Below, in pieces: positions 1-46,718 of a stretch of 46,718 nt of DNA. Position 1 is the stretch's first letter. Every line of letters begins with the position of its first letter. The position numbers and the translations under genes were made by a program. Where the stretch lies: assembly GCA_017620025.1 (NCBI GenBank), contig JAFZRF010000026.1:1-46718 (forward strand), written 5' to 3'. The notes below the pieces were generated by a model. It worked only from the letters and a program-made list of their open reading frames with translations. It was not told where the DNA came from and searched no databases. This DNA comes from Ruminococcus sp. (GTDB taxonomy: Bacteria; Bacillota; Clostridia; Oscillospirales; Ruminococcaceae).

Positions 1-42
1 ATTTGCTAAATCTCACACAAAAGCCAAAGAGGAACACCTCCC

Positions 43-174
43 GGGGCAAGGAGGGAGGGAAAAAGAAAACCGCAGCAAAAACCGGCATTTCCCTCCCTCC
101 TTTCCCCTCACGGTTTTCCTCTCTGGACTCTCTTTTCCCTTCCCCCTTTCTTCCCACCCATTGCCGGTTTTTGC
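43..174. repeat. Strand-asymmetric purine/pyrimidine element with overlapping inverted repeats
   Basis: A purine-rich block is followed by a roughly 70-nt almost pure pyrimidine tract (88-157). A 15-bp perfect inverted repeat pairs 48-62 with 88-102. A 13-bp one pairs 75-87 with 162-174, and an 8-bp one pairs 65-72 with 111-118. The arms interlock, so the helices are mutually exclusive or form a pseudoknot. I see no ribosome binding site or convincing reading frame here. It may be a genome repeat or a remnant of a 3' region. Confidence 0.5.
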
Positions 175-265
175 TTTCTTCAGACACGCAGGCTAAAGTC
201 GGCTGTCGCACGGGTGACATAATGTGCGTCGTTACTTTTGAAGGCAGGCTTCAGCTGGTGTAGGG

Positions 266-365
266 GGCGATGCCTACATTTCAAATCATCGCCGGCAGGC
301 GATACCTATAATTCCGAATTAAATCCAGTGGCTCAGGATAATTATGAATTATGAATTATGAATTG
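266..365. repeat. Degenerate intergenic repeat ending in 7-bp tandem repeats
   Basis: The segment contains short GC-rich inverted pieces (for example GGGGGCGATGCC and related CATCGCC at 273-305) and ends with three exact tandem copies of ATTATGA at 341-361. It has the texture of a decayed interspersed repeat and lies directly before the nadC terminator. No gene is apparent. Confidence 0.4.
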
Positions 366-392
366 AAAAGGGCTGCCGTTGGCAGCCCTTTT
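366..392 (-). terminator. Terminator of the nadB-nadC operon
   Basis: A 12-bp perfect inverted repeat (AAAAGGGCTGCC / GGCAGCCCTTTT) with a 3-nt loop lies 11 bp beyond the nadC stop. The A/T ends give a T-run on either strand, so it could act in both directions. Confidence 0.85.
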
Positions 393-403
393 CAGCGGAT
401 ATT

Positions 404-1243
404 TCACTTCTTTATCTTCATCGAGATATCGAAGCATTTTACGGAGTGTGTCAGTGCGCCGAGTGAGATGATATCTACTCCAGTCTCAGCGATCTGACGG
501 ATATTGGCATCTGTGACGTTACCGGAGGCCTCAAGCAGTGCTGCTCCGTCAACGAGCTTTACTGCCTCTGCCATGGTCTCGCAGGTCATGTTATCAAGCA
601 TGATGATGTCTGCTCCGATAGCCTTTGCCTCGGCTACCTCCTCGAGTGTACGTGTCTCGACCTCTATCTTTACGGTGTGGCCGAGCTTCTCACGGAGTGC
701 GTTCACTGCCGGAGTGATGCCACCGTATGCGTCGATATGATTGTCCTTGAGCATAGCGCAGTCGGAAAGGTTGAAGCGGTGGTTCTTGCCGCCGCCAACA
801 GTAACCGAGTACTTCTGCAGAGCACGCAGGCCGGGCAGTGTCTTTCTTGTATCGGTAACAGAGGCGTTAGTGCCCTTGACGAGCTCCACGCACCTGTTTG
901 TTGCTGTTGCTATGCCTGACATATGCTGAAGGAGATTGAGAGCCGTTCTCTCGCCCTTGAGGAGAGTGAGCGTGCTGCCCTCGAGCTCTGCGATGATATC
1001 ACCCTTCTGTACCTTAGTACCGTCCTTGATGAGTATGCGGAAATCAACATCGCCGCCTGCAAGGTCGAACACTCTCTTAGCTACCTCGATGCCGCATACG
1101 ACACCGGAGTCCTTGGCTACGTAGTAGGCAGAGCTGCGGTGATCCTCGGGGATGAGGTTATCGGCAGCGGCGTCTATGTAGTTGATGTCCTCCATAAGTG
1201 CAGTCGTGATTATATTGTCTATATAACACTGTAGAAGCTTCAT
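404..1243 (-). CDS. nadC: Nicotinate-nucleotide pyrophosphorylase (quinolinate phosphoribosyltransferase)
   Basis: NadC converts quinolinate and PRPP to nicotinate mononucleotide, CO2 and pyrophosphate in cytosolic de novo NAD synthesis. The 279-aa product has the usual family length. It carries the PRPP/quinolinate-binding signature DTRKTLPGLR followed by VTVGGGKNHRFNL, and the barrel motif DIIMLDN near the C-terminus. The frame stays open 40 codons upstream, but I place the start at the ATG at 1243, which has a GAAAGGAAG ribosome binding site and begins MKLLQCYIDN as in the family. The upstream extension lies inside the 3' end of the peptidase gene and looks non-coding. It is the last gene of the nadB operon and is followed by a strong hairpin. 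Confidence 0.95.
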   Translation of the reverse strand: MKLLQCYIDNIITTALMEDINYIDAAADNLIPEDHRSSAYYVAKDSGVVCGIEVAKRVFDLAGGDVDFRILIKDGTKVQKGDIIAELEGSTLTLLKGERTALNLLQHMSGIATATNRCVELVKGTNASVTDTRKTLPGLRALQKYSVTVGGGKNHRFNLSDCAMLKDNHIDAYGGITPAVNALREKLGHTVKIEVETRTLEEVAEAKAIGADIIMLDNMTCETMAEAVKLVDGAALLEASGNVTDANIRQIAETGVDIISLGALTHSVKCFDISMKIKK

Positions 1244-1260
1244 AGCTTTTCTTCCTTTCG

Positions 1261-2559
1261 TTAATACTTGTATACCGAATCTATGCAGAGATACTCCTCC
1301 AGCGTAAGACCGGAATCGTATACCATCTTTGCAAGCTCCTTGCCGAGGTAGCGGACGTGCCATGATTCATACTTGTATCCGGTTATGTCCTGCTTGCCCT
1401 GCGGATAGCGTATGATGAATCCGAATCTCCAGCAGTTTGCTGCGAGCCATGCGGCCTCGGGAGTACTGTCGAACCAGCTTCCGGCGTAGTTGATATCAGC
1501 TGCAAGTCCGGTCTGATGCTCGGAATGACCGGGACGTGCGGAATAGGTATCCGCCTTTGCCTTGCCGTCACGGTTCACGTAGGAGTTGTAAAGAGTGGAC
1601 TGATAGCTGTAGGAGCGGTAGCCGGAGCATATACTCAGGCTCAGCCCCTTCTCCGACCATGCAGCGCTCTTCATCTCGTTGAATGCCGTCTGCGTCTCGG
1701 CAGTAAGTGCGCCGGGATTGTAGGTTGACGGAAGTGCATAGGTCTTGTTGGCTATCATTATGCCGTTGACGTACGTAATGCCGTTCACAGTCGTTATCTC
1801 ACGGCGGGTAAAGCTCTCTCTCCTGCCGTCTTCATAAGTCAGCGTGAAGTGGTGCTTATCAGTTCTTGAAAGAGTGATGTGCTCTATATCGCCGTACTCA
1901 GTGCTTCCGCACCAGCAGAGCTTTATCCCGTCTCCCTCCGGCAGCCAGAAGAACTCACGTCCGTTACAGCTTCCGGTATAGCCGCTGAATTTCCAGCTGC
2001 GCTCTCCGAAATCGCCGGAGGTAACATACTCTCCGGTCAGCTCTGACGACGGCAGAAGTGCGGTATCGCCTGCGGGAGAAAAGGCTTCAAGGCCGTAGTC
2101 ATCCCAGTGGAGCGAGAAGCTGTCATCGCTGTTCCATACGATATCAGCCATGGCAGTTGAACCGCCGCTGCTGAAGGTGAAGCGGCTGTCCGTTACAGAA
2201 GCTGTGAAATCTGTCGTCTGTGCTGCCCCGCCGCCGAATATATAACCTGTGCCGCCGCTGAACCAGTAAAGGCGGACACCGTTCTCTCCGGTGCCTACCC
2301 ACATACCTTCGGGGAGCTTGCTGCTGTATTCCGTGACGTATTTTCTCTCGAACACCAGGTCAAAGCCGTCTACAACGCCGTCGTGGTTGAAATCGCCCTT
2401 GCCGTACTCAAGCTCTCCTTCACCGAGGAGGTAGCTGCCGAGCGAGGTAAGAGTGTTTTCCGTTGCGGCATACTCGATGCGGGTACCGCCGGTAATGAGC
2501 GGTACTGCCGATGCGGCTGTGATGACTGCTGCTGTAATGAATGCTGCTGCGTGTTTCAT
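1261..2559 (-). CDS. Secreted VanY-like D-Ala-D-Ala carboxypeptidase with a half-dockerin
   Basis: The 432-aa protein begins with a signal peptide (about residues 1-25). A single calcium-loop repeat with dockerin spacing follows (about 50-75, KGDFNHDGVVDGFD), then a beta-rich middle region (about 80-260) of unknown type, then a C-terminal peptidase M15B domain. Metal ligands are visible in SARPGHSEHQTGLAADI (about 343-358) and in ESWHVRY (about 398-404). The family trims the terminal D-alanine from peptidoglycan stem peptides. Only one calcium loop is present where a true dockerin has two, so cohesin binding is uncertain. The gene starts 3 bp after the stop of the nucleotidyltransferase gene and is presumably co-transcribed with nadB and nadC, an odd place for a wall enzyme. 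Confidence 0.88.
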   Translation of the reverse strand: MKHAAAFITAAVITAASAVPLITGGTRIEYAATENTLTSLGSYLLGEGELEYGKGDFNHDGVVDGFDLVFERKYVTEYSSKLPEGMWVGTGENGVRLYWFSGGTGYIFGGGAAQTTDFTASVTDSRFTFSSGGSTAMADIVWNSDDSFSLHWDDYGLEAFSPAGDTALLPSSELTGEYVTSGDFGERSWKFSGYTGSCNGREFFWLPEGDGIKLCWCGSTEYGDIEHITLSRTDKHHFTLTYEDGRRESFTRREITTVNGITYVNGIMIANKTYALPSTYNPGALTAETQTAFNEMKSAAWSEKGLSLSICSGYRSYSYQSTLYNSYVNRDGKAKADTYSARPGHSEHQTGLAADINYAGSWFDSTPEAAWLAANCWRFGFIIRYPQGKQDITGYKYESWHVRYLGKELAKMVYDSGLTLEEYLCIDSVYKY

Positions 2560-2562
2560 GCG

Positions 2563-3336
2563 TTATTCCCCCTTTTCAAGGAGACCGAGAAAGGCAGCAT
2601 CAAGCTTTTCCCAGCTGCGCTCACGGGTGTTGTCTGTCTTCTCCGCAAGTATCTTCATAACACGTATCTCCTGCTCAATCCATCTGTTGAGCTCATCGAT
2701 ACGCTTTCCTGTCCCGATCTCCGGTGTCTGCATTTTCTTTTCAAGAAGCTCCTCCACATAAGGCCTGATATCGCTCTCCAGCTCAGCTTCCATAAGCTCA
2801 GAGAAGAGCATCGGGGGCGGAGTTTCCTTATCGGCTATCCACCGGCAGGCAAGCAGCGGGCGCAGTACATAGAAGTACTTTTTCAGCCTTACCTCCTCGG
2901 TGCGGAGATACTCCTTATAGTTGTGGCGTGCTGTACTGAGGTAATGATAGATGCCGTGCGTCCTGCTGAAATAGCTGTCCGTCACTTCGCTGATCCTCTT
3001 CCAGTCCTCCGTGGTACGATAGACTATCGGAGAGTTCTTCCACTCGAATACAGTCGGGTTCGACTTGTACAGCAGGCGAAGCATCTTCTGTATATCCCAG
3101 CCGCTGATATCATATACGTCGTCAAGCTGCCATTCTATGACATCCCTTGTCTTCTCGAGCTTCAGATACCATTCCGCCGGGCGGACGTAAACGAACCTTA
3201 CGTCGTAGTCGCTGTCGGGTGAGGCAAAGCCCCATGCACGGCTGCCGGACTCAACGCAGTGGAGTATCCTGATGTTCTCGGTCTCTTCTATTTCGGTAAG
3301 CTTTTTCTTTATGCGGGATACTATCTCGTCTGACAT
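2563..3336 (-). CDS. Predicted nucleotidyltransferase (YcgL/RlaP type)
   Basis: The N-terminal part has the nucleotidyltransferase signature GSRAWGFASPDSDYDVRFVY: a GS motif followed by paired acidic residues (DSDYD) that would bind Mg-NTP. The rest matches the COG3541/PF10127 type in layout, with a helical C-terminal half. The substrate is unknown for this family. The start at 3336 (MSDEIV) is preferred over the ATG at 3342 because GAGGTGA is only one base from the latter. It sits between nadB (30 bp upstream) and the half-dockerin peptidase gene (3 bp downstream), so it is in the same operon. A role in NAD metabolism is only suggested by that position. Confidence 0.85.
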   Translation of the reverse strand: MSDEIVSRIKKKLTEIEETENIRILHCVESGSRAWGFASPDSDYDVRFVYVRPAEWYLKLEKTRDVIEWQLDDVYDISGWDIQKMLRLLYKSNPTVFEWKNSPIVYRTTEDWKRISEVTDSYFSRTHGIYHYLSTARHNYKEYLRTEEVRLKKYFYVLRPLLACRWIADKETPPPMLFSELMEAELESDIRPYVEELLEKKMQTPEIGTGKRIDELNRWIEQEIRVMKILAEKTDNTRERSWEKLDAAFLGLLEKGE

Positions 3337-3365
3337 TATCATTCACCTCTTGCAGTATTTATGTA

Positions 3366-4832
3366 TTACTGCATTACCTCGCCGAGTATGATATATGCCA
3401 CTGTCACGATGGACTTAGCGAGCACATAATCGGGATCCATGAAGTAGCCGCCGCTGATGAGATCGTCCCTTATCTCCTTGACACGCTTGAAGCCCTTTGC
3501 GGCTGCCTCCTTGTCGGGAATGACAAAGTGTGCGGTCTGGAGTATCTTTCTGGTCTCGGTGCGGACTCCCTTGGGAATATGCGGTGCTCCGATATGGGGA
3601 TCGAACTGTGCAGTCTCGAAATCCTCCGGAGCTTCTCCGATACGGGAGGCTATGCAGCCGGCAGCATGGCGTGAGAATACAAGTGCCTCAAGCAGTGAGT
3701 TGCTCGCGAGACGGTTGCTGCCGTGTACTCCTGTGTGAGAACATTCGCCGCAGGCAAAGAGATTGCGGAGAGTGGTCTCGGAGTTGTTGTCAACGTCGAT
3801 ACCGCCCATCAGGTAGTGCTGACAGGGGAATATCGGCACGGGCTCCTTGGTGAGGTCATAGCCCTGCTCAAGGAGGTTCTTGTAGATCATCGGGAAGCGC
3901 TTCTTCAGGAACTCGCTGTCCTTGTAGCTTATGTCAAGGTAGAAGTCGGTGGAGTTCTGCTTGCGGGATTCGAGGATAATTGAATGGGATACAACGTCTC
4001 TCGGTGCAAGCTCAAGGCGCTCGTCGTAGTTGTGCATGAAGCGCTCCTTCTTGCAGTTGAGAAGGTATGCGCCCTCACCTCTTACAGCCTCGGAGATAAG
4101 GAAGCATTCTCTTGTCTCACGGTTGTTGAAGGCTGTCGGGTGGAACTGCACGTAGCTGAGATTCTTGATCTTTGCGCCCATCTCATAGGCGAAGGTTATG
4201 CCGTCGCCGGTAGCGATGGCGGAGTTTGTCGTGAACTGGTATACTCTTCCGATACCGCCGGTAGCAAGTATCATGAAGTGGCAGTTGGCTGTCATGTAGC
4301 TCTCATCCGGCAGTCTCAGGAACGCTGAGTAGCCTGTGGAGGTCTGCTTCACCTCGCACATGATGGTGTTCTCCATGATAGTAACATTCGGGAGAGTTTT
4401 CACGTTCTCAAGGAGGGTGGTCGTTATCTCCTTGCCTGTAGCATCAGCGTGGTGGAAGATGCGGTGGTGGCTGTGACCGCCCTCAAGTGTGCGGTGGTAG
4501 CTGCCGTCGGGATTCTTGTCGAAATCAACGCCGAGGTCGATTATGTGCTCGATATCCTTTGCCGCTTCGCTGACAAGGGTATGAACAGCATCGACGTTGT
4601 TCTTGAAGCCGCCGGCGATGAGGGTATCGTTCAGGTGATACTGTATATTATCGCTCGGGGAATCGTATACGCCGGCGATGCCGCCCTGTGCGAGCATGGA
4701 ATTGCAGAGCGGCAGCTCACGCTTGCAGAGGATAAGTATGCTGAGCTCCCTGGGGAGGTTTATAGCAGCATAAAGTCCTGCCGCACCGCAGCCTGCAATG
4801 ATGACATCATAGTTCTTTATGTTATTAGACAT
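3366..4832 (-). CDS. nadB: L-aspartate oxidase
   Basis: NadB oxidises L-aspartate to iminoaspartate, the first step of de novo NAD synthesis, using FAD. Visible motifs are the FAD-binding GCGAAGLYAA near the N-terminus, the active-site region EGGHSHHRIFHHADATG, QFHPTAF, and the C-terminal FAD motif ACGECSHTGVHGSNRLASNS. The product is about 488 aa, slightly short at the C-terminus compared with enterobacterial NadB. An in-frame GTG lies at 4841, but AAAGGA is next to it and well placed for the ATG at 4832. It is the first gene of the operon with nadC. No nadA (quinolinate synthase) is present in the window. Confidence 0.95.
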   Translation of the reverse strand: MSNNIKNYDVIIAGCGAAGLYAAINLPRELSILILCKRELPLCNSMLAQGGIAGVYDSPSDNIQYHLNDTLIAGGFKNNVDAVHTLVSEAAKDIEHIIDLGVDFDKNPDGSYHRTLEGGHSHHRIFHHADATGKEITTTLLENVKTLPNVTIMENTIMCEVKQTSTGYSAFLRLPDESYMTANCHFMILATGGIGRVYQFTTNSAIATGDGITFAYEMGAKIKNLSYVQFHPTAFNNRETRECFLISEAVRGEGAYLLNCKKERFMHNYDERLELAPRDVVSHSIILESRKQNSTDFYLDISYKDSEFLKKRFPMIYKNLLEQGYDLTKEPVPIFPCQHYLMGGIDVDNNSETTLRNLFACGECSHTGVHGSNRLASNSLLEALVFSRHAAGCIASRIGEAPEDFETAQFDPHIGAPHIPKGVRTETRKILQTAHFVIPDKEAAAKGFKRVKEIRDDLISGGYFMDPDYVLAKSIVTVAYIILGEVMQ

Positions 4833-4867
4833 AAGGTTCACGTCCTTTGACAGAGATTTATAAATAC

Positions 4868-4896
4868 ATTATACCACATATTTTTCCTGCTGTCAC
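4868..4896 (-). promoter_or_regulatory. Sigma-A promoter of the nadB operon
   Basis: On the minus strand GTGACA and TATAAT are separated by exactly 17 bp, about 35 bp upstream of the nadB start. I see no clear operator repeat next to it. Confidence 0.65.
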
Positions 4897-5049
4897 TATA
4901 TTTTTAATAATTGTCCGTCATAAGTACGTAAAAATCACAAAGCTGCCGGAGTGTCACTCTGTAATAACATTCGTACGAGGAAACAGGAGAAGGACAGCCG
5001 GCTTATCAGAAGCTTATTCAGAAATATGTTACAGATGTATATAAAAGTC

Positions 5050-5078
5050 TTGCAAATTTCAGAATAATATGTTATAAT
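5050..5078 (+). promoter_or_regulatory. Sigma-A promoter of the GT2 gene
   Basis: TTGCAA and a perfect TATAAT are separated by 17 bp, and the start codon is at 5111 with GGAGGT 7 bp before it. Confidence 0.75.
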
Positions 5079-5110
5079 AAACATTATTATTGTTTTACGG
5101 AGGTATAATA

Positions 5111-6064
5111 ATGCTTATTTCTATTACAGTACCGTGCTATAACGAGGAGAAAAACATCCCCGCTTTCTATAATGTTATAACCGAAGTGGCTGCCGGTTTT
5201 GAGGAGGGAGTCGATTTCGAGTTTATTTTTGTAAATGACGGTTCAAAGGATGAGACATACAGAGTCATGAAGGAATACAGCGAAAAGGACAGCCGTGTCA
5301 AGTATGTCTCCTTCTCGAGGAATTTCGGAAAGGAGGCTGCAATGCTCGCCGGTCTTGAGGCAGCTTCCGGCGACTATGTCGTTGTTATAGATGCCGATCT
5401 TCAGGATCCGCCGGAGCTGATCAAGGATATGTATCAGCTGATGAAGTCCGGAGAGTATGAACGTATAGCCACACGAAGAGTTGACCGTAAGGGAGAGCCT
5501 GTTATACGTTCTTTCTTTGCAAAGACATTCTATAAGCTGATAAACAAGATATCCAACGTAAAGATCGTTGACGGCGCCCGTGACTATTCCATGATGTCAA
5601 GACGCATGGTCGATTCCGTTCTTTCTCTCAAGGAGAAATCAAGATTCACAAAGGGACTTTTCGAGTGGCCGGGCTATAAGACAAAGTGGCTGGAGTTCAA
5701 CAATGTTGCAAGAAATGAAGGCGGCTCAAAATGGTCTTTCTTCAAGCTGTTCTCTTACTCTATCGAAGGAATCGTCGCCTTCTCACACTTCCCTCTCGTT
5801 CTTTCCTCTATCATGGGAGTTCTGCTGTTCTTCATCTCTCTCCTGTTCATAGTCATCATTATAGTAAGAAAGCTGGTATTCGGCGATGAAGTTACCGGCT
5901 GGGCATCCACAGCCTGTATCATCCTTATGGTAGCCGGACTTCAGCAGTTCAGCCTCGGTATAATCGGAAGCTATCTGGCAAGAGTCTTTGTCGAGGTCAA
6001 GGACAGACCGATGTATGTCGTTCTCGATACAAATATCGACAAGACACTTCCTAAGAAAGACTGA
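5111..6064 (+). CDS. Membrane-anchored GT2 glycosyltransferase (DPM1/GtrB-like)
   Basis: The 317-aa protein has an N-terminal family 2 glycosyltransferase domain (LISITVPCYNEE at the start, then FVNDGSKD and the metal-binding VVVIDADLQDPPE). Two C-terminal membrane helices follow (about residues 235-260 and 270-300). This arrangement is typical of enzymes that transfer a sugar from a nucleotide donor to undecaprenyl phosphate at the inner face of the membrane, feeding GT-C transferases. A GT-C-like enzyme is encoded at 20335-22110 and could be a user of such a donor, but there is no direct link. The start at 5111 has GGAGGT at ideal spacing. The gene is monocistronic and its 3' end runs into a multi-hairpin repeat. 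Confidence 0.9.
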   Translation: MLISITVPCYNEEKNIPAFYNVITEVAAGFEEGVDFEFIFVNDGSKDETYRVMKEYSEKDSRVKYVSFSRNFGKEAAMLAGLEAASGDYVVVIDADLQDPPELIKDMYQLMKSGEYERIATRRVDRKGEPVIRSFFAKTFYKLINKISNVKIVDGARDYSMMSRRMVDSVLSLKEKSRFTKGLFEWPGYKTKWLEFNNVARNEGGSKWSFFKLFSYSIEGIVAFSHFPLVLSSIMGVLLFFISLLFIVIIIVRKLVFGDEVTGWASTACIILMVAGLQQFSLGIIGSYLARVFVEVKDRPMYVVLDTNIDKTLPKKD

Positions 6065-6093
6065 CGACCGATAACAAGAGAATCCTTAGTTCT

Positions 6094-6206
6094 ATCAGGG
6101 GACGCCTTCACTTGCAAGGCGTCCCCTCTTCAAAAGCAGTCCCCCGGACTGTTTTTGAATTCACCCCTTGCGAAGCGCCCTGCGGCAAAGCCCCTTTAGA
6201 ATCCCA
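6094..6206. repeat. Multi-hairpin repeat, copy A (internally deleted)
   Basis: The copy starts with the hairpin AGGGGACGCCT / AGGCGTCCCCT, then a second imperfect hairpin around CAGTCCCCCGGACTG, then CACCCCTTGCGAAGCGCCCTGCGG and the tail CCCCTTTAGAATCCCA. Compared with copies C and D it lacks the central 60-70 bp that contain the CAGAGG/CCTCTG and AAAGGGG/CCCCTTT hairpins. It begins about 30 bp after the GT2 stop and may serve as its terminator. Confidence 0.8.
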
Positions 6207-6284
6207 AACTTATTGTAATACTTCCTAATCCCGAATTTCGCATTTTCCGCTGAAGTCACCGTGCAGTCACACACCTCCCCATGC

Positions 6285-6313
6285 TTGACAAAAAGCTGTG
6301 CCGGTGCTATAAT
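6285..6313 (+). promoter_or_regulatory. Sigma-A promoter of the HTH-cupin-synthetase gene
   Basis: Perfect consensus hexamers TTGACA and TATAAT are separated by 17 bp, about 90 bp before the start codon. Confidence 0.85.
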
Positions 6314-6335
6314 GATATGCGTGTAAGCACCGGCA
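6299..6335. promoter_or_regulatory. Candidate operator: inverted repeat on the -10 box
   Basis: TGCCGGTGCT (6299-6308) and AGCACCGGCA (6326-6335) are perfect 10-bp arms separated by 17 bp. The left arm runs into the -10 box and the right arm lies around +6 to +15. Because the left arm is upstream of the start site the repeat cannot fold as RNA, so a DNA operator is more likely. The downstream gene encodes its own HTH domain, which makes autoregulation a natural hypothesis. Confidence 0.6.
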
Positions 6336-6405
6336 GAAATACGCTTTACAGCATATAAAATGACATTACCGCTGCCGGAATCTTTATGAAAGGAACAGGC
6401 TTGCC

Positions 6406-8715
6406 ATGAGTAATCTGATCAACCCCGAGTTTAAGATAAGAGAGGTCGCCGAACGTATCAGACTCACCCGTGAGTCAGTCGGTCTTTCTCCTGAGGAGAT
6501 GGCTGAAAAGTGCGGCATATCCACATACGAATACCTCGCATACGAGGGCGGTGCCAAGGATTTCAGCTTTACATTCATATACAAGTTCGCAAATGAGACA
6601 GGCGTCGAGATCACCGACCTTATGGAAGGTGAATCGCCCCGTATCAGGAGCTTCGATATCACAAGGAGCGGCGAGGGTCTCCCGATCGCACGCCGCAAGG
6701 GCCTGAGCTATATGCGCCTTGCCCCGAAGTTCCGCAACAAGATGGGCGAGCCCTTCCTTGTAACTATCCCCTACGTTGACGAGAAGTACAGAGTTCCCCG
6801 CCCGCATACCCATGAGGGACAGGAGCTCGATATCATAATAAGCGGTCAGCTCAAGATCATGATCGGTGACAACACCGAGATACTCGGCCCCGGAGACTCT
6901 ATCTACTACGACAGCTCCGAGCCGCATGACGAGTGGGCGATAGGCGGCAGCGAGTGCCGTTTCTATGCCGTAGTATTCGGACAGAACCAGCAGCCCGCAC
7001 ACGCTCTCACTCACCTTGAGCCCGTTACTCTCCCCGGCGTTACCAACTTCGATCTTGCCAACATCGAGAACCCCGTTGCAGACAAGTTCGTCGAGGTGGA
7101 AACAGGCGAGGACGGTGCGCTCTCCGGCATCCGCTTCAAGAACGAGGAGACCTTCAACTTCGGCTTCGATGTTGTTGATGCTCTCGCTGCAAAGTGCCCC
7201 GACAAAACAGCTATGATATACATCTCCAACGAGATGGAGGAGCGCCGCTTCTCCTTCGCAGAGATAAAGAAATACTCCAACATGACCGCCAACTATTTCC
7301 GCTCCATGGGCATCAGAAAGGGCGACAGAGTCATGCTGGTGCTCAAGAGACATTACCAGTTCTGGTTCGCTATAGTGGCTCTCCACAAGATAGGCGCTAT
7401 CGTTATCCCGGCCACCAATCAGCTCGTACAGCATGACTTCACCTACCGCTTCAAGGCTGCCGAGGTCAAGGCTATCGTATGCACCGGCGACGGAGACGTT
7501 GCTCATCAGGTCGATCTTGCCGTCGAGGAAAGCGGCATGAAGATACTCCGCATGATGGCTCACGGCGAACGTGAGGGCTGGGAGTCATTCGACAAGGGCA
7601 TTGAAGGATGCAGCGATGTGTTCGAGCGTCCCACCGATCCCTCAGAGCTCTCCTGCGGCAGTGAGCCGAACCTTATGTTCTTCACCTCCGGTACTACCGG
7701 ATACCCGAAGATCGCAACACACTGCCACAAGTACGCACTCGGTCACTTCATCACCGCAAGGTACTGGCACAACGTCGATCCCAACGGCATACACTTCACC
7801 ATATCCGATACCGGCTGGGGCAAGGCGCTCTGGGGCAAGCTCTACGGACAGTGGCTCAGTGAGACCTGCGTATTCGTATACGACTTCGACCGCTTCGATG
7901 CGCACAAGATACTCCCCATGTTCGCAAAGTATCAGATAACCACCTTCTGTGCTCCGCCAACCATGTACAGATTCTTCATCAAGGAGGATCTCTCCAAGTA
8001 CGACCTGAGCAGCGTCAAGTATGCTACAGTTGCCGGCGAGGCACTCAACCCCGAGGTATACAACCAGTTCCTCAACGCTACCGGAGTAAAGCTCATGGAG
8101 GGCTTCGGTCAGACAGAGACCACGCTTTCTATCGGAAACTTCGTAGGCATGACAGCACGTCCGGGTTCAATGGGCAAGCCGAGCGTTATGTACGATGTAG
8201 ATATAGTTGATCCCGAGGGCAAGCCCTGCAAGACAGGTGAGACCGGCGAGATCGTTATCCGCACCAAGAACGGCGCACCTGCCGGACTTTTCCTCGGCTA
8301 CTACAAGGACAAGGAAAAGACTCAGGAGGTATGGTACGACGACACCTACCACACAGGCGATACCGCATGGAAGGACGAGGACGGCTATTTCTGGTACGTA
8401 GGCCGTGTCGATGACGTTATCAAGTCCTCCGGCTACCGCATAGGACCGTTCGAGATAGAAAGCGTTATCATGGAGCTCCCCTATGTGCTTGAGTGCGGCG
8501 TAAGTGCTGCTCCCGACCCGGTAAGAGGTCAGGTAGTAAAGGCTTCCATCGTACTGGTAAAGGGCAAAGAGGGTACTGACGAGCTCAAGAAGGAGATACA
8601 GGACTATGTAAAGAAGCATACTGCTCCTTACAAGTATCCCCGTATCGTTGAGTTCCGTGACGAGCTCCCCAAGACCATAAGCGGAAAGATAAGACGTGTC
8701 GAGCTCAAGGGCTGA
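6406..8715 (+). CDS. Fusion of XRE-type HTH, cupin and AMP-forming acyl-CoA synthetase
   Basis: Three domains lie in one 769-aa chain. Residues about 10-70 form an XRE-like helix-turn-helix (SPEEMAEKCGISTYEYLAYE). Residues about 115-190 form a cupin with the HTHEGQELD metal-ligand pattern. Residues about 225-769 form an AMP-binding synthetase of the acetyl/medium-chain acyl-CoA synthetase type. The last has the P-loop FFTSGTTGYPK (about 426-436), FGQTETT, YHTGDTAWKDEDGYFWYVGR, and the catalytic lysine in ISGKIRR near the C-terminus. The enzyme would activate a carboxylate to acyl-AMP and then acyl-CoA; the substrate cannot be told from sequence. The first two domains alone resemble one-component cupin regulators. 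The gene is monocistronic, with its own strong promoter and candidate operator. Confidence 0.9.
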   Translation: MSNLINPEFKIREVAERIRLTRESVGLSPEEMAEKCGISTYEYLAYEGGAKDFSFTFIYKFANETGVEITDLMEGESPRIRSFDITRSGEGLPIARRKGLSYMRLAPKFRNKMGEPFLVTIPYVDEKYRVPRPHTHEGQELDIIISGQLKIMIGDNTEILGPGDSIYYDSSEPHDEWAIGGSECRFYAVVFGQNQQPAHALTHLEPVTLPGVTNFDLANIENPVADKFVEVETGEDGALSGIRFKNEETFNFGFDVVDALAAKCPDKTAMIYISNEMEERRFSFAEIKKYSNMTANYFRSMGIRKGDRVMLVLKRHYQFWFAIVALHKIGAIVIPATNQLVQHDFTYRFKAAEVKAIVCTGDGDVAHQVDLAVEESGMKILRMMAHGEREGWESFDKGIEGCSDVFERPTDPSELSCGSEPNLMFFTSGTTGYPKIATHCHKYALGHFITARYWHNVDPNGIHFTISDTGWGKALWGKLYGQWLSETCVFVYDFDRFDAHKILPMFAKYQITTFCAPPTMYRFFIKEDLSKYDLSSVKYATVAGEALNPEVYNQFLNATGVKLMEGFGQTETTLSIGNFVGMTARPGSMGKPSVMYDVDIVDPEGKPCKTGETGEIVIRTKNGAPAGLFLGYYKDKEKTQEVWYDDTYHTGDTAWKDEDGYFWYVGRVDDVIKSSGYRIGPFEIESVIMELPYVLECGVSAAPDPVRGQVVKASIVLVKGKEGTDELKKEIQDYVKKHTAPYKYPRIVEFRDELPKTISGKIRRVELKG

Positions 8716-8744
8716 TACATCCTGTTACCAATACGGCAATATCA

Positions 8745-8763
8745 GGGCGCACAATGTGCGCCC
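8745..8763. terminator. GGGCGCAC palindrome hairpin after the synthetase gene
   Basis: GGGCGCACAATGTGCGCCC is an 8-bp stem hairpin 30 bp after the stop codon, without a strong T-run. The same palindrome with one base changed recurs at 17562-17580, so it may be a small dispersed repeat used as a 3' stabiliser or terminator. Confidence 0.55.
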
Positions 8764-8798
8764 TTCAGCTTGTCCAAAAGCCGGATTTTGCTTTGTTT

Positions 8799-8972
8799 GG
8801 GATTCTAAAGGGGCTGCGCCCCTTTAGCGGAGTCCAGAGGCAGAGCCTCTGGCAGGGTGTGGGACGGAGTCCCGCTTATCCGCAGGGCGCTTCGCAAGGG
8901 GTGAATTCCAAAACAGTCCGGGGGACTGTTTTGGAAGAGGGGACGCCTTGCAAGTGAAGGCGTCCCCTGATA
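8799..8972. repeat. Multi-hairpin repeat, copy B (inverted orientation)
   Basis: This is a full-length copy in reverse orientation. Its hairpins are AAAGGGGCTGCGCCCCTTT, CCAGAGGCAGAGCCTCTGG, GGGACGGAGTCCC, CAAAACAGTCC/GGACTGTTTTG and AGGGGACGCCT/AGGCGTCCCCT. It lies between the convergent synthetase and dpaB genes and could terminate both. Confidence 0.85.
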
Positions 8973-9012
8973 ATACTATGATTCGTTGAGAGACTGATGT
9001 GCGCACATTTTT

Positions 9013-9603
9013 TTAACAAGTGATTATCGGCCGCAGCTGTATTCCGCTCAAAGCGGCCTGTGCTGCCTGCGGTATCATGGCAAATTCCGCCACAAGTGAA
9101 GCCGGCTTACGGATTATATCGTCCTGACGCATAGGCACGAAATAATAGCTCCGGCGGTTGAAGAGCTCTCCGATGTTCTTTGCCGAAGCAAGAAGAGAAT
9201 CGTTCGAGGCTATAGCAAGCAGTACGGGCTTGCCGCTGCGCAGATGTGATTTCACCGCCATCGCCGCTGCTGTGTCAGTTATGCCGCAGGCGAGCTTTGC
9301 CGCCGTATTCGATGTACACGGCGCAACTATCATCAGGTCTGTGAGGTCGTCAGGACCGATATGCTCGGTCTCCGTTACTGTCGTCATGACTTCCCTGCCG
9401 GCGATATCACGCAGACGTGCAAGGTTCTCCTCTCCTGTCCCGAATCGGGTATCCGTATTCGCCGCATTCTCCGACATGACCGGTATAAGCTCCGCACCGA
9501 GCCGTACAAGCTCAGCCGCTGCCGCAAGACTGCGCTCAAAGGTGCAGTAAGAGCCCGTCATTACATAGCCTATGCGGATACCGCTGAATACCCCCTCAGT
9601 CAT
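9013..9603 (-). CDS. dpaB: Dipicolinate synthase subunit B
   Basis: The 196-aa flavoprotein-like subunit matches SpoVFB/DpaB. It has a Rossmann-like N-terminus (IRIGYVMTGSYCTFERS), the PCTSNTAAKLACGITDTAAAMA segment typical of the flavoprotein superfamily, and a C-terminal region with PMRQDD. With DpaA it makes dipicolinic acid from dihydrodipicolinate in the mother cell during sporulation, for packing into the spore core as Ca-DPA. It overlaps dpaA by 8 bp, so the two are translationally coupled. No asd/dapA partner genes follow, unlike in Bacillus. Confidence 0.92.
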   Translation of the reverse strand: MTEGVFSGIRIGYVMTGSYCTFERSLAAAAELVRLGAELIPVMSENAANTDTRFGTGEENLARLRDIAGREVMTTVTETEHIGPDDLTDLMIVAPCTSNTAAKLACGITDTAAAMAVKSHLRSGKPVLLAIASNDSLLASAKNIGELFNRRSYYFVPMRQDDIIRKPASLVAEFAMIPQAAQAALSGIQLRPIITC

Positions 9604-10444
9604 TGCATCTCACCTCCTCCAGTATATCCCTCACGGCTCCGGCAAGTATCTCCCCTGCCGTCACCGGCGCCGTCTTTCCCGGCAGCCCCGGCGCATGAAC
9701 GGCACGTATGCCGAGTTTCTCCGCTGCGGCAAGATCCGTGCCGCCCGGCGCAGAGGCAAGGTCTATGATAAGCGTTCCTTTGTCAAGGCGTTCAAGCACC
9801 TCTCTGTTCAGTACGGGTGCAGGTGCGGTGTTGAATATGAGCCTGTGCCCGGCGGAGGGCTCTGAGAGCTCTGCTCCGGCGGCGAATACCTTTGCCCTGC
9901 CCGCGGCACTGTGCGAGGATATGCTCACCCTTGCACCGAAGCCGGAAAGTATACGGCAGAGAGCAAGACCGATACGTCCGGCGCCTGTGATGTGTACAGG
10001 CATACCGCAGAGCGCCTCATCAAGCTCTTCAAGTGCGAGCTGCACCGCGCCCTCCGCAGTGAGGACGGCGTTGCGGAGGCAGAAATCCTCTCTCTCCGTA
10101 TAACTCACCGCAAGATGCCCGGGGAACAATGAGGCCGTTTGCCTTTTGTCACCTCCTGTGATGACAATTGCATCGGAAGTCAGTCTCCCGAGAAGTTTTT
10201 CTGCCTCTGATTTACCTGCAGAGCAGGGAACTTTTACCTTTTCTTCCCATTTATACATTTTTACCGGCAGCAGCAGAACACTGCACTGCTCTCCGCTGTC
10301 CTCCGCAAGATGCCTGAGTCTCTCCGGGATATCCTTTCTGTCAAAGCCGCAGACCTCTGCATCGTATCCCGGCATACCGTCAAGTGCGGCAGCACACCAC
10401 AGCTGCCGGAGATCTCCCCCGGCGGCAAGTATCCTTTCCTTCAT
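9596..10444 (-). CDS. dpaA: Dipicolinate synthase subunit A
   Basis: The 282-aa product has the DpaA layout. The N-terminus is ILAAGGDLRQ, and a central NAD(P)-binding Rossmann motif (VHITGAGRIGLALCRILSGFGARVSI) precedes a dehydrogenase-like end (LIFNTAPAPVLNREVLERL ... IIDLASAPGG). It is the oxidoreductase subunit of dipicolinate synthase. The ATG at 10444 is preferred because GGATGGAG lies 6 bp upstream; an in-frame ATG at 10456 is the alternative. It heads a two-gene operon with dpaB. Its promoter region carries a sporulation-like -10 and an inverted repeat. Confidence 0.92.
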   Translation of the reverse strand: MKERILAAGGDLRQLWCAAALDGMPGYDAEVCGFDRKDIPERLRHLAEDSGEQCSVLLLPVKMYKWEEKVKVPCSAGKSEAEKLLGRLTSDAIVITGGDKRQTASLFPGHLAVSYTEREDFCLRNAVLTAEGAVQLALEELDEALCGMPVHITGAGRIGLALCRILSGFGARVSISSHSAAGRAKVFAAGAELSEPSAGHRLIFNTAPAPVLNREVLERLDKGTLIIDLASAPGGTDLAAAEKLGIRAVHAPGLPGKTAPVTAGEILAGAVRDILEEVRCND

Positions 10445-10460
10445 AAACAGCTCCATCCTT

Positions 10461-10492
10461 TATAATGCAGTAATTTCATGCTGCATTATATG
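10461..10492 (-). promoter_or_regulatory. dpaAB control region: sporulation-type -10 and inverted repeat
   Basis: TATAATGCAG (10461-10470) and CTGCATTATA (10481-10490) are perfect 10-bp arms around a 10-bp spacer, just upstream of dpaA. Read on the minus strand, CATATAAT (10492-10485) is one base from the sigma-E -10 consensus CATACAAT and also fits the loose sigma-K -10. Which sigma factor reads it is inference; a -35 element is not clear. Confidence 0.5.
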
Positions 10493-10648
10493 CCGCCTGC
10501 CGGAATGCTGTGAAAACCGGCAGCGCGTCTGAAAAAAGATAACAAATTAAATACAAAAGGATAACAGAACAGCTACTTTCAGGCAATTATTATACATAGT
10601 GTTTGAATACGGATTATTTGTTGCAGTAAACTTTGTGGATTAAGTATC

Positions 10649-10677
10649 TTGAAAAAGGCGGTAATATCGTGTATCAT
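10649..10677 (+). promoter_or_regulatory. Promoter of the lipoprotein gene
   Basis: TTGAAA and TATCAT are separated by 17 bp, giving a transcript with a roughly 100-nt leader. Confidence 0.5.
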
Positions 10678-10689
10678 TATATTAACCGC

Positions 10690-10759
10690 AGGGTATCTGT
10701 ACCCACGGAGCTTCTGTCTCCGTTATTTCCGGGCGCCATAGTGAAACCTGTCCCGGATA
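10690..10759 (+). promoter_or_regulatory. Structured leader with three hairpins
   Basis: Three stem-loops follow one another before the ribosome binding site: GGGTATCTGTACCC, ACGGAG/CTCCGT, and CCGGG/CCCGG with a 20-nt loop. I do not recognise a known riboswitch consensus. Confidence 0.35.
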
Positions 10760-10780
10760 TCAATTGAAAGAAAGAGGTAA

Positions 10781-11575
10781 ATGAATATGAAAAAGCTTAT
10801 CTCCTGTATAGTTCTCTCCGCTATGCTCTGCTCTCTGGCAGCCTGCGGCGGAAAGGCCTCTTCAGAGGTAAACAAGACGGGAAATACTTCCGCAGTACAG
10901 GATGCTGAGTCTGATAACGCCGCTTCTCAGGATTCACCTGAAGAGGGTCAGGCTGCCGAGGAGGAAGCTCCCGCTTCACCGAAGTCAGAGCTTGAGACTC
11001 CTGCTGTTGCAGAATCCGGCGATGCTTATCTTGCCATCGTTGACAGCACCTGGAAGAGACAGTACTGGGGCAGCGATGATATATCCAAGAACAACCTTGC
11101 CTATAACGCAGGAGTTGCACATATCACTGGCAACGGTGACTATACCGTAAGCGTTACCACAGACTCAAAGGGCTACCGCTTTGCTACTACCGGCAACAAG
11201 GACGATGCAAGCGATGTTCCCACAGGTCTCAGCTTCATGGCCGTTATGCTCCGTGACGGCGAGACTCTGTTCCCCGGCGCTGTTATCACAGTTAACTCCG
11301 TAAAGCTCAACGGAAACGAGCTCCCGATGCTCACAAAGGCTTATACCTCCTCCGACGACGGCAAGGAGACAAGGGCAAATCTCTTCAACGAGTGGGTTGC
11401 AAAGCCCGCTTCTGACGGAAGATGTATCGACGGCCCGCTCTATACCGATGCTTCTGCAGAGACACTCCAGCCCTACGGCTCTGAGTACAGCGCTCAGGTG
11501 ATCGATAAAGCCGCTTTCGACGGCGGCTGGAATACTGTTGAGGTAAACTTCACAGTATCAGGTATCGCCGAATAA
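10781..11575 (+). CDS. Secreted lipoprotein of unknown function
   Basis: The 264-aa protein starts with a lipoprotein signal whose lipobox LAAC places the lipidated cysteine at about residue 22. A low-complexity acidic Ser/Glu/Ala linker follows (about 25-75). The rest is a compact domain beginning at about 80 (AYLAIVDSTWKRQYWG) with features of a carbohydrate-binding-like beta sandwich (YTVSVTTDSKGYRF, LFPGAVITVNSVKLNG, WNTVEVNFTVSG), but I cannot name a family. The ATG at 10787 is an alternative start; AGAGGT lies 2 bp before 10781. It is monocistronic with a strong terminator. It may anchor a substrate-binding module at the cell surface. Confidence 0.85.
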   Translation: MNMKKLISCIVLSAMLCSLAACGGKASSEVNKTGNTSAVQDAESDNAASQDSPEEGQAAEEEAPASPKSELETPAVAESGDAYLAIVDSTWKRQYWGSDDISKNNLAYNAGVAHITGNGDYTVSVTTDSKGYRFATTGNKDDASDVPTGLSFMAVMLRDGETLFPGAVITVNSVKLNGNELPMLTKAYTSSDDGKETRANLFNEWVAKPASDGRCIDGPLYTDASAETLQPYGSEYSAQVIDKAAFDGGWNTVEVNFTVSGIAE

Positions 11576-11602
11576 TTAAGATTATTACACACCACACCTT
11601 CT

Positions 11603-11641
11603 GGCTGCCGGTTGACCATTTCCCGGCAGCCGCCTTTTTTT
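11603..11641 (+). terminator. Terminator of the lipoprotein gene
   Basis: GGCTGCCGG and CCGGCAGCC form a 9-bp stem with an 11-nt loop, followed by a seven-T run. Confidence 0.92.
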
Positions 11642-11649
11642 GTCACAAC

Positions 11650-11710
11650 GCCCGCTGTTTTCCGGTATTGCGTCATTTCTTCGCACAGCCGGAAAGACAG
11701 CGGGCTTTTT
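11650..11710 (+). terminator. Second, long nested hairpin with T-run
   Basis: GCCCGCTGT (11650-11658) pairs with ACAGCGGGC (11697-11705), and the inner TTTCCGG pairs with CCGGAAA. A TTTTT run follows. It lies 9 bp after the first terminator and before the serpin promoter, so it is either a back-up terminator or the remnant of a lost gene. Confidence 0.7.
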
Positions 11711-11798
11711 CTATGGTAGTATCTTACAAAACAGCGGTCTTTATATTGTGCAATATGATAATTATTTAAGGTATAATGTGAACAATAGCTATATTCCG

Positions 11799-11827
11799 TT
11801 GACTTTGACAAAAGGGTATGGTATGAT
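11799..11827 (+). promoter_or_regulatory. Promoter of the serpin gene
   Basis: TTGACT and TATGAT are separated by 17 bp, about 68 bp before the start codon. A second TATAAT is present at 11772-11777. Confidence 0.6.
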
Positions 11828-11894
11828 TTAATCAGCAAGCCAGTGCATCTTGCAGACATCTATGTTTATCACACAATGAAAGGGGTAGAAATCC

Positions 11895-13844
11895 ATGAAA
11901 AAATTCAACCACAAGTTAAGGCTGCTGTCGGGAATACTTGCATCAGCCGTGCTCGCAGGTGCAGTATGCCCTGCTCTCCCGGTATCATTCGCTGCCGAAG
12001 ATATACCCGAAGCGATCGAAGAGGAATACGATGATTACACACCGGAGCTGAGTCCGCAGTATGAGGTAACTCTGCACAATGTCATCTATCAGGGTATGGA
12101 TGTATGGCCGAGAGGCAGTTCGTCAAGCGATGGTTACCTATGTCAGGCCGATGCAGTCTATCTGACAACACTGAGCAGCTTCAGTTATTATAAGGGATCG
12201 CCGATCCTGATAACTCCCGGACTTTGCTTTGACGGCAACTCCGCTGAGTACCGTATGGATGCATACAACCTGTTCTCCGAGTTCAGCGAGAACAACGTCG
12301 TCGATGTTACCTTTATCACAACGAAGGATTACTCAGGTCCGGAATATGAAAACGAGTACGAGATACTCGAGGATCTCAGAGAGGTGGCAGCCGTAAAGTG
12401 CGTAAAGATCCCGGGCACACATATCATAGGTGACGTAAATGACGACAGCGGCATCGACACCTTTGATATGATACTTCTCCGTGACGCCCTCATAAACGGT
12501 GTTGACGAAACACTCAACAGCGAACAGAAGAAGAATTCCGATATCACAGGCGACGGCCAGGTAACAGAGGACGACCTCAACGAGCTGAGCGCTTACCTGC
12601 TCGGTGCAGAGACATCATTCAACGCTCCCTCCGCTATCGGAAGCATACGTCTTGACAATACGATATCAGCAATAAGATCTGACGGCAAGAAGCCTACCGA
12701 GGAGTTTTCTGCCGCAGAGATGGCGCTCGGTGTCAATCTTCTCCAGAAGCTCAACGCAGATGAGAATACCAAGAAGGGTCAGATGCTGATATCTCCTATC
12801 TCCGCTTCGGCCGCTCTCACCATGACTGCCAACGGTGCAGCCAACGAAACTCTTGAGCAGATGGAAAAGGTTCTCGGAAGCGGTCTCACGCTTGACGACC
12901 TCAACGAGTACTTCTCATGGTTCATGCAGAATCTCCCGCAGTCCAAGAAGGAAAAGGTCATGATCGCAAATTCCATCTGGTTCAGGGACTGTGACTGGCT
13001 CGAGGTACACGACAGCTTCCTCGAGAAGAACAAGAAGTACTTTGAATCTGAGATTTACAAGTCTCCCTATAACGAGACTACAGTAGCTGATATCAACAGC
13101 TGGGTAAACACCAATACAAAGGGCATGATCCCGAAGCTTATCGATAATCCCCATGCCTTTGACGATCCGGCGGCCTGCATGACCCTTGTCAATACTCTCT
13201 TCTTTGAGGCCGACTGGGAAGTTCCGTACAAGGATTCCTCTCCTTCAAAGTTCGTCACAGAGGATGGCCAGACACAGAATATCGCTGCGCTCTATGCCGG
13301 TTCTGACAACTACTACGAGCTTGACAACGCCCTTGCGTTCAAGAAGAACTACGCAGGCGGCTACAAGTTCATAGGAATCCTTCCCGACGAGGGAATCAGC
13401 CTTGATGACTACATCGCATCTATTGACCCTGCAAAGCTCTCAGAGCAGCTCAGGACTCCCGGCGATATGGACAATGTTATCGTATCAACAATGATACCCA
13501 AGCTCGATTACAAGTATGACTGCTCTATGAAGGATGCCCTTAAGCTTCTCGGCATGGGTGATGCGTTCGATGCAGCAAAATCTGATTTCACAGAGATGGC
13601 TACAGTGACCGGCGGTTATCCGCTCTACATCGATGAAGTCATCCAGAAGACCAACATCGAGCTCACAGAAAAGGGCACAAAGGCAGCAGCTGCAACAGCC
13701 GTCATGATGGCTGCAGGTGCCGCATTTGATCCGAATCCCCCAAGATACATCTATATTTATCTCAACAGACCTTTCGTATACATGATCGTTGACGAGAACG
13801 ATATTCCCGCATTCATCGGATGCGTATCAAGCTTCAACAGTTAA
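11895..13844 (+). CDS. Secreted dockerin-serpin (cellulosomal serine protease inhibitor)
   Basis: The order in this 649-aa protein is: signal peptide (about 1-33), an unassigned N-terminal domain (about 50-170), a dockerin (about 176-240) with two calcium loops (GDVNDDSGIDTFD and SDITGDGQVTEDD), and a C-terminal serpin (about 262-649). The serpin hinge starts at E592 with the sequence EKGTKAAAATA, the small-residue pattern of an inhibitory serpin that can insert its loop. Counting from P17 puts P1-P1' at about G608-A609, suggesting a target with a small-residue or elastase-like preference. The end IYLNRPFVYMI is the conserved serpin strand. Dockerin-bearing serpins are known in cellulosome producers and are thought to shield the complex from proteases. 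The dockerin is internal here, not terminal. Confidence 0.93.
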   Translation: MKKFNHKLRLLSGILASAVLAGAVCPALPVSFAAEDIPEAIEEEYDDYTPELSPQYEVTLHNVIYQGMDVWPRGSSSSDGYLCQADAVYLTTLSSFSYYKGSPILITPGLCFDGNSAEYRMDAYNLFSEFSENNVVDVTFITTKDYSGPEYENEYEILEDLREVAAVKCVKIPGTHIIGDVNDDSGIDTFDMILLRDALINGVDETLNSEQKKNSDITGDGQVTEDDLNELSAYLLGAETSFNAPSAIGSIRLDNTISAIRSDGKKPTEEFSAAEMALGVNLLQKLNADENTKKGQMLISPISASAALTMTANGAANETLEQMEKVLGSGLTLDDLNEYFSWFMQNLPQSKKEKVMIANSIWFRDCDWLEVHDSFLEKNKKYFESEIYKSPYNETTVADINSWVNTNTKGMIPKLIDNPHAFDDPAACMTLVNTLFFEADWEVPYKDSSPSKFVTEDGQTQNIAALYAGSDNYYELDNALAFKKNYAGGYKFIGILPDEGISLDDYIASIDPAKLSEQLRTPGDMDNVIVSTMIPKLDYKYDCSMKDALKLLGMGDAFDAAKSDFTEMATVTGGYPLYIDEVIQKTNIELTEKGTKAAAATAVMMAAGAAFDPNPPRYIYIYLNRPFVYMIVDENDIPAFIGCVSSFNS

Positions 13845-13861
13845 CGGACATTATCAGACAC

Positions 13862-13892
13862 AAAGCCCGCAGGCTGCAAACCTGCGGGCTTT
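13862..13892 (+). terminator. Terminator of the serpin gene
   Basis: AAAGCCCGCAGG and CCTGCGGGCTTT form a perfect 12-bp stem with a 7-nt loop, 17 bp after the stop codon. Confidence 0.9.
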
Positions 13893-13917
13893 CATGCTGT
13901 CAACAGACATTCGTTTT

Positions 13918-14091
13918 ATCAGGGGACGCCTTCACTTGCAAGGCGTCCCCTCTTCCAAAACAGTCCCCCGGACTGTTTTGGAATTCACCCCTTGCGAAGC
14001 GCCCTGCGGATATGCGGGGCGTTGCCCCTCACCCCACCAGAGGCGCTGCCTCTGGACTCCGCTAAAGGGGCGCAGCCCCTTTAGAATCCCA
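13918..14091. repeat. Multi-hairpin repeat, copy C
   Basis: This is a full-length copy with hairpins AGGGGACGCCT/AGGCGTCCCCT, CAAAACAGTCC/GGACTGTTTTG, GGGGCGTTGCCCC, CCAGAGG/CCTCTGG and AAAGGGG/CCCCTTT. It lies between the serpin terminator and the convergent kinase terminator. Confidence 0.88.
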
Positions 14092-14120
14092 GACAGGACT
14101 TTACCTTACTTTTACAAACG

Positions 14121-14142
14121 AAAACCCGCAGATGTCTGCGGG
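14121..14142 (-). terminator. Terminator of the ABC/kinase operon
   Basis: TCTGCGGG and CCCGCAGA form an 8-bp stem; on the minus strand it is followed by TTTT, 7 bp beyond the kinase stop. Confidence 0.75.
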
Positions 14143-14148
14143 CTTCTC

Positions 14149-15048
14149 TTATTCCTGCTCCGTTTTGCCGGGCAGTATCACTGTCATTATAAAGTCGTCA
14201 CCCTCACGGTCAGCGGAAATGCTGCCTCCGAGCATTTCGGTGAACTGCTTCGCAATAGCAAGGCCGAGACCGGTATTGCCCTTGGTGCGTGAGATATCCG
14301 TGGTGTAGAACTCATCAAAGATATGCTCCATATCAGGCTCGGGAGTACCGACACCGTTGCGGAATACTATCCCCACATTCTCTCCCTGTATCAGCTTTAT
14401 GGAAAGATCGCCTGTGCCGTGCTTGAGTGCGTTGTTTATCAGGTTATCGAAGATACGCATGAGCAGACCGCTGTCAGAGCATATCTTCAGTCTGTGTACG
14501 GGACAGTCAAGTATTATCTGCCTTTCCGCTGCGGTATAGTCGTCATAGTAATGTACTACCGCTTCTTCGATGACGGATACAAGATTGAGCGCATCGGACT
14601 TCGGTTTCCTGCCGCCCGATATCATCTTCGAGAGCTCGAAGAAGGAATCGAGCAGTTCTTCAAGACGAAGAAGACGCTTCTCGATTATGGCAAGCTCCCT
14701 TTCCTTCTCCTTCTCTGATATGTCGGAATGCTGTATGATGTTGATGTATCCGAGTGCCGAGGTGAGCGGTGTGCGCAGATCGTGGGAGATGTTCGTCATC
14801 ATCTGTTCGAGCGCATGGTTCTTTTTCTCATAGGAGATACGGTCGCTGCGGGTACTCGTCAGCAGACCGTTTATCTCTGTTATCAGCCTGTCCGCCGTGC
14901 CTGTTGAGGAATGGACAAGACTGTTTGTCTTCTTCTCCTTCAGCCCCCTGAGTTCCCGTGTTACGGATACTATCTCATGGCGCTGAAGCATACAGACGAG
15001 CAGTAATGCAGCCGCAACTACGGCAAGTATAACTACAGCGGCTGTCAT
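14149..15048 (-). CDS. Sensor histidine kinase of an ABC-transporter module
   Basis: The 299-aa kinase has one N-terminal membrane helix (about 1-22) and no extracellular sensor domain. A coiled linker follows, then the H-box ISHDLRTPLTSALGY (phosphorylated His at about 89), the N-box DNLINNALKHG and the G-box GNTGLGLAIAKQF. This intramembrane-type layout is common in kinases that sense through a neighbouring ABC transporter. It lies 18 bp after the permease gene, and the response regulator gene heads the locus. I place the start at 15048 because AAGGAG is 8 bp upstream of it; the ATG at 15054 is only 2 bp from AAGGAG. Confidence 0.9.
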   Translation of the reverse strand: MTAAVVILAVVAAALLLVCMLQRHEIVSVTRELRGLKEKKTNSLVHSSTGTADRLITEINGLLTSTRSDRISYEKKNHALEQMMTNISHDLRTPLTSALGYINIIQHSDISEKEKERELAIIEKRLLRLEELLDSFFELSKMISGGRKPKSDALNLVSVIEEAVVHYYDDYTAAERQIILDCPVHRLKICSDSGLLMRIFDNLINNALKHGTGDLSIKLIQGENVGIVFRNGVGTPEPDMEHIFDEFYTTDISRTKGNTGLGLAIAKQFTEMLGGSISADREGDDFIMTVILPGKTEQE

Positions 15049-15066
15049 AGGCATTGCTCCTTCCGG

Positions 15067-15834
15067 TTAGTCTGTCTCCCTCCTTGTAAAGCTGAGCCAG
15101 CCGAGGAAGAATGAGATCAGGGTTACTGCCGAACATACAGTAAAGCATGAAATAAGATATTTGCTGTCGCTGTCAAGAACGATCTTGCTCAGCATGGATC
15201 CAAGCTCATATTCAAGCAGCTTCTCTGCGATCTTCTGCGTTGCATTTATCGAATAGAGAGTGAGCGCTACCGTGGTATATAAAACAGGTCCGCCGATAGC
15301 GAACGTATTGAACAAAGCGCCCTTGCGGAAGAAGAATGCAAGGAACGAGAAGATAGAGAGAATGGCTATCATAATGGGCAGATGCTTTGCCATAGCCGCT
15401 GCATAGCTGCCGAAGTCTGAGCTGTACGCTGTGCCGTTCACGATGCGGTTCACTATGTAGTACAGCAGGTGCATAACTATGTATACATACAGACCGAATA
15501 CTACTGTACCTGTGAACTTTGCGATGAAGTATCTGCTCTTGTCCGTTACGGATGTCAGTGTGTTCTTTACGGTCTTTTCGCTGAACTCAACTGATATGGC
15601 AGAGAACACAAGTCCGATGAAGGCGAAGTAATATGTATAGTTGAAGGATATCTGATTGATATCGAGCTTCACATCCGATGACTTATCAAATGATACCATT
15701 GCACTGAGCGAAATGCCGCCAGGTGCTTTCAATACAGCCGCCATACCGTATGTGAATAACAGTAAAAAAAGGCAGATATATAATCCCTTGCTCTTTGAAA
15801 GGCGGTAGAGCTCCGCTCTCATCATGTTGATCAT
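15067..15834 (-). CDS. ABC-2 type transporter permease
   Basis: The 255-aa protein is strongly hydrophobic, with about six membrane helices: residues about 18-38, 60-80, 105-125, 145-165, 175-195 and 230-250. It fits the ABC-2/BcrB-like permeases of lantibiotic and bacitracin self-protection systems. It overlaps the ATPase gene by 4 bp and so forms one transporter with it. The substrate cannot be deduced; immunity or stress defence is inferred from the two-component neighbours. Confidence 0.85.
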   Translation of the reverse strand: MINMMRAELYRLSKSKGLYICLFLLLFTYGMAAVLKAPGGISLSAMVSFDKSSDVKLDINQISFNYTYYFAFIGLVFSAISVEFSEKTVKNTLTSVTDKSRYFIAKFTGTVVFGLYVYIVMHLLYYIVNRIVNGTAYSSDFGSYAAAMAKHLPIMIAILSIFSFLAFFFRKGALFNTFAIGGPVLYTTVALTLYSINATQKIAEKLLEYELGSMLSKIVLDSDSKYLISCFTVCSAVTLISFFLGWLSFTRRETD

Positions 15835-16748
15835 TCCGATACCTCCCCGATAAGTGTCTTGAAATAGTCTTCCAGTGATACGCCTGATTCATAGATGCCT
15901 GATACAGGCACTCCTGCGCCGACGAGCTTCTGATTGATGATATCAGGTGCTGCTTCGTCGGAGTAGATGCGTATCTCGCTGCTGCTTGTGACCTTGTAGC
16001 TGCTGACGCCGAGCTCCTGTTCAAGGACAGTCACTGCCTTCTTTGTATCAGAGGTCTTTACCACGATACAGCGGCTGCATTCAAGGTCGAGCTCCTCCTT
16101 TGATATCTCCTTGAGCACCTTTCCGTTGTTGATGAACATGAACCTGTTCGCAACGGCGTAGAGCTCCGAGAGGATATGGCTGGAGATTATGAAGGTTATC
16201 CCCTGCTCCTTGTTGAGCTTCAGGAAGGTCTCTCTCAGCTCGCTGATGCCTATGGGATCGAGTCCGTTGATAGGCTCATCGAGGATAACGAGATCGGGGT
16301 TGTCGAGCAGTGCAAAGGCTATGCCGAGACGCTGCTTCATACCGAGTGAGAATTTGCGGAATTTCTTGTTGCGGACTTCTGTGAGCTGTACCAGCTCGAG
16401 AGCCCTGTCTATCTGCTTTAAGTCTGTTATGCCCTTCTGGTAGCAGTAGTACCTCAGGTTCTGCCAGGCTGTCATATTCCCGAAGAATGCGGGATTCTCG
16501 ATGAGGCATCCGATGCGGCGCTTCTCGCCTGCTGTATCGGAGCTCTTTTTTCCGAAGAGCTCATACTCTCCGGAGGTCTGATCGGTAAGATCGGTTATGA
16601 CCTTCATGAAGGTCGTCTTGCCGGCGCCGTTGCGGCCGATAAGTCCGTAGATATCGCCGCTGTAGACAGTCATATCTGCACTGTCGAGCGCCGTGAATTT
16701 CTTGTATCTTTTTGTGAGACCTGTGGTCTTCAGAATAGTTTCACGCAT
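15831..16748 (-). CDS. ABC transporter ATP-binding protein (BcrA-like)
   Basis: The 305-aa ATPase has Walker A IGRNGAGKTTF (about residues 37-47), the signature FSLGMKQRLGIA, Walker B DLVILDEPINGLDP and the H-loop IISSHILSEL. A roughly 80-residue C-terminal extension ends at SLEDYFKTLIGE, typical of the bacitracin/lantibiotic exporter ATPases. It is the first gene of the ATPase-permease-kinase unit and has its own promoter separate from the response regulator terminator. Confidence 0.93.
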   Translation of the reverse strand: MRETILKTTGLTKRYKKFTALDSADMTVYSGDIYGLIGRNGAGKTTFMKVITDLTDQTSGEYELFGKKSSDTAGEKRRIGCLIENPAFFGNMTAWQNLRYYCYQKGITDLKQIDRALELVQLTEVRNKKFRKFSLGMKQRLGIAFALLDNPDLVILDEPINGLDPIGISELRETFLKLNKEQGITFIISSHILSELYAVANRFMFINNGKVLKEISKEELDLECSRCIVVKTSDTKKAVTVLEQELGVSSYKVTSSSEIRIYSDEAAPDIINQKLVGAGVPVSGIYESGVSLEDYFKTLIGEVSE

Positions 16749-16784
16749 ATCTGATGCGCCTCCTTGTCTTCCTTTGATGATCTC

Positions 16785-16829
16785 ATTATAGCAGACAAGT
16801 ATGAAAAAACACTTAAACCAATTCTTAAA
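16785..16829 (-). promoter_or_regulatory. ABC operon promoter with candidate response-regulator direct repeats
   Basis: On the minus strand TATAAT (16790-16785) lies about 37 bp before the ATPase start, with no good -35. Upstream, TTTAAG occurs twice, 12 bp apart (16829-16824 and 16817-16812). Directly repeated sites upstream of a weak -35 are typical of activation by OmpR-family regulators, such as the one encoded next door. Confidence 0.5.
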
Positions 16830-16855
16830 AAAGTCTGAAAGGTTTCTGAGACTTT
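16830..16855 (-). terminator. Terminator of the response regulator gene
   Basis: AAAGTCT and AGACTTT with an inner GAAA/TTTC form a hairpin followed by a T-run on the minus strand, 8 bp after the regulator stop. It separates regulator transcription from the ABC operon. Confidence 0.7.
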
Positions 16856-16862
16856 CTTAATA

Positions 16863-17540
16863 CTATTTCTTCATCCGGTAGCCTATGCCCCAGACGGTCT
16901 CTATGTACTCCGTACCAGGATCGAGCTCCTTCAGCTTCTTCCTCAGCTTGCTGATATGCACGTTGAGGGTATTGTCGTCAGCTGAATTCTCATAGTCCCA
17001 TACTATATCGTATATCATGCTCTTGGTGCAGGTGCGTGAAGGGTTCTCCATGAGGAGTTTGAGAAGTGCGAACTCGTAGCGTGAGAGCTCTGACTCCCTG
17101 TCTCCGCATGATACCGTAAAGGCACCGCAGTCAAGGGTGATATCCTTATAAGTAATGGTATCGCCGGAGCGAGGGCTGTCGGCGGCTGTGCGCAGTCTTG
17201 CGGCGATGCGTGCAAGGAGCTCTTCATTGTGGAAGGGCTTGGTCATGTAGTCGTCTGCGCCGAGCGAAAACAGATCTACCTTCTTGTTCACGTCATGTAT
17301 GGCGCTGGTGACTATCACCGGTACATCATGCTTCTCCTTCAGATCACGTATTATGTCCTCGCCGCTCCTGCCGGGGAGCATAAGATCAAGGAGTATAAGG
17401 TCAACGGCATCGGAATGGACGAGCAGCCCCTCCGTTCCTGAATAGGCGCTTATTGTTGAGTAGCCGTTCTGACTGAGGAGTATGCGGAGCATATCGTTTA
17501 TCTCCTGATCGTCCTCTATGATAAGTATGGTCTTGTTCAT
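16863..17540 (-). CDS. OmpR-family response regulator
   Basis: The 225-aa protein has a receiver domain with the acidic pair E9-D10-D11, the phospho-acceptor D52 in LILLDLMLPG, and K104 in DYMTKPF. It is followed by a winged-helix output domain (about 125-225, ending VWGIGYRMKK). It is the partner of the kinase at 14149-15048 and most likely activates the ABC operon. The start at 17540 has GGAGGT 4 bp upstream. Confidence 0.93.
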   Translation of the reverse strand: MNKTILIIEDDQEINDMLRILLSQNGYSTISAYSGTEGLLVHSDAVDLILLDLMLPGRSGEDIIRDLKEKHDVPVIVTSAIHDVNKKVDLFSLGADDYMTKPFHNEELLARIAARLRTAADSPRSGDTITYKDITLDCGAFTVSCGDRESELSRYEFALLKLLMENPSRTCTKSMIYDIVWDYENSADDNTLNVHISKLRKKLKELDPGTEYIETVWGIGYRMKK

Positions 17541-17561
17541 AGTACCTCCGGGTGTTGCTAA

Positions 17562-17580
17562 GGGCGCACGATGTGCGCCC
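17562..17580. terminator. GGGCGCAC palindrome hairpin between gltX and the regulator gene
   Basis: GGGCGCACGATGTGCGCCC matches the hairpin at 8745-8763 except for one loop-side base. It lies 12 bp after the gltX stop on the minus strand and may terminate gltX. Confidence 0.5.
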
Positions 17581-17592
17581 CTGATTTATGTC

Positions 17593-19119
17593 TTAAGCCA
17601 GTTTACCCATAGCTATGTTGATACGCTCGATCGACTCGTGTCTGCCGAGTATGGTGCATATCTCTATAGCTCCGCCGGGAGTTACGCTCTGTCCGGATAC
17701 TGCGATACGCAGCGGCCACATAACCCTTCCGAGCACCTTGTTCAGCTTCACGCCCTCTGCCTCTGCCAGCTTCTCTGCATAGGCGTAAATAGTATCGTGT
17801 ATAGATTCAGCATCCCACTTTGGAAGAGCCTCGAGCATGGGCTCAAGGTCTTCAAGTATCTTCTTTGACTGTACCCCGTCGAGCTTGTTCTTCTTGTTGC
17901 AGAAGAGCTCTGTGCTGTACTCAGGCAGCTCCCTGAAGAAGCGTATCATATCCGGTATCTCGGTGAGAACTGTCACACGGGACTGCACCAGTGCAGCTAT
18001 CTCTGCAACATCTGCGCCCGGGAGAACGCTGTGAACGAAGGGCTCTGCAAGTGCACAGAATTCCTCTGCGGGAAGAGCCTTCATATATATGCTGTTGAAG
18101 TGATTGAGCTTCTCTGTATCGAATGCGGAAGGCGACTTGGAAATAGCGCTGATATCAAAAGCGTCTATAAGCTCCTTCTTTGAGAATATCTCCTGCTCTG
18201 CGATATCGCCTGTGGGAGACCAGCCGAGAAGTGCAACATAGTTCACTACTGCTTCCGAGAGATATCCCTGATTGAGAAGGTCCTCGTAAGAGGGGTCTCC
18301 GCAGCGCTTGGACATCTTTCTTACCTCGCCCGTAGCGGGATCGTTGTACATAACGGGTGCGCAGTGTACGTACTCCGGAATATCCCAGCCGAATGCCTCA
18401 TAGAGGAGGTTGTACTTCGGTGAGGAGGAGAGATACTCGCTGCCTCTTACAACATGGGTGATGCCCATGAGATGATCGTCTATTACGTTTGCGAAGTTGT
18501 AGGTCGGAAGTCCGTCTGACTTGAGAAGGATCTGATCCTCTATCTCCTTATTGTCAACGGTGATCTCGCCGTATACCTGATCGCTGAATGTGGTCGAGCC
18601 GTCGGGTATCAGCTGACGGATAACATAGGGCTCGCCGGCATCGAGCTTCTGCTGTATCTCCTCGGGAGAGAGTGAAAGACAGTGGCGGTCGTACTTGGCG
18701 TTGGCGTCTGTCTCATGGAGGGAGGCAAGTCTCTCCTCGGAGCAGAAGCAGCGGTAGGCGTGGCCTTTCTCGATAAGAAGCTCAGCGTACTTCTTATAGT
18801 AGTCCCTGCGCTCTGTCTGTACATAGGGGGCAACGGGGCCGCCTACATCGGGGCCTTCGTCGTAGTCAAGGCCGCATGAATCCATAGTGCGCTTGATAAC
18901 AGCTATAGCGTCACTCACAAGACGCTTCTGATCGGTATCCTCGATGCGGAGGATGAACTTGCCGCCTGCATGGCGTGCGATAAGATAGGTATAGAGGGCA
19001 GTCCTCAGATTGCCAATGTGCATATATCCTGTAGGAGATGGAGCGAAACGTGTACGCACCTCGTTATGGGGGATGCGTGCTTCCTTCTCCTCAAACCAGT
19101 TTTTCTCGAGCTCTGTCAT
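17593..19119 (-). CDS. gltX: Glutamyl-tRNA synthetase
   Basis: The 508-aa class I synthetase charges tRNA-Glu with glutamate (possibly tRNA-Gln as well, as in most Firmicutes). Visible motifs are the HIGH variant RFAPSPTGYMHIGNLRTAL (about residues 24-42), LRIEDTDQKR, and KMSKRCGD. The C-terminal anticodon-binding part is helical. The length is normal. It is preceded by an ideal sigma-A promoter and GGAGA ribosome binding site. Confidence 0.97.
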   Translation of the reverse strand: MTELEKNWFEEKEARIPHNEVRTRFAPSPTGYMHIGNLRTALYTYLIARHAGGKFILRIEDTDQKRLVSDAIAVIKRTMDSCGLDYDEGPDVGGPVAPYVQTERRDYYKKYAELLIEKGHAYRCFCSEERLASLHETDANAKYDRHCLSLSPEEIQQKLDAGEPYVIRQLIPDGSTTFSDQVYGEITVDNKEIEDQILLKSDGLPTYNFANVIDDHLMGITHVVRGSEYLSSSPKYNLLYEAFGWDIPEYVHCAPVMYNDPATGEVRKMSKRCGDPSYEDLLNQGYLSEAVVNYVALLGWSPTGDIAEQEIFSKKELIDAFDISAISKSPSAFDTEKLNHFNSIYMKALPAEEFCALAEPFVHSVLPGADVAEIAALVQSRVTVLTEIPDMIRFFRELPEYSTELFCNKKNKLDGVQSKKILEDLEPMLEALPKWDAESIHDTIYAYAEKLAEAEGVKLNKVLGRVMWPLRIAVSGQSVTPGGAIEICTILGRHESIERINIAMGKLA

Positions 19120-19170
19120 AATATGGTCTCCTTCCGAAGAATGATTACTGTGCGATAAACACTTATTAAA

Positions 19171-19199
19171 ATTATAACAGAACTGCCGGCGGTTGTCAA
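19171..19199 (-). promoter_or_regulatory. gltX promoter
   Basis: On the minus strand perfect TTGACA and TATAAT hexamers are separated by 17 bp. Confidence 0.88.
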
Positions 19200-19208
19200 G
19201 GACAGAAA

Positions 19209-19234
19209 ACAGGCAGCCTTTTCAGACTGCCTGT
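19209..19234 (-). terminator. Terminator of the glycosyltransferase-GH25 operon
   Basis: ACAGGCAG and CTGCCTGT form an 8-bp stem followed by TTTT on the minus strand, 36 bp after the GH25 stop. Confidence 0.7.
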
Positions 19235-19270
19235 AAATTTGTTATTATATCCCCTCTTGCCAAGAGCAGA

Positions 19271-20314
19271 TCATTCCTCCGGCTTTTCCTCATGACTCTC
19301 CTCAGTCTCCGGCTCTGTCGGAGGCTCGGTAGGCGGAATATACGGCAGAGATGGCCTTGCTCCGCCGTTGGCATAGTCCTTGAAGCAGAGATTCAGATCG
19401 ACACGCCCCTCAATGCCCGGAACAGAACCGTCGGAGGTATACTGCCACATGGCATAATCATAATAATAGGAGGGCTCGTCGCCGTACTCGGCAAGCCAGA
19501 AGTCATACTGCGCCACACGCGGCAGGTCGAGCTTCTTCATGGCTGTGCTCTTGTTCTGATAAATCATCGGGGTATAGCCGGCAGCCTTTATCCTCTCGCA
19601 GAAGGCAACGCACATATCAGCAAGCATCTCAACGGAGACAGTATCCGTGCGGGCGTTGTCATCAAGTATCATTTCCCAGTCGTAGACTATGGGATAGGTC
19701 ATATCGAGCCCGGCGACTGAATCGAGGACCGCATCGGCCTCCTCTATTGCCTCATCGACGGTGGTTGCCTGTGAGAAGAAATAAGCGCCCGTTTCAAGGC
19801 CGGCAGACTGTGCGGCGATTATGTTATCCCGGAAATACTCATCGAGTGTAAGGATTCCGCCGCCGTAGGTACGGAAGCCCGCACGCACCATAGCAAAGCT
19901 GATGCCGGATTCCTTTACCTTCACCCAGTCAATATCGCCCTGATGTCCGGAAATATCTATTCCGGTAAGAGCGGTGAGCTTATCGCCCTCCTTGTATTCG
20001 AGCCTGCCGTTCTGCTCGATAAGACAGGAGGTATCGAAGGTGCTGACGGGGACGTCTGCGTATACTGGTATGAATATCTCGCCGAGGGTGGAGTCGTGCT
20101 GGAGTATCTTCTTGCCGACGTACTGGTAGAAGGTCTCCTCCTTCTCTATGTAGGGGCGCACACGGACTTCGCCGCCGTCGTACATATCCGCCGAGGCAGG
20201 GACGGCCTCCCTTGAGTTGTGAAGCGCTCTGATCAGAAAAGCGCCGATCACCAGAAGTATGAATATAACGGCCGCTTCGGCAATAACGGCTATCTTGTAG
20301 GGTTTTTGTTCCAT
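19271..20314 (-). CDS. Membrane-anchored GH25 lysozyme
   Basis: The 347-aa protein has an N-terminal membrane anchor (about residues 8-30) and a roughly 80-residue linker. A GH25 (Chalaropsis-type) muramidase domain spans about 115-320. Catalytic acidic residues are expected at D120 in GIDISGHQG and E214 in YPIVYDWEM, both present. It ends with a short Pro/Glu/Thr tail. The family cleaves the MurNAc-GlcNAc bond of peptidoglycan. It starts 20 bp after the stop of the membrane glycosyltransferase gene, with AAGGAG, so the two are probably co-transcribed. Cell wall remodelling at the outer face is likely. Confidence 0.93.
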   Translation of the reverse strand: MEQKPYKIAVIAEAAVIFILLVIGAFLIRALHNSREAVPASADMYDGGEVRVRPYIEKEETFYQYVGKKILQHDSTLGEIFIPVYADVPVSTFDTSCLIEQNGRLEYKEGDKLTALTGIDISGHQGDIDWVKVKESGISFAMVRAGFRTYGGGILTLDEYFRDNIIAAQSAGLETGAYFFSQATTVDEAIEEADAVLDSVAGLDMTYPIVYDWEMILDDNARTDTVSVEMLADMCVAFCERIKAAGYTPMIYQNKSTAMKKLDLPRVAQYDFWLAEYGDEPSYYYDYAMWQYTSDGSVPGIEGRVDLNLCFKDYANGGARPSLPYIPPTEPPTEPETEESHEEKPEE

Positions 20315-20334
20315 TTTGCGGGTCTCCTTATATG

Positions 20335-22110
20335 TTAAGTCTGCGGGTCAAAGCGGAATGCAACTACACGGTTTACCTGAGCAGTCTCAGCAGTCAGGCG
20401 CTCCGGATTGCGCCCTGATTTTTCACTGAACCACTCAAGAGCGAATTCTTCTGTCTTCTCCTTCCGGTATCTTGCCTTGACGAGAAGGTCCTCTGAGTAC
20501 TCATCCTCCGGCTTACAGAAATTTGCTTCATCAAGTATGAGTATGAACGGTTCATCCTGATCGAAGAGCTTCTGATACTCTGCAAGCAGATCGTCATCAA
20601 TATAGCGTGCTTCACCATAGCAGGTGAAATAGATATCATCTGCCTCCTCGAGCATAAAAGTGTATATAGGAAGGTATATCGGAGAAGCAGAAAGGAGAAT
20701 ACAGTCAGAGTTTGCTGTATACTCTTTTATATAGCCTTTTTCCGTATCGGATGATATCACAAATGTCATCTTATATGTACAGTGCTGATAAACAATCGCT
20801 GCTGCCAGAGATATAACAAGTGCTGAATGCATTGCGATTCTTGCTTTTCTGAACGGTATGATACTGATAATTGTCAGTGCAAGCCATATAAAAGCCAATA
20901 CTATCAGAGGCGTTATCTGATAATAATATCTCTCGCTGTCCTCTCCGAAATCATTGTAACAATAAAGTCCGGAAACAACAACATAGAATACAGCACAAAT
21001 GATAATGATCAGAACCGCCGGAGGTATAGTACTTCTGATCTTACCTGCTCTTTCCGGCATTTCCTTGATGCGCTTCTTCAGATATGCTCTGAATCTGAGC
21101 ATCCACGGCTCCTTTCTGAACAGGAACAGCAATGGGATCATCAGCGGTATAATAACACACAAAGCAACAAAAGAAAACAGAAACAGATCGGTATTCAGCC
21201 ATTCGATGCCAAACAAGCCTCTTCCAAGCTGCGAACCTATGCGTATCATCTGATTCCTTCTGTTCGGTTCTTCACTCTGAATCATTGCACCGGGCATCAT
21301 ATGGGAAATCGTTGCAGGAAAAGCCAGAAACGACAGTGCAACTCCTGACGCTGCTGCCGCACCTACCCCAAAGAAGTGCTTAAACTCCTTCCGGATCAGT
21401 AACCATATACACACGAAAGCTGTAACAAAAAAAGCATATACAAGAAAGAAATGCTGAGTCATTGCCCCAAGAAATGCTGTCAGTGCGATCAGGACACATC
21501 GTTTTCTGTCCGGTTTGCCACCGGCAGCCAATCCTATACACAGGTATGCATAAATCACTGAAAACAATGTGTTCATTCCATACATACGAAGGAAAAGAAA
21601 ATTGTTCTGAGCTGCCAGAGTCGCTCCCCAGAAAGCACATACAAGCAATGCACTAAGCTTTGAACACATTACTTTATCCGAGAACAAGTACAGAAACACC
21701 TGAGTCAAGACAAAGCATACAAGGTTTATCGCAAAGGCATACCACCATGAAAACTTACCTGTATTCACTGAGCAGATCGTATGAAGTATCGCATAGTACA
21801 GCGGCGGATGGACATCCTCTGCCTGATTGTACCATACCGAATCGTATCTGAACCGTGTATCCTCATTCGTGCGGATATAGTCACGGAATTCAGTACCGGT
21901 AAACCATACATCATAGTTATCAACTACCTGATGAGCGCTGCCGTATATGAACGGTCTTTTATAACTGTTTGACAGCGCATAACTGAAAACTTCATCCTCA
22001 TGGAAGGAAGTCTTCTTTACTGCAAATATGTACACAAGAGCTATGCACTGTAATATAATGACCGCAGCAAGCAGCACTGCATACAGTCTTCCCCTTTTTT
22101 TATCAGTCAT
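20335..22110 (-). CDS. Multi-spanning GT-C glycosyltransferase (PMT/ArnT-like)
   Basis: The 591-aa protein has about ten membrane helices and two soluble loops. The first extracytoplasmic loop carries the acidic pair in TSFHEDEVFSY (about 34-44), and a second motif DVHPPLYYAILH follows. Both are hallmarks of lipid-phosphate-sugar dependent GT-C transferases. A roughly 120-residue soluble tail follows the last helix. The donor and acceptor are unknown. Base composition is visibly lower in G+C than its neighbours, which may mean transfer. It is the first gene of an operon with a GH25 lysozyme. Confidence 0.85.
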   Translation of the reverse strand: MTDKKRGRLYAVLLAAVIILQCIALVYIFAVKKTSFHEDEVFSYALSNSYKRPFIYGSAHQVVDNYDVWFTGTEFRDYIRTNEDTRFRYDSVWYNQAEDVHPPLYYAILHTICSVNTGKFSWWYAFAINLVCFVLTQVFLYLFSDKVMCSKLSALLVCAFWGATLAAQNNFLFLRMYGMNTLFSVIYAYLCIGLAAGGKPDRKRCVLIALTAFLGAMTQHFFLVYAFFVTAFVCIWLLIRKEFKHFFGVGAAAASGVALSFLAFPATISHMMPGAMIQSEEPNRRNQMIRIGSQLGRGLFGIEWLNTDLFLFSFVALCVIIPLMIPLLFLFRKEPWMLRFRAYLKKRIKEMPERAGKIRSTIPPAVLIIIICAVFYVVVSGLYCYNDFGEDSERYYYQITPLIVLAFIWLALTIISIIPFRKARIAMHSALVISLAAAIVYQHCTYKMTFVISSDTEKGYIKEYTANSDCILLSASPIYLPIYTFMLEEADDIYFTCYGEARYIDDDLLAEYQKLFDQDEPFILILDEANFCKPEDEYSEDLLVKARYRKEKTEEFALEWFSEKSGRNPERLTAETAQVNRVVAFRFDPQT

Positions 22111-22141
22111 CTGAAGCCTCCATATACAATGATCAAATTCT

Positions 22142-22170
22142 ATTATACCATATCACCGGAAGGTATGCAA
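22142..22170 (-). promoter_or_regulatory. Promoter of the GT-C gene
   Basis: On the minus strand TTGCAT and TATAAT are separated by 17 bp, and GGAGG lies before the start codon. Confidence 0.75.
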
Positions 22171-22189
22171 GCCGTCTCAAAACAGAAAC

Positions 22190-22205
22190 GCCTCCCGAAG
22201 GAGGC
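22190..22205 (-). terminator. Terminator of the large dockerin gene
   Basis: GCCTCC, a TTCG tetraloop and GGAGGC form a stable hairpin followed by GTTT on the minus strand, 12 bp after the stop. Confidence 0.7.
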
Positions 22206-22217
22206 ATTTCAGTAATA

Positions 22218-24155
22218 TCATTCAGTTCCGGCCAGTCTGCGGCACATCACTACATAATCGAATGTATCAAGCACACCGTCATTTACGAAGTCAGCAGCCT
22301 TCCAGTTCTTTATTTCAGCGGAAGTATCACCGAGGAGCCAGTTCTGTATCGTTACTGCATCTGCAACATTGAACTTGCCGTCGCCGCTGATGTCACCGGC
22401 TACCACCGGCTTTTCAGTAGGTTTCTCGGTGGGCTTTTCTGTGGGTTTCTCGGTAGGCTTTTCAGTAGGCTCTTCTGTCTGCCCGGAAGTCAGCATCTCC
22501 TTTATCTCCTTCGTTTCAAGGCAGTACTGCCAGATGCTGCCGTCCGTGCGAAGGATGTACATATAGTTGTATCCGGTCTCACTGTCCGATCTGCGGGTAA
22601 GCACTCTTTCAATGCCGCTCATGGAGAAGTGTTTATCATGCCATTCTATCGAGAGCACATCGTCATTTGAGATAATACAGTATGCTGTCTCCTCTGCCGG
22701 ATCGTAGTAGCTCAGCTTGAAGGAGGCATCGTACCGGTAGGCAGGCTTTTTCTCAGTGTAGTGCACTATCTCCTCTTCCTCGCCGCTGAAGTTGTAGTAA
22801 TGTCCGTCTAAGGTCTTGTAGCAGCGCACCGACCCCTCAGCGTTATGGTAATCGCCAACGCTCTCTACATTCTCGGCCTTCTTTGTCACCTCGGCCGTTC
22901 TGCCTACAGTGCGTACTGTCCAGAGCGTATTATTCTCGTCAATGAACATTGAGCTCATGTTCCATTTCGGATTCATGATACCGGTCGGAGTTATGATAAC
23001 CTCAGCCTCGTTGTCATCATTTACATTGTAATAGTACCATATAACCTCTCCGGACTTTGAGATGTAGAACTCATCACCCTTGGCAGCAAATTCCTTAAAG
23101 TCATCTGCTATCTTATATACCCAGGGCAGCCTGTCTATCTTGTAGGGCACCCAGAGCTGACCGTCCGATGTTACTGCACGCTCGAAAGCAATGCTCTCGA
23201 ATTTCTGATCCGGCACAGGCTCCTTGTTGACATAGAGCGTTCCGTCATTCTTGAGAAGCAGATCGGTGGTATAGCTCTGATTCATTCTCGCCTTTGAAGA
23301 AGCATACATAATGTCCTTTACATCCTTCTCCATAACGCTTATATCCTTGCCCTTGATGCCGTAGAGAGTGCCGTCACGCAGCACGCCGTAGGCCTTGTCC
23401 CAGGAGAGGGTGGCGAATTTGTTTTCAGTCTTTGTGTCATGGAGCTCCGGTGAATAAACATCCTGCTCTGTAACAGTGATATGACCCTTGAAGCGCTCCT
23501 CTCCGTCAACTATGACATGGTAATCGGTCTCACCGGGAGCAACTGCATATATACCTCTTACCGGGCCGAATACGGAAGTGTAGAAGCCGGCCGTCTCTGC
23601 AACGGACTCATCGTCTATCACTACGCTGTACTCATGCTTCCACAGTATGTTATCCGGGAATGCACCTATCTTTGACCTGAATCCCTTCTCGACCGTAACA
23701 TCCGGGCAGCGCATGACCGCAAGCCTCTTTTCAAGGTCTATCTGCGGCATATCGGTGATCTCGCAGATGTCGAGCTCAAGATCCCTGATGAATGATATAT
23801 CATCTATCGGAAGATTATCTATCAGCAGATCGGTAAGTGAATCCATTTCACTTAACACTGAGTAATCAGTGATATCACCGTTGCTCAGGAGCACTCTCGT
23901 ACACTTGTCAAGGTCGGCAAGCCATGAGATATCAGTAACGCCTGTCAGGTCAAGGCTTATAAGGTCGGCATTTTTCAGTTCCTCCATCGTGATGATGTTG
24001 TCGCTGTTCTTGTCGTACTTCCACGATACCTCCATGAGCTGATCGTAGGCAGCCTGCCCGATATCGGCCGGAACCGCTTCCTCTGCACTGACTGTTACAG
24101 GAACTGTATTCAGGAGCAGCGAGAGCCCTGCAATTATCGAAATGATCCTTTTCAT
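22218..24155 (-). CDS. Secreted dockerin protein with EF-hand, LRR and propeller-like repeats
   Basis: The order in this 645-aa protein is as follows. A signal peptide (about 1-24) comes first, then a single EF-hand loop at 48-59 (DKNSDNIITMEE) and a short leucine-rich-repeat-like stretch (about 65-135). A large domain with recurring GTLY/NTLW/GSIW motifs (about 230-560) resembles an RCC1-type propeller (LRDGTLYGI, KNDGTLYVN, DENNTLWTV, RTDGSIWQY). A five-fold PTEK tandem linker (about 563-585) leads to a C-terminal dockerin (about 588-643) of the NWKAAD subtype. No catalytic motif is seen. It is probably a binding or structural component docked on the cellulosome. It has its own promoter and terminator. 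Confidence 0.88.
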   Translation of the reverse strand: MKRIISIIAGLSLLLNTVPVTVSAEEAVPADIGQAAYDQLMEVSWKYDKNSDNIITMEELKNADLISLDLTGVTDISWLADLDKCTRVLLSNGDITDYSVLSEMDSLTDLLIDNLPIDDISFIRDLELDICEITDMPQIDLEKRLAVMRCPDVTVEKGFRSKIGAFPDNILWKHEYSVVIDDESVAETAGFYTSVFGPVRGIYAVAPGETDYHVIVDGEERFKGHITVTEQDVYSPELHDTKTENKFATLSWDKAYGVLRDGTLYGIKGKDISVMEKDVKDIMYASSKARMNQSYTTDLLLKNDGTLYVNKEPVPDQKFESIAFERAVTSDGQLWVPYKIDRLPWVYKIADDFKEFAAKGDEFYISKSGEVIWYYYNVNDDNEAEVIITPTGIMNPKWNMSSMFIDENNTLWTVRTVGRTAEVTKKAENVESVGDYHNAEGSVRCYKTLDGHYYNFSGEEEEIVHYTEKKPAYRYDASFKLSYYDPAEETAYCIISNDDVLSIEWHDKHFSMSGIERVLTRRSDSETGYNYMYILRTDGSIWQYCLETKEIKEMLTSGQTEEPTEKPTEKPTEKPTEKPTEKPVVAGDISGDGKFNVADAVTIQNWLLGDTSAEIKNWKAADFVNDGVLDTFDYVVMCRRLAGTE

Positions 24156-24247
24156 AATGTCCTCCTATATCACAAAATGTCGGTATACCGTCTTTTCCGC
24201 AGCATCCGCACTCCCCGGATGCAATGCAGTACAGACTGTATAATAAT

Positions 24248-24276
24248 ATTATAGCATCGCAGCCATAAAAAGTCAA
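24248..24276 (-). promoter_or_regulatory. Promoter of the large dockerin gene
   Basis: On the minus strand TTGACT and TATAAT are separated by 17 bp. Confidence 0.8.
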
Positions 24277-24330
24277 GTGTTTTACATATTAGCAAAACGA
24301 AGATAAATTCGGAAAATGTAAAAACAATTG

Positions 24331-24359
24331 TTGTAATACGCCGGACAATGTGGTATAAT
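24331..24359 (+). promoter_or_regulatory. Promoter of the nitroreductase operon
   Basis: TTGTAA and TATAAT are separated by 17 bp, divergent from the dockerin gene promoter. Confidence 0.75.
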
Positions 24360-24400
24360 ATAGATACCATATTAAAACTACCAAAGAAAGAGGTGCAATC

Positions 24401-25063
24401 ATGAACATAAGAGAAGCTATCAGAGCACGCCACAGCGTAAGACAGTACAAGAAGGAACCCATCTCGGCACAGGACAGAGAAAAGCTGACAGAGCTTATCT
24501 CTGAGGTCAACGGAGACAGCGGTCTGAATATCCAGATCATCTTCGATGAACCGAAATGTCTCGATTCGGTCCTTGCAAGATTCAGCAAATTCAGGAACGC
24601 AGAAAACTACATTGCCATTGTCGGAGACAAGTCGCTTGCAGACCTCAACGAGCGTGCCGGCTACTTCGGGGAGAAGATAGTCATAGCCGCGCAGATGATG
24701 GGCCTCAATACCTGCTGGATAGGCGGCAGCTTCAGCAGAAAGAACTGCGGGGCAGCCATCGGTGATGACGAGAAGCTCGTATGCATCATCGCCATAGGCT
24801 ACGGCCTCAATGAGGGTGCAAGGCACAAGTCAAAGCCCTTCGCAAAGCTGTGTGATATCCCGGAGGCTGAGATGCCGGTATGGTTCAAGGCAGGTATGAT
24901 AGCCGCTATGATGGCGCCCACAGCACTGAACCAGCAGAAATTCTTTGTCGAGATGCAGGGCGAGGAGGCTCTTATAACCACCAACGGCGGCGGCATGGCG
25001 CAGATTGATCTCGGCATAGTAAAATACAACTTCGAGGCTGCCTCAGGACACAGGTGCGTCTGA
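24401..25063 (+). CDS. Nitroreductase-family flavoprotein
   Basis: The 220-aa protein starts MNIREAIRARHSVRQYKKEPIS, the conserved FMN-phosphate-binding opening of the family (R-x-S-x-R). Other features are AAQMMGLNTCWIGG in the middle and APTALNQQ near the C-terminus. The layout fits the TM1586-type putative nitroreductases (PF14512), where two half domains form the fold. The physiological substrate is unknown. It heads a small operon with a 65-aa membrane peptide and a GNAT acetyltransferase. Confidence 0.88.
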   Translation: MNIREAIRARHSVRQYKKEPISAQDREKLTELISEVNGDSGLNIQIIFDEPKCLDSVLARFSKFRNAENYIAIVGDKSLADLNERAGYFGEKIVIAAQMMGLNTCWIGGSFSRKNCGAAIGDDEKLVCIIAIGYGLNEGARHKSKPFAKLCDIPEAEMPVWFKAGMIAAMMAPTALNQQKFFVEMQGEEALITTNGGGMAQIDLGIVKYNFEAASGHRCV

Positions 25064-25109
25064 CGATTATCCGCACCGGCCGGCAGAAGGATGAAGGGAG
25101 AAGACAGCA

Positions 25110-25307
25110 ATGAGAAGAAGGAGCAAAAAGCAGCGGATCATATCCGGCATACTTGCCCTGGCTATGATCACATCCATACTGCTCGGTGCAGGCTACGGCA
25201 TACTCGCAGCAAGGAACCGCCGCAGGAAGCCTGTCCAGACTACAGACATGAGCTGTATACAGACTGATGAAGAAGCAAAGGAGCAGATGACTGATATAAG
25301 GAGCTGA
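25110..25307 (+). CDS. Small single-span membrane protein
   Basis: The 65-residue product has a very basic N-terminus (RRRSKKQR), one membrane helix (about 10-33, IISGILALAMITSILLGAGYGIL), a second basic patch (NRRRK) and a polar tail. GGGAG lies ahead of the start, and AAGGAG for the next gene overlaps its 3' end. No family is recognised. The tight spacing and good ribosome binding site support a real gene. Confidence 0.7.
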   Translation: MRRRSKKQRIISGILALAMITSILLGAGYGILAARNRRRKPVQTTDMSCIQTDEEAKEQMTDIRS

Positions 25308-25313
25308 TCTTTT

Positions 25314-25814
25314 ATGAGACTGAGACCGTATATACACTGCCTTGATTTTGAGACGTTAAGAAAATGGATGACAGACGAAAGAACTCACTCGTTATGGAGC
25401 GCCGGACGCTTCCCCTTCCCGCTCGAAGGAAACAGCTTCCGGCAGTCCCTCGATGATATCGCACTGCGCAGCTGCGACGCACCGTTCATAGCCACAGACG
25501 ATGACGGAAAGCCGGTCGGCTTCTTCTGCTATTCTGTAAATCCCGCCTCCAATGAGGGAATGCTGAAATTCGTGATGATAGACAGCAGCCTTCGCGGAAA
25601 GGGATACGGCAGACAGATGATAGAGCTTGCCGTGAGCTATGCTTTTCAGTTCACCGGAGCGGAAGCCGTCATACTGAACGTGTTCTCCGTGAACGAGGCC
25701 GCAAAGCACTGCTATCTGAGCGCCGGCTTCACAGTCCGCACGGAAACCCCTGACGCATTCGCCTACAAGAACGAATCATGGGGCAGATGCAATATGATAA
25801 TACATAAAGCCTGA
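25314..25814 (+). CDS. GNAT-family N-acetyltransferase
   Basis: The 166-aa protein has the acetyl-CoA binding pattern RGKGYGRQMIELAV (about residues 95-108), followed by the VNEAAKHCYLSAGF strand-helix of the family. It transfers an acetyl group to an unknown amine. It starts 6 bp after the small membrane protein gene and ends the operon. Confidence 0.9.
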   Translation: MRLRPYIHCLDFETLRKWMTDERTHSLWSAGRFPFPLEGNSFRQSLDDIALRSCDAPFIATDDDGKPVGFFCYSVNPASNEGMLKFVMIDSSLRGKGYGRQMIELAVSYAFQFTGAEAVILNVFSVNEAAKHCYLSAGFTVRTETPDAFAYKNESWGRCNMIIHKA

Positions 25815-25825
25815 AAAAAATACAG

Positions 25826-25852
25826 CGCCCGGACCTGTCGTCCGGGCGTTTC
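25826..25852 (+). terminator. Terminator of the nitroreductase operon
   Basis: CGCCCGGAC and GTCCGGGCG form a 9-bp stem followed by TTTCTTT, 11 bp after the GNAT stop. Confidence 0.88.
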
Positions 25853-25876
25853 TTTCTGCCTGTAAGCCATAGTTCA

Positions 25877-26051
25877 ATCAGGGGCGCCTTCACTTGCAAG
25901 GCGTCCCCTCTTCCAAAACAGTCCCCCGGACTGTTTGGGAATTCAACCCTTGCGAAGCGCCCTGCGGATAAATGTGGGACTCTGTCCCACACCCTGCCAG
26001 AGGCGCTGCCTCTGGACTCCGCTAAAGGGGCGCAGCCCCTTTAGAATCCCA
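25877..26051. repeat. Multi-hairpin repeat, copy D
   Basis: This is a full-length copy, including the GTGGGACTCTGTCCCAC hairpin that is differently filled in copy C. The first stem has one mismatch (GGGGCGCCTT), and the second differs by one base (GTTTGGG). It lies between the convergent GNAT and PNPOx-like genes. Confidence 0.88.
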
Positions 26052-26084
26052 TATTTATGCAAGCATACAGTTCCTTGTTTTTTC

Positions 26085-26504
26085 TCAGCAGAGCTTAACC
26101 GGCTCCTTCGGCTCGAAATTCGTAGCCATGGTCCATGTTACGGCAGTACAGTTCTTCATCACGAATACCTGCATAAGGCCGTCTATGCCGTGCTCCTTCC
26201 ATGCCTGCAGGAACTTTCTCGTCGGGTGTGAGAATATCTCCTCACGGAGAACCGGATCCTCATTGAGTTCAAGCACTCCGGTCACCCTGATCTGTACCTC
26301 TCCGCAGGAGAAGCACATCTCTGCCTTGGGGTTCTCCATGATCTGACGGTATACATCCTTGGTGGATGCAGTATGGAACACGAAGCCGTTCTCGTCCGCA
26401 CGGAAGAGCAGCATACCTCTTACACGGGGCTGGTCGCCGTCCATTGTTGCAAGGTGGAATACAGGGTTTTTGCTGATAAGTTCAAAGATCTCATTTGCTG
26501 TCAT
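26085..26504 (-). CDS. Pyridoxamine 5'-phosphate oxidase-like flavin-binding protein
   Basis: The 139-aa protein has the split-barrel flavin-binding layout: NPVFHLATMDGDQPRVRGMLLFRADENGFVF at the N-terminus, then the KDVYRQIMENPKAEMCF helix and the VRVTGVLEL strand. Members bind FMN or F420 and reduce varied substrates; the exact role is unknown. It is monocistronic, with a palindrome inside its promoter. Confidence 0.88.
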   Translation of the reverse strand: MTANEIFELISKNPVFHLATMDGDQPRVRGMLLFRADENGFVFHTASTKDVYRQIMENPKAEMCFSCGEVQIRVTGVLELNEDPVLREEIFSHPTRKFLQAWKEHGIDGLMQVFVMKNCTAVTWTMATNFEPKEPVKLC

Positions 26505-26535
26505 TTTTCATCATCCTTTCTGATATGATAGTTAT

Positions 26536-26564
26536 ATTATACTCTCTCCGGAGAGATAAGTCTA
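26536..26564 (-). promoter_or_regulatory. Promoter of the PNPOx-like gene with a palindromic operator
   Basis: On the minus strand TAGACT and TATAAT are separated by 17 bp. The spacer contains the perfect 14-bp palindrome TCTCTCCGGAGAGA (26543-26556). A palindrome between the two hexamers is a classical repressor position. Confidence 0.65.
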
Positions 26565-26596
26565 TAAAAATACCGTCAGTGTTTTTCACTATCCCG

Positions 26597-27430
26597 TCAT
26601 TCTACATAGAGACTGCGGTATTCACTCGGAGTCAGCCCCGTTCTCTGCTGGAAGCATGAAGCAAAATGTGCGCTGCTGCTGAAGCCGCACCGGAGTGCTA
26701 TCTCCGTCACCGGCAGACTCTTCCGCCGCAGCATCGTCCGGGCATGGTTGATACGCACCTCGATAAGATACTCTATCGGTGTCCTGCCCGTCTCCTTCTT
26801 GAAGCGCCGGTTAAAGGTGGATTCCGACATACTTCCGAGGCCGGCAAGCCCTGCGACTGTTATATTGCTGCCGTAATGCAGCTCTATATAGTGCTGCGCC
26901 CTGGCTATGGAATAGTCATCCGATATCGCACGCATATCCATCGTCTCACCGAGCACGCTTCTTATAATCCAGTGGGTGATTATCTCCGACTGTGCGCCGA
27001 GTGTGATATCGGAATTCATCATCGATTTTCCGGACTCAAAGGCAAAGGTATTGAGCGCCTTTAGGATATCGCTGCATATCTCAAACCGCATCGGTGCGAA
27101 CACCGGCAGTTCTTCTGAGTAGAGCGCAAACCTCTCCTCGAAGTAGTCGGCAGCTGTCATAAGGCAGTAGTAATGATACCTGCCGTTCGCCTCTCCGGGG
27201 ATACCCGGAGAGAGCAGCTCAGCGCTGTAATGGAAATCATCCGAAGCGGCTGCAGAGAAGCTTATTATCATCATGTAGGAGGGACGTTCAGCGGCAGTTA
27301 TCAGCGGATAGCCGCAGGATGACTCCGCCGGTATGAAAAGCCCCATCTGCGGCCTGATATAGCAGTCGATATGCTCGAGTTCCCTGCCTGTGACACCGTC
27401 TCCGGCAAGTGCCCTTATCATATCATTCAT
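26597..27430 (-). CDS. AraC-family transcriptional regulator
   Basis: The 277-aa protein has an N-terminal effector domain (about 1-165) and a C-terminal double helix-turn-helix (about 175-275). The latter has the signature LAGLGSMSESTFNRRFKKETGRTPIEYL and ALRCGFSSSAHFASCFQQRTGLTPSEYR. It overlaps the NUDIX hydrolase gene by 4 bp, so both are coupled. The ligand and targets are unknown; the upstream gene may be linked to its signal. Confidence 0.92.
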   Translation of the reverse strand: MNDMIRALAGDGVTGRELEHIDCYIRPQMGLFIPAESSCGYPLITAAERPSYMMIISFSAAASDDFHYSAELLSPGIPGEANGRYHYYCLMTAADYFEERFALYSEELPVFAPMRFEICSDILKALNTFAFESGKSMMNSDITLGAQSEIITHWIIRSVLGETMDMRAISDDYSIARAQHYIELHYGSNITVAGLAGLGSMSESTFNRRFKKETGRTPIEYLIEVRINHARTMLRRKSLPVTEIALRCGFSSSAHFASCFQQRTGLTPSEYRSLYVE

Positions 27431-27948
27431 AGGCTCTTCTGCTCTGCAAGCAGCTCGAGTACCCTTGCCTCACGCTCTATCAGTGCCTCGTCATAGCCCT
27501 GATGGCCGTGGGTGCGGTTCGTTTCTATTCCTTCCTGAGGAAGGATGTACCTCAGACAGAAGCCCTCCTCATCCTCGTAGGCATCAAGGGACTGCTCTCC
27601 CGGCTCGCCGTCAGCCTCACAGAGGTAGTAGTAATTCTCCTGTGAGAATATGGTCTCGGGCTCCTTGTTGCTTTTGTTGATGCGTATTACAAGGCCGAAG
27701 TCACGGACGCTCTCCGGTATCACGGAAAGGCCGGTCTCCTCCCCTACCTCACGGACAAGAGCGGATATATGATCCTCGCCCTGCTCTATACCGCCGCCGG
27801 GAAATTTATAATAGTCATACTTCCGGCTGTACACCATGGCTACACATTCTCCCCTGCGCATAACGGCACGCACGGATGGACGGCTGAACTTTCTCCATGC
27901 CGGATCGTAGTCTTTTTTATCAAGTACAAATAAAGTATCCATTATCAT
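27427..27948 (-). CDS. NUDIX hydrolase
   Basis: The product of about 173 aa contains the complete Nudix box, starting GGGIEQGEDHISALV and continuing REVGEETGL (G-x5-E-x7-REUxEExGU). The family hydrolyses nucleoside diphosphates linked to another moiety. AGGAGG precedes ATG codons at 27948 (4 bp) and 27942 (10 bp), so the start is ambiguous by two codons. The open frame extends to 27990 without a ribosome binding site. It is the first gene of an operon with the AraC-type regulator. Confidence 0.9.
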   Translation of the reverse strand: MIMDTLFVLDKKDYDPAWRKFSRPSVRAVMRRGECVAMVYSRKYDYYKFPGGGIEQGEDHISALVREVGEETGLSVIPESVRDFGLVIRINKSNKEPETIFSQENYYYLCEADGEPGEQSLDAYEDEEGFCLRYILPQEGIETNRTHGHQGYDEALIEREARVLELLAEQKSL

Positions 27949-28019
27949 ACAACCTCCTTCAATACATCGATTATAACATATGCTCCGCAAGTATTCAAGC
28001 CATTATCACAATATTTACC

Positions 28020-28048
28020 TTGATTTTACCGACCGGATGTGATATAAT
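28020..28048 (+). promoter_or_regulatory. Promoter of the CotH gene
   Basis: TTGATT and TATAAT are separated by 17 bp, about 190 bp before the start codon. A second TATAAT lies at 28129-28134 with a poor -35. Confidence 0.6.
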
Positions 28049-28072
28049 GCTTTTCACAGAAATAAGACCGTT

Positions 28073-28110
28073 TTAGAGACAAATTAGATGTGACTTAGAG
28101 GACAATTAGA
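28073..28110. repeat. Direct repeats ahead of the CotH gene
   Basis: TTAGAG-ACAAATTAGA (from 28073) and TTAGAG-GACAATTAGA (from 28095) are imperfect direct repeats with 22-bp periodicity, two helical turns. They lie between two possible -10 boxes and may bind a regulator. Confidence 0.45.
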
Positions 28111-28142
28111 GAAATACTGTGATATACTTATAATACTGAAAT

Positions 28143-28202
28143 CCGCAGCAGGGTACGGACATGAAAGCTGCGGAACGTACAGGCCGGATACAGCCGGCCT
28201 TT
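28143..28202 (+). promoter_or_regulatory. Structured leader of the CotH gene
   Basis: CCGCAGC (28143-28149) pairs with GCTGCGG (28167-28173). AGGCCGG and CCGGCCT (28181-28200) then form a terminator-like hairpin with only TTT after it. An attenuation role is possible but unproven. Confidence 0.4.
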
Positions 28203-28239
28203 GAACCTCGTCATTATTAACGTTGATAAGGAGAAAAAC

Positions 28240-29880
28240 ATGAAACATTCCAGTAAATACCTTTCCATGGCGCTTGCAGCCGTTCTTCTGACAGGCTGCT
28301 CTGCTCCCGCTGTACAGAACAGCAGCCAGAGCGCCGAGACGCCTGCCGACGTTCAGACAGATGCAACCGAAGCCATAGCAGAGGAAGCAACGGAAAAAGA
28401 GAGACCGCAGGTCGAGCAGAAGACTCTCCCCGTTCTTTCCATTACCACCAAGAGCACAGACCCCGATGTAATGAAATTCGTGACCGAGCCCGTAGCCGAG
28501 CACGTTGCAGAGGCAATAGCCTCCTGGACACCCGGCTATAAGATACCGATCGCACCCTACTATGAGGAATGCACAGTCACCCTCACCGATGCCGACGGCA
28601 TCTCCCTTCTGGCCGATGCTGACGCTCAGGTGAAGGTAAGAGGAAACTGGACTACCGTATACGAAAAAAAGCCGCTCAGGATAAAGTTCACCGATAAGAC
28701 GAATATGCTCGGACTCTGCGACGGAGCAGACCAGAGAAACTGGCTCCTCCTTGCAGAATACAAGGACGGCTCAATGCTCCGCAACAAGGCTGCATTCTCA
28801 GCAGCAAAGGAGATACTCGGCGCAGACGGTCTCTACTCCACAGACTCAGAGTTTGTCACCGTTGAGATAAACGGCGAATACTACGGTGTATACCTCCTCA
28901 CGGATATGCAGCAGGTATCCTCCCACAGGGTTGATATCACCGAGCCCGAGCCTGAGTATACCGGCACCGATATCGGTTACTTCCTTGAATTCGACGGCTA
29001 CTTCTACAACGAGGATGAGCTTCACGGCTTCCATGTTGACTACGCCGACAACGCCGCACTAATCCCCTATGACGGCAACGACGGCACCGGCAACAGGATA
29101 AAGTGTCTCCCGAGCTCCATCATCGATCCGAAGGACGATGTGGGTTTCACTATCAAGAGCGAGATCAACTCACAGGAGCAGCACGACTTCATCGAGAACT
29201 TCGTGAACAATACCTACCGCATAATGTATGAGGCAGCCTATAACGACAAGGCCTTCGTCTTCGACGATGATTATTCTTCTATCTCTGAAACTTCTGACAT
29301 CACTCCTCAGGAGGCAGTCGAGAAGGTAGTCAATGTGGATTCTCTTGCCGATACATACATCATCAGCGACCTCACCTGCGATGCCGATATCTACTGGTCA
29401 AGCTTCTACATGGACGTTGATTTCGGCGAGAACGGCGACAGAAAGCTCACCTTTGAAGCTCCCTGGGATTTCGATTCCTCCATGGGCAACAAGGACAGAT
29501 GTATCAACGGCGCAGGATTCTATGCCTGCAGCATAGTACCTGACGTAAACGGTAATGTTTACAAGACCTGCAACCCGTGGCTCGTGGTGCTCGCATACGA
29601 GGACTGGTACCAGGACATCATAAAGGAAAAGTGGACAAGAGCCTACGACGGCGGAGTTTTCGACAGAGCTATCGGGCTTGTTGAAAACGACAGCGCCGCA
29701 CTCCAGGACGAATTCACAAAGAACTATGACAAGTGGGACAACATAAAGCACAACGAGGATTTTGTGAACGAGCTCTCAGAGCCTGCCGCAGCCTGCAAAA
29801 CAGAGCAGGAGGCCGCCGACTTCCTTGCAGACTGGCTCCGCAAGAGAGTAGACTGGCTCAACACCAAGTGGCACAAATAA
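28240..29880 (+). CDS. CotH-kinase family lipoprotein
   Basis: The 546-aa protein has a lipoprotein signal (lipobox LLTGC, cysteine at about 19) and a low-complexity linker (about 20-75). A CotH domain (about 90-540) follows, with VRGNWTTVYEKKPLRIKF and LLAEYKDGSMLRNKAAF near the front and the PWDFDSSMGN metal motif. CotH-like proteins are atypical secreted protein kinases, and in ruminococci they are often surface or cellulosome-linked. The in-frame TTG at 28201 is rejected; the ATG at 28240 has AAGGAG 7 bp upstream. No dockerin is present, so lipid anchoring is expected. It is monocistronic. Confidence 0.92.
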   Translation: MKHSSKYLSMALAAVLLTGCSAPAVQNSSQSAETPADVQTDATEAIAEEATEKERPQVEQKTLPVLSITTKSTDPDVMKFVTEPVAEHVAEAIASWTPGYKIPIAPYYEECTVTLTDADGISLLADADAQVKVRGNWTTVYEKKPLRIKFTDKTNMLGLCDGADQRNWLLLAEYKDGSMLRNKAAFSAAKEILGADGLYSTDSEFVTVEINGEYYGVYLLTDMQQVSSHRVDITEPEPEYTGTDIGYFLEFDGYFYNEDELHGFHVDYADNAALIPYDGNDGTGNRIKCLPSSIIDPKDDVGFTIKSEINSQEQHDFIENFVNNTYRIMYEAAYNDKAFVFDDDYSSISETSDITPQEAVEKVVNVDSLADTYIISDLTCDADIYWSSFYMDVDFGENGDRKLTFEAPWDFDSSMGNKDRCINGAGFYACSIVPDVNGNVYKTCNPWLVVLAYEDWYQDIIKEKWTRAYDGGVFDRAIGLVENDSAALQDEFTKNYDKWDNIKHNEDFVNELSEPAAACKTEQEAADFLADWLRKRVDWLNTKWHK

Positions 29881-29891
29881 AACAGTACACA

Positions 29892-29917
29892 GCGCCGGTC
29901 GTTATGACCGGCGTTTT
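29892..29917 (+). terminator. Terminator of the CotH gene
   Basis: GCGCCGGTC and GACCGGCG form a stable stem with a 5-nt loop and TTTT, 11 bp after the stop. Confidence 0.88.
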
Positions 29918-29958
29918 AACATATGACATTTGTCATCATCAAAGTGACACACGGCATA

Positions 29959-29987
29959 TTGTAACAGGCCTGTATCTGCGGTATAAT
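29959..29987 (+). promoter_or_regulatory. Promoter of the orphan RNA
   Basis: TTGTAA and TATAAT are separated by 17 bp, the same hexamers as the nitroreductase promoter. No gene with a ribosome binding site follows for 490 bp. Confidence 0.65.
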
Positions 29988-29993
29988 ATAATC

Positions 29994-30310
29994 ACTGAAG
30001 ATGAAGGAGATGATACCCCCGAAGACATCAGGGTATCACACTATGACATACAGTTATCATCTCCGCTGCAGCCTCTGCCGCAGCAGTCTGCAATACAGAC
30101 TCAAGAGATACCGACATCACGGATAGATCAGCAGACAGTACATAACGGTATCATCTCCTGCATCTCAGACCATTGTCTCCCTCCGTTCACTGCGGAGAGC
30201 GGACAGATAATAAAGACATTTCTTCCCGGCATCATCTGCCTTGTAAATATAGGGACAATCCTGCCCCTCTGCGGTTTTCTGTTTCTCCGCGGAGGGGCAG
30301 GATTATTTAT
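29994..30310 (+). ncRNA. Candidate orphan structured RNA of about 315 nt
   Basis: The unit has its own promoter (29959-29987) and its own very strong terminator (stem 30257-30269 / 30292-30304). Inside, GGAGATGATACC (30006-30017) is perfectly complementary to GGTATCATCTCC (30147-30158). Ten bases of the same arm also pair with TATCATCTCC (30055-30064), and GATACCC pairs with GGGTATC (30031-30037). These are competing helices. AGTCTG/CAGACT (30085-30101) and GCTGC/GCAGC (30065-30084) are local hairpins. No convincing reading frame is present: the longest with an ATG near the start (30001, 41 codons) has no ribosome binding site. I do not recognise tmRNA, RNase P, SRP or 6S signatures. Confidence 0.55.
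30257..30304 (+). terminator. Terminator of the orphan RNA
   Basis: AATCCTGCCCCTC and GAGGGGCAGGATT form a perfect 13-bp stem with a 22-nt inner part that can pair further (TGCGG/CCGCG). ATTATTTAT follows. Confidence 0.8.
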
Positions 30311-30317
30311 CTGTCTG

Positions 30318-30346
30318 TTGCATGGCTGAAGGATCTGTGATATAAT
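30318..30346 (+). promoter_or_regulatory. Promoter of the ECF sigma/zinc-finger anti-sigma operon
   Basis: TTGCAT and TATAAT are separated by 17 bp, directly downstream of the RNA terminator and about 135 bp before the sigma gene. Confidence 0.65.
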
Positions 30347-30353
30347 GAAGTTC

Positions 30354-30400
30354 AGGATTTTGAAGAGACTGCGCCCATTTAGCGGAATCCTGAGGCGCTT
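30354..30400. repeat. Fragment E of the multi-hairpin repeat
   Basis: The stretch with CTGCGCCC, TTTAGCGGAATCC and GAGGCGCTT matches one end of the repeat in the copy B orientation, with several substitutions. It lies in the leader of the sigma operon. Confidence 0.55.
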
Positions 30401-30480
30401 GGATAAACTGAATATATTTTTTATATTTAACTGTAACATACCGGCAGCTGCTGAGTCTTATGTATGAAGGCGGTGATAAG

Positions 30481-30969
30481 ATGAACACCATTGAAGAGCT
30501 CTACAATGAATATTTCCACGACATATACCTGTACCTTATGTCGCTGTCGCACAGCGAGGATACTGCATCAGAGCTTACACAGGAAACCTTTTTCCGGGCA
30601 ATGCGCTCTGTTGACAAATTCCGGGGTGACTGCGATGTCCGGGTATGGCTTTGTCAGATAGCAAAGAACGCCTTTCTTTCACAGTGCCGCAAGGACAGCC
30701 GCTTCACCGGAGAAGAGGTGCCGGAGACCGTACCGGATACCTCCGTTTCCATAGAGGACAGCCTTGCGGACAAGGAACGTTCCATGGCAATACATCAGAT
30801 ACTGCACGACATGAATGACCCGCACAAGGAGGTATTCACTCTCCGTGTGTTCGGAGAACTGAGCTTCAGGCAGATAGGCGGGCTTTTCGGCAAGACCGAA
30901 AGCTGGGCAAGAGTTACCTTTCATCGTGCAAAGCTTATGATAATCAGCAGACTGGAGGAATCAGAATGA
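30481..30969 (+). CDS. ECF-type RNA polymerase sigma factor
   Basis: The 162-aa protein has region 2 (YFHDIYLYLMSLSHSEDTASELTQETFFRAMRS) with the DNA-binding stretch FRGDCDVRVWLCQIAKNAFL. Region 4 (FTLRVFGELSFRQIGGLFGKTESWARVTFHRAKLMI) follows. The start at 30481 has AAGGCGGTG; the ATG at 30460 is an alternative. It overlaps the anti-sigma gene by 4 bp (ATGA), the normal arrangement for a sigma factor held inactive by its partner. Confidence 0.93.
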   Translation: MNTIEELYNEYFHDIYLYLMSLSHSEDTASELTQETFFRAMRSVDKFRGDCDVRVWLCQIAKNAFLSQCRKDSRFTGEEVPETVPDTSVSIEDSLADKERSMAIHQILHDMNDPHKEVFTLRVFGELSFRQIGGLFGKTESWARVTFHRAKLMIISRLEESE

Positions 30970-31619
30970 ACAACAACTGCGGTATAATAAAGGACCTGCT
31001 CCCGCTGTACGCTGACGGCGTATGCAGCGAGGAGAGCAGAAAAGCCGTTGAGGAGCATATCGCCGGATGCAGCGAATGCCGCTCCGAGCTTGAAAACATA
31101 AATAAGGATATAGCCGTTCCTGCCGTAAAGGATGCAGGAGCAGTAAAACGCATAAAGCGCCGTATACGCACAGAAAAGATAGTTGCCGGACTGGCTGCCG
31201 GAGCAGTCATACTCGGCGGACTTTCCTTTCTTGCTGTATGGCTGATAAATACGGACAGATCAATGGACATGGAGAAATACCACATCACCGAGAATGTCAC
31301 CGTCACCGAGCATGACGGAGCACTCTGGCTGAATGTAAAGGGTACTGCTTCATCCTTCTCCTTAGTATACCCTACACTCAGCGATACCGACGGAGATCAC
31401 TTCGGTTACGGCAAGGGCTTTGAAAAGGAGAAGAAGAACGGTATGGGATATACCCTGAAGCAGCGCCGCATAGACAGCTTTGCCTTTACGGAAATGGGCA
31501 GTGCTGAGCCGTTTGAAAGAAAGATAAAGGATATCAGCGAGCTTGATGAAAGCATCAGAAAGATATTCTACTACGATGATGTCAATAATAAAGAGTATAT
31601 TCTTTGGGAGCGTGACTGA
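30966..31619 (+). CDS. Zinc-finger (zf-HC2) membrane anti-sigma factor
   Basis: The 217-aa protein starts with a putative zinc-binding anti-sigma domain (about 1-45), having the H-x3-C-x2-C motif EEHIAGCSECRSEL. One membrane helix follows (about 75-97). The extracytoplasmic region (about 100-217) is of unknown fold and presumably senses an envelope signal. It would sequester the sigma factor encoded immediately upstream until cleaved or inactivated. Confidence 0.9.
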   Translation: MNNNCGIIKDLLPLYADGVCSEESRKAVEEHIAGCSECRSELENINKDIAVPAVKDAGAVKRIKRRIRTEKIVAGLAAGAVILGGLSFLAVWLINTDRSMDMEKYHITENVTVTEHDGALWLNVKGTASSFSLVYPTLSDTDGDHFGYGKGFEKEKKNGMGYTLKQRRIDSFAFTEMGSAEPFERKIKDISELDESIRKIFYYDDVNNKEYILWERD

Positions 31620-31620
31620 T

Positions 31621-31905
31621 ATGACTGAAAAGAAATTCTGTGTACCTGCAATAATCGCAGCGGCTGCCGCACTTATACTCGGCATATTCTCACTGCCGGC
31701 AGAAAGCATACTGCTGTCGGCCGGAGTTATCATATTCAGCCTTGCAAAGCGCAAAAAGTACCGTCCGCTGATACCCGTGATCATATGTGCTCTGGCACTG
31801 CTGCTCTCCGTCTCCTTCCTCTCACTTCTCATACACGGAGAGACGACCGGAACAGCTTCATCGGATTACTGGCTGATGCGGCTGATATTCGGAGAAATGA
31901 AATGA
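31621..31905 (+). CDS. Small three-helix membrane protein in the sigma operon
   Basis: The 94-aa product has hydrophobic segments at about 8-27, 30-45 and 53-72, separated by a KRKKYR patch. It starts 1 bp after the anti-sigma stop (MTEKKFC). No family is recognised. It may modulate the anti-sigma factor or be the operon's effector. Confidence 0.75.
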   Translation: MTEKKFCVPAIIAAAAALILGIFSLPAESILLSAGVIIFSLAKRKKYRPLIPVIICALALLLSVSFLSLLIHGETTGTASSDYWLMRLIFGEMK

Positions 31906-31910
31906 CAGAA

Positions 31911-31936
31911 AAAGGACGCCGCCGGGCGTCCTTTTT
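31911..31936 (+). terminator. Terminator of the sigma operon
   Basis: AAAGGACGCC and GGCGTCCTTT form a 10-bp stem with a GCCG loop and a TTTTT run, 5 bp after the stop. Confidence 0.92.
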
Positions 31937-31990
31937 CTTTGACTGTATAGGGTTTTCTGTCCGGGGATATCCCGGTGGAGGTGTTCTTTA

Positions 31991-33439
31991 TCAGAAGCGG
32001 AAGTCTCTCTCTCCGTTCCTTATGCGCTCAAGGTAATCGAGAGCCTTCTCACGGCGCTTGGGATCGGGGACCTTCTGTATCTCACGGTCGATGAGAGCCT
32101 CGCCGACCTTCTTTGTCTCTGGGCTTGCGTAGTCCTGGAGATATTCCTGAAGAGTGAGCAGAGCGTTCGGATGACAGCAGTTCTGGATCTGACCTACCTT
32201 GCAGAGAGCCATGAAGCGGTCGCCTGTACGTCCCTCACGGTAGCAGGCTGTGCAGAAGGAGGGAATGAAATCCATATCCATCAGCCACTTTACCACCTCG
32301 TCAAGTGAACGCTGGTCTGATACATCGAACTGCTCAGTGTCGTGCGGCCTCTCGTCGGGAGTGTAGCCCGCATAGCCGCCTACGGAGGTCCTTGAACCGC
32401 CGGAGATCTGTGATACGCCGAGACCGAGTACCTTCTTGCGGCACTCCTCGCTCTCACGGGTGGAGATTATCATGCCTGTGTATGGCACTGCGATACGGAT
32501 GCAGGCAACGATCTTTGCGAATGTCTCATCATCGATACCGTTGTCGAAATCAGCAAGGTCGATGTCGGAAGCTCTTCTGAGACGTGGTACGCTGATAGTA
32601 TGCGGGCCTACGCCGTGTACTGCTTCAAGGTGCTCAGCGTGCATAAGGATGCCTGCGAACTCATAGCGGTACTTGTCAAGGCCGAAGAGAACGCCGAGAC
32701 CTACATCATCGATACCGCCCTCCATTGCTCTGTCCATAGCCTCTGTGTGGTAAGCATAGTTGTGCTTCGGGCCTGCGGGATGAAGGACCTCATAGCTGTC
32801 CTTGTGGTAGGTCTCCTGGAAGAGGATGTATGTTCCGATGCCTGCTTCCTTGAGCTTGCGGTAGTTCTCTACTGTTGTAGCGGCGATATTTACATTGACA
32901 CGGCGGATAGCACCGTTCTTGTGCTTGATGGAGTAGATGGTGTTGATACATTCAAGGATGTACTCGATAGGATTGTTTACCGGATCCTCTCCTGCCTCAA
33001 TGGCAAGTCTCTTGTGACCGAGATCCTGGAGTGCAATTACCTCCTCACGGAGCTCATCCTGAGTGAGCTTCTTTCTCGGGATCTCCTTGTTCTGAACGTG
33101 GTAAGGGCAGTATACGCACTTGTTCACGCAGTAGTTGGAGAGGTAGAGAGGAGCGAACATAACGATACGGTCGCCGTAGAAAGCCTCCTTTATCTCTTTT
33201 GCAAGAGCGTATATCTTCTCTGTCATCTCGGGAATATCGCAGGCAAGGAGAACGCTCGCTTCACGGTGTGAGAGGCCTGAACATTCAACGCCTCTGCCGG
33301 TCTTCTTCGGGCGTGCCTTCTCAAGCAGGGACTCGATGAGTTCCCTGTCATGCTTATGCTCATCGGCATAGGCAAGAGTAGCCTGTATTTCCTCGTCGCT
33401 GATGAACTCCTCAGCCTTCAGTGATTTTATATCGTACAT
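31991..33439 (-). CDS. hydG: [FeFe] hydrogenase maturase HydG
   Basis: HydG is a radical-SAM tyrosine lyase that makes the CO and CN ligands (as an Fe(CO)2CN synthon) of the hydrogenase H-cluster. The 482-aa product has the normal length, the radical-SAM cluster motif CVNKCVYCPYH (C-x3-C-x2-C) at about 107-117, and the C-terminal auxiliary-cluster region CTACYREGRTGDRFM. The GGSRTSVGGY segment is also typical. It is the last gene of a minus-strand run, 13 bp after a macro-domain gene. hydE, hydF and a hydrogenase gene are not in the window. The presence of hydG implies fermentative H2 metabolism. Confidence 0.97.
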   Translation of the reverse strand: MYDIKSLKAEEFISDEEIQATLAYADEHKHDRELIESLLEKARPKKTGRGVECSGLSHREASVLLACDIPEMTEKIYALAKEIKEAFYGDRIVMFAPLYLSNYCVNKCVYCPYHVQNKEIPRKKLTQDELREEVIALQDLGHKRLAIEAGEDPVNNPIEYILECINTIYSIKHKNGAIRRVNVNIAATTVENYRKLKEAGIGTYILFQETYHKDSYEVLHPAGPKHNYAYHTEAMDRAMEGGIDDVGLGVLFGLDKYRYEFAGILMHAEHLEAVHGVGPHTISVPRLRRASDIDLADFDNGIDDETFAKIVACIRIAVPYTGMIISTRESEECRKKVLGLGVSQISGGSRTSVGGYAGYTPDERPHDTEQFDVSDQRSLDEVVKWLMDMDFIPSFCTACYREGRTGDRFMALCKVGQIQNCCHPNALLTLQEYLQDYASPETKKVGEALIDREIQKVPDPKRREKALDYLERIRNGERDFRF

Positions 33440-33452
33440 ATTTATACCTCCG

Positions 33453-34187
33453 TTATTCTTTATCTTTGCCTTTTATTAATGCTCTTTTTCCTGCCTCAAA
33501 AGCCATTCTTATTCCTATTCTGACGATTTCTTCCTTGTGCTCATCCCATAACTTCTTAGCAACGCCAACAACATCACCAGCGACAGCGGCCGCTGCACCT
33601 TTCACTGCTACAGCACCCTTAGCTGCCATAGCATGATGCTTTCCAGCCTTTACAGGAACAAGTACTTCTGCCGGTGTCTCTGCTATATCTTCGCCAAGAG
33701 TAAGGAGAAGCGCTTCGGCTGTTTTTGAATAGATCGTAAGATAAACCTTTTTCAGATTATTTGAAGGCTCGAAGTTCTCAACTGTATTCTTAGCAACAAA
33801 GTAAGCCACACGTGGATCAAATCCATTGTTTCCGGCAGCAAGGAGCGGAAATGCAACAGATTCTATCTTTAAACTGTCAGCTATCATAAGACTTGAAAGA
33901 TATGCCGCACTCAGCAATGCGTACTCATTCTGTTCGCCGCCCTGCCATTTCGGAACAACCGCATGAATAATGTATTCTGCCGGGAGATCAAATCCGGAAG
34001 TCGGAATAGCCGAACCTACCTCAACTGGTGCAAGAGCTTCACACGCTTTCTGAAGTTCTTTAACTCCGGCTTTTTGAAATATAGCTTCTGAAGCACCCGA
34101 GCCTCTTCTTAGCTGGGTATTCGCCGGAAGCACTACCGCCCCGACGTTTAATGAAGTTATATCACCTTTAATCGTAATTAGTTCCAT
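33453..34187 (-). CDS. Macro-domain (ADP-ribose-binding) protein
   Basis: The 244-aa protein begins with a macro domain (about 1-170). ITIKGDITSLNVGAVVLPAN opens it, GSGASEAIFQKAG is the loop, and VAFPLLAAGNNGFDP is the binding-loop region. Macro domains bind or hydrolyse ADP-ribose derivatives. An unusual Ala/Gly/Val-rich segment (about 180-212) and an amphipathic helix (about 215-240) follow and might touch a membrane. It sits between the TM1266-type regulator and hydG, genes usually found together. Its composition is more A+T rich than its neighbours, suggesting insertion. GAGGTG precedes the start. Confidence 0.88.
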   Translation of the reverse strand: MELITIKGDITSLNVGAVVLPANTQLRRGSGASEAIFQKAGVKELQKACEALAPVEVGSAIPTSGFDLPAEYIIHAVVPKWQGGEQNEYALLSAAYLSSLMIADSLKIESVAFPLLAAGNNGFDPRVAYFVAKNTVENFEPSNNLKKVYLTIYSKTAEALLLTLGEDIAETPAEVLVPVKAGKHHAMAAKGAVAVKGAAAAVAGDVVGVAKKLWDEHKEEIVRIGIRMAFEAGKRALIKGKDKE

Positions 34188-34204
34188 TATATCACCTCGT
34201 TATC

Positions 34205-34453
34205 CTATTTCTTGGATATTGCCGCCTTGACCGATACTCCCTGTATCTGTCCGAGACGTCCTGTGAGACAGCTTATCCTGTCCGGTGTTGCATCGAGTGC
34301 CACCGAGATGAGCGATATCCCGCGCTCCTTGTACGGCAGCCCCATGCGTCCTATGATCATATCGCTGTAGTCATGCAGCACACGGTTGACCTCTGTCACC
34401 GCCTCCTGCTCGTCTATCACGACGGCAGCTACAGCTATTCGTTTCTCTTCCAA
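34205..34453 (-). CDS. TM1266-type putative regulator of the iron-only hydrogenase system
   Basis: The 82-residue ACT/NikR-C-like protein (RIAVAAVVIDEQEAVTEVNRVLHDYSDMIIGRMG) matches the small family found beside hydEFG genes. Its role is assumed from context. The start codon is TTG at 34453 with AAGGGGA 7 bp upstream, immediately after the lipase stop. It is followed by the macro-domain gene and hydG. Confidence 0.85.
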   Translation of the reverse strand: MEEKRIAVAAVVIDEQEAVTEVNRVLHDYSDMIIGRMGLPYKERGISLISVALDATPDRISCLTGRLGQIQGVSVKAAISKK

Positions 34454-34454
34454 C

Positions 34455-35288
34455 TTACAATCCCCTTTCCTTCAGCTCGCTGACGAGCCGGATATAGAAA
34501 TCAGTGATGTCGGATATATGATGTTCGTCCTGAGGCTTCTTCCGGCTCAGTCTCCTGCGCCTGAGATCAACCTCATCGCAGTGTGAGATGCCTCTCCGTC
34601 CGGTGCCTGTGAAGGTGCCGAGGAACTCGCCGTAACGCACCTCCTCCGGCGTTAGAAAGCCGTCGCTCTGAGTATTCAGCGCCTTTACCCCGAGATACGG
34701 GAACGTCATTATCCCGTCGCTGAGTGCATTCTTCATAACGAAGGCACAGCTCCTGTAAAGCACTCTGTCATCAGCGGGATTGTCCCTGCCGAATTCCGCC
34801 ATATACTCTCTTGTGAGCTGCCTGATACAGGTATAGGTATCGGGCTTTTTGTCGCCTGAGATAAGATGAAAGAAGTCCGTTATCTTCGCACCGATGTATA
34901 TAAGCGCTCTCAGCGGCTTCGGCAGTTTCATTATCTTCGACAGCGCAACAGAGCCGTTGTGCGGTGTGCTTATCGTGGTGAGAGAGGCTATCCTGTCGCC
35001 GTAACCCATTGTAGAGATAACATATCTCGTTTCAAGGCCGCCCTTGCTGTGGGCTATGACGTTCACCTTCTCCGCACCTGTCTCCCTGAGTATCCTGTCG
35101 ATCGCTCCGGCGATGATACCGGCGTTGTATTCAATGGAGGCGTTGCCGTCCTGACCGCCGTGGAAGACACGAGCGCCGCCCGCTCTGAGGACATCGGGTA
35201 TCCTTCCCCAGTAGCCGAATTTACCGTCACGGAATCCCATGCCGTGCAGCATCAGTATCGGATATTTTGTAGCGCAGCTGTCAGCCAT
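34455..35288 (-). CDS. Alpha/beta-hydrolase, triacylglycerol-lipase-like
   Basis: The 277-aa protein begins with YPILMLHGMGFRD, the oxyanion-hole strand typical of lipases. The nucleophile elbow is NVIAHSKGGLETRY (Ser in AHSKGG, about 92), and TTISTPHNGS follows. A C-terminal acid and histidine are expected; H223 in ISHCDEVDL is a candidate for the latter. No signal peptide is evident, so it is probably cytosolic. It leads the hydG run and is preceded by a 184-nt structured leader with its own promoter and terminator. It ends 1 bp before the hydrogenase regulator gene. Confidence 0.88.
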   Translation of the reverse strand: MADSCATKYPILMLHGMGFRDGKFGYWGRIPDVLRAGGARVFHGGQDGNASIEYNAGIIAGAIDRILRETGAEKVNVIAHSKGGLETRYVISTMGYGDRIASLTTISTPHNGSVALSKIMKLPKPLRALIYIGAKITDFFHLISGDKKPDTYTCIRQLTREYMAEFGRDNPADDRVLYRSCAFVMKNALSDGIMTFPYLGVKALNTQSDGFLTPEEVRYGEFLGTFTGTGRRGISHCDEVDLRRRRLSRKKPQDEHHISDITDFYIRLVSELKERGL

Positions 35289-35316
35289 ATCTCACCTCCG
35301 TATTTTTCCGGCAAAT

Positions 35317-35500
35317 AAAAAAGTCCGCCCGCGGGCAGACAGAATCAGCTTGCAAACAAGCGTCACCGTGCCCTCCGGAAACAGAGCCTTGCCCTGCCGC
35401 CCGAAAACAAGTGTATGTTGTGATGCCGGCAGCCGGATAAGATCCGCCTGTCCGCATAACGGCAATACCGCACAAGGAAAACCAATGTGAGATATCCCCT
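35317..35500 (-). ncRNA. Structured leader or small RNA of about 184 nt upstream of the lipase gene
   Basis: On the minus strand transcription from the promoter at 35535-35507 would start near 35500. It would meet a strong terminator (GTCTGCCCGC / GCGGGCGGAC, 35340-35323, with TTTTTT), 29 bp before the lipase start. Between lie a long imperfect stem around GGATCTTATCC, a GCTTG/CAAGC hairpin and other pairs. GGCGGCAG (35401-35394) is complementary with one bulge to the terminator's 5' arm CTGCCCGC, so an antiterminator is possible. No known riboswitch consensus is recognised. It is either a regulatory leader or an independent small RNA. Confidence 0.5.
35323..35340 (-). terminator. Leader terminator before the lipase gene
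   Basis: GTCTGCCCGCGGGCGGAC is a near-perfect palindrome followed on the minus strand by six T, located between promoter and coding region. Confidence 0.8.
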
Positions 35501-35506
35501 GTTAAT

Positions 35507-35535
35507 ATTATAACACACTGTGCAAACGAAGTCAA
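35507..35535 (-). promoter_or_regulatory. Promoter of the leader RNA/lipase-hydG run
   Basis: On the minus strand TTGACT and TATAAT are separated by 17 bp. Confidence 0.82.
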
Positions 35536-35591
35536 ATCAATAAGTTAGTATTTGCTAATATGTTGTTTTCTGATAAATTTAGTGAAACTAC

Positions 35592-35620
35592 TGGACAAAT
35601 CGCTGTCAGTATGTTATAAT
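35592..35620 (+). promoter_or_regulatory. Promoter of the Cys-rich coiled-coil gene
   Basis: TGGACA and TATAAT are separated by 17 bp, 72 bp before the start codon, divergent from the leader RNA promoter. Confidence 0.75.
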
Positions 35621-35691
35621 ACATTATAGATATGTTCACAGAAGGACGTTCCAAATCTGTGTTACCATAAATAAATACGAGAGGTGTTTTC

Positions 35692-36363
35692 ATGGATCTG
35701 TTATCAATTTTCAAGGGCGGACGCTATTTCGACAAGAGTATCGCACCTAAATGCGATTACTGTCAGTACGGAAAGCGTGCAAGAGACGGAAACAAGGTTC
35801 TCTGCGAAAAGAGAGGACTTGTAGACCGTGAGTATTCATGTACAAAGTTCGTATACTCTCCCCTGAAGCGTATCCCCGTAAAGCAGCTCCGCTTTGTAGG
35901 AAGCCTTGCTGATGAGGATATCTACATCGAGTCACTGGGCGAGCGTGCTGAGAAGGAAGCAGCTCAGAGGGCTGAAGAGAAGAGAAGGGAAAAGGAAGAG
36001 AGAAAGGCCAGAGAGGCAAGAGAGGCTCAGGAGGCCGCCAGACAGGCCGAGCTTGCTGCACAGGCTGCAAGAGAAGCCGAATTCGCCGCACAGGCCCACG
36101 AAGCACCTGTAGTTCCCGATTACAGGGAGGAAGCTCCTGCTCCTCAGGCACCCGATGCTATTCAGGCGCTTGCTGAGGCACCTGCTGCACCGCCTGTTCA
36201 GCCCGAGCAGCATTATGCAGGACAGTATCAGGCACCGGCACCCGAGCAGCGCTACGTTGGCAGACACGAGGCTCCCGGCCCCGAGATCCCTGCTGCTCCC
36301 ACCGAGGAGGAAAGGAACTATGTAGGCCTCCACGAGGCTACTCCGTCCGATCCTCAGGAATAA
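35692..36363 (+). CDS. Cys-motif protein with Glu/Ala/Arg coiled coil and Pro-rich tail
   Basis: The 223-aa protein has four cysteines in its N-terminal 50 residues (CDYCQYG ... VLCEKRG ... YSCTKF), a likely zinc site. A highly charged helix (about 84-135, repeated AEEKRREKEERKAREAR-like) follows, then a Pro/Ala-rich tail with repeated HYAGQY, RYVGRHEA and NYVGLHEA motifs (about 190-218). There is no signal peptide, so it is cytosolic. Function is unknown. GAGGTG lies 6 bp before the start. A hairpin and then tRNA-Leu follow. Confidence 0.85.
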   Translation: MDLLSIFKGGRYFDKSIAPKCDYCQYGKRARDGNKVLCEKRGLVDREYSCTKFVYSPLKRIPVKQLRFVGSLADEDIYIESLGERAEKEAAQRAEEKRREKEERKAREAREAQEAARQAELAAQAAREAEFAAQAHEAPVVPDYREEAPAPQAPDAIQALAEAPAAPPVQPEQHYAGQYQAPAPEQRYVGRHEAPGPEIPAAPTEEERNYVGLHEATPSDPQE

Positions 36364-36374
36364 TATGACTATCA

Positions 36375-36399
36375 CAGCCCTGCCTGTGCGGCGGGGCTG
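36375..36399 (+). terminator. Hairpin between the Cys-rich gene and tRNA-Leu
   Basis: CAGCCC and GGGCTG with an inner GCC/GGC form a stem 12 bp after the stop. The T-run is weak (GGTTTA), so it may terminate partly or mark a processing site ahead of the tRNA. Confidence 0.55.
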
Positions 36400-36405
36400 G
36401 TTTAT

Positions 36406-36490
36406 GCGGGTGTGGTGAAATTGGCAGACACGCAAGATTTAGGTTCTTGTGCCGTAAGGTGTGCAGGTTCAAGTCCTGTCACCCGCACCA
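36406..36490 (+). tRNA. tRNA-Leu (anticodon UAG)
   Basis: The acceptor arms GCGGGTG (36406-36412) and CACCCGC (36480-36486) pair, followed by discriminator A and an encoded CCA. The anticodon stem AAGA/TCTT encloses the loop TTTAGGT with anticodon TAG, reading CUA and other CUN codons. A long class II variable arm (TGCCGTAAGGTG) and the T arm GCAGG-TTCAAGT-CCTGT agree with leucine. Confidence 0.97.
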
Positions 36491-36499
36491 AACAACAAA

Positions 36500-36540
36500 T
36501 TGCCTGAATAACGGTTTTATGCCGGTATTCAGGCAATTTC
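36500..36540 (+). terminator. Terminator of tRNA-Leu
   Basis: TTGCCTGAATA and TATTCAGGCAA form an 11-bp stem with a 15-nt loop followed by TTTCTTT, starting 10 bp after the tRNA. Confidence 0.88.
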
Positions 36541-36590
36541 TTTATGTCACGAGTCCCGCTGTGATTCCGTTTCTTTACTGAAAAAAGCAG

Positions 36591-36636
36591 AAAAATCACA
36601 CGATTTTCCATAAAAATCACACGAAAAATCACACGA
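36591..36636. repeat. Three 13-bp direct repeats downstream of tRNA-Leu
   Basis: AAAAATCACACGA occurs at 36591-36603, 36612-36624 and 36624-36636. They lie 100 bp after a tRNA gene, a frequent integration site, and could be recombinase arm sites or the scar of a lost element. No integrase gene is present. The rest of 36540-36745 shows nothing else clear. Confidence 0.5.
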
Positions 36637-36748
36637 AAACCGACTTAGTTAAGAGACCGGAAAGTGATACAGCACTGCATCAGCACGTCTGATCTGTGCT
36701 CTGGAAAACCCGTCTCCCTCCCCCTTGATATTATTCTTCAGAGCTTTC

Positions 36749-36777
36749 TTGTATCTCCGGTAAAAAAATGTTAGAAT
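36749..36777 (+). promoter_or_regulatory. Possible sigma-A promoter of the plus-strand sigma cassette
   Basis: TTGTAT and TAGAAT are separated by 17 bp, just upstream of the motif shared with the minus-strand cassette. Confidence 0.45.
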
Positions 36778-36779
36778 AA

Positions 36780-36816
36780 ACTTAGTATAGACCGCAGTTC
36801 CCATCGTCTAATAAGT
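36780..36816 (+). promoter_or_regulatory. Shared bipartite promoter motif of the sigma cassettes (plus copy)
   Basis: ACTTAG (36780-36785) and TAATAAGT (36809-36816) are separated by 23 bp. The same two blocks at the same spacing occur before the paralogous sigma gene at 46289-46325. This may be an autoregulated promoter or a site for a common regulator. Confidence 0.6.
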
Positions 36817-36849
36817 GAAAGGAATCCATTCCGGAAAGGAGTCCCCGAT

Positions 36850-37404
36850 ATGGAAAACGGTGAAAGTAGCTACCGCCGTTTCCTTGCAGGTGATGATGAA
36901 GGTATGGTAGAGCTTATCCGCAACTACAAGGACGGACTGATTCTCTATCTGTGCAGCATCACCGGCGACATTGATTCCGCAGAAGAATGCGTTCAGGATA
37001 CGTTCATAAGACTTGCTGTGAAGAAGCCGCATTTTGCAGGCCGCAGTTCCTTCCGCACATGGCTGTACGCTATCGGCAGGAATATGGCTGTAGACAGGCT
37101 CAGAAGCCTTAAACGCCGCAGGCAGACTTCTCTTGAGGACGCTGCTGAAATAAGCGATGGCTCTGACCTTGAACGCAGCTATCTTATGAGCGAAAGAAAG
37201 GTCACCCTCCACCGTGCTATGCGGAATCTGAAAAAAGAATACCAGCAGGTGCTGTGGCTGACCTATTTCGAGGAATTCACAGCTGCCGAGGCTGCTTCTG
37301 CTATGGGAAAGACAAGGAAGCAGACAGAGAACCTACTGTATAATGCAAGGAAGGCACTAAGAACAGAACTGGAAAAGGAGGGCTTCAGCTATGATGAGTT
37401 ATAA
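36850..37404 (+). CDS. ECF-type sigma factor, plus-strand dockerin cassette
   Basis: The 184-aa protein has region 2 (MVELIRNYKDGLILYLCSITGDIDSAEECVQDTFIRLAV) with SSFRTWLYAIGRNMAVDRLR. Region 4 (LKKEYQQVLWLTYFEEFTAAEAASAMGKTRKQTENLLYNARKAL) follows. It is paralogous along its whole length to the sigma factor at 45694-46245; both start with a SSY-RFL-GD motif. It overlaps the anti-sigma gene by 14 bp. It should control its own cassette and perhaps other dockerin genes. Confidence 0.93.
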   Translation: MENGESSYRRFLAGDDEGMVELIRNYKDGLILYLCSITGDIDSAEECVQDTFIRLAVKKPHFAGRSSFRTWLYAIGRNMAVDRLRSLKRRRQTSLEDAAEISDGSDLERSYLMSERKVTLHRAMRNLKKEYQQVLWLTYFEEFTAAEAASAMGKTRKQTENLLYNARKALRTELEKEGFSYDEL

Positions 37405-38446
37405 GGAAATGGCTGCCAATGTACTTGAAGCCCGGGACAGATACGAAGAAAAGAAGAAACGCAGGAAGACGCTTATGCTTCGCTGTATACCTGCTGCGGC
37501 AGGCCTTTGCCTGGCCGTTGTGCTGGGGGCAGCAGCAACAAAACACCCCCTGACCGATATACCTCAGCCGCCGGATATCGTTACAGAGACAGCACCAGTG
37601 ACTGACGAAGAGCCTGTCACTGCGGTAACAGAAGCAGTAACGACCGCATCAGCGGCAAAGCCCGGCAGAACAACCGCCACCGCAGTATCACAGACCGTAA
37701 CAAAGCCTGAAGTCACTGTGACAGCTGCCTCTGATGTTACGACTGTGCAGGGCAGTGAATCTTCTCACACAACGGCGGCAGCAAACAGCATAGTTACCGA
37801 AGCAGCTGTACCTCAGACCTTACCGATTGCAACAGTGCCAGAAAAACAGGAGCAGACGGCTGCTGTAACTGCACGCACCGAAAAGGTAAGCCAGTCCACA
37901 CAGGCCCCAGCAACGGTTACGATGCCCGTATCACCGCTCGAAAATATGCCTTCTCCTGTAGAGACTGCTCCGGCAGATCCCACGGAGAATGTTACTCCAA
38001 CTCTTAAAGAAGGCGGTCCGGACGATCCCTACGGCATAAAGGCAGTATGCCGGAAGTATGGCTTTATAGACATCGCTCCGGCTAATATACCGGAGGGCTT
38101 TGAGCTGATTGATATCGGATATGAAGAGCAGGAGGACGTAAACGTACTGTTTATCAACTTCAACCGGAAAAGAAGCAGACCTTACGGCGGCATCGGTGAA
38201 ACGATCTACCTTATCTATTCTTTCAACAAGAAAGCGGAGCCGCCTGACAACTGGGATACTATAATCCCACCACCGGATGTGGAGAACATGACCAGCACTG
38301 TAAACGGATATGAATTCAGGCATTACTACAGCAGTCTTGACAAACAGCTTTATGCCATATATACAGACAACAATCAGAGATTCACTATCATGGTCTGTGG
38401 CAGCGACCGTCAGACAGCTGAAAGCATTTTTACATCCATAGCATAA
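37391..38446 (+). CDS. Membrane anti-sigma-like protein with Thr-rich stalk and sensor domain
   Basis: The 351-aa protein has a cytosolic segment of only about 28 residues (MSYKEMAANVLEARDRYEEKKKRRK) and one membrane helix (about 29-50). A Thr/Ala/Val/Pro-rich stalk (about 55-205) leads to an extracellular domain (about 210-351), starting YGIKAVCRKYGFIDIAPANIPEGF and ending in a SIFTSIA helix reminiscent of DUF4367. It lacks the zinc-finger domain of common ECF anti-sigmas, so the short basic helix must bind the sigma factor if it is the anti-sigma. Position (14-bp overlap with the sigma gene) and topology, like RsgI of clostridial SigI systems, support this. The domain is shared with the product of 44508-45707. 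Confidence 0.82.
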   Translation: MMSYKEMAANVLEARDRYEEKKKRRKTLMLRCIPAAAGLCLAVVLGAAATKHPLTDIPQPPDIVTETAPVTDEEPVTAVTEAVTTASAAKPGRTTATAVSQTVTKPEVTVTAASDVTTVQGSESSHTTAAANSIVTEAAVPQTLPIATVPEKQEQTAAVTARTEKVSQSTQAPATVTMPVSPLENMPSPVETAPADPTENVTPTLKEGGPDDPYGIKAVCRKYGFIDIAPANIPEGFELIDIGYEEQEDVNVLFINFNRKRSRPYGGIGETIYLIYSFNKKAEPPDNWDTIIPPPDVENMTSTVNGYEFRHYYSSLDKQLYAIYTDNNQRFTIMVCGSDRQTAESIFTSIA

Positions 38447-38459
38447 AGGAGGGAATACT

Positions 38460-39572
38460 ATGAAAAAGATACTGATATCTGTTATTCTGGCCGCCATGCT
38501 ACCTATGCCGTATCCCACAACATACGCCGCAGATACAGATACTGCCGGATATCAGACCGCCCCTGTTTCAGATGACAATATGTATTATATCTTCTATAAG
38601 GACATTGACACGGCGGAGATTGACGAGGAAGTTGAAGAAAAGCGCCATGCCAAAATCTACGCTCTTTTTGATGAAGGCCTGAGCCAGAATGAAGTTGACC
38701 GGATAAGCAATGACTATTGTCAGGAGATACGGCTGGAGCTTCTGAAAGCCGCCTACAGGGAGGCCTCTGCAAAAGTCATTGCGGAGCTTGGCATAGATGA
38801 TCCCGGGATGTTCCGTTCAGCATTAGCGCCGCTTATTGTGTGCCGTCTGAGCGAAGAGCAGCTCCGCATAGCCGAGAGTTCCGAAAACATCTCTGATGTC
38901 ACGGTATTTCATGATTTCAGTCTCTCACCCGATATTCTTTATGACAGGGACAGCTTTATCGAAATGCTTACTGTTGACAATGATGGAAAAAGTGTTTTAG
39001 GTGATGGGATAAAAACCGATGCGATACTTAACAGCGGCGTAAATAATGATACAGATTTTCTTATCGTTTACGGACTGTCTGACACTGAAGAAATATCTCA
39101 GGTTATCAACCAGCTGAATACAATCAAAAAAGGAGAATGGGTCACGCCAATCGAAATAATGCCATTCAGCGGCCAGGATTTCGATTTTTCGGGCAGCAGC
39201 ATCATATCCAATAACAGAATAAAGCTGATAGTATTTGTGAATGATGTTACACCTGGTCTGACCGCAGATAATATCGGAAGCTATTCAGCAGGTGTCGGGT
39301 TTGATGCAAGGCCATATGTGATAAACCGAGGAGATACCAACGGTGACTATATCCTCGACGCCCGTGATGCCTCCGATATCCTGTCTGTCTACGCCGAACT
39401 TTCCACGAACAGCAGCACAGTGCTGAGTGCAGAAGAAAAGGCTGTAATGGACGTTGACGGCGACGGCAAGGTGGATTCTGCCGATGCAAGCAAGATATTG
39501 TCATATTACGCATACAGTTCAACCGATGGAAAAGGTCTGTTCGGAGAATGGCTCAATGCACAGAAACCGTAA
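38460..39572 (+). CDS. Secreted dockerin protein of the plus-strand sigma cassette
   Basis: The 370-aa protein has a signal peptide (about 1-23), an unassigned region (about 35-285) and a C-terminal dockerin (about 293-358) with loops GDTNGDYILDARD and MDVDGDGKVDSAD. Residues about 118-158 (LIVCRLSEEQLRIAESSENISDVTVFHDF) follow the pattern of subtilisin propeptide/inhibitor I9 domains: a strand, a Ser/Thr-E-E-Q helix, then V-x-V. That similarity is weak and inferred by eye. It starts 13 bp after the anti-sigma gene with AAAGGAGGG and is followed by a terminator. It is presumably the regulated output of the cassette. Confidence 0.85.
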   Translation: MKKILISVILAAMLPMPYPTTYAADTDTAGYQTAPVSDDNMYYIFYKDIDTAEIDEEVEEKRHAKIYALFDEGLSQNEVDRISNDYCQEIRLELLKAAYREASAKVIAELGIDDPGMFRSALAPLIVCRLSEEQLRIAESSENISDVTVFHDFSLSPDILYDRDSFIEMLTVDNDGKSVLGDGIKTDAILNSGVNNDTDFLIVYGLSDTEEISQVINQLNTIKKGEWVTPIEIMPFSGQDFDFSGSSIISNNRIKLIVFVNDVTPGLTADNIGSYSAGVGFDARPYVINRGDTNGDYILDARDASDILSVYAELSTNSSTVLSAEEKAVMDVDGDGKVDSADASKILSYYAYSSTDGKGLFGEWLNAQKP

Positions 39573-39596
39573 AACCCTGATCTCAATACAGATAAT

Positions 39597-39622
39597 AAGC
39601 CCTGGCTTGGTCAGGGCTTTTG
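39597..39622 (+). terminator. Terminator of the plus-strand sigma cassette
   Basis: AAGCCCTG and CAGGGCTT form an 8-bp stem with a 7-nt loop and TTTT, 24 bp after the stop; flanking AATAAGC/GCTTATT extends the symmetry. Confidence 0.85.
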
Positions 39623-39803
39623 CTTATTCATCATTAAATGACAGCGTCATAAAAACGGCCTGAGATTTGCAGATATGAATGATATGATACAGCCGCCCGT
39701 GATGGGCGGCATAGTGAATAAGACGCTGATATTGGCGCAGATCCCTTCACGGAGTGTTATTGTATACCGCTCACCTGTCGGAATATCGAAATCTGATATA
39801 TGA
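39623..39803. other. Intergenic region between the convergent cassettes
   Basis: This 181-bp stretch separates the two terminators. It contains one clear hairpin, GCCGCCC/GGGCGGC at 39692-39710. I find no reading frame with a ribosome binding site and no convincing promoter. Confidence 0.5.
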
Positions 39804-39836
39804 AATCCTCCCGGCTCGTTATGAACGGGGAGGATT
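39804..39836 (-). terminator. Terminator of the minus-strand dockerin cluster
   Basis: AATCCTCCCCG and CGGGAGGATT form a long stem, followed by TTTCAT on the minus strand, 18 bp after the last stop codon. Confidence 0.78.
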
Positions 39837-39854
39837 GTTAATCTATGCAGAGAT

Positions 39855-40871
39855 TTACATTATACCCGCATCTATCTTCTGGATAGCCATAGCATCTCCG
39901 CCGGTGATGCCGTCCTCGCCGTCAATATCTGCATTGAACTGCGCTTGTTCTGAAAGTGGATATTTCTCCTTGTTTGCAATGTACTGGAGAACTGCAACAG
40001 CATCGGCTACAGTGACTTTATCATCGCAGTTTGCATCACCATCGGTGTAATCCGAAATGTTGATGCCTCCACCTGAGTAATCGGGAAAATCGTGATGTCC
40101 CCATGTATACCTGTACACGGCGTCTGTATCTTCTGACACCAGCACCATGTATATCTCGTCAAAGAGGGCTAATTTTTCAAGCTGCGTCATCTCTTTTTCG
40201 GGGATAAACCGTATAGCCCTGCAAACCGCTGCATTGTCCTCGTTTTCGTATGGTTCGCTGTAAATGAATTCCTTCGTAAACCCGATTTTCTTCTCGGTAA
40301 GGTATTTTTCAACCCTTTCCTCGTCGGCTGTCTGGAAGGAAAGAAAATCATCACTGATACAGGCGGGGCGGAATTCAATTACTGTAAAAGCGGATGCGAA
40401 CTTCACCGCTGTCTCGCTGATGAAACTGCTTTCTTTCAGGGCACGGTATGCCTTTTTAAACTCAGAGGTGCTTACTCTGTCTCCGTAAAATGCAAGGCGG
40501 CTGTATTCCTTATTATGTGTTATGATGTGGGCGGAGGTGAGGCCAAGGGAATCAATAAGCGTCTCCGCATCTTTCTCATTTGCGCCATCGCTGAGACGAT
40601 AGCTCAGCTTCATGCCACCGGAAAACTTTATCTTCAGGCTGGCAGAGGTATCGCTGACATATATCTCTGTACCGGGCAGGTAGACAGTATCGGTGTCGTA
40701 GTAAGCAAAGATAGGCTCAAGGTTATCATACTGCCCTCTTTCGATCCTTGTGAATCCGTCAAGCTGACTGTCATCAAAGGGGATATCAACTGCACCGGAA
40801 AACATCGGTATCGGACTGCACATCATAGCTGCACCCATAAGCGCCGCAATTATCTTCCTTATCTTTTTCAT
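39855..40871 (-). CDS. Secreted dockerin protein D of the minus-strand cluster
   Basis: The 338-aa protein has a signal peptide (MKKIRKIIAALMGAAMM...) and two successive alpha/beta units of about 75 residues. The units include DAETLIDSLGL ... YSRLAFYGDRVSTSEFKKAYRAL and VEKYLTEKKIGF ... AIRFIPEKEMTQLEKLALFDEIY. The C-terminal dockerin (about 276-336, GDANCDDKVTVADAVAVLQ and NADIDGEDGITGGDAMAIQ) is nearly the same as in its neighbours. The second unit strongly resembles one in protein A (43399-44445), so they are paralogs. No catalytic motif is seen. GGAGGA precedes the start; it is the last gene of the six-gene operon. Confidence 0.85.
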   Translation of the reverse strand: MKKIRKIIAALMGAAMMCSPIPMFSGAVDIPFDDSQLDGFTRIERGQYDNLEPIFAYYDTDTVYLPGTEIYVSDTSASLKIKFSGGMKLSYRLSDGANEKDAETLIDSLGLTSAHIITHNKEYSRLAFYGDRVSTSEFKKAYRALKESSFISETAVKFASAFTVIEFRPACISDDFLSFQTADEERVEKYLTEKKIGFTKEFIYSEPYENEDNAAVCRAIRFIPEKEMTQLEKLALFDEIYMVLVSEDTDAVYRYTWGHHDFPDYSGGGINISDYTDGDANCDDKVTVADAVAVLQYIANKEKYPLSEQAQFNADIDGEDGITGGDAMAIQKIDAGIM

Positions 40872-40909
40872 AATGCTTCCTCCTTCTCAGTCCGTCACTT
40901 ATGCAGGGC

Positions 40910-41893
40910 TTATTCATCCCATACCGCTGCATCTATCATCTGTATAGCCCTCACGTCACCGCCAGTCAGACCGTCCTCGCCGTCGATATCCGCATTGGAT
41001 ATGCCCTGCGCTGTCATAGGGTATTTCTCACCGTTGGTCATGTACTGGAGAACTGCCACAGCATCTGCTATATCAACTGTACCGTTGCAGTTTGCGTCGC
41101 CGGGAGTACATACCTCCATCAGTGCTGCTGTTTCATGCTCTCCACCTTCCCAATGAGCGGCCATGCCATAGTTTATCCTGTGCTCGACTCCGCTTTCAAC
41201 AAGTCTTACCATAGCATCATAAGCCTTGCCGGGTTCTTCCATTCGCGACCAGATGTTATTGCTCAGATCAAATACAAGGTCATATCCTTCAACCTGCATA
41301 TCTGATTCTATTAATCCAAGTTCCGGATAGAGCGCTGCGAACTCTCCGGCAGTCATATCTGTATTGACAGCTATCCGTGAGATGCTGTCAAAGGGCCGAA
41401 ACTGTTCTAAAGGTGTTACCATGCAGATCTCCCTGACAGCAGCAGATCTCTTTGCTTCCACAACAGCCATTCTGACATCGGCTGTTTTAACGGCGGAAAG
41501 GTAATATCCGGAACCTGCCTTATCGCCAAATAAAGCTTCAAGGTATTCGCGTCCGTTTTCCGGAAGTTTCTCAAAATCCTCATATTTTATACTTGCATCT
41601 CCGCTGAGTTCGATATCCTCAGAGCCATAGCCCTCTCTGAATTCAACCTTTACTATAGGCTGTGATTCAGTATATTGCCGTAATGAACATTCTTTTGTAA
41701 GCACAAGATAGGATGCTGCCTCCGGATCTCTCGCCTTGTAATATGTATCAACGATTACAGCCCCTTCGCTCATACCTTCCAATGCGCTCTTAATATCAGG
41801 ATAAACCTTATAGGCGTTTGCCGCTGCAGGAGTTGCTGTCAGCATCATGACTGCGCCCATAAGCGCCGCAATTATCTTCCTTGTCTTTTTCAT
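40910..41893 (-). CDS. Secreted dockerin protein C of the minus-strand cluster
   Basis: The 327-aa protein has a signal peptide (MKKTRKIIAALMGAVMM...) and an unassigned region with two helix-strand units. One includes VKTADVRMAVVEAKRSAAVREICMV, followed by EFAALYPELGLIESDMQVEGYDLVF, which recurs in protein B as AEYPELGLKALT...GYDHVF. The C-terminal dockerin is at about 263-322 (PGDANCNGTVDIADAVAVLQ). The open frame extends 11 codons upstream to 41926, but AGGAGGGG is placed for the ATG at 41893. It ends 38 bp before gene D. Confidence 0.85.
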   Translation of the reverse strand: MKKTRKIIAALMGAVMMLTATPAAANAYKVYPDIKSALEGMSEGAVIVDTYYKARDPEAASYLVLTKECSLRQYTESQPIVKVEFREGYGSEDIELSGDASIKYEDFEKLPENGREYLEALFGDKAGSGYYLSAVKTADVRMAVVEAKRSAAVREICMVTPLEQFRPFDSISRIAVNTDMTAGEFAALYPELGLIESDMQVEGYDLVFDLSNNIWSRMEEPGKAYDAMVRLVESGVEHRINYGMAAHWEGGEHETAALMEVCTPGDANCNGTVDIADAVAVLQYMTNGEKYPMTAQGISNADIDGEDGLTGGDVRAIQMIDAAVWDE

Positions 41894-42050
41894 AGTCTGC
41901 CCCTCCTTTTTAAGGAAATCGTTCACACTATTCCTGCATCTATCATCTGGATAGCTATAGCATCTCCGCCGGTTATGCCCTCTTCGCCATCAATGTCAGC
42001 GTTGAACTTCGCCTGTGCAGTCAGAGGGTATTTCTCAGCGTTTGCTATGT
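41850..42050. repeat. Duplicated gene junction, copy 1 (B/C)
   Basis: The block covering the dockerin end of B, the spacer and the signal-peptide start of C is almost identical to 43326-43520, with a few substitutions, including the non-coding spacer. Confidence 0.8.
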
Positions 42051-43368
42051 ATTGCAGCACTGCCACGGCGTCGGCTACATTCACCTTGCCGTCCGCATTG
42101 GCGTCGCCTCTTGTTCTTTTGGCTGCTATGGCAGTATCTGTAAGCCCGTAACTCATCATCACCGGAAGCTGCTTGCTGTCAGGCTCTGCCTCCGCTGCAT
42201 CTGTTATAGCCGCCGCAGTCTTTATCCTTGTTTCCATATCCGTATCATCAGAGAACACAAGGGCGAATCCATCCTTATAGACGGACTGATATATGCTTAT
42301 TACGCCTGTCATATCTGCATCCTTTATCTCTGCGCTGATACCGTTGTCCGCTATGTATTTCTCCGCAGCCTCTCTTGCCTCATGCTGGAAAGTAAATGGC
42401 TGGTCGCAGATGATATCAAGGTATCTAATCATGTCATCCTGCTCATAGAATGCACGGTATTTCCTGCCGTCAGGAGAAGCGTATATCAAGGGAGCGTTCA
42501 TGCCTGCGGTATTCCTGTCAAAGAGACCGTAATCATCACTGAGCCTTATCAAACCTTCTGTATTTTCACTCAGCAGCTCATCGGGGACAAAGTCCGTCCA
42601 TGGCGCACGGCGGTAGACCGTCTTTATTAGCCTGCTGCCGCTGGGGATCATGTCCGCTATCTCGGCCGATGTGCAACCGAAATCAAATCTGTATCCGCTC
42701 TCTATAAGTCTCTTGACCGCTTCGTAGCCGCCGGGGTTGCTGCCTGTGTCATAAAAATAGGCAAGGGGTTTTTCAGTCATGAAGACATGATCGTATCCGG
42801 CCGCTAAGGTGTTCTTATCCGGCGTCAGAGCTTTCAGGCCGAGCTCGGGATATTCTGCAATAAAGGCCTCATCTTCAATGTCTCCGTCGATATACAGATA
42901 TGTGGCGAAGAAGTAGCCGGAGCTTCCCTCTTCCCTTTTCCAGATTTCATAGGTATCACGTATCTCGGCGATATCGCCGATGCTCCTTAGTATACGATAG
43001 GCTTCAGCGTTATCCCAGAATTTTATCTGCGCCCTGCATACTCCGTCTTCATATGCAGCTGTTCCGAAGCTGCCGAGCTTTTCGTTTATCATATCCGCAT
43101 CGAGGGTCTTGCCACTGACTGGGAGTAGCTCCGTGTATAGCCTTACACACTGATACTTGTGAAGTATGCCGTCCTCGGTTATGAAGTAAACTGTACCGTC
43201 ATTGCCTCTGCTTATATTTATCCCGCCCCCGCCGTAGGAAGCGGTGATATCCTCCTCGCTGCTGTAGACCGGTTCATCGAGGAAATCCGCAAATGAAACG
43301 GCCGGAACTGCTGTTATCATCATGCATGCGGCCATAAGCCCCGCAATTATCTTCCTTGTCTTTTTCAT
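41923..43368 (-). CDS. Secreted dockerin protein B of the minus-strand cluster
   Basis: The 481-aa protein is the longest of the four. The signal peptide (MKKTRKIIAGLMAACMM) is almost identical to that of C. The middle region (about 40-415) contains several alpha/beta units, including FIAEYPELGLKALTPDKN...GYDHVFMTEKPLAYFYDTGSNPGGYEAVKRLIESGYRF, shared with C. The C-terminal dockerin is at about 420-479. The gene 3' end, intergenic spacer and following signal-peptide region are nearly identical in DNA to the A/B junction, evidence of recent duplication. No enzyme motif is recognised. Confidence 0.85.
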   Translation of the reverse strand: MKKTRKIIAGLMAACMMITAVPAVSFADFLDEPVYSSEEDITASYGGGGINISRGNDGTVYFITEDGILHKYQCVRLYTELLPVSGKTLDADMINEKLGSFGTAAYEDGVCRAQIKFWDNAEAYRILRSIGDIAEIRDTYEIWKREEGSSGYFFATYLYIDGDIEDEAFIAEYPELGLKALTPDKNTLAAGYDHVFMTEKPLAYFYDTGSNPGGYEAVKRLIESGYRFDFGCTSAEIADMIPSGSRLIKTVYRRAPWTDFVPDELLSENTEGLIRLSDDYGLFDRNTAGMNAPLIYASPDGRKYRAFYEQDDMIRYLDIICDQPFTFQHEAREAAEKYIADNGISAEIKDADMTGVISIYQSVYKDGFALVFSDDTDMETRIKTAAAITDAAEAEPDSKQLPVMMSYGLTDTAIAAKRTRGDANADGKVNVADAVAVLQYIANAEKYPLTAQAKFNADIDGEEGITGGDAIAIQMIDAGIV

Positions 43369-43520
43369 AGTCTGGCCCTCCTTTTTTAAGGGAATCGTTC
43401 ACACTATTCCTGCATCTATCATCTGGATGGCTATAGCATCTCTGCCGGTTATGCCCTCTTCGCCGTCAATGTCAGCGTTGAACTTCGCCTGTGCCGTAAG
43501 GGGATATTTATCCTTGTTTG
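43326..43520. repeat. Duplicated gene junction, copy 2 (A/B)
   Basis: This is the counterpart of 41850-42050, covering the dockerin end of A, the spacer and the signal-peptide start of B. Identity in the spacer indicates recent tandem duplication or gene conversion. Confidence 0.8.
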
Positions 43521-44445
43521 CTATGTACTGGAGTACCGCCACAGCATCGGAAACAGTAAGCTTTCCGTCATTGTTGGCGTCTCCGTCCACATAGTCGTAT
43601 ACATTGAGATCGATCCTGTGTGTGCCGATGATTACCGGTGACTCCCAGACTGTATAAGCAGAGGGATCACGCTCGGAAAGTCCGCATTCAGTGAATATCT
43701 CATCGAAGAGAGCTATTTTTTCAAGCTGATCCATTTCCGTTTCCGGAACGAATTTAACCGCCGTGGAGTAGTAACCCGGAGTTGTGCCGGGAGTATCATC
43801 ATTTATCTCCTCCGTTGTGAATGCTATGCCCTTTTCAGTGAGATAGTCAGATACTATTTCCTCTTCATTCCTGTAGAATGCAAGGAAGTCATTGCTGATT
43901 ATGCCGCTGCGGTACCAGTCTTCGGCTGTGGCGCCGAGGCTTGCGCCGTTCATCTCCATGATGCCGCCGGTAGCTCTGAGCTCCTTACATATGCTTTTTA
44001 TATCGGCAACGCTTAAAGAAGTATCTGCGATATAGACTGAGTAGTTGCCCCACTGCCCGGGCATTTCAAGGTCGATCCCTTCATAATCGAGCAGATAGTC
44101 GTCACCGGAGATATACTTATCAAGTATCTCTGTGACATCCTCCTGTGTAAACTTAGTATCAAGAAGGAAACTAATCCAGAAGATACCGGGCTTTTTCTTC
44201 AGGAGCTGAGCCCTGTCGTTCCTTACATAAAGCTCTGTACCCTCAAGATATCCCGGCATGTTCCATGTACCGTTCTCTGTATAGTACGGCTCGGTAAAGC
44301 TGTACTTTCCCTTTTCAAGCATAGTATAGCCCGCCAGACTGTCTTCTCTGAACGGTTTGTATACTGCTCCTGATGTGAAGGGAACAGTGCCAGTCATCAT
44401 AGCTGCGGACATCATAGCCGCAATTATCTTCGCTGTCTTTTTCAT
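43399..44445 (-). CDS. Secreted dockerin protein A of the minus-strand cluster
   Basis: The 348-aa protein has a signal peptide (MKKTAKIIAAMMSAAMM...), two alpha/beta units like those in protein D (VSDYLTEKGIAFTTEEI ... AVKFVPETEMDQLEKIALFDEIF) and a C-terminal dockerin (about 287-346). I place the start at 44445, where AAAGGAGG lies upstream; the open frame up to 44511 has no such signal. It is the first effector gene after the anti-sigma gene (62-bp gap). A role in docking to a scaffoldin is expected from the dockerin; the function of the alpha/beta part is unknown. Confidence 0.85.
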   Translation of the reverse strand: MKKTAKIIAAMMSAAMMTGTVPFTSGAVYKPFREDSLAGYTMLEKGKYSFTEPYYTENGTWNMPGYLEGTELYVRNDRAQLLKKKPGIFWISFLLDTKFTQEDVTEILDKYISGDDYLLDYEGIDLEMPGQWGNYSVYIADTSLSVADIKSICKELRATGGIMEMNGASLGATAEDWYRSGIISNDFLAFYRNEEEIVSDYLTEKGIAFTTEEINDDTPGTTPGYYSTAVKFVPETEMDQLEKIALFDEIFTECGLSERDPSAYTVWESPVIIGTHRIDLNVYDYVDGDANNDGKLTVSDAVAVLQYIANKDKYPLTAQAKFNADIDGEEGITGRDAIAIQMIDAGIV

Positions 44446-44507
44446 ACAGATTCCTCCTTTACAGACTAAGCCTGTTTTCATCCTTTTTTTGTGTATCCGT
44501 GTTGCTG

Positions 44508-45707
44508 TCATGAAACTGACATCAGTATCCTCTCAGCTCCATGCTGCGTCAGTCCATCTATCTGAACGTACATGGCATATCTGCCGTCAAGGTGTTCCGC
44601 TACAAGCATCTGGCTGTCATTGTCATAGCGGTATCTGAACCTGCGGCCGTTTATCTCCGTCACCTGTACCTCCCCGGGGTCTGCCAGTGCAGAAAAGCCG
44701 CTGTTTTCCGGTATATCCGCTTCTTCGCTCATTTTGTATACCAGCCACAGGTAGTCCGTCTTATTGTTATCATTTCTTATCCTTCGATATCCGAAAATTA
44801 GCTGTCTGCTGCCAGACTGCTCCTCATTTATAAGGCGGGTCAGTTCAAATCCGGGCATTATGTAGGAAGGGGCGATATCCATATACCCCATCTTACTGCA
44901 TACTGTCTTTATGCCAATCGGGTCTTCTTCCGAAGTTGGCAGTATGATGTTGCCATTCACCCTTATTATGCCGTATTCATCAGGTTCAGGTCTGCCGGTA
45001 TACTCGGGTGTTGAGGTGCCTTTCTCCCATGTTGCCGCAGCTTCGGTGGCAAGCTGTGTTGCAGGCGCTGTAACGGGTGATGCCAACGCTGTAGCAGGTA
45101 AGGTAGCCACTTCTACTGCCTGTGTAGGGCATTGCAGCGGAGGTGCTGTCGCCAGTTCTTCACCCCCTTCCGGTTGCTGCGCCGGTTCTGTAGGCTGCTG
45201 TTCTGGTTCTGTCGGCTGTTCCGGCTCTGCGGTGCTCACCGGTATCTCTGCTGCCGTCTGCGCTTCCGTAGCTGCCGCCGGTGCTTCTGTCACTGCCGCC
45301 TGTGTCTGCACCGCCTGAGGTGCTTCCGTTCTCACCGGAGCTGCTAAGGCGGGGGCAGTCTCCGTCGCAGGCGCTGCTGTTGTCGGTATGGCTGTGGCTG
45401 CCTCAGTGGCAGCCTCTGTCTTCTTCGGTTTTGTAGTTTTCTTCTCTGCCGGAGCGGTGGTCTGCTCTGTTGCAGGCTCTGTTGTCTCAGCCGCCTCAGT
45501 CGTCACAGTCTCAGGTAACTGCGGTATCTCGGGGACACGATGAAGGGCAGGGCTCTTCCATATGCCGAAGACGATAAGCGCCGCTGCACACAGTCCCGAT
45601 ACTGAAAACGATATACGTCTTATCATTGTATTCTTTTTCTGACGATCCGCAATTATCCTGTCGCCGCGTTCCATGATCGCCTGTGCACGTCTCTCAAATC
45701 TGTCCAT
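44508..45707 (-). CDS. Membrane anti-sigma-like protein of the minus-strand cassette
   Basis: The 399-aa protein mirrors the one at 37391-38446. It has a cytosolic segment of about 30 residues (MDRFERRAQAIMERGDRIIADRQKK), a membrane helix (about 31-50), and a very long low-complexity stalk of Thr/Glu/Ala/Pro/Gln (about 58-235). A C-terminal domain (about 255-399) follows, with IGIKTVCSKMGYMDIAPSYIMPGF at its start and an AERILMSVS helix at its end. The shared C-terminal domain and identical 14-bp overlap with the sigma gene support a sigma/anti-sigma pair. The stalk may span the wall and place the sensor near the substrate. Confidence 0.82.
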   Translation of the reverse strand: MDRFERRAQAIMERGDRIIADRQKKNTMIRRISFSVSGLCAAALIVFGIWKSPALHRVPEIPQLPETVTTEAAETTEPATEQTTAPAEKKTTKPKKTEAATEAATAIPTTAAPATETAPALAAPVRTEAPQAVQTQAAVTEAPAAATEAQTAAEIPVSTAEPEQPTEPEQQPTEPAQQPEGGEELATAPPLQCPTQAVEVATLPATALASPVTAPATQLATEAAATWEKGTSTPEYTGRPEPDEYGIIRVNGNIILPTSEEDPIGIKTVCSKMGYMDIAPSYIMPGFELTRLINEEQSGSRQLIFGYRRIRNDNNKTDYLWLVYKMSEEADIPENSGFSALADPGEVQVTEINGRRFRYRYDNDSQMLVAEHLDGRYAMYVQIDGLTQHGAERILMSVS

Positions 45708-46245
45708 CTATGCCCCTCCTCTCCATCTCATCCTTCAAAGCCTTCTTCGCGCAGTAGAGAAGCTGAGTTGTCTGACGGGGGCTCTTGCCCATGACCTTTG
45801 CCGCCTCAGCCACCGTCAGTCCCTCGAAATAAACAAGGAACAGCACCTGCGCGTATTCATTTTTGAGGGCTTTTATACACCGGCTGATAATGATTCTGTC
45901 TTCGCCTTTGATATACTCTGCCTCAATATCTGTTTCATCCGAGATATAGCTGAGATCCTCCGCAGGGGAGAACCTGTGCCTTTTCAGTTTTTTCAGATAG
46001 TTGAGTGCCGTATTGCGCCCGATGGTATAGAGCCAGGTCTTGAATGAATACTCCGGCTTATACTTCGGCCTGTCCACATACAGCTTCATGAAGGCATCAT
46101 CCGCGGCCTCTTCTGAGATATGTATATCGCCGACGATAGTGTTGATGAATAAAGTGAGGCCGTCGCTGTACTCTCTGACCAGCTCCACAAATGCGTCATT
46201 ATCACCGTCAAGGAAACGGAGGTAGCTACTTGCACCGTTATCCAT
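45694..46245 (-). CDS. ECF-type sigma factor of the minus-strand dockerin cluster
   Basis: The 183-aa protein is a paralog of the sigma factor at 36850-37404. Region 2 has VELVREYSDGLTLFINTIVGDIHISEEAADDAFMKLYV with YSFKTWLYTIGRNTALNYLK. Region 4 has LKNEYAQVLFLVYFEGLTVAEAAKVMGKSPRQTTQLLYCAKKAL. It heads a six-gene operon (sigma, anti-sigma, four dockerin proteins). AAAGGAG lies before the start. The likely role is switching on the operon when the anti-sigma releases it. Confidence 0.93.
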   Translation of the reverse strand: MDNGASSYLRFLDGDNDAFVELVREYSDGLTLFINTIVGDIHISEEAADDAFMKLYVDRPKYKPEYSFKTWLYTIGRNTALNYLKKLKRHRFSPAEDLSYISDETDIEAEYIKGEDRIIISRCIKALKNEYAQVLFLVYFEGLTVAEAAKVMGKSPRQTTQLLYCAKKALKDEMERRGIDGQI

Positions 46246-46288
46246 GCGTAAACTCCTTTAGTGAGGAATCCGAAACTTTTCTTTCTTT

Positions 46289-46325
46289 ACTTATTATACA
46301 ACGAAAAGCAGTACAATGTCTAAGT
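46289..46325 (-). promoter_or_regulatory. Shared bipartite promoter motif of the sigma cassettes (minus copy)
   Basis: On the minus strand ACTTAG (46325-46320), 23 bp, then TAATAAGT (46296-46289) reproduces the motif at 36780-36816. Overlapping it, TAGACA and TATAAT with an 18-bp spacer could serve as a sigma-A promoter. Confidence 0.6.
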
Positions 46326-46357
46326 GTGCTGCAAAATATTTTACATTTAACTATATA

Positions 46358-46390
46358 AATATCCCGGTTCAGTGTGAGCCGGGATATATT
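46358..46390 (-). terminator. Terminator of the partial dockerin gene
   Basis: ATATCCCGG and CCGGGATAT form a 9-bp stem with an 11-nt loop; on the minus strand TTTATATAG follows, 19 bp after the stop codon. Confidence 0.78.
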
Positions 46391-46408
46391 GGGTAATTCA
46401 AGGAGGTC

Positions 46409-46718
46409 TTACTCGCTTACTATCTTATTTCTCATAAATACCATATCAAAGGCATCAACAGAATTGTCGCTGTTAAGGTCGGCGGCTCTCCAGTCGTTAA
46501 GCTCTGTGCCGGGAACTGCAAGAAGCCATTTCTGGAGCAGCACTGCATCGGCTATCCCGAATGTACCGTCACCGTTTACATCTCCGCTGACAGTTGTCTC
46601 CGCAGGAACAGCGTTCAGGCAGCCTTCTTCGATAAGATGGATAAGCAGTGGCTGAATATGCCCATGGTCAAGCCATAATGAGTTGCTTCCGATATCGGCT
46701 ACTTCATACAAAAGCTTG
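46409..46718 (-). CDS. Dockerin protein, 3' end only (runs off the window)
   Basis: The frame is open to the window edge, so only the last 102 or so residues are seen. They end in a dockerin (about 60 residues, SGDVNGDGTFGIADAVLLQKWLL and NDWRAADLNSDNSVDAFDMVFMRNK) of the same NWRAAD/NWKAAD subtype as the protein at 22218-24155. The preceding piece (LWLDHGHIQPLLIHLIEEGCLNA) does not identify the main domain. It has its own terminator, so it is a separate unit from the sigma cassette. Confidence 0.85.
   Translation of the reverse strand, partial: KLLYEVADIGSNSLWLDHGHIQPLLIHLIEEGCLNAVPAETTVSGDVNGDGTFGIADAVLLQKWLLAVPGTELNDWRAADLNSDNSVDAFDMVFMRNKIVSE

Follow-up and report, generated by a model that had tools for sequence, protein, structure and literature searches.

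Gene content of the two cassettes

The window, a Ruminococcus contig of 46,718 nt, carries two convergent cassettes, A on the plus strand and B on the minus strand, each with genes encoding an ECF sigma factor, a putative membrane anti-sigma factor and secreted dockerin proteins (Table 1). The preliminary description had located both cassettes correctly, with convergent paralogous sigma genes at 36850 (plus) and 45694 (minus), and the exact 14-bp overlap that it reported between each sigma gene and its partner gene is present in both. Sigma factors A and B share 48% identity. Their partners share 31% identity overall and 33% over the ectodomain, in agreement with the earlier claim of related extracellular domains; both have a transmembrane (TM) segment near residues 27-54 and the expected Thr/Pro/Ala-rich stalk, of 154 or 189 residues (48% or 57% Thr/Pro/Ala).

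The one (plus) and four (minus) secreted dockerin proteins described downstream were also recovered, four of the five with Dockerin_1 over the Pfam cutoff. B3 scores 18.6 against a cutoff of 22.9, and is positive with a local dockerin model of which it is itself a seed. Dockerin A1 starts 14 positions beyond the end of the anti-sigma A gene, and starts of the minus-strand dockerin genes were set at an SD sequence plus MKK. An I9-like protease-inhibitor identity of the cassette dockerin proteins, seen by eye, found no support in searches and was set aside. A related genome (G096) contains the same two cassettes in an identical convergent arrangement, a dockerin ORF of 522 aa where our contig cuts a dockerin gene and, past the end point of our contig, a third cassette with its sigma gene approximately 7 kb further on.

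Table 1. Features of the two cassettes and their surroundings (positions in the window).
Feature	Position	Strand	Remarks
Candidate ECF-type promoter motif, plus cassette	36776..36823	+	-35 ACTTAG 36780-36785; -10 CGTCTAATAAGTGAAAG 36805-36821
ECF sigma factor A	36850..37404	+	184 aa; Sigma70_r2 3.2e-13, Sigma70_r4_2 5.6e-10 (Pfam)
Putative membrane anti-sigma A	37391..38446	+	351 aa; N-terminal helix, one TM, Thr/Pro/Ala stalk
Class F ectodomain of anti-sigma A	~38009-38443	+	
Secreted dockerin protein A1	38460..39572	+	Dockerin_1 4.9e-05 (Pfam)
Terminator-like hairpin between the cassettes	39597..39619	.	Consensus match, both strands
Secreted dockerin protein B4	39855..40871	-	Dockerin_1 6e-05 (Pfam)
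Secreted dockerin protein B3	40910..41893	-	Start reassigned to MKK; SD; Dockerin_1 0.0022, sub-cutoff
Secreted dockerin protein B2	41923..43368	-	Dockerin_1 6.9e-06 (Pfam)
Secreted dockerin protein B1	43399..44445	-	Start reassigned to MKK; SD; Dockerin_1 3.7e-05
Putative membrane anti-sigma B	44508..45707	-	399 aa
Class F ectodomain of anti-sigma B	~44511-44984	-	
ECF sigma factor B	45694..46245	-	183 aa; Sigma70_r2 5.6e-12, Sigma70_r4_2 1.8e-09 (Pfam)
Candidate ECF-type promoter motif, minus cassette, weaker	46282..46329	-	TAATAAGT from 46296; ACTTAG 46325-46320; PWM 16.4 bits
Further dockerin protein, C-terminal part, cut by contig end	46409..46717	-	Dockerin_1 1.5e-10 on 46409-46711

Paired sigma factors and membrane partners

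Both sigma factors match the Pfam region 2 and region 4_2 models above cutoff and, at approximately 180 aa, contain only sigma2 and sigma4, which identifies them as ECF sigma factors. The profile of their family matches the structures of SigH, SigW and RpoE, as well as CnrH (2.9e-07). Six strong matches to the sigma model were found in the genome of the contig (at least 226.5 bits, the next best being 59.8 bits), and each of its six partner-model matches at E<=0.01 adjoins one of these sigma genes, a pairing that is beyond chance. Judged by their sequences, both cassettes are members of a paralogous family, which we identified in 78 of 100 genomes of the genus; five sigma sites were counted in genome G035, and the maximum is 21 copies in R. 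flavefaciens FD-1.

That homologues of the membrane protein should adjoin sigma genes was a test set in advance. When the N-terminal segment was searched alone in 14 genomes, each of the 84 matches at E<=1e-10 adjoined such a sigma gene. At E<=1e-3 this held for 123 of 124, and the one exception lies less than 200 bases from a contig end. The 14-bp overlap recurs in 96 of 130 adjacent pairs when the partner start is taken from the independent model match; this count is preferred to two others (114/146 and 74/79), in which the start was whichever ATG came closest to giving a 14-bp overlap. Sigma factor and partner in each cassette are probably co-translated.

In an alignment of 140 of 143 partners (the three excluded come from copies with a stop in sigma or partner), the hydrophobic segment starts at residue 27-32 in 104, leaving approximately 26-31 cytosolic residues. 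This agrees with the earlier estimate of about 28 residues without a zinc finger, and the Hx3Cx2C zinc motif is absent from both partners of cassettes A and B. A Pfam scan covered partners A and B and 106 + 32 aligned relatives, from which two near-duplicates of anti-sigma A and B in G096 were excluded; RsgI_N (PF12791) was matched in none of them, and an anti-sigma domain in none of A, B and the 106. The short cytosolic part, smaller than that of two-helix CnrY (class II) or of four-helix class I proteins, and the missing anti-sigma match would suit a partner acting as a membrane protein or receptor co-transcribed with the sigma gene and not as an anti-sigma factor, with the sigma factor controlled otherwise, for example at transcription. 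We regard this as improbable given the near-obligate pairing and the coevolution of the two proteins.

In 211 unique pairs of 221 (sigma factors of 170-195 aa), one face of the partner N-terminal helix is coupled to sigma regions 2.1/2.2, the surface on which class I anti-sigma factors place their helix 4 (PMC7406223). The codons of the final sigma residues overlap the partner gene, so couplings to those residues were disregarded and sigma residues 1-172 were kept. The coupling, in 16 pairs, exceeds two re-pairing nulls; the null among close relatives yields up to 8 of the 16, so part of the signal is ancestry, and the seven helix positions in the clustered test were chosen from the top list of couplings. 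Partner position n15 is also weakly coupled to sigma4 residues 156 and 161. Across the family the most frequent sigma-partner residue pairs are D16-R15, E49-R14 and A56-R15; in cassette A the sigma factor has D16, Q49 and A56, and its partner A14 and R15. These data place one partner helix, as a prediction, on sigma 2.1/2.2.

Paralogues retain the helix and TM segment, and their ectodomains are many and unrelated: profile comparison among 11 ectodomain classes revealed no relation, with every probability below 3%. Searches of Pfam, NCBIfam and PDB sequences gave no usable match for ectodomain identity. By eye, the class F ectodomain resembles DUF4367.

Linkage to dockerin genes and a shared upstream motif

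Of 149 cassettes, 145 were complete (three lacked a partner ORF and one was cut by a contig end). In 106 of these a dockerin gene lies downstream or divergently, or the anti-sigma factor itself is fused to a dockerin; 39 have no such link. Because related genomes are non-independent, counts are also given per sigma cluster (141 cassettes, sigma factors of 170-195 aa): 51 of 67 clusters at 80% identity and 30 of 38 at 70% have a dockerin link. Within the genome of the contig, two of the six cassettes have a dockerin gene immediately downstream, one has a dockerin within the anti-sigma factor, and three have none. Matches to Dockerin_1 at E<=0.01 were obtained for 56 of 62 linked proteins.

With 232 first-look dockerin candidates in this 2.7-Mb genome, dockerins might be so common that any gene has one near it. 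We rejected this reading, which is very improbable, since dockerins stand beside 59 of 96 cassettes against a local background of 44 of 310 (14%), and since the excess is strand-specific, with gaps of 23 bp, and dockerin links recur across the sigma clusters. Cassette copy number also tracks dockerin number after allowing for genome size; first-look candidates served as the proxy in this comparison because at most ~57 candidates per genome were scored.

An ECF-type motif above 10 bits precedes 131 of 147 sigma genes (10 bits or less in 16). The plus-cassette site scores 31.2 bits with an exact -10 match and is itself within the training set of the PWM; the minus-cassette motif also fits the sigma-70 consensus (11/12), and that promoter could be a sigma-70 one. 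Alone, the -10 pattern is unspecific (29 matches in four genomes vs 32 for a reversed control). The ECF-type motif lies ahead of 22 of 172 nearby dockerin genes vs 9 of 716 others, which again argues against chance neighbourhood; in the leave-one-genome-out scoring, near relatives stay in training and training sites were picked with the full matrix. From these matches, CGTCTAATAAGT promoters, including 36776-36823, are predicted as candidate targets of the cognate sigma factors.

Of 116 other genomes sampled at the level of the order, 25 contain the sigma family, with one to three copies each; they comprise 5 of the 12 genomes that have a dockerin match and 20 of the 104 that have none at the strict limit of E<=1e-13. 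Since sigma relatives exist in genomes without detected dockerins, the family may originally have served some purpose other than the cellulosome. Serpins account for eight of the 62 linked dockerin proteins; glycoside hydrolases, and recognised polysaccharide enzymes in general, are few. Together with a DUF4367 match in one ectodomain of 106 and the absence of any sugar-binding domain or CBM match in the ectodomains (Pfam; A, B and 106 + 32 relatives), these observations would fit general envelope-stress cassettes sensing cell-wall damage, proteases or antimicrobials, with dockerins incidental, caught up because many secreted proteins in these bacteria bear them. We consider this possible but doubtful, because dockerins well exceed the local background and are enriched at motif sites, copy number follows dockerin number, and dockerin-anti-sigma fusions exist. 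The dockerin link suggested earlier holds genus-wide; as a correction, the family extends beyond cellulosome makers.

Comparison with known systems and proposed regulation

The SigI/RsgI system of Clostridium (Acetivibrio) thermocellum is alike in having several paralogous, autoregulated sigma/membrane-sensor operons with outside sensors and cellulosome control (PMC6056542, PMC12203970), a shared logic that might suggest the same system in another form. Membership was rejected and is extremely improbable: SigI lacks region 4 and has another C-terminal domain instead (PMC6056542), whereas the cassettes here have sigma4 and not SigI_C, an anti-sigma factor predicted to lay one helix on region 2, no known CBMs in their ectodomains by sequence, and no RsgI_N in their partners. 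RsgI_N is at most single-copy in the genus (19 of 100 genomes at E<=1e-3) and absent from the genome of the contig. According to a 2024 survey, a dedicated RsgI receptor suite is used only by Acetivibrio-type cellulosome producers (PMC11557425). The view that this is a parallel system with ECF-type sigma factors, distinct from SigI/RsgI, is supported and here extended to a family.

CnrY is a short cytosolic anti-sigma factor on a membrane anchor. This class II protein, which pairs with CnrH, is alike in its short cytosolic part, but has one helix for sigma4 and a second for sigma2 (PMC7406223), where the partners here have room for one. Class I (ASDI; SigW/RsiW, RpoE/RseA) likewise acts on ECF sigma factors, and the predicted 2.1/2.2 contact resembles that of ASDI helix 4. 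ASDI has four helices, three of them binding sigma4 (PMC7406223), and a cytosolic part averaging 101 residues; judged by length only, the family partners do not have four helices or room for the three-helix sigma4-binding bundle.

The sequences show a gene family, its pairing and architecture, a motif shared upstream and a linkage to dockerins, and we consider it likely that the cassettes are cell-surface ECF sigma/anti-sigma units controlling dockerin (cellulosome) proteins. We infer inhibition, signal, proteolysis, promoter use and output as follows. At rest, the short N-terminal anti-sigma helix would pack on sigma 2.1/2.2, as coevolution predicts, and by analogy with known anti-sigma factors would keep the sigma factor off the RNA polymerase core. 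The long stalk would present the variable ectodomain outside the cell, where a signal would free the sigma factor, probably through regulated proteolysis. Freed sigma factor may transcribe from the dedicated promoter ahead of its own operon, an autoregulation suggested by the motifs, and from sites ahead of dockerin genes downstream, divergent or elsewhere, a regulon predicted from the same motifs. Secreted dockerin products would be loaded on cohesins, so the make-up of the cellulosome would change.

Among the 33 genes of the fused class, which in FD-1 includes G045 C61:7318 and C93:193, 20 still contain an internal ribosome site together with a start codon and a signal peptide, by a signal-peptide rule fixed after this class had been seen. 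Such a gene might yield both a tethered dockerin-bearing anti-sigma factor and a free secreted dockerin, a tentative and rather unlikely reading. Because the two would compete for the same cohesins, the cell could sense cohesin occupancy, and hence cellulosome fullness, and adjust dockerin supply via the sigma factor. If true, the separate dockerin in two-gene cassettes such as A and B would be the sensor's soluble partner.

The linked cargo resembles the serpin-, LRR- and unknown-dockerin proteins of R. flavefaciens FD-1 (PMC2930009, PMC5301203); a search of those two papers for the word sigma gave no match, and no control layer of sigma/anti-sigma type for ruminal Ruminococcus was found in the literature searched. 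Suggestive outside data on putative family members come from R. albus 7, in which Rumal_2572 (ECF sigma factor) and Rumal_2573 (TM protein) increased 8.8-fold and 8.2-fold on cellulose (PMC4300822). Ruminal Ruminococcus gains concrete candidate regulators for choosing among its dockerin proteins, of which FD-1 has more than 200 (PMC3573020): ECF sigma/anti-sigma receptors, as many as 21 in one genome, together with a promoter motif and predicted targets. The family also offers a very small predicted anti-sigma factor, which would contact sigma region 2 through a single helix, and a large set of sigma/anti-sigma pairs whose variants may be mutually insulated.

Sigma genes and their membrane partners

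Each of the two cassette sigma proteins in the window scored above the Pfam cutoffs for both sigma2 and sigma4, and the matches of a six-member sigma profile among solved structures included SigH, SigW, RpoE and CnrH; these proteins are true ECF sigma factors. The source genome (2.7 Mb, 76% complete, with the window as one entire contig) encodes six members of the family, the sixth best scoring 226.5 bits in the profile search and the next sigma factor 59.8. At E ≤ 1e-40 the six-sigma profile matched 78 of 100 genus genomes, and 143 copies were found at E ≤ 1e-30 in 14 copy-rich genomes, including 21 in R. flavefaciens FD-1. Together with the source genome this gave 149 cassettes, in 146 of which an ORF of at least 100 amino acids follows the sigma gene. 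The closest named match, among the matches listed, was an uncultured Ruminococcus MAG (99% over the sigma).

The preliminary description proposed testing whether homologues of the membrane protein adjoin sigma genes, and across genomes they did. Searched in six frames with the first 59 residues of the partner alone, matches lay directly 3' of a sigma copy in 84 of 84 cases at E ≤ 1e-10, 123 of 124 at E ≤ 1e-3 and 130 of 144 at E ≤ 0.1; the sole exception at E ≤ 1e-3 (contig C99 of the relative G096) is less than 200 bases from a contig end. From the sigma side, a partner match stands beside 130 of 143 copies, and in the source genome the partner model gave six matches at E ≤ 0.01, each adjoining one of the six sigma genes. 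A second set from named genomes, the best 80 of more than 575 loci and sharing some genomes with the first set, yielded 79 partners, all 79 matched by the N-terminal model.

The 14-bp overlap of the two genes, described for both window cassettes, is indeed present there and recurs in 96 of 130 pairs, as measured from the start of the independent N-terminal match (11 bp in 16 of 130). It is likely explained by the Shine-Dalgarno sequence of the partner gene (AAGGAGG or GAGGAGG), which is embedded in the sigma gene's 3' end and suggests that translation of the two is coupled.

The first hydrophobic segment starts at residue 26–35 in at least 121 of 140 partners (12 commonest starts). BLAST sorted the outside parts into 21 clusters, of which the five largest have 47, 33, 12, 10 and 9 members; class F comprises five, the two window partners and three from G096. 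Profile comparison of the 11 largest ectodomain classes revealed no relation among them, and a Pfam scan of 106 partners matched almost nothing. The family combines one conserved anchor with many ectodomains.

Although the cassettes work like SigI/RsgI, they failed the tests for that family: membership was ruled out by the presence of region 4 in the sigma and the absence of RsgI_N from the partner. No genus genome carries more than one copy of RsgI_N: it was matched in 19 of 100 at E ≤ 1e-3 (five above cutoff), with none in the source genome, FD-1, G096 or survey genome G035. The cassette sigma belongs to the ECF sigma factors, and no described anti-sigma class fits the partner fully. The system was not described in the literature searched on ECF sigma factors with dockerins or on R. 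flavefaciens sigma/anti-sigma factors, a search outside which most subscription journals lay; of four R. flavefaciens genome and dockerin papers, "sigma" occurs in one, both times as a supplier name.

Layout of the window

Both cassettes follow the same order: upstream motif, ECF sigma gene, overlapping gene for a single-TM protein with a Thr/Pro/Ala stalk, and secreted dockerin gene(s), one in the plus and four in the minus cassette. The four minus dockerin proteins group as two pairs, diverged to about 35% and 28% identity; the DNA encoding their signal peptides is very similar, as would be expected after tandem duplication. The motif matrix gave nothing above 3 bits just 5' of the three further dockerin ORFs. 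Elsewhere in the window a further ECF-like sigma gene overlaps a zinc-finger protein gene, by eye an ordinary sigma/anti-sigma pair against which the two cassettes can usefully be compared. In G096 the two cassettes are syntenic and a third (L177, C26:43224-43757) lies at a distance of about 7 kb; the source genome may have a counterpart beyond the contig end at 46718.

Features of the window and their coordinates
Feature	Position	Strand	Remark
Two convergent cassettes	36776-46329	plus and minus	
Four dockerin genes, minus cassette	39855-44445	minus	
Terminator-like hairpin	39597-39619		where both cassettes end
tRNA-Leu			directly upstream of plus cassette
Further dockerin ORF	1261-2559		local dockerin model
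Further dockerin ORF	11895-13844		local dockerin model; serpin-like by eye
Further dockerin ORF	22218-24155		local dockerin model
ECF-like sigma gene and zinc-finger (Hx3Cx2C) protein gene	30460-31619		overlapping

Upstream motif and predicted regulon

A motif with the −10 element cGTCTAATAAGTgAAAG and a −35 element near CTTnGA precedes the sigma genes, mostly 39–51 bp before the start codon. It exceeded 10 bits in 131 of 147 sigma upstream regions with the test genome left out (block-shuffled maximum 5.3). With the full matrix, the plus cassette scored 31.2 and the minus cassette 16.4, the latter motif fitting the sigma-70 consensus too.

Within the fetched loci, for genes of at least 100 amino acids other than those for sigma and partner, the motif lies 5' of 22 of 172 with a dockerin versus 9 of 716 without (Fisher 2.6e-10). 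Of the 22, many diverge from a cassette, and one of the nine is a cut copy of a dockerin gene among the 22. Two of the nine are, by eye, other ECF sigma genes.

Scanning four genomes in full for the −10 pattern (at most two mismatches) returned 29 sites. Of the 11 in G035, five lie before sigma genes, three before dockerin genes (with the nearest cassette over 100 kb away), one before a radical-SAM gene (by eye) and two before neither; of four in the source genome, two lie before sigma genes and no site before a dockerin gene. The reversed pattern gave 32 matches (G035 3, source genome 4, G096 6, FD-1 19), so the −10 element lacks specificity by itself, most of all in FD-1.

The −35 and −10 elements upstream of the sigma genes also vary with sensor class: all 9 of the 9 class E regions have GCGCGTAGT together with CGTC, and in 11 of 12 class C regions GGTAC precedes TAATAA. 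These variants hint that promoter specificity may differ between classes. A conserved ECF-like −10/−35 precedes an ABC-2/TagG-type polysaccharide export permease-like gene (by eye) in G000 (C51:38379, L191) and G096 (C68:7610, L200), which may belong to the regulon of one of the sigma factors. In three genomes the cassette motif lies 5' of a radical-SAM gene (by eye; L202, L086, L137).

Association with dockerin proteins

Dockerin proteins are encoded by 59 of 96 genes that come next after the partner on the same strand and by 8 of 47 that come next on the opposite strand, against a background of 44 of 310 among genes more than 5 kb away. At least one dockerin link was identified in 106 of 145 complete cassettes: 58 directly downstream, 33 with the dockerin within the anti-sigma and 26 divergent (among the two genes upstream of the cassette). 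Counted per sigma cluster, links occur in 51 of 67 at 80% identity and 30 of 38 at 70%; the source genome has them in three of six cassettes. Pfam Dockerin_1 was found in 56 of 62 linked proteins (five from the window), alongside serpin (8), CBM4_9 (3), GH11 (2), Big_3 (2) and families with one member each.

The fused anti-sigma/dockerin proteins form one ectodomain cluster of 33 members; leaving aside L030, which lacks a dockerin, 28 of 32 matched Dockerin_1. Of the 33 fused members, 29 have within the frame a Met with a signal-peptide-like stretch after it, versus 1 of 107 other partners. Exact Shine-Dalgarno matches of at least five bases precede 20 of these 30 Mets versus 26 of 902 control internal Mets, and of at least six bases 16 of 30 versus 3 of 902. 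Matches of at least five bases are kept in 12 of 19 clusters of the fused class (60% clustering) and lost in the source genome's fused copy (contig C10) and its G096 relative. The fused class looks like a former two-gene operon, now one frame, that has kept the start of the second gene; this arrangement suggests a functional tie between anti-sigma and dockerin protein and allows, without proving, two products from one gene.

The number of sigma copies is correlated with that of dockerin candidates across the genus (100 genomes; rho 0.78, or 0.48 allowing for genome size) and likewise among genomes with a completeness of at least 90% (58 genomes; 0.89 and 0.66), shared ancestry not being removed in either set. 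Outside the genus, 25 of 116 order-level genomes carry the family in one to three copies each: 5 of 12 with a dockerin match versus 20 of 104 without at E ≤ 1e-13, a strict limit below which some of the 116 may bear dockerins. The dockerin linkage would accordingly seem to be an expansion that took place inside Ruminococcus.
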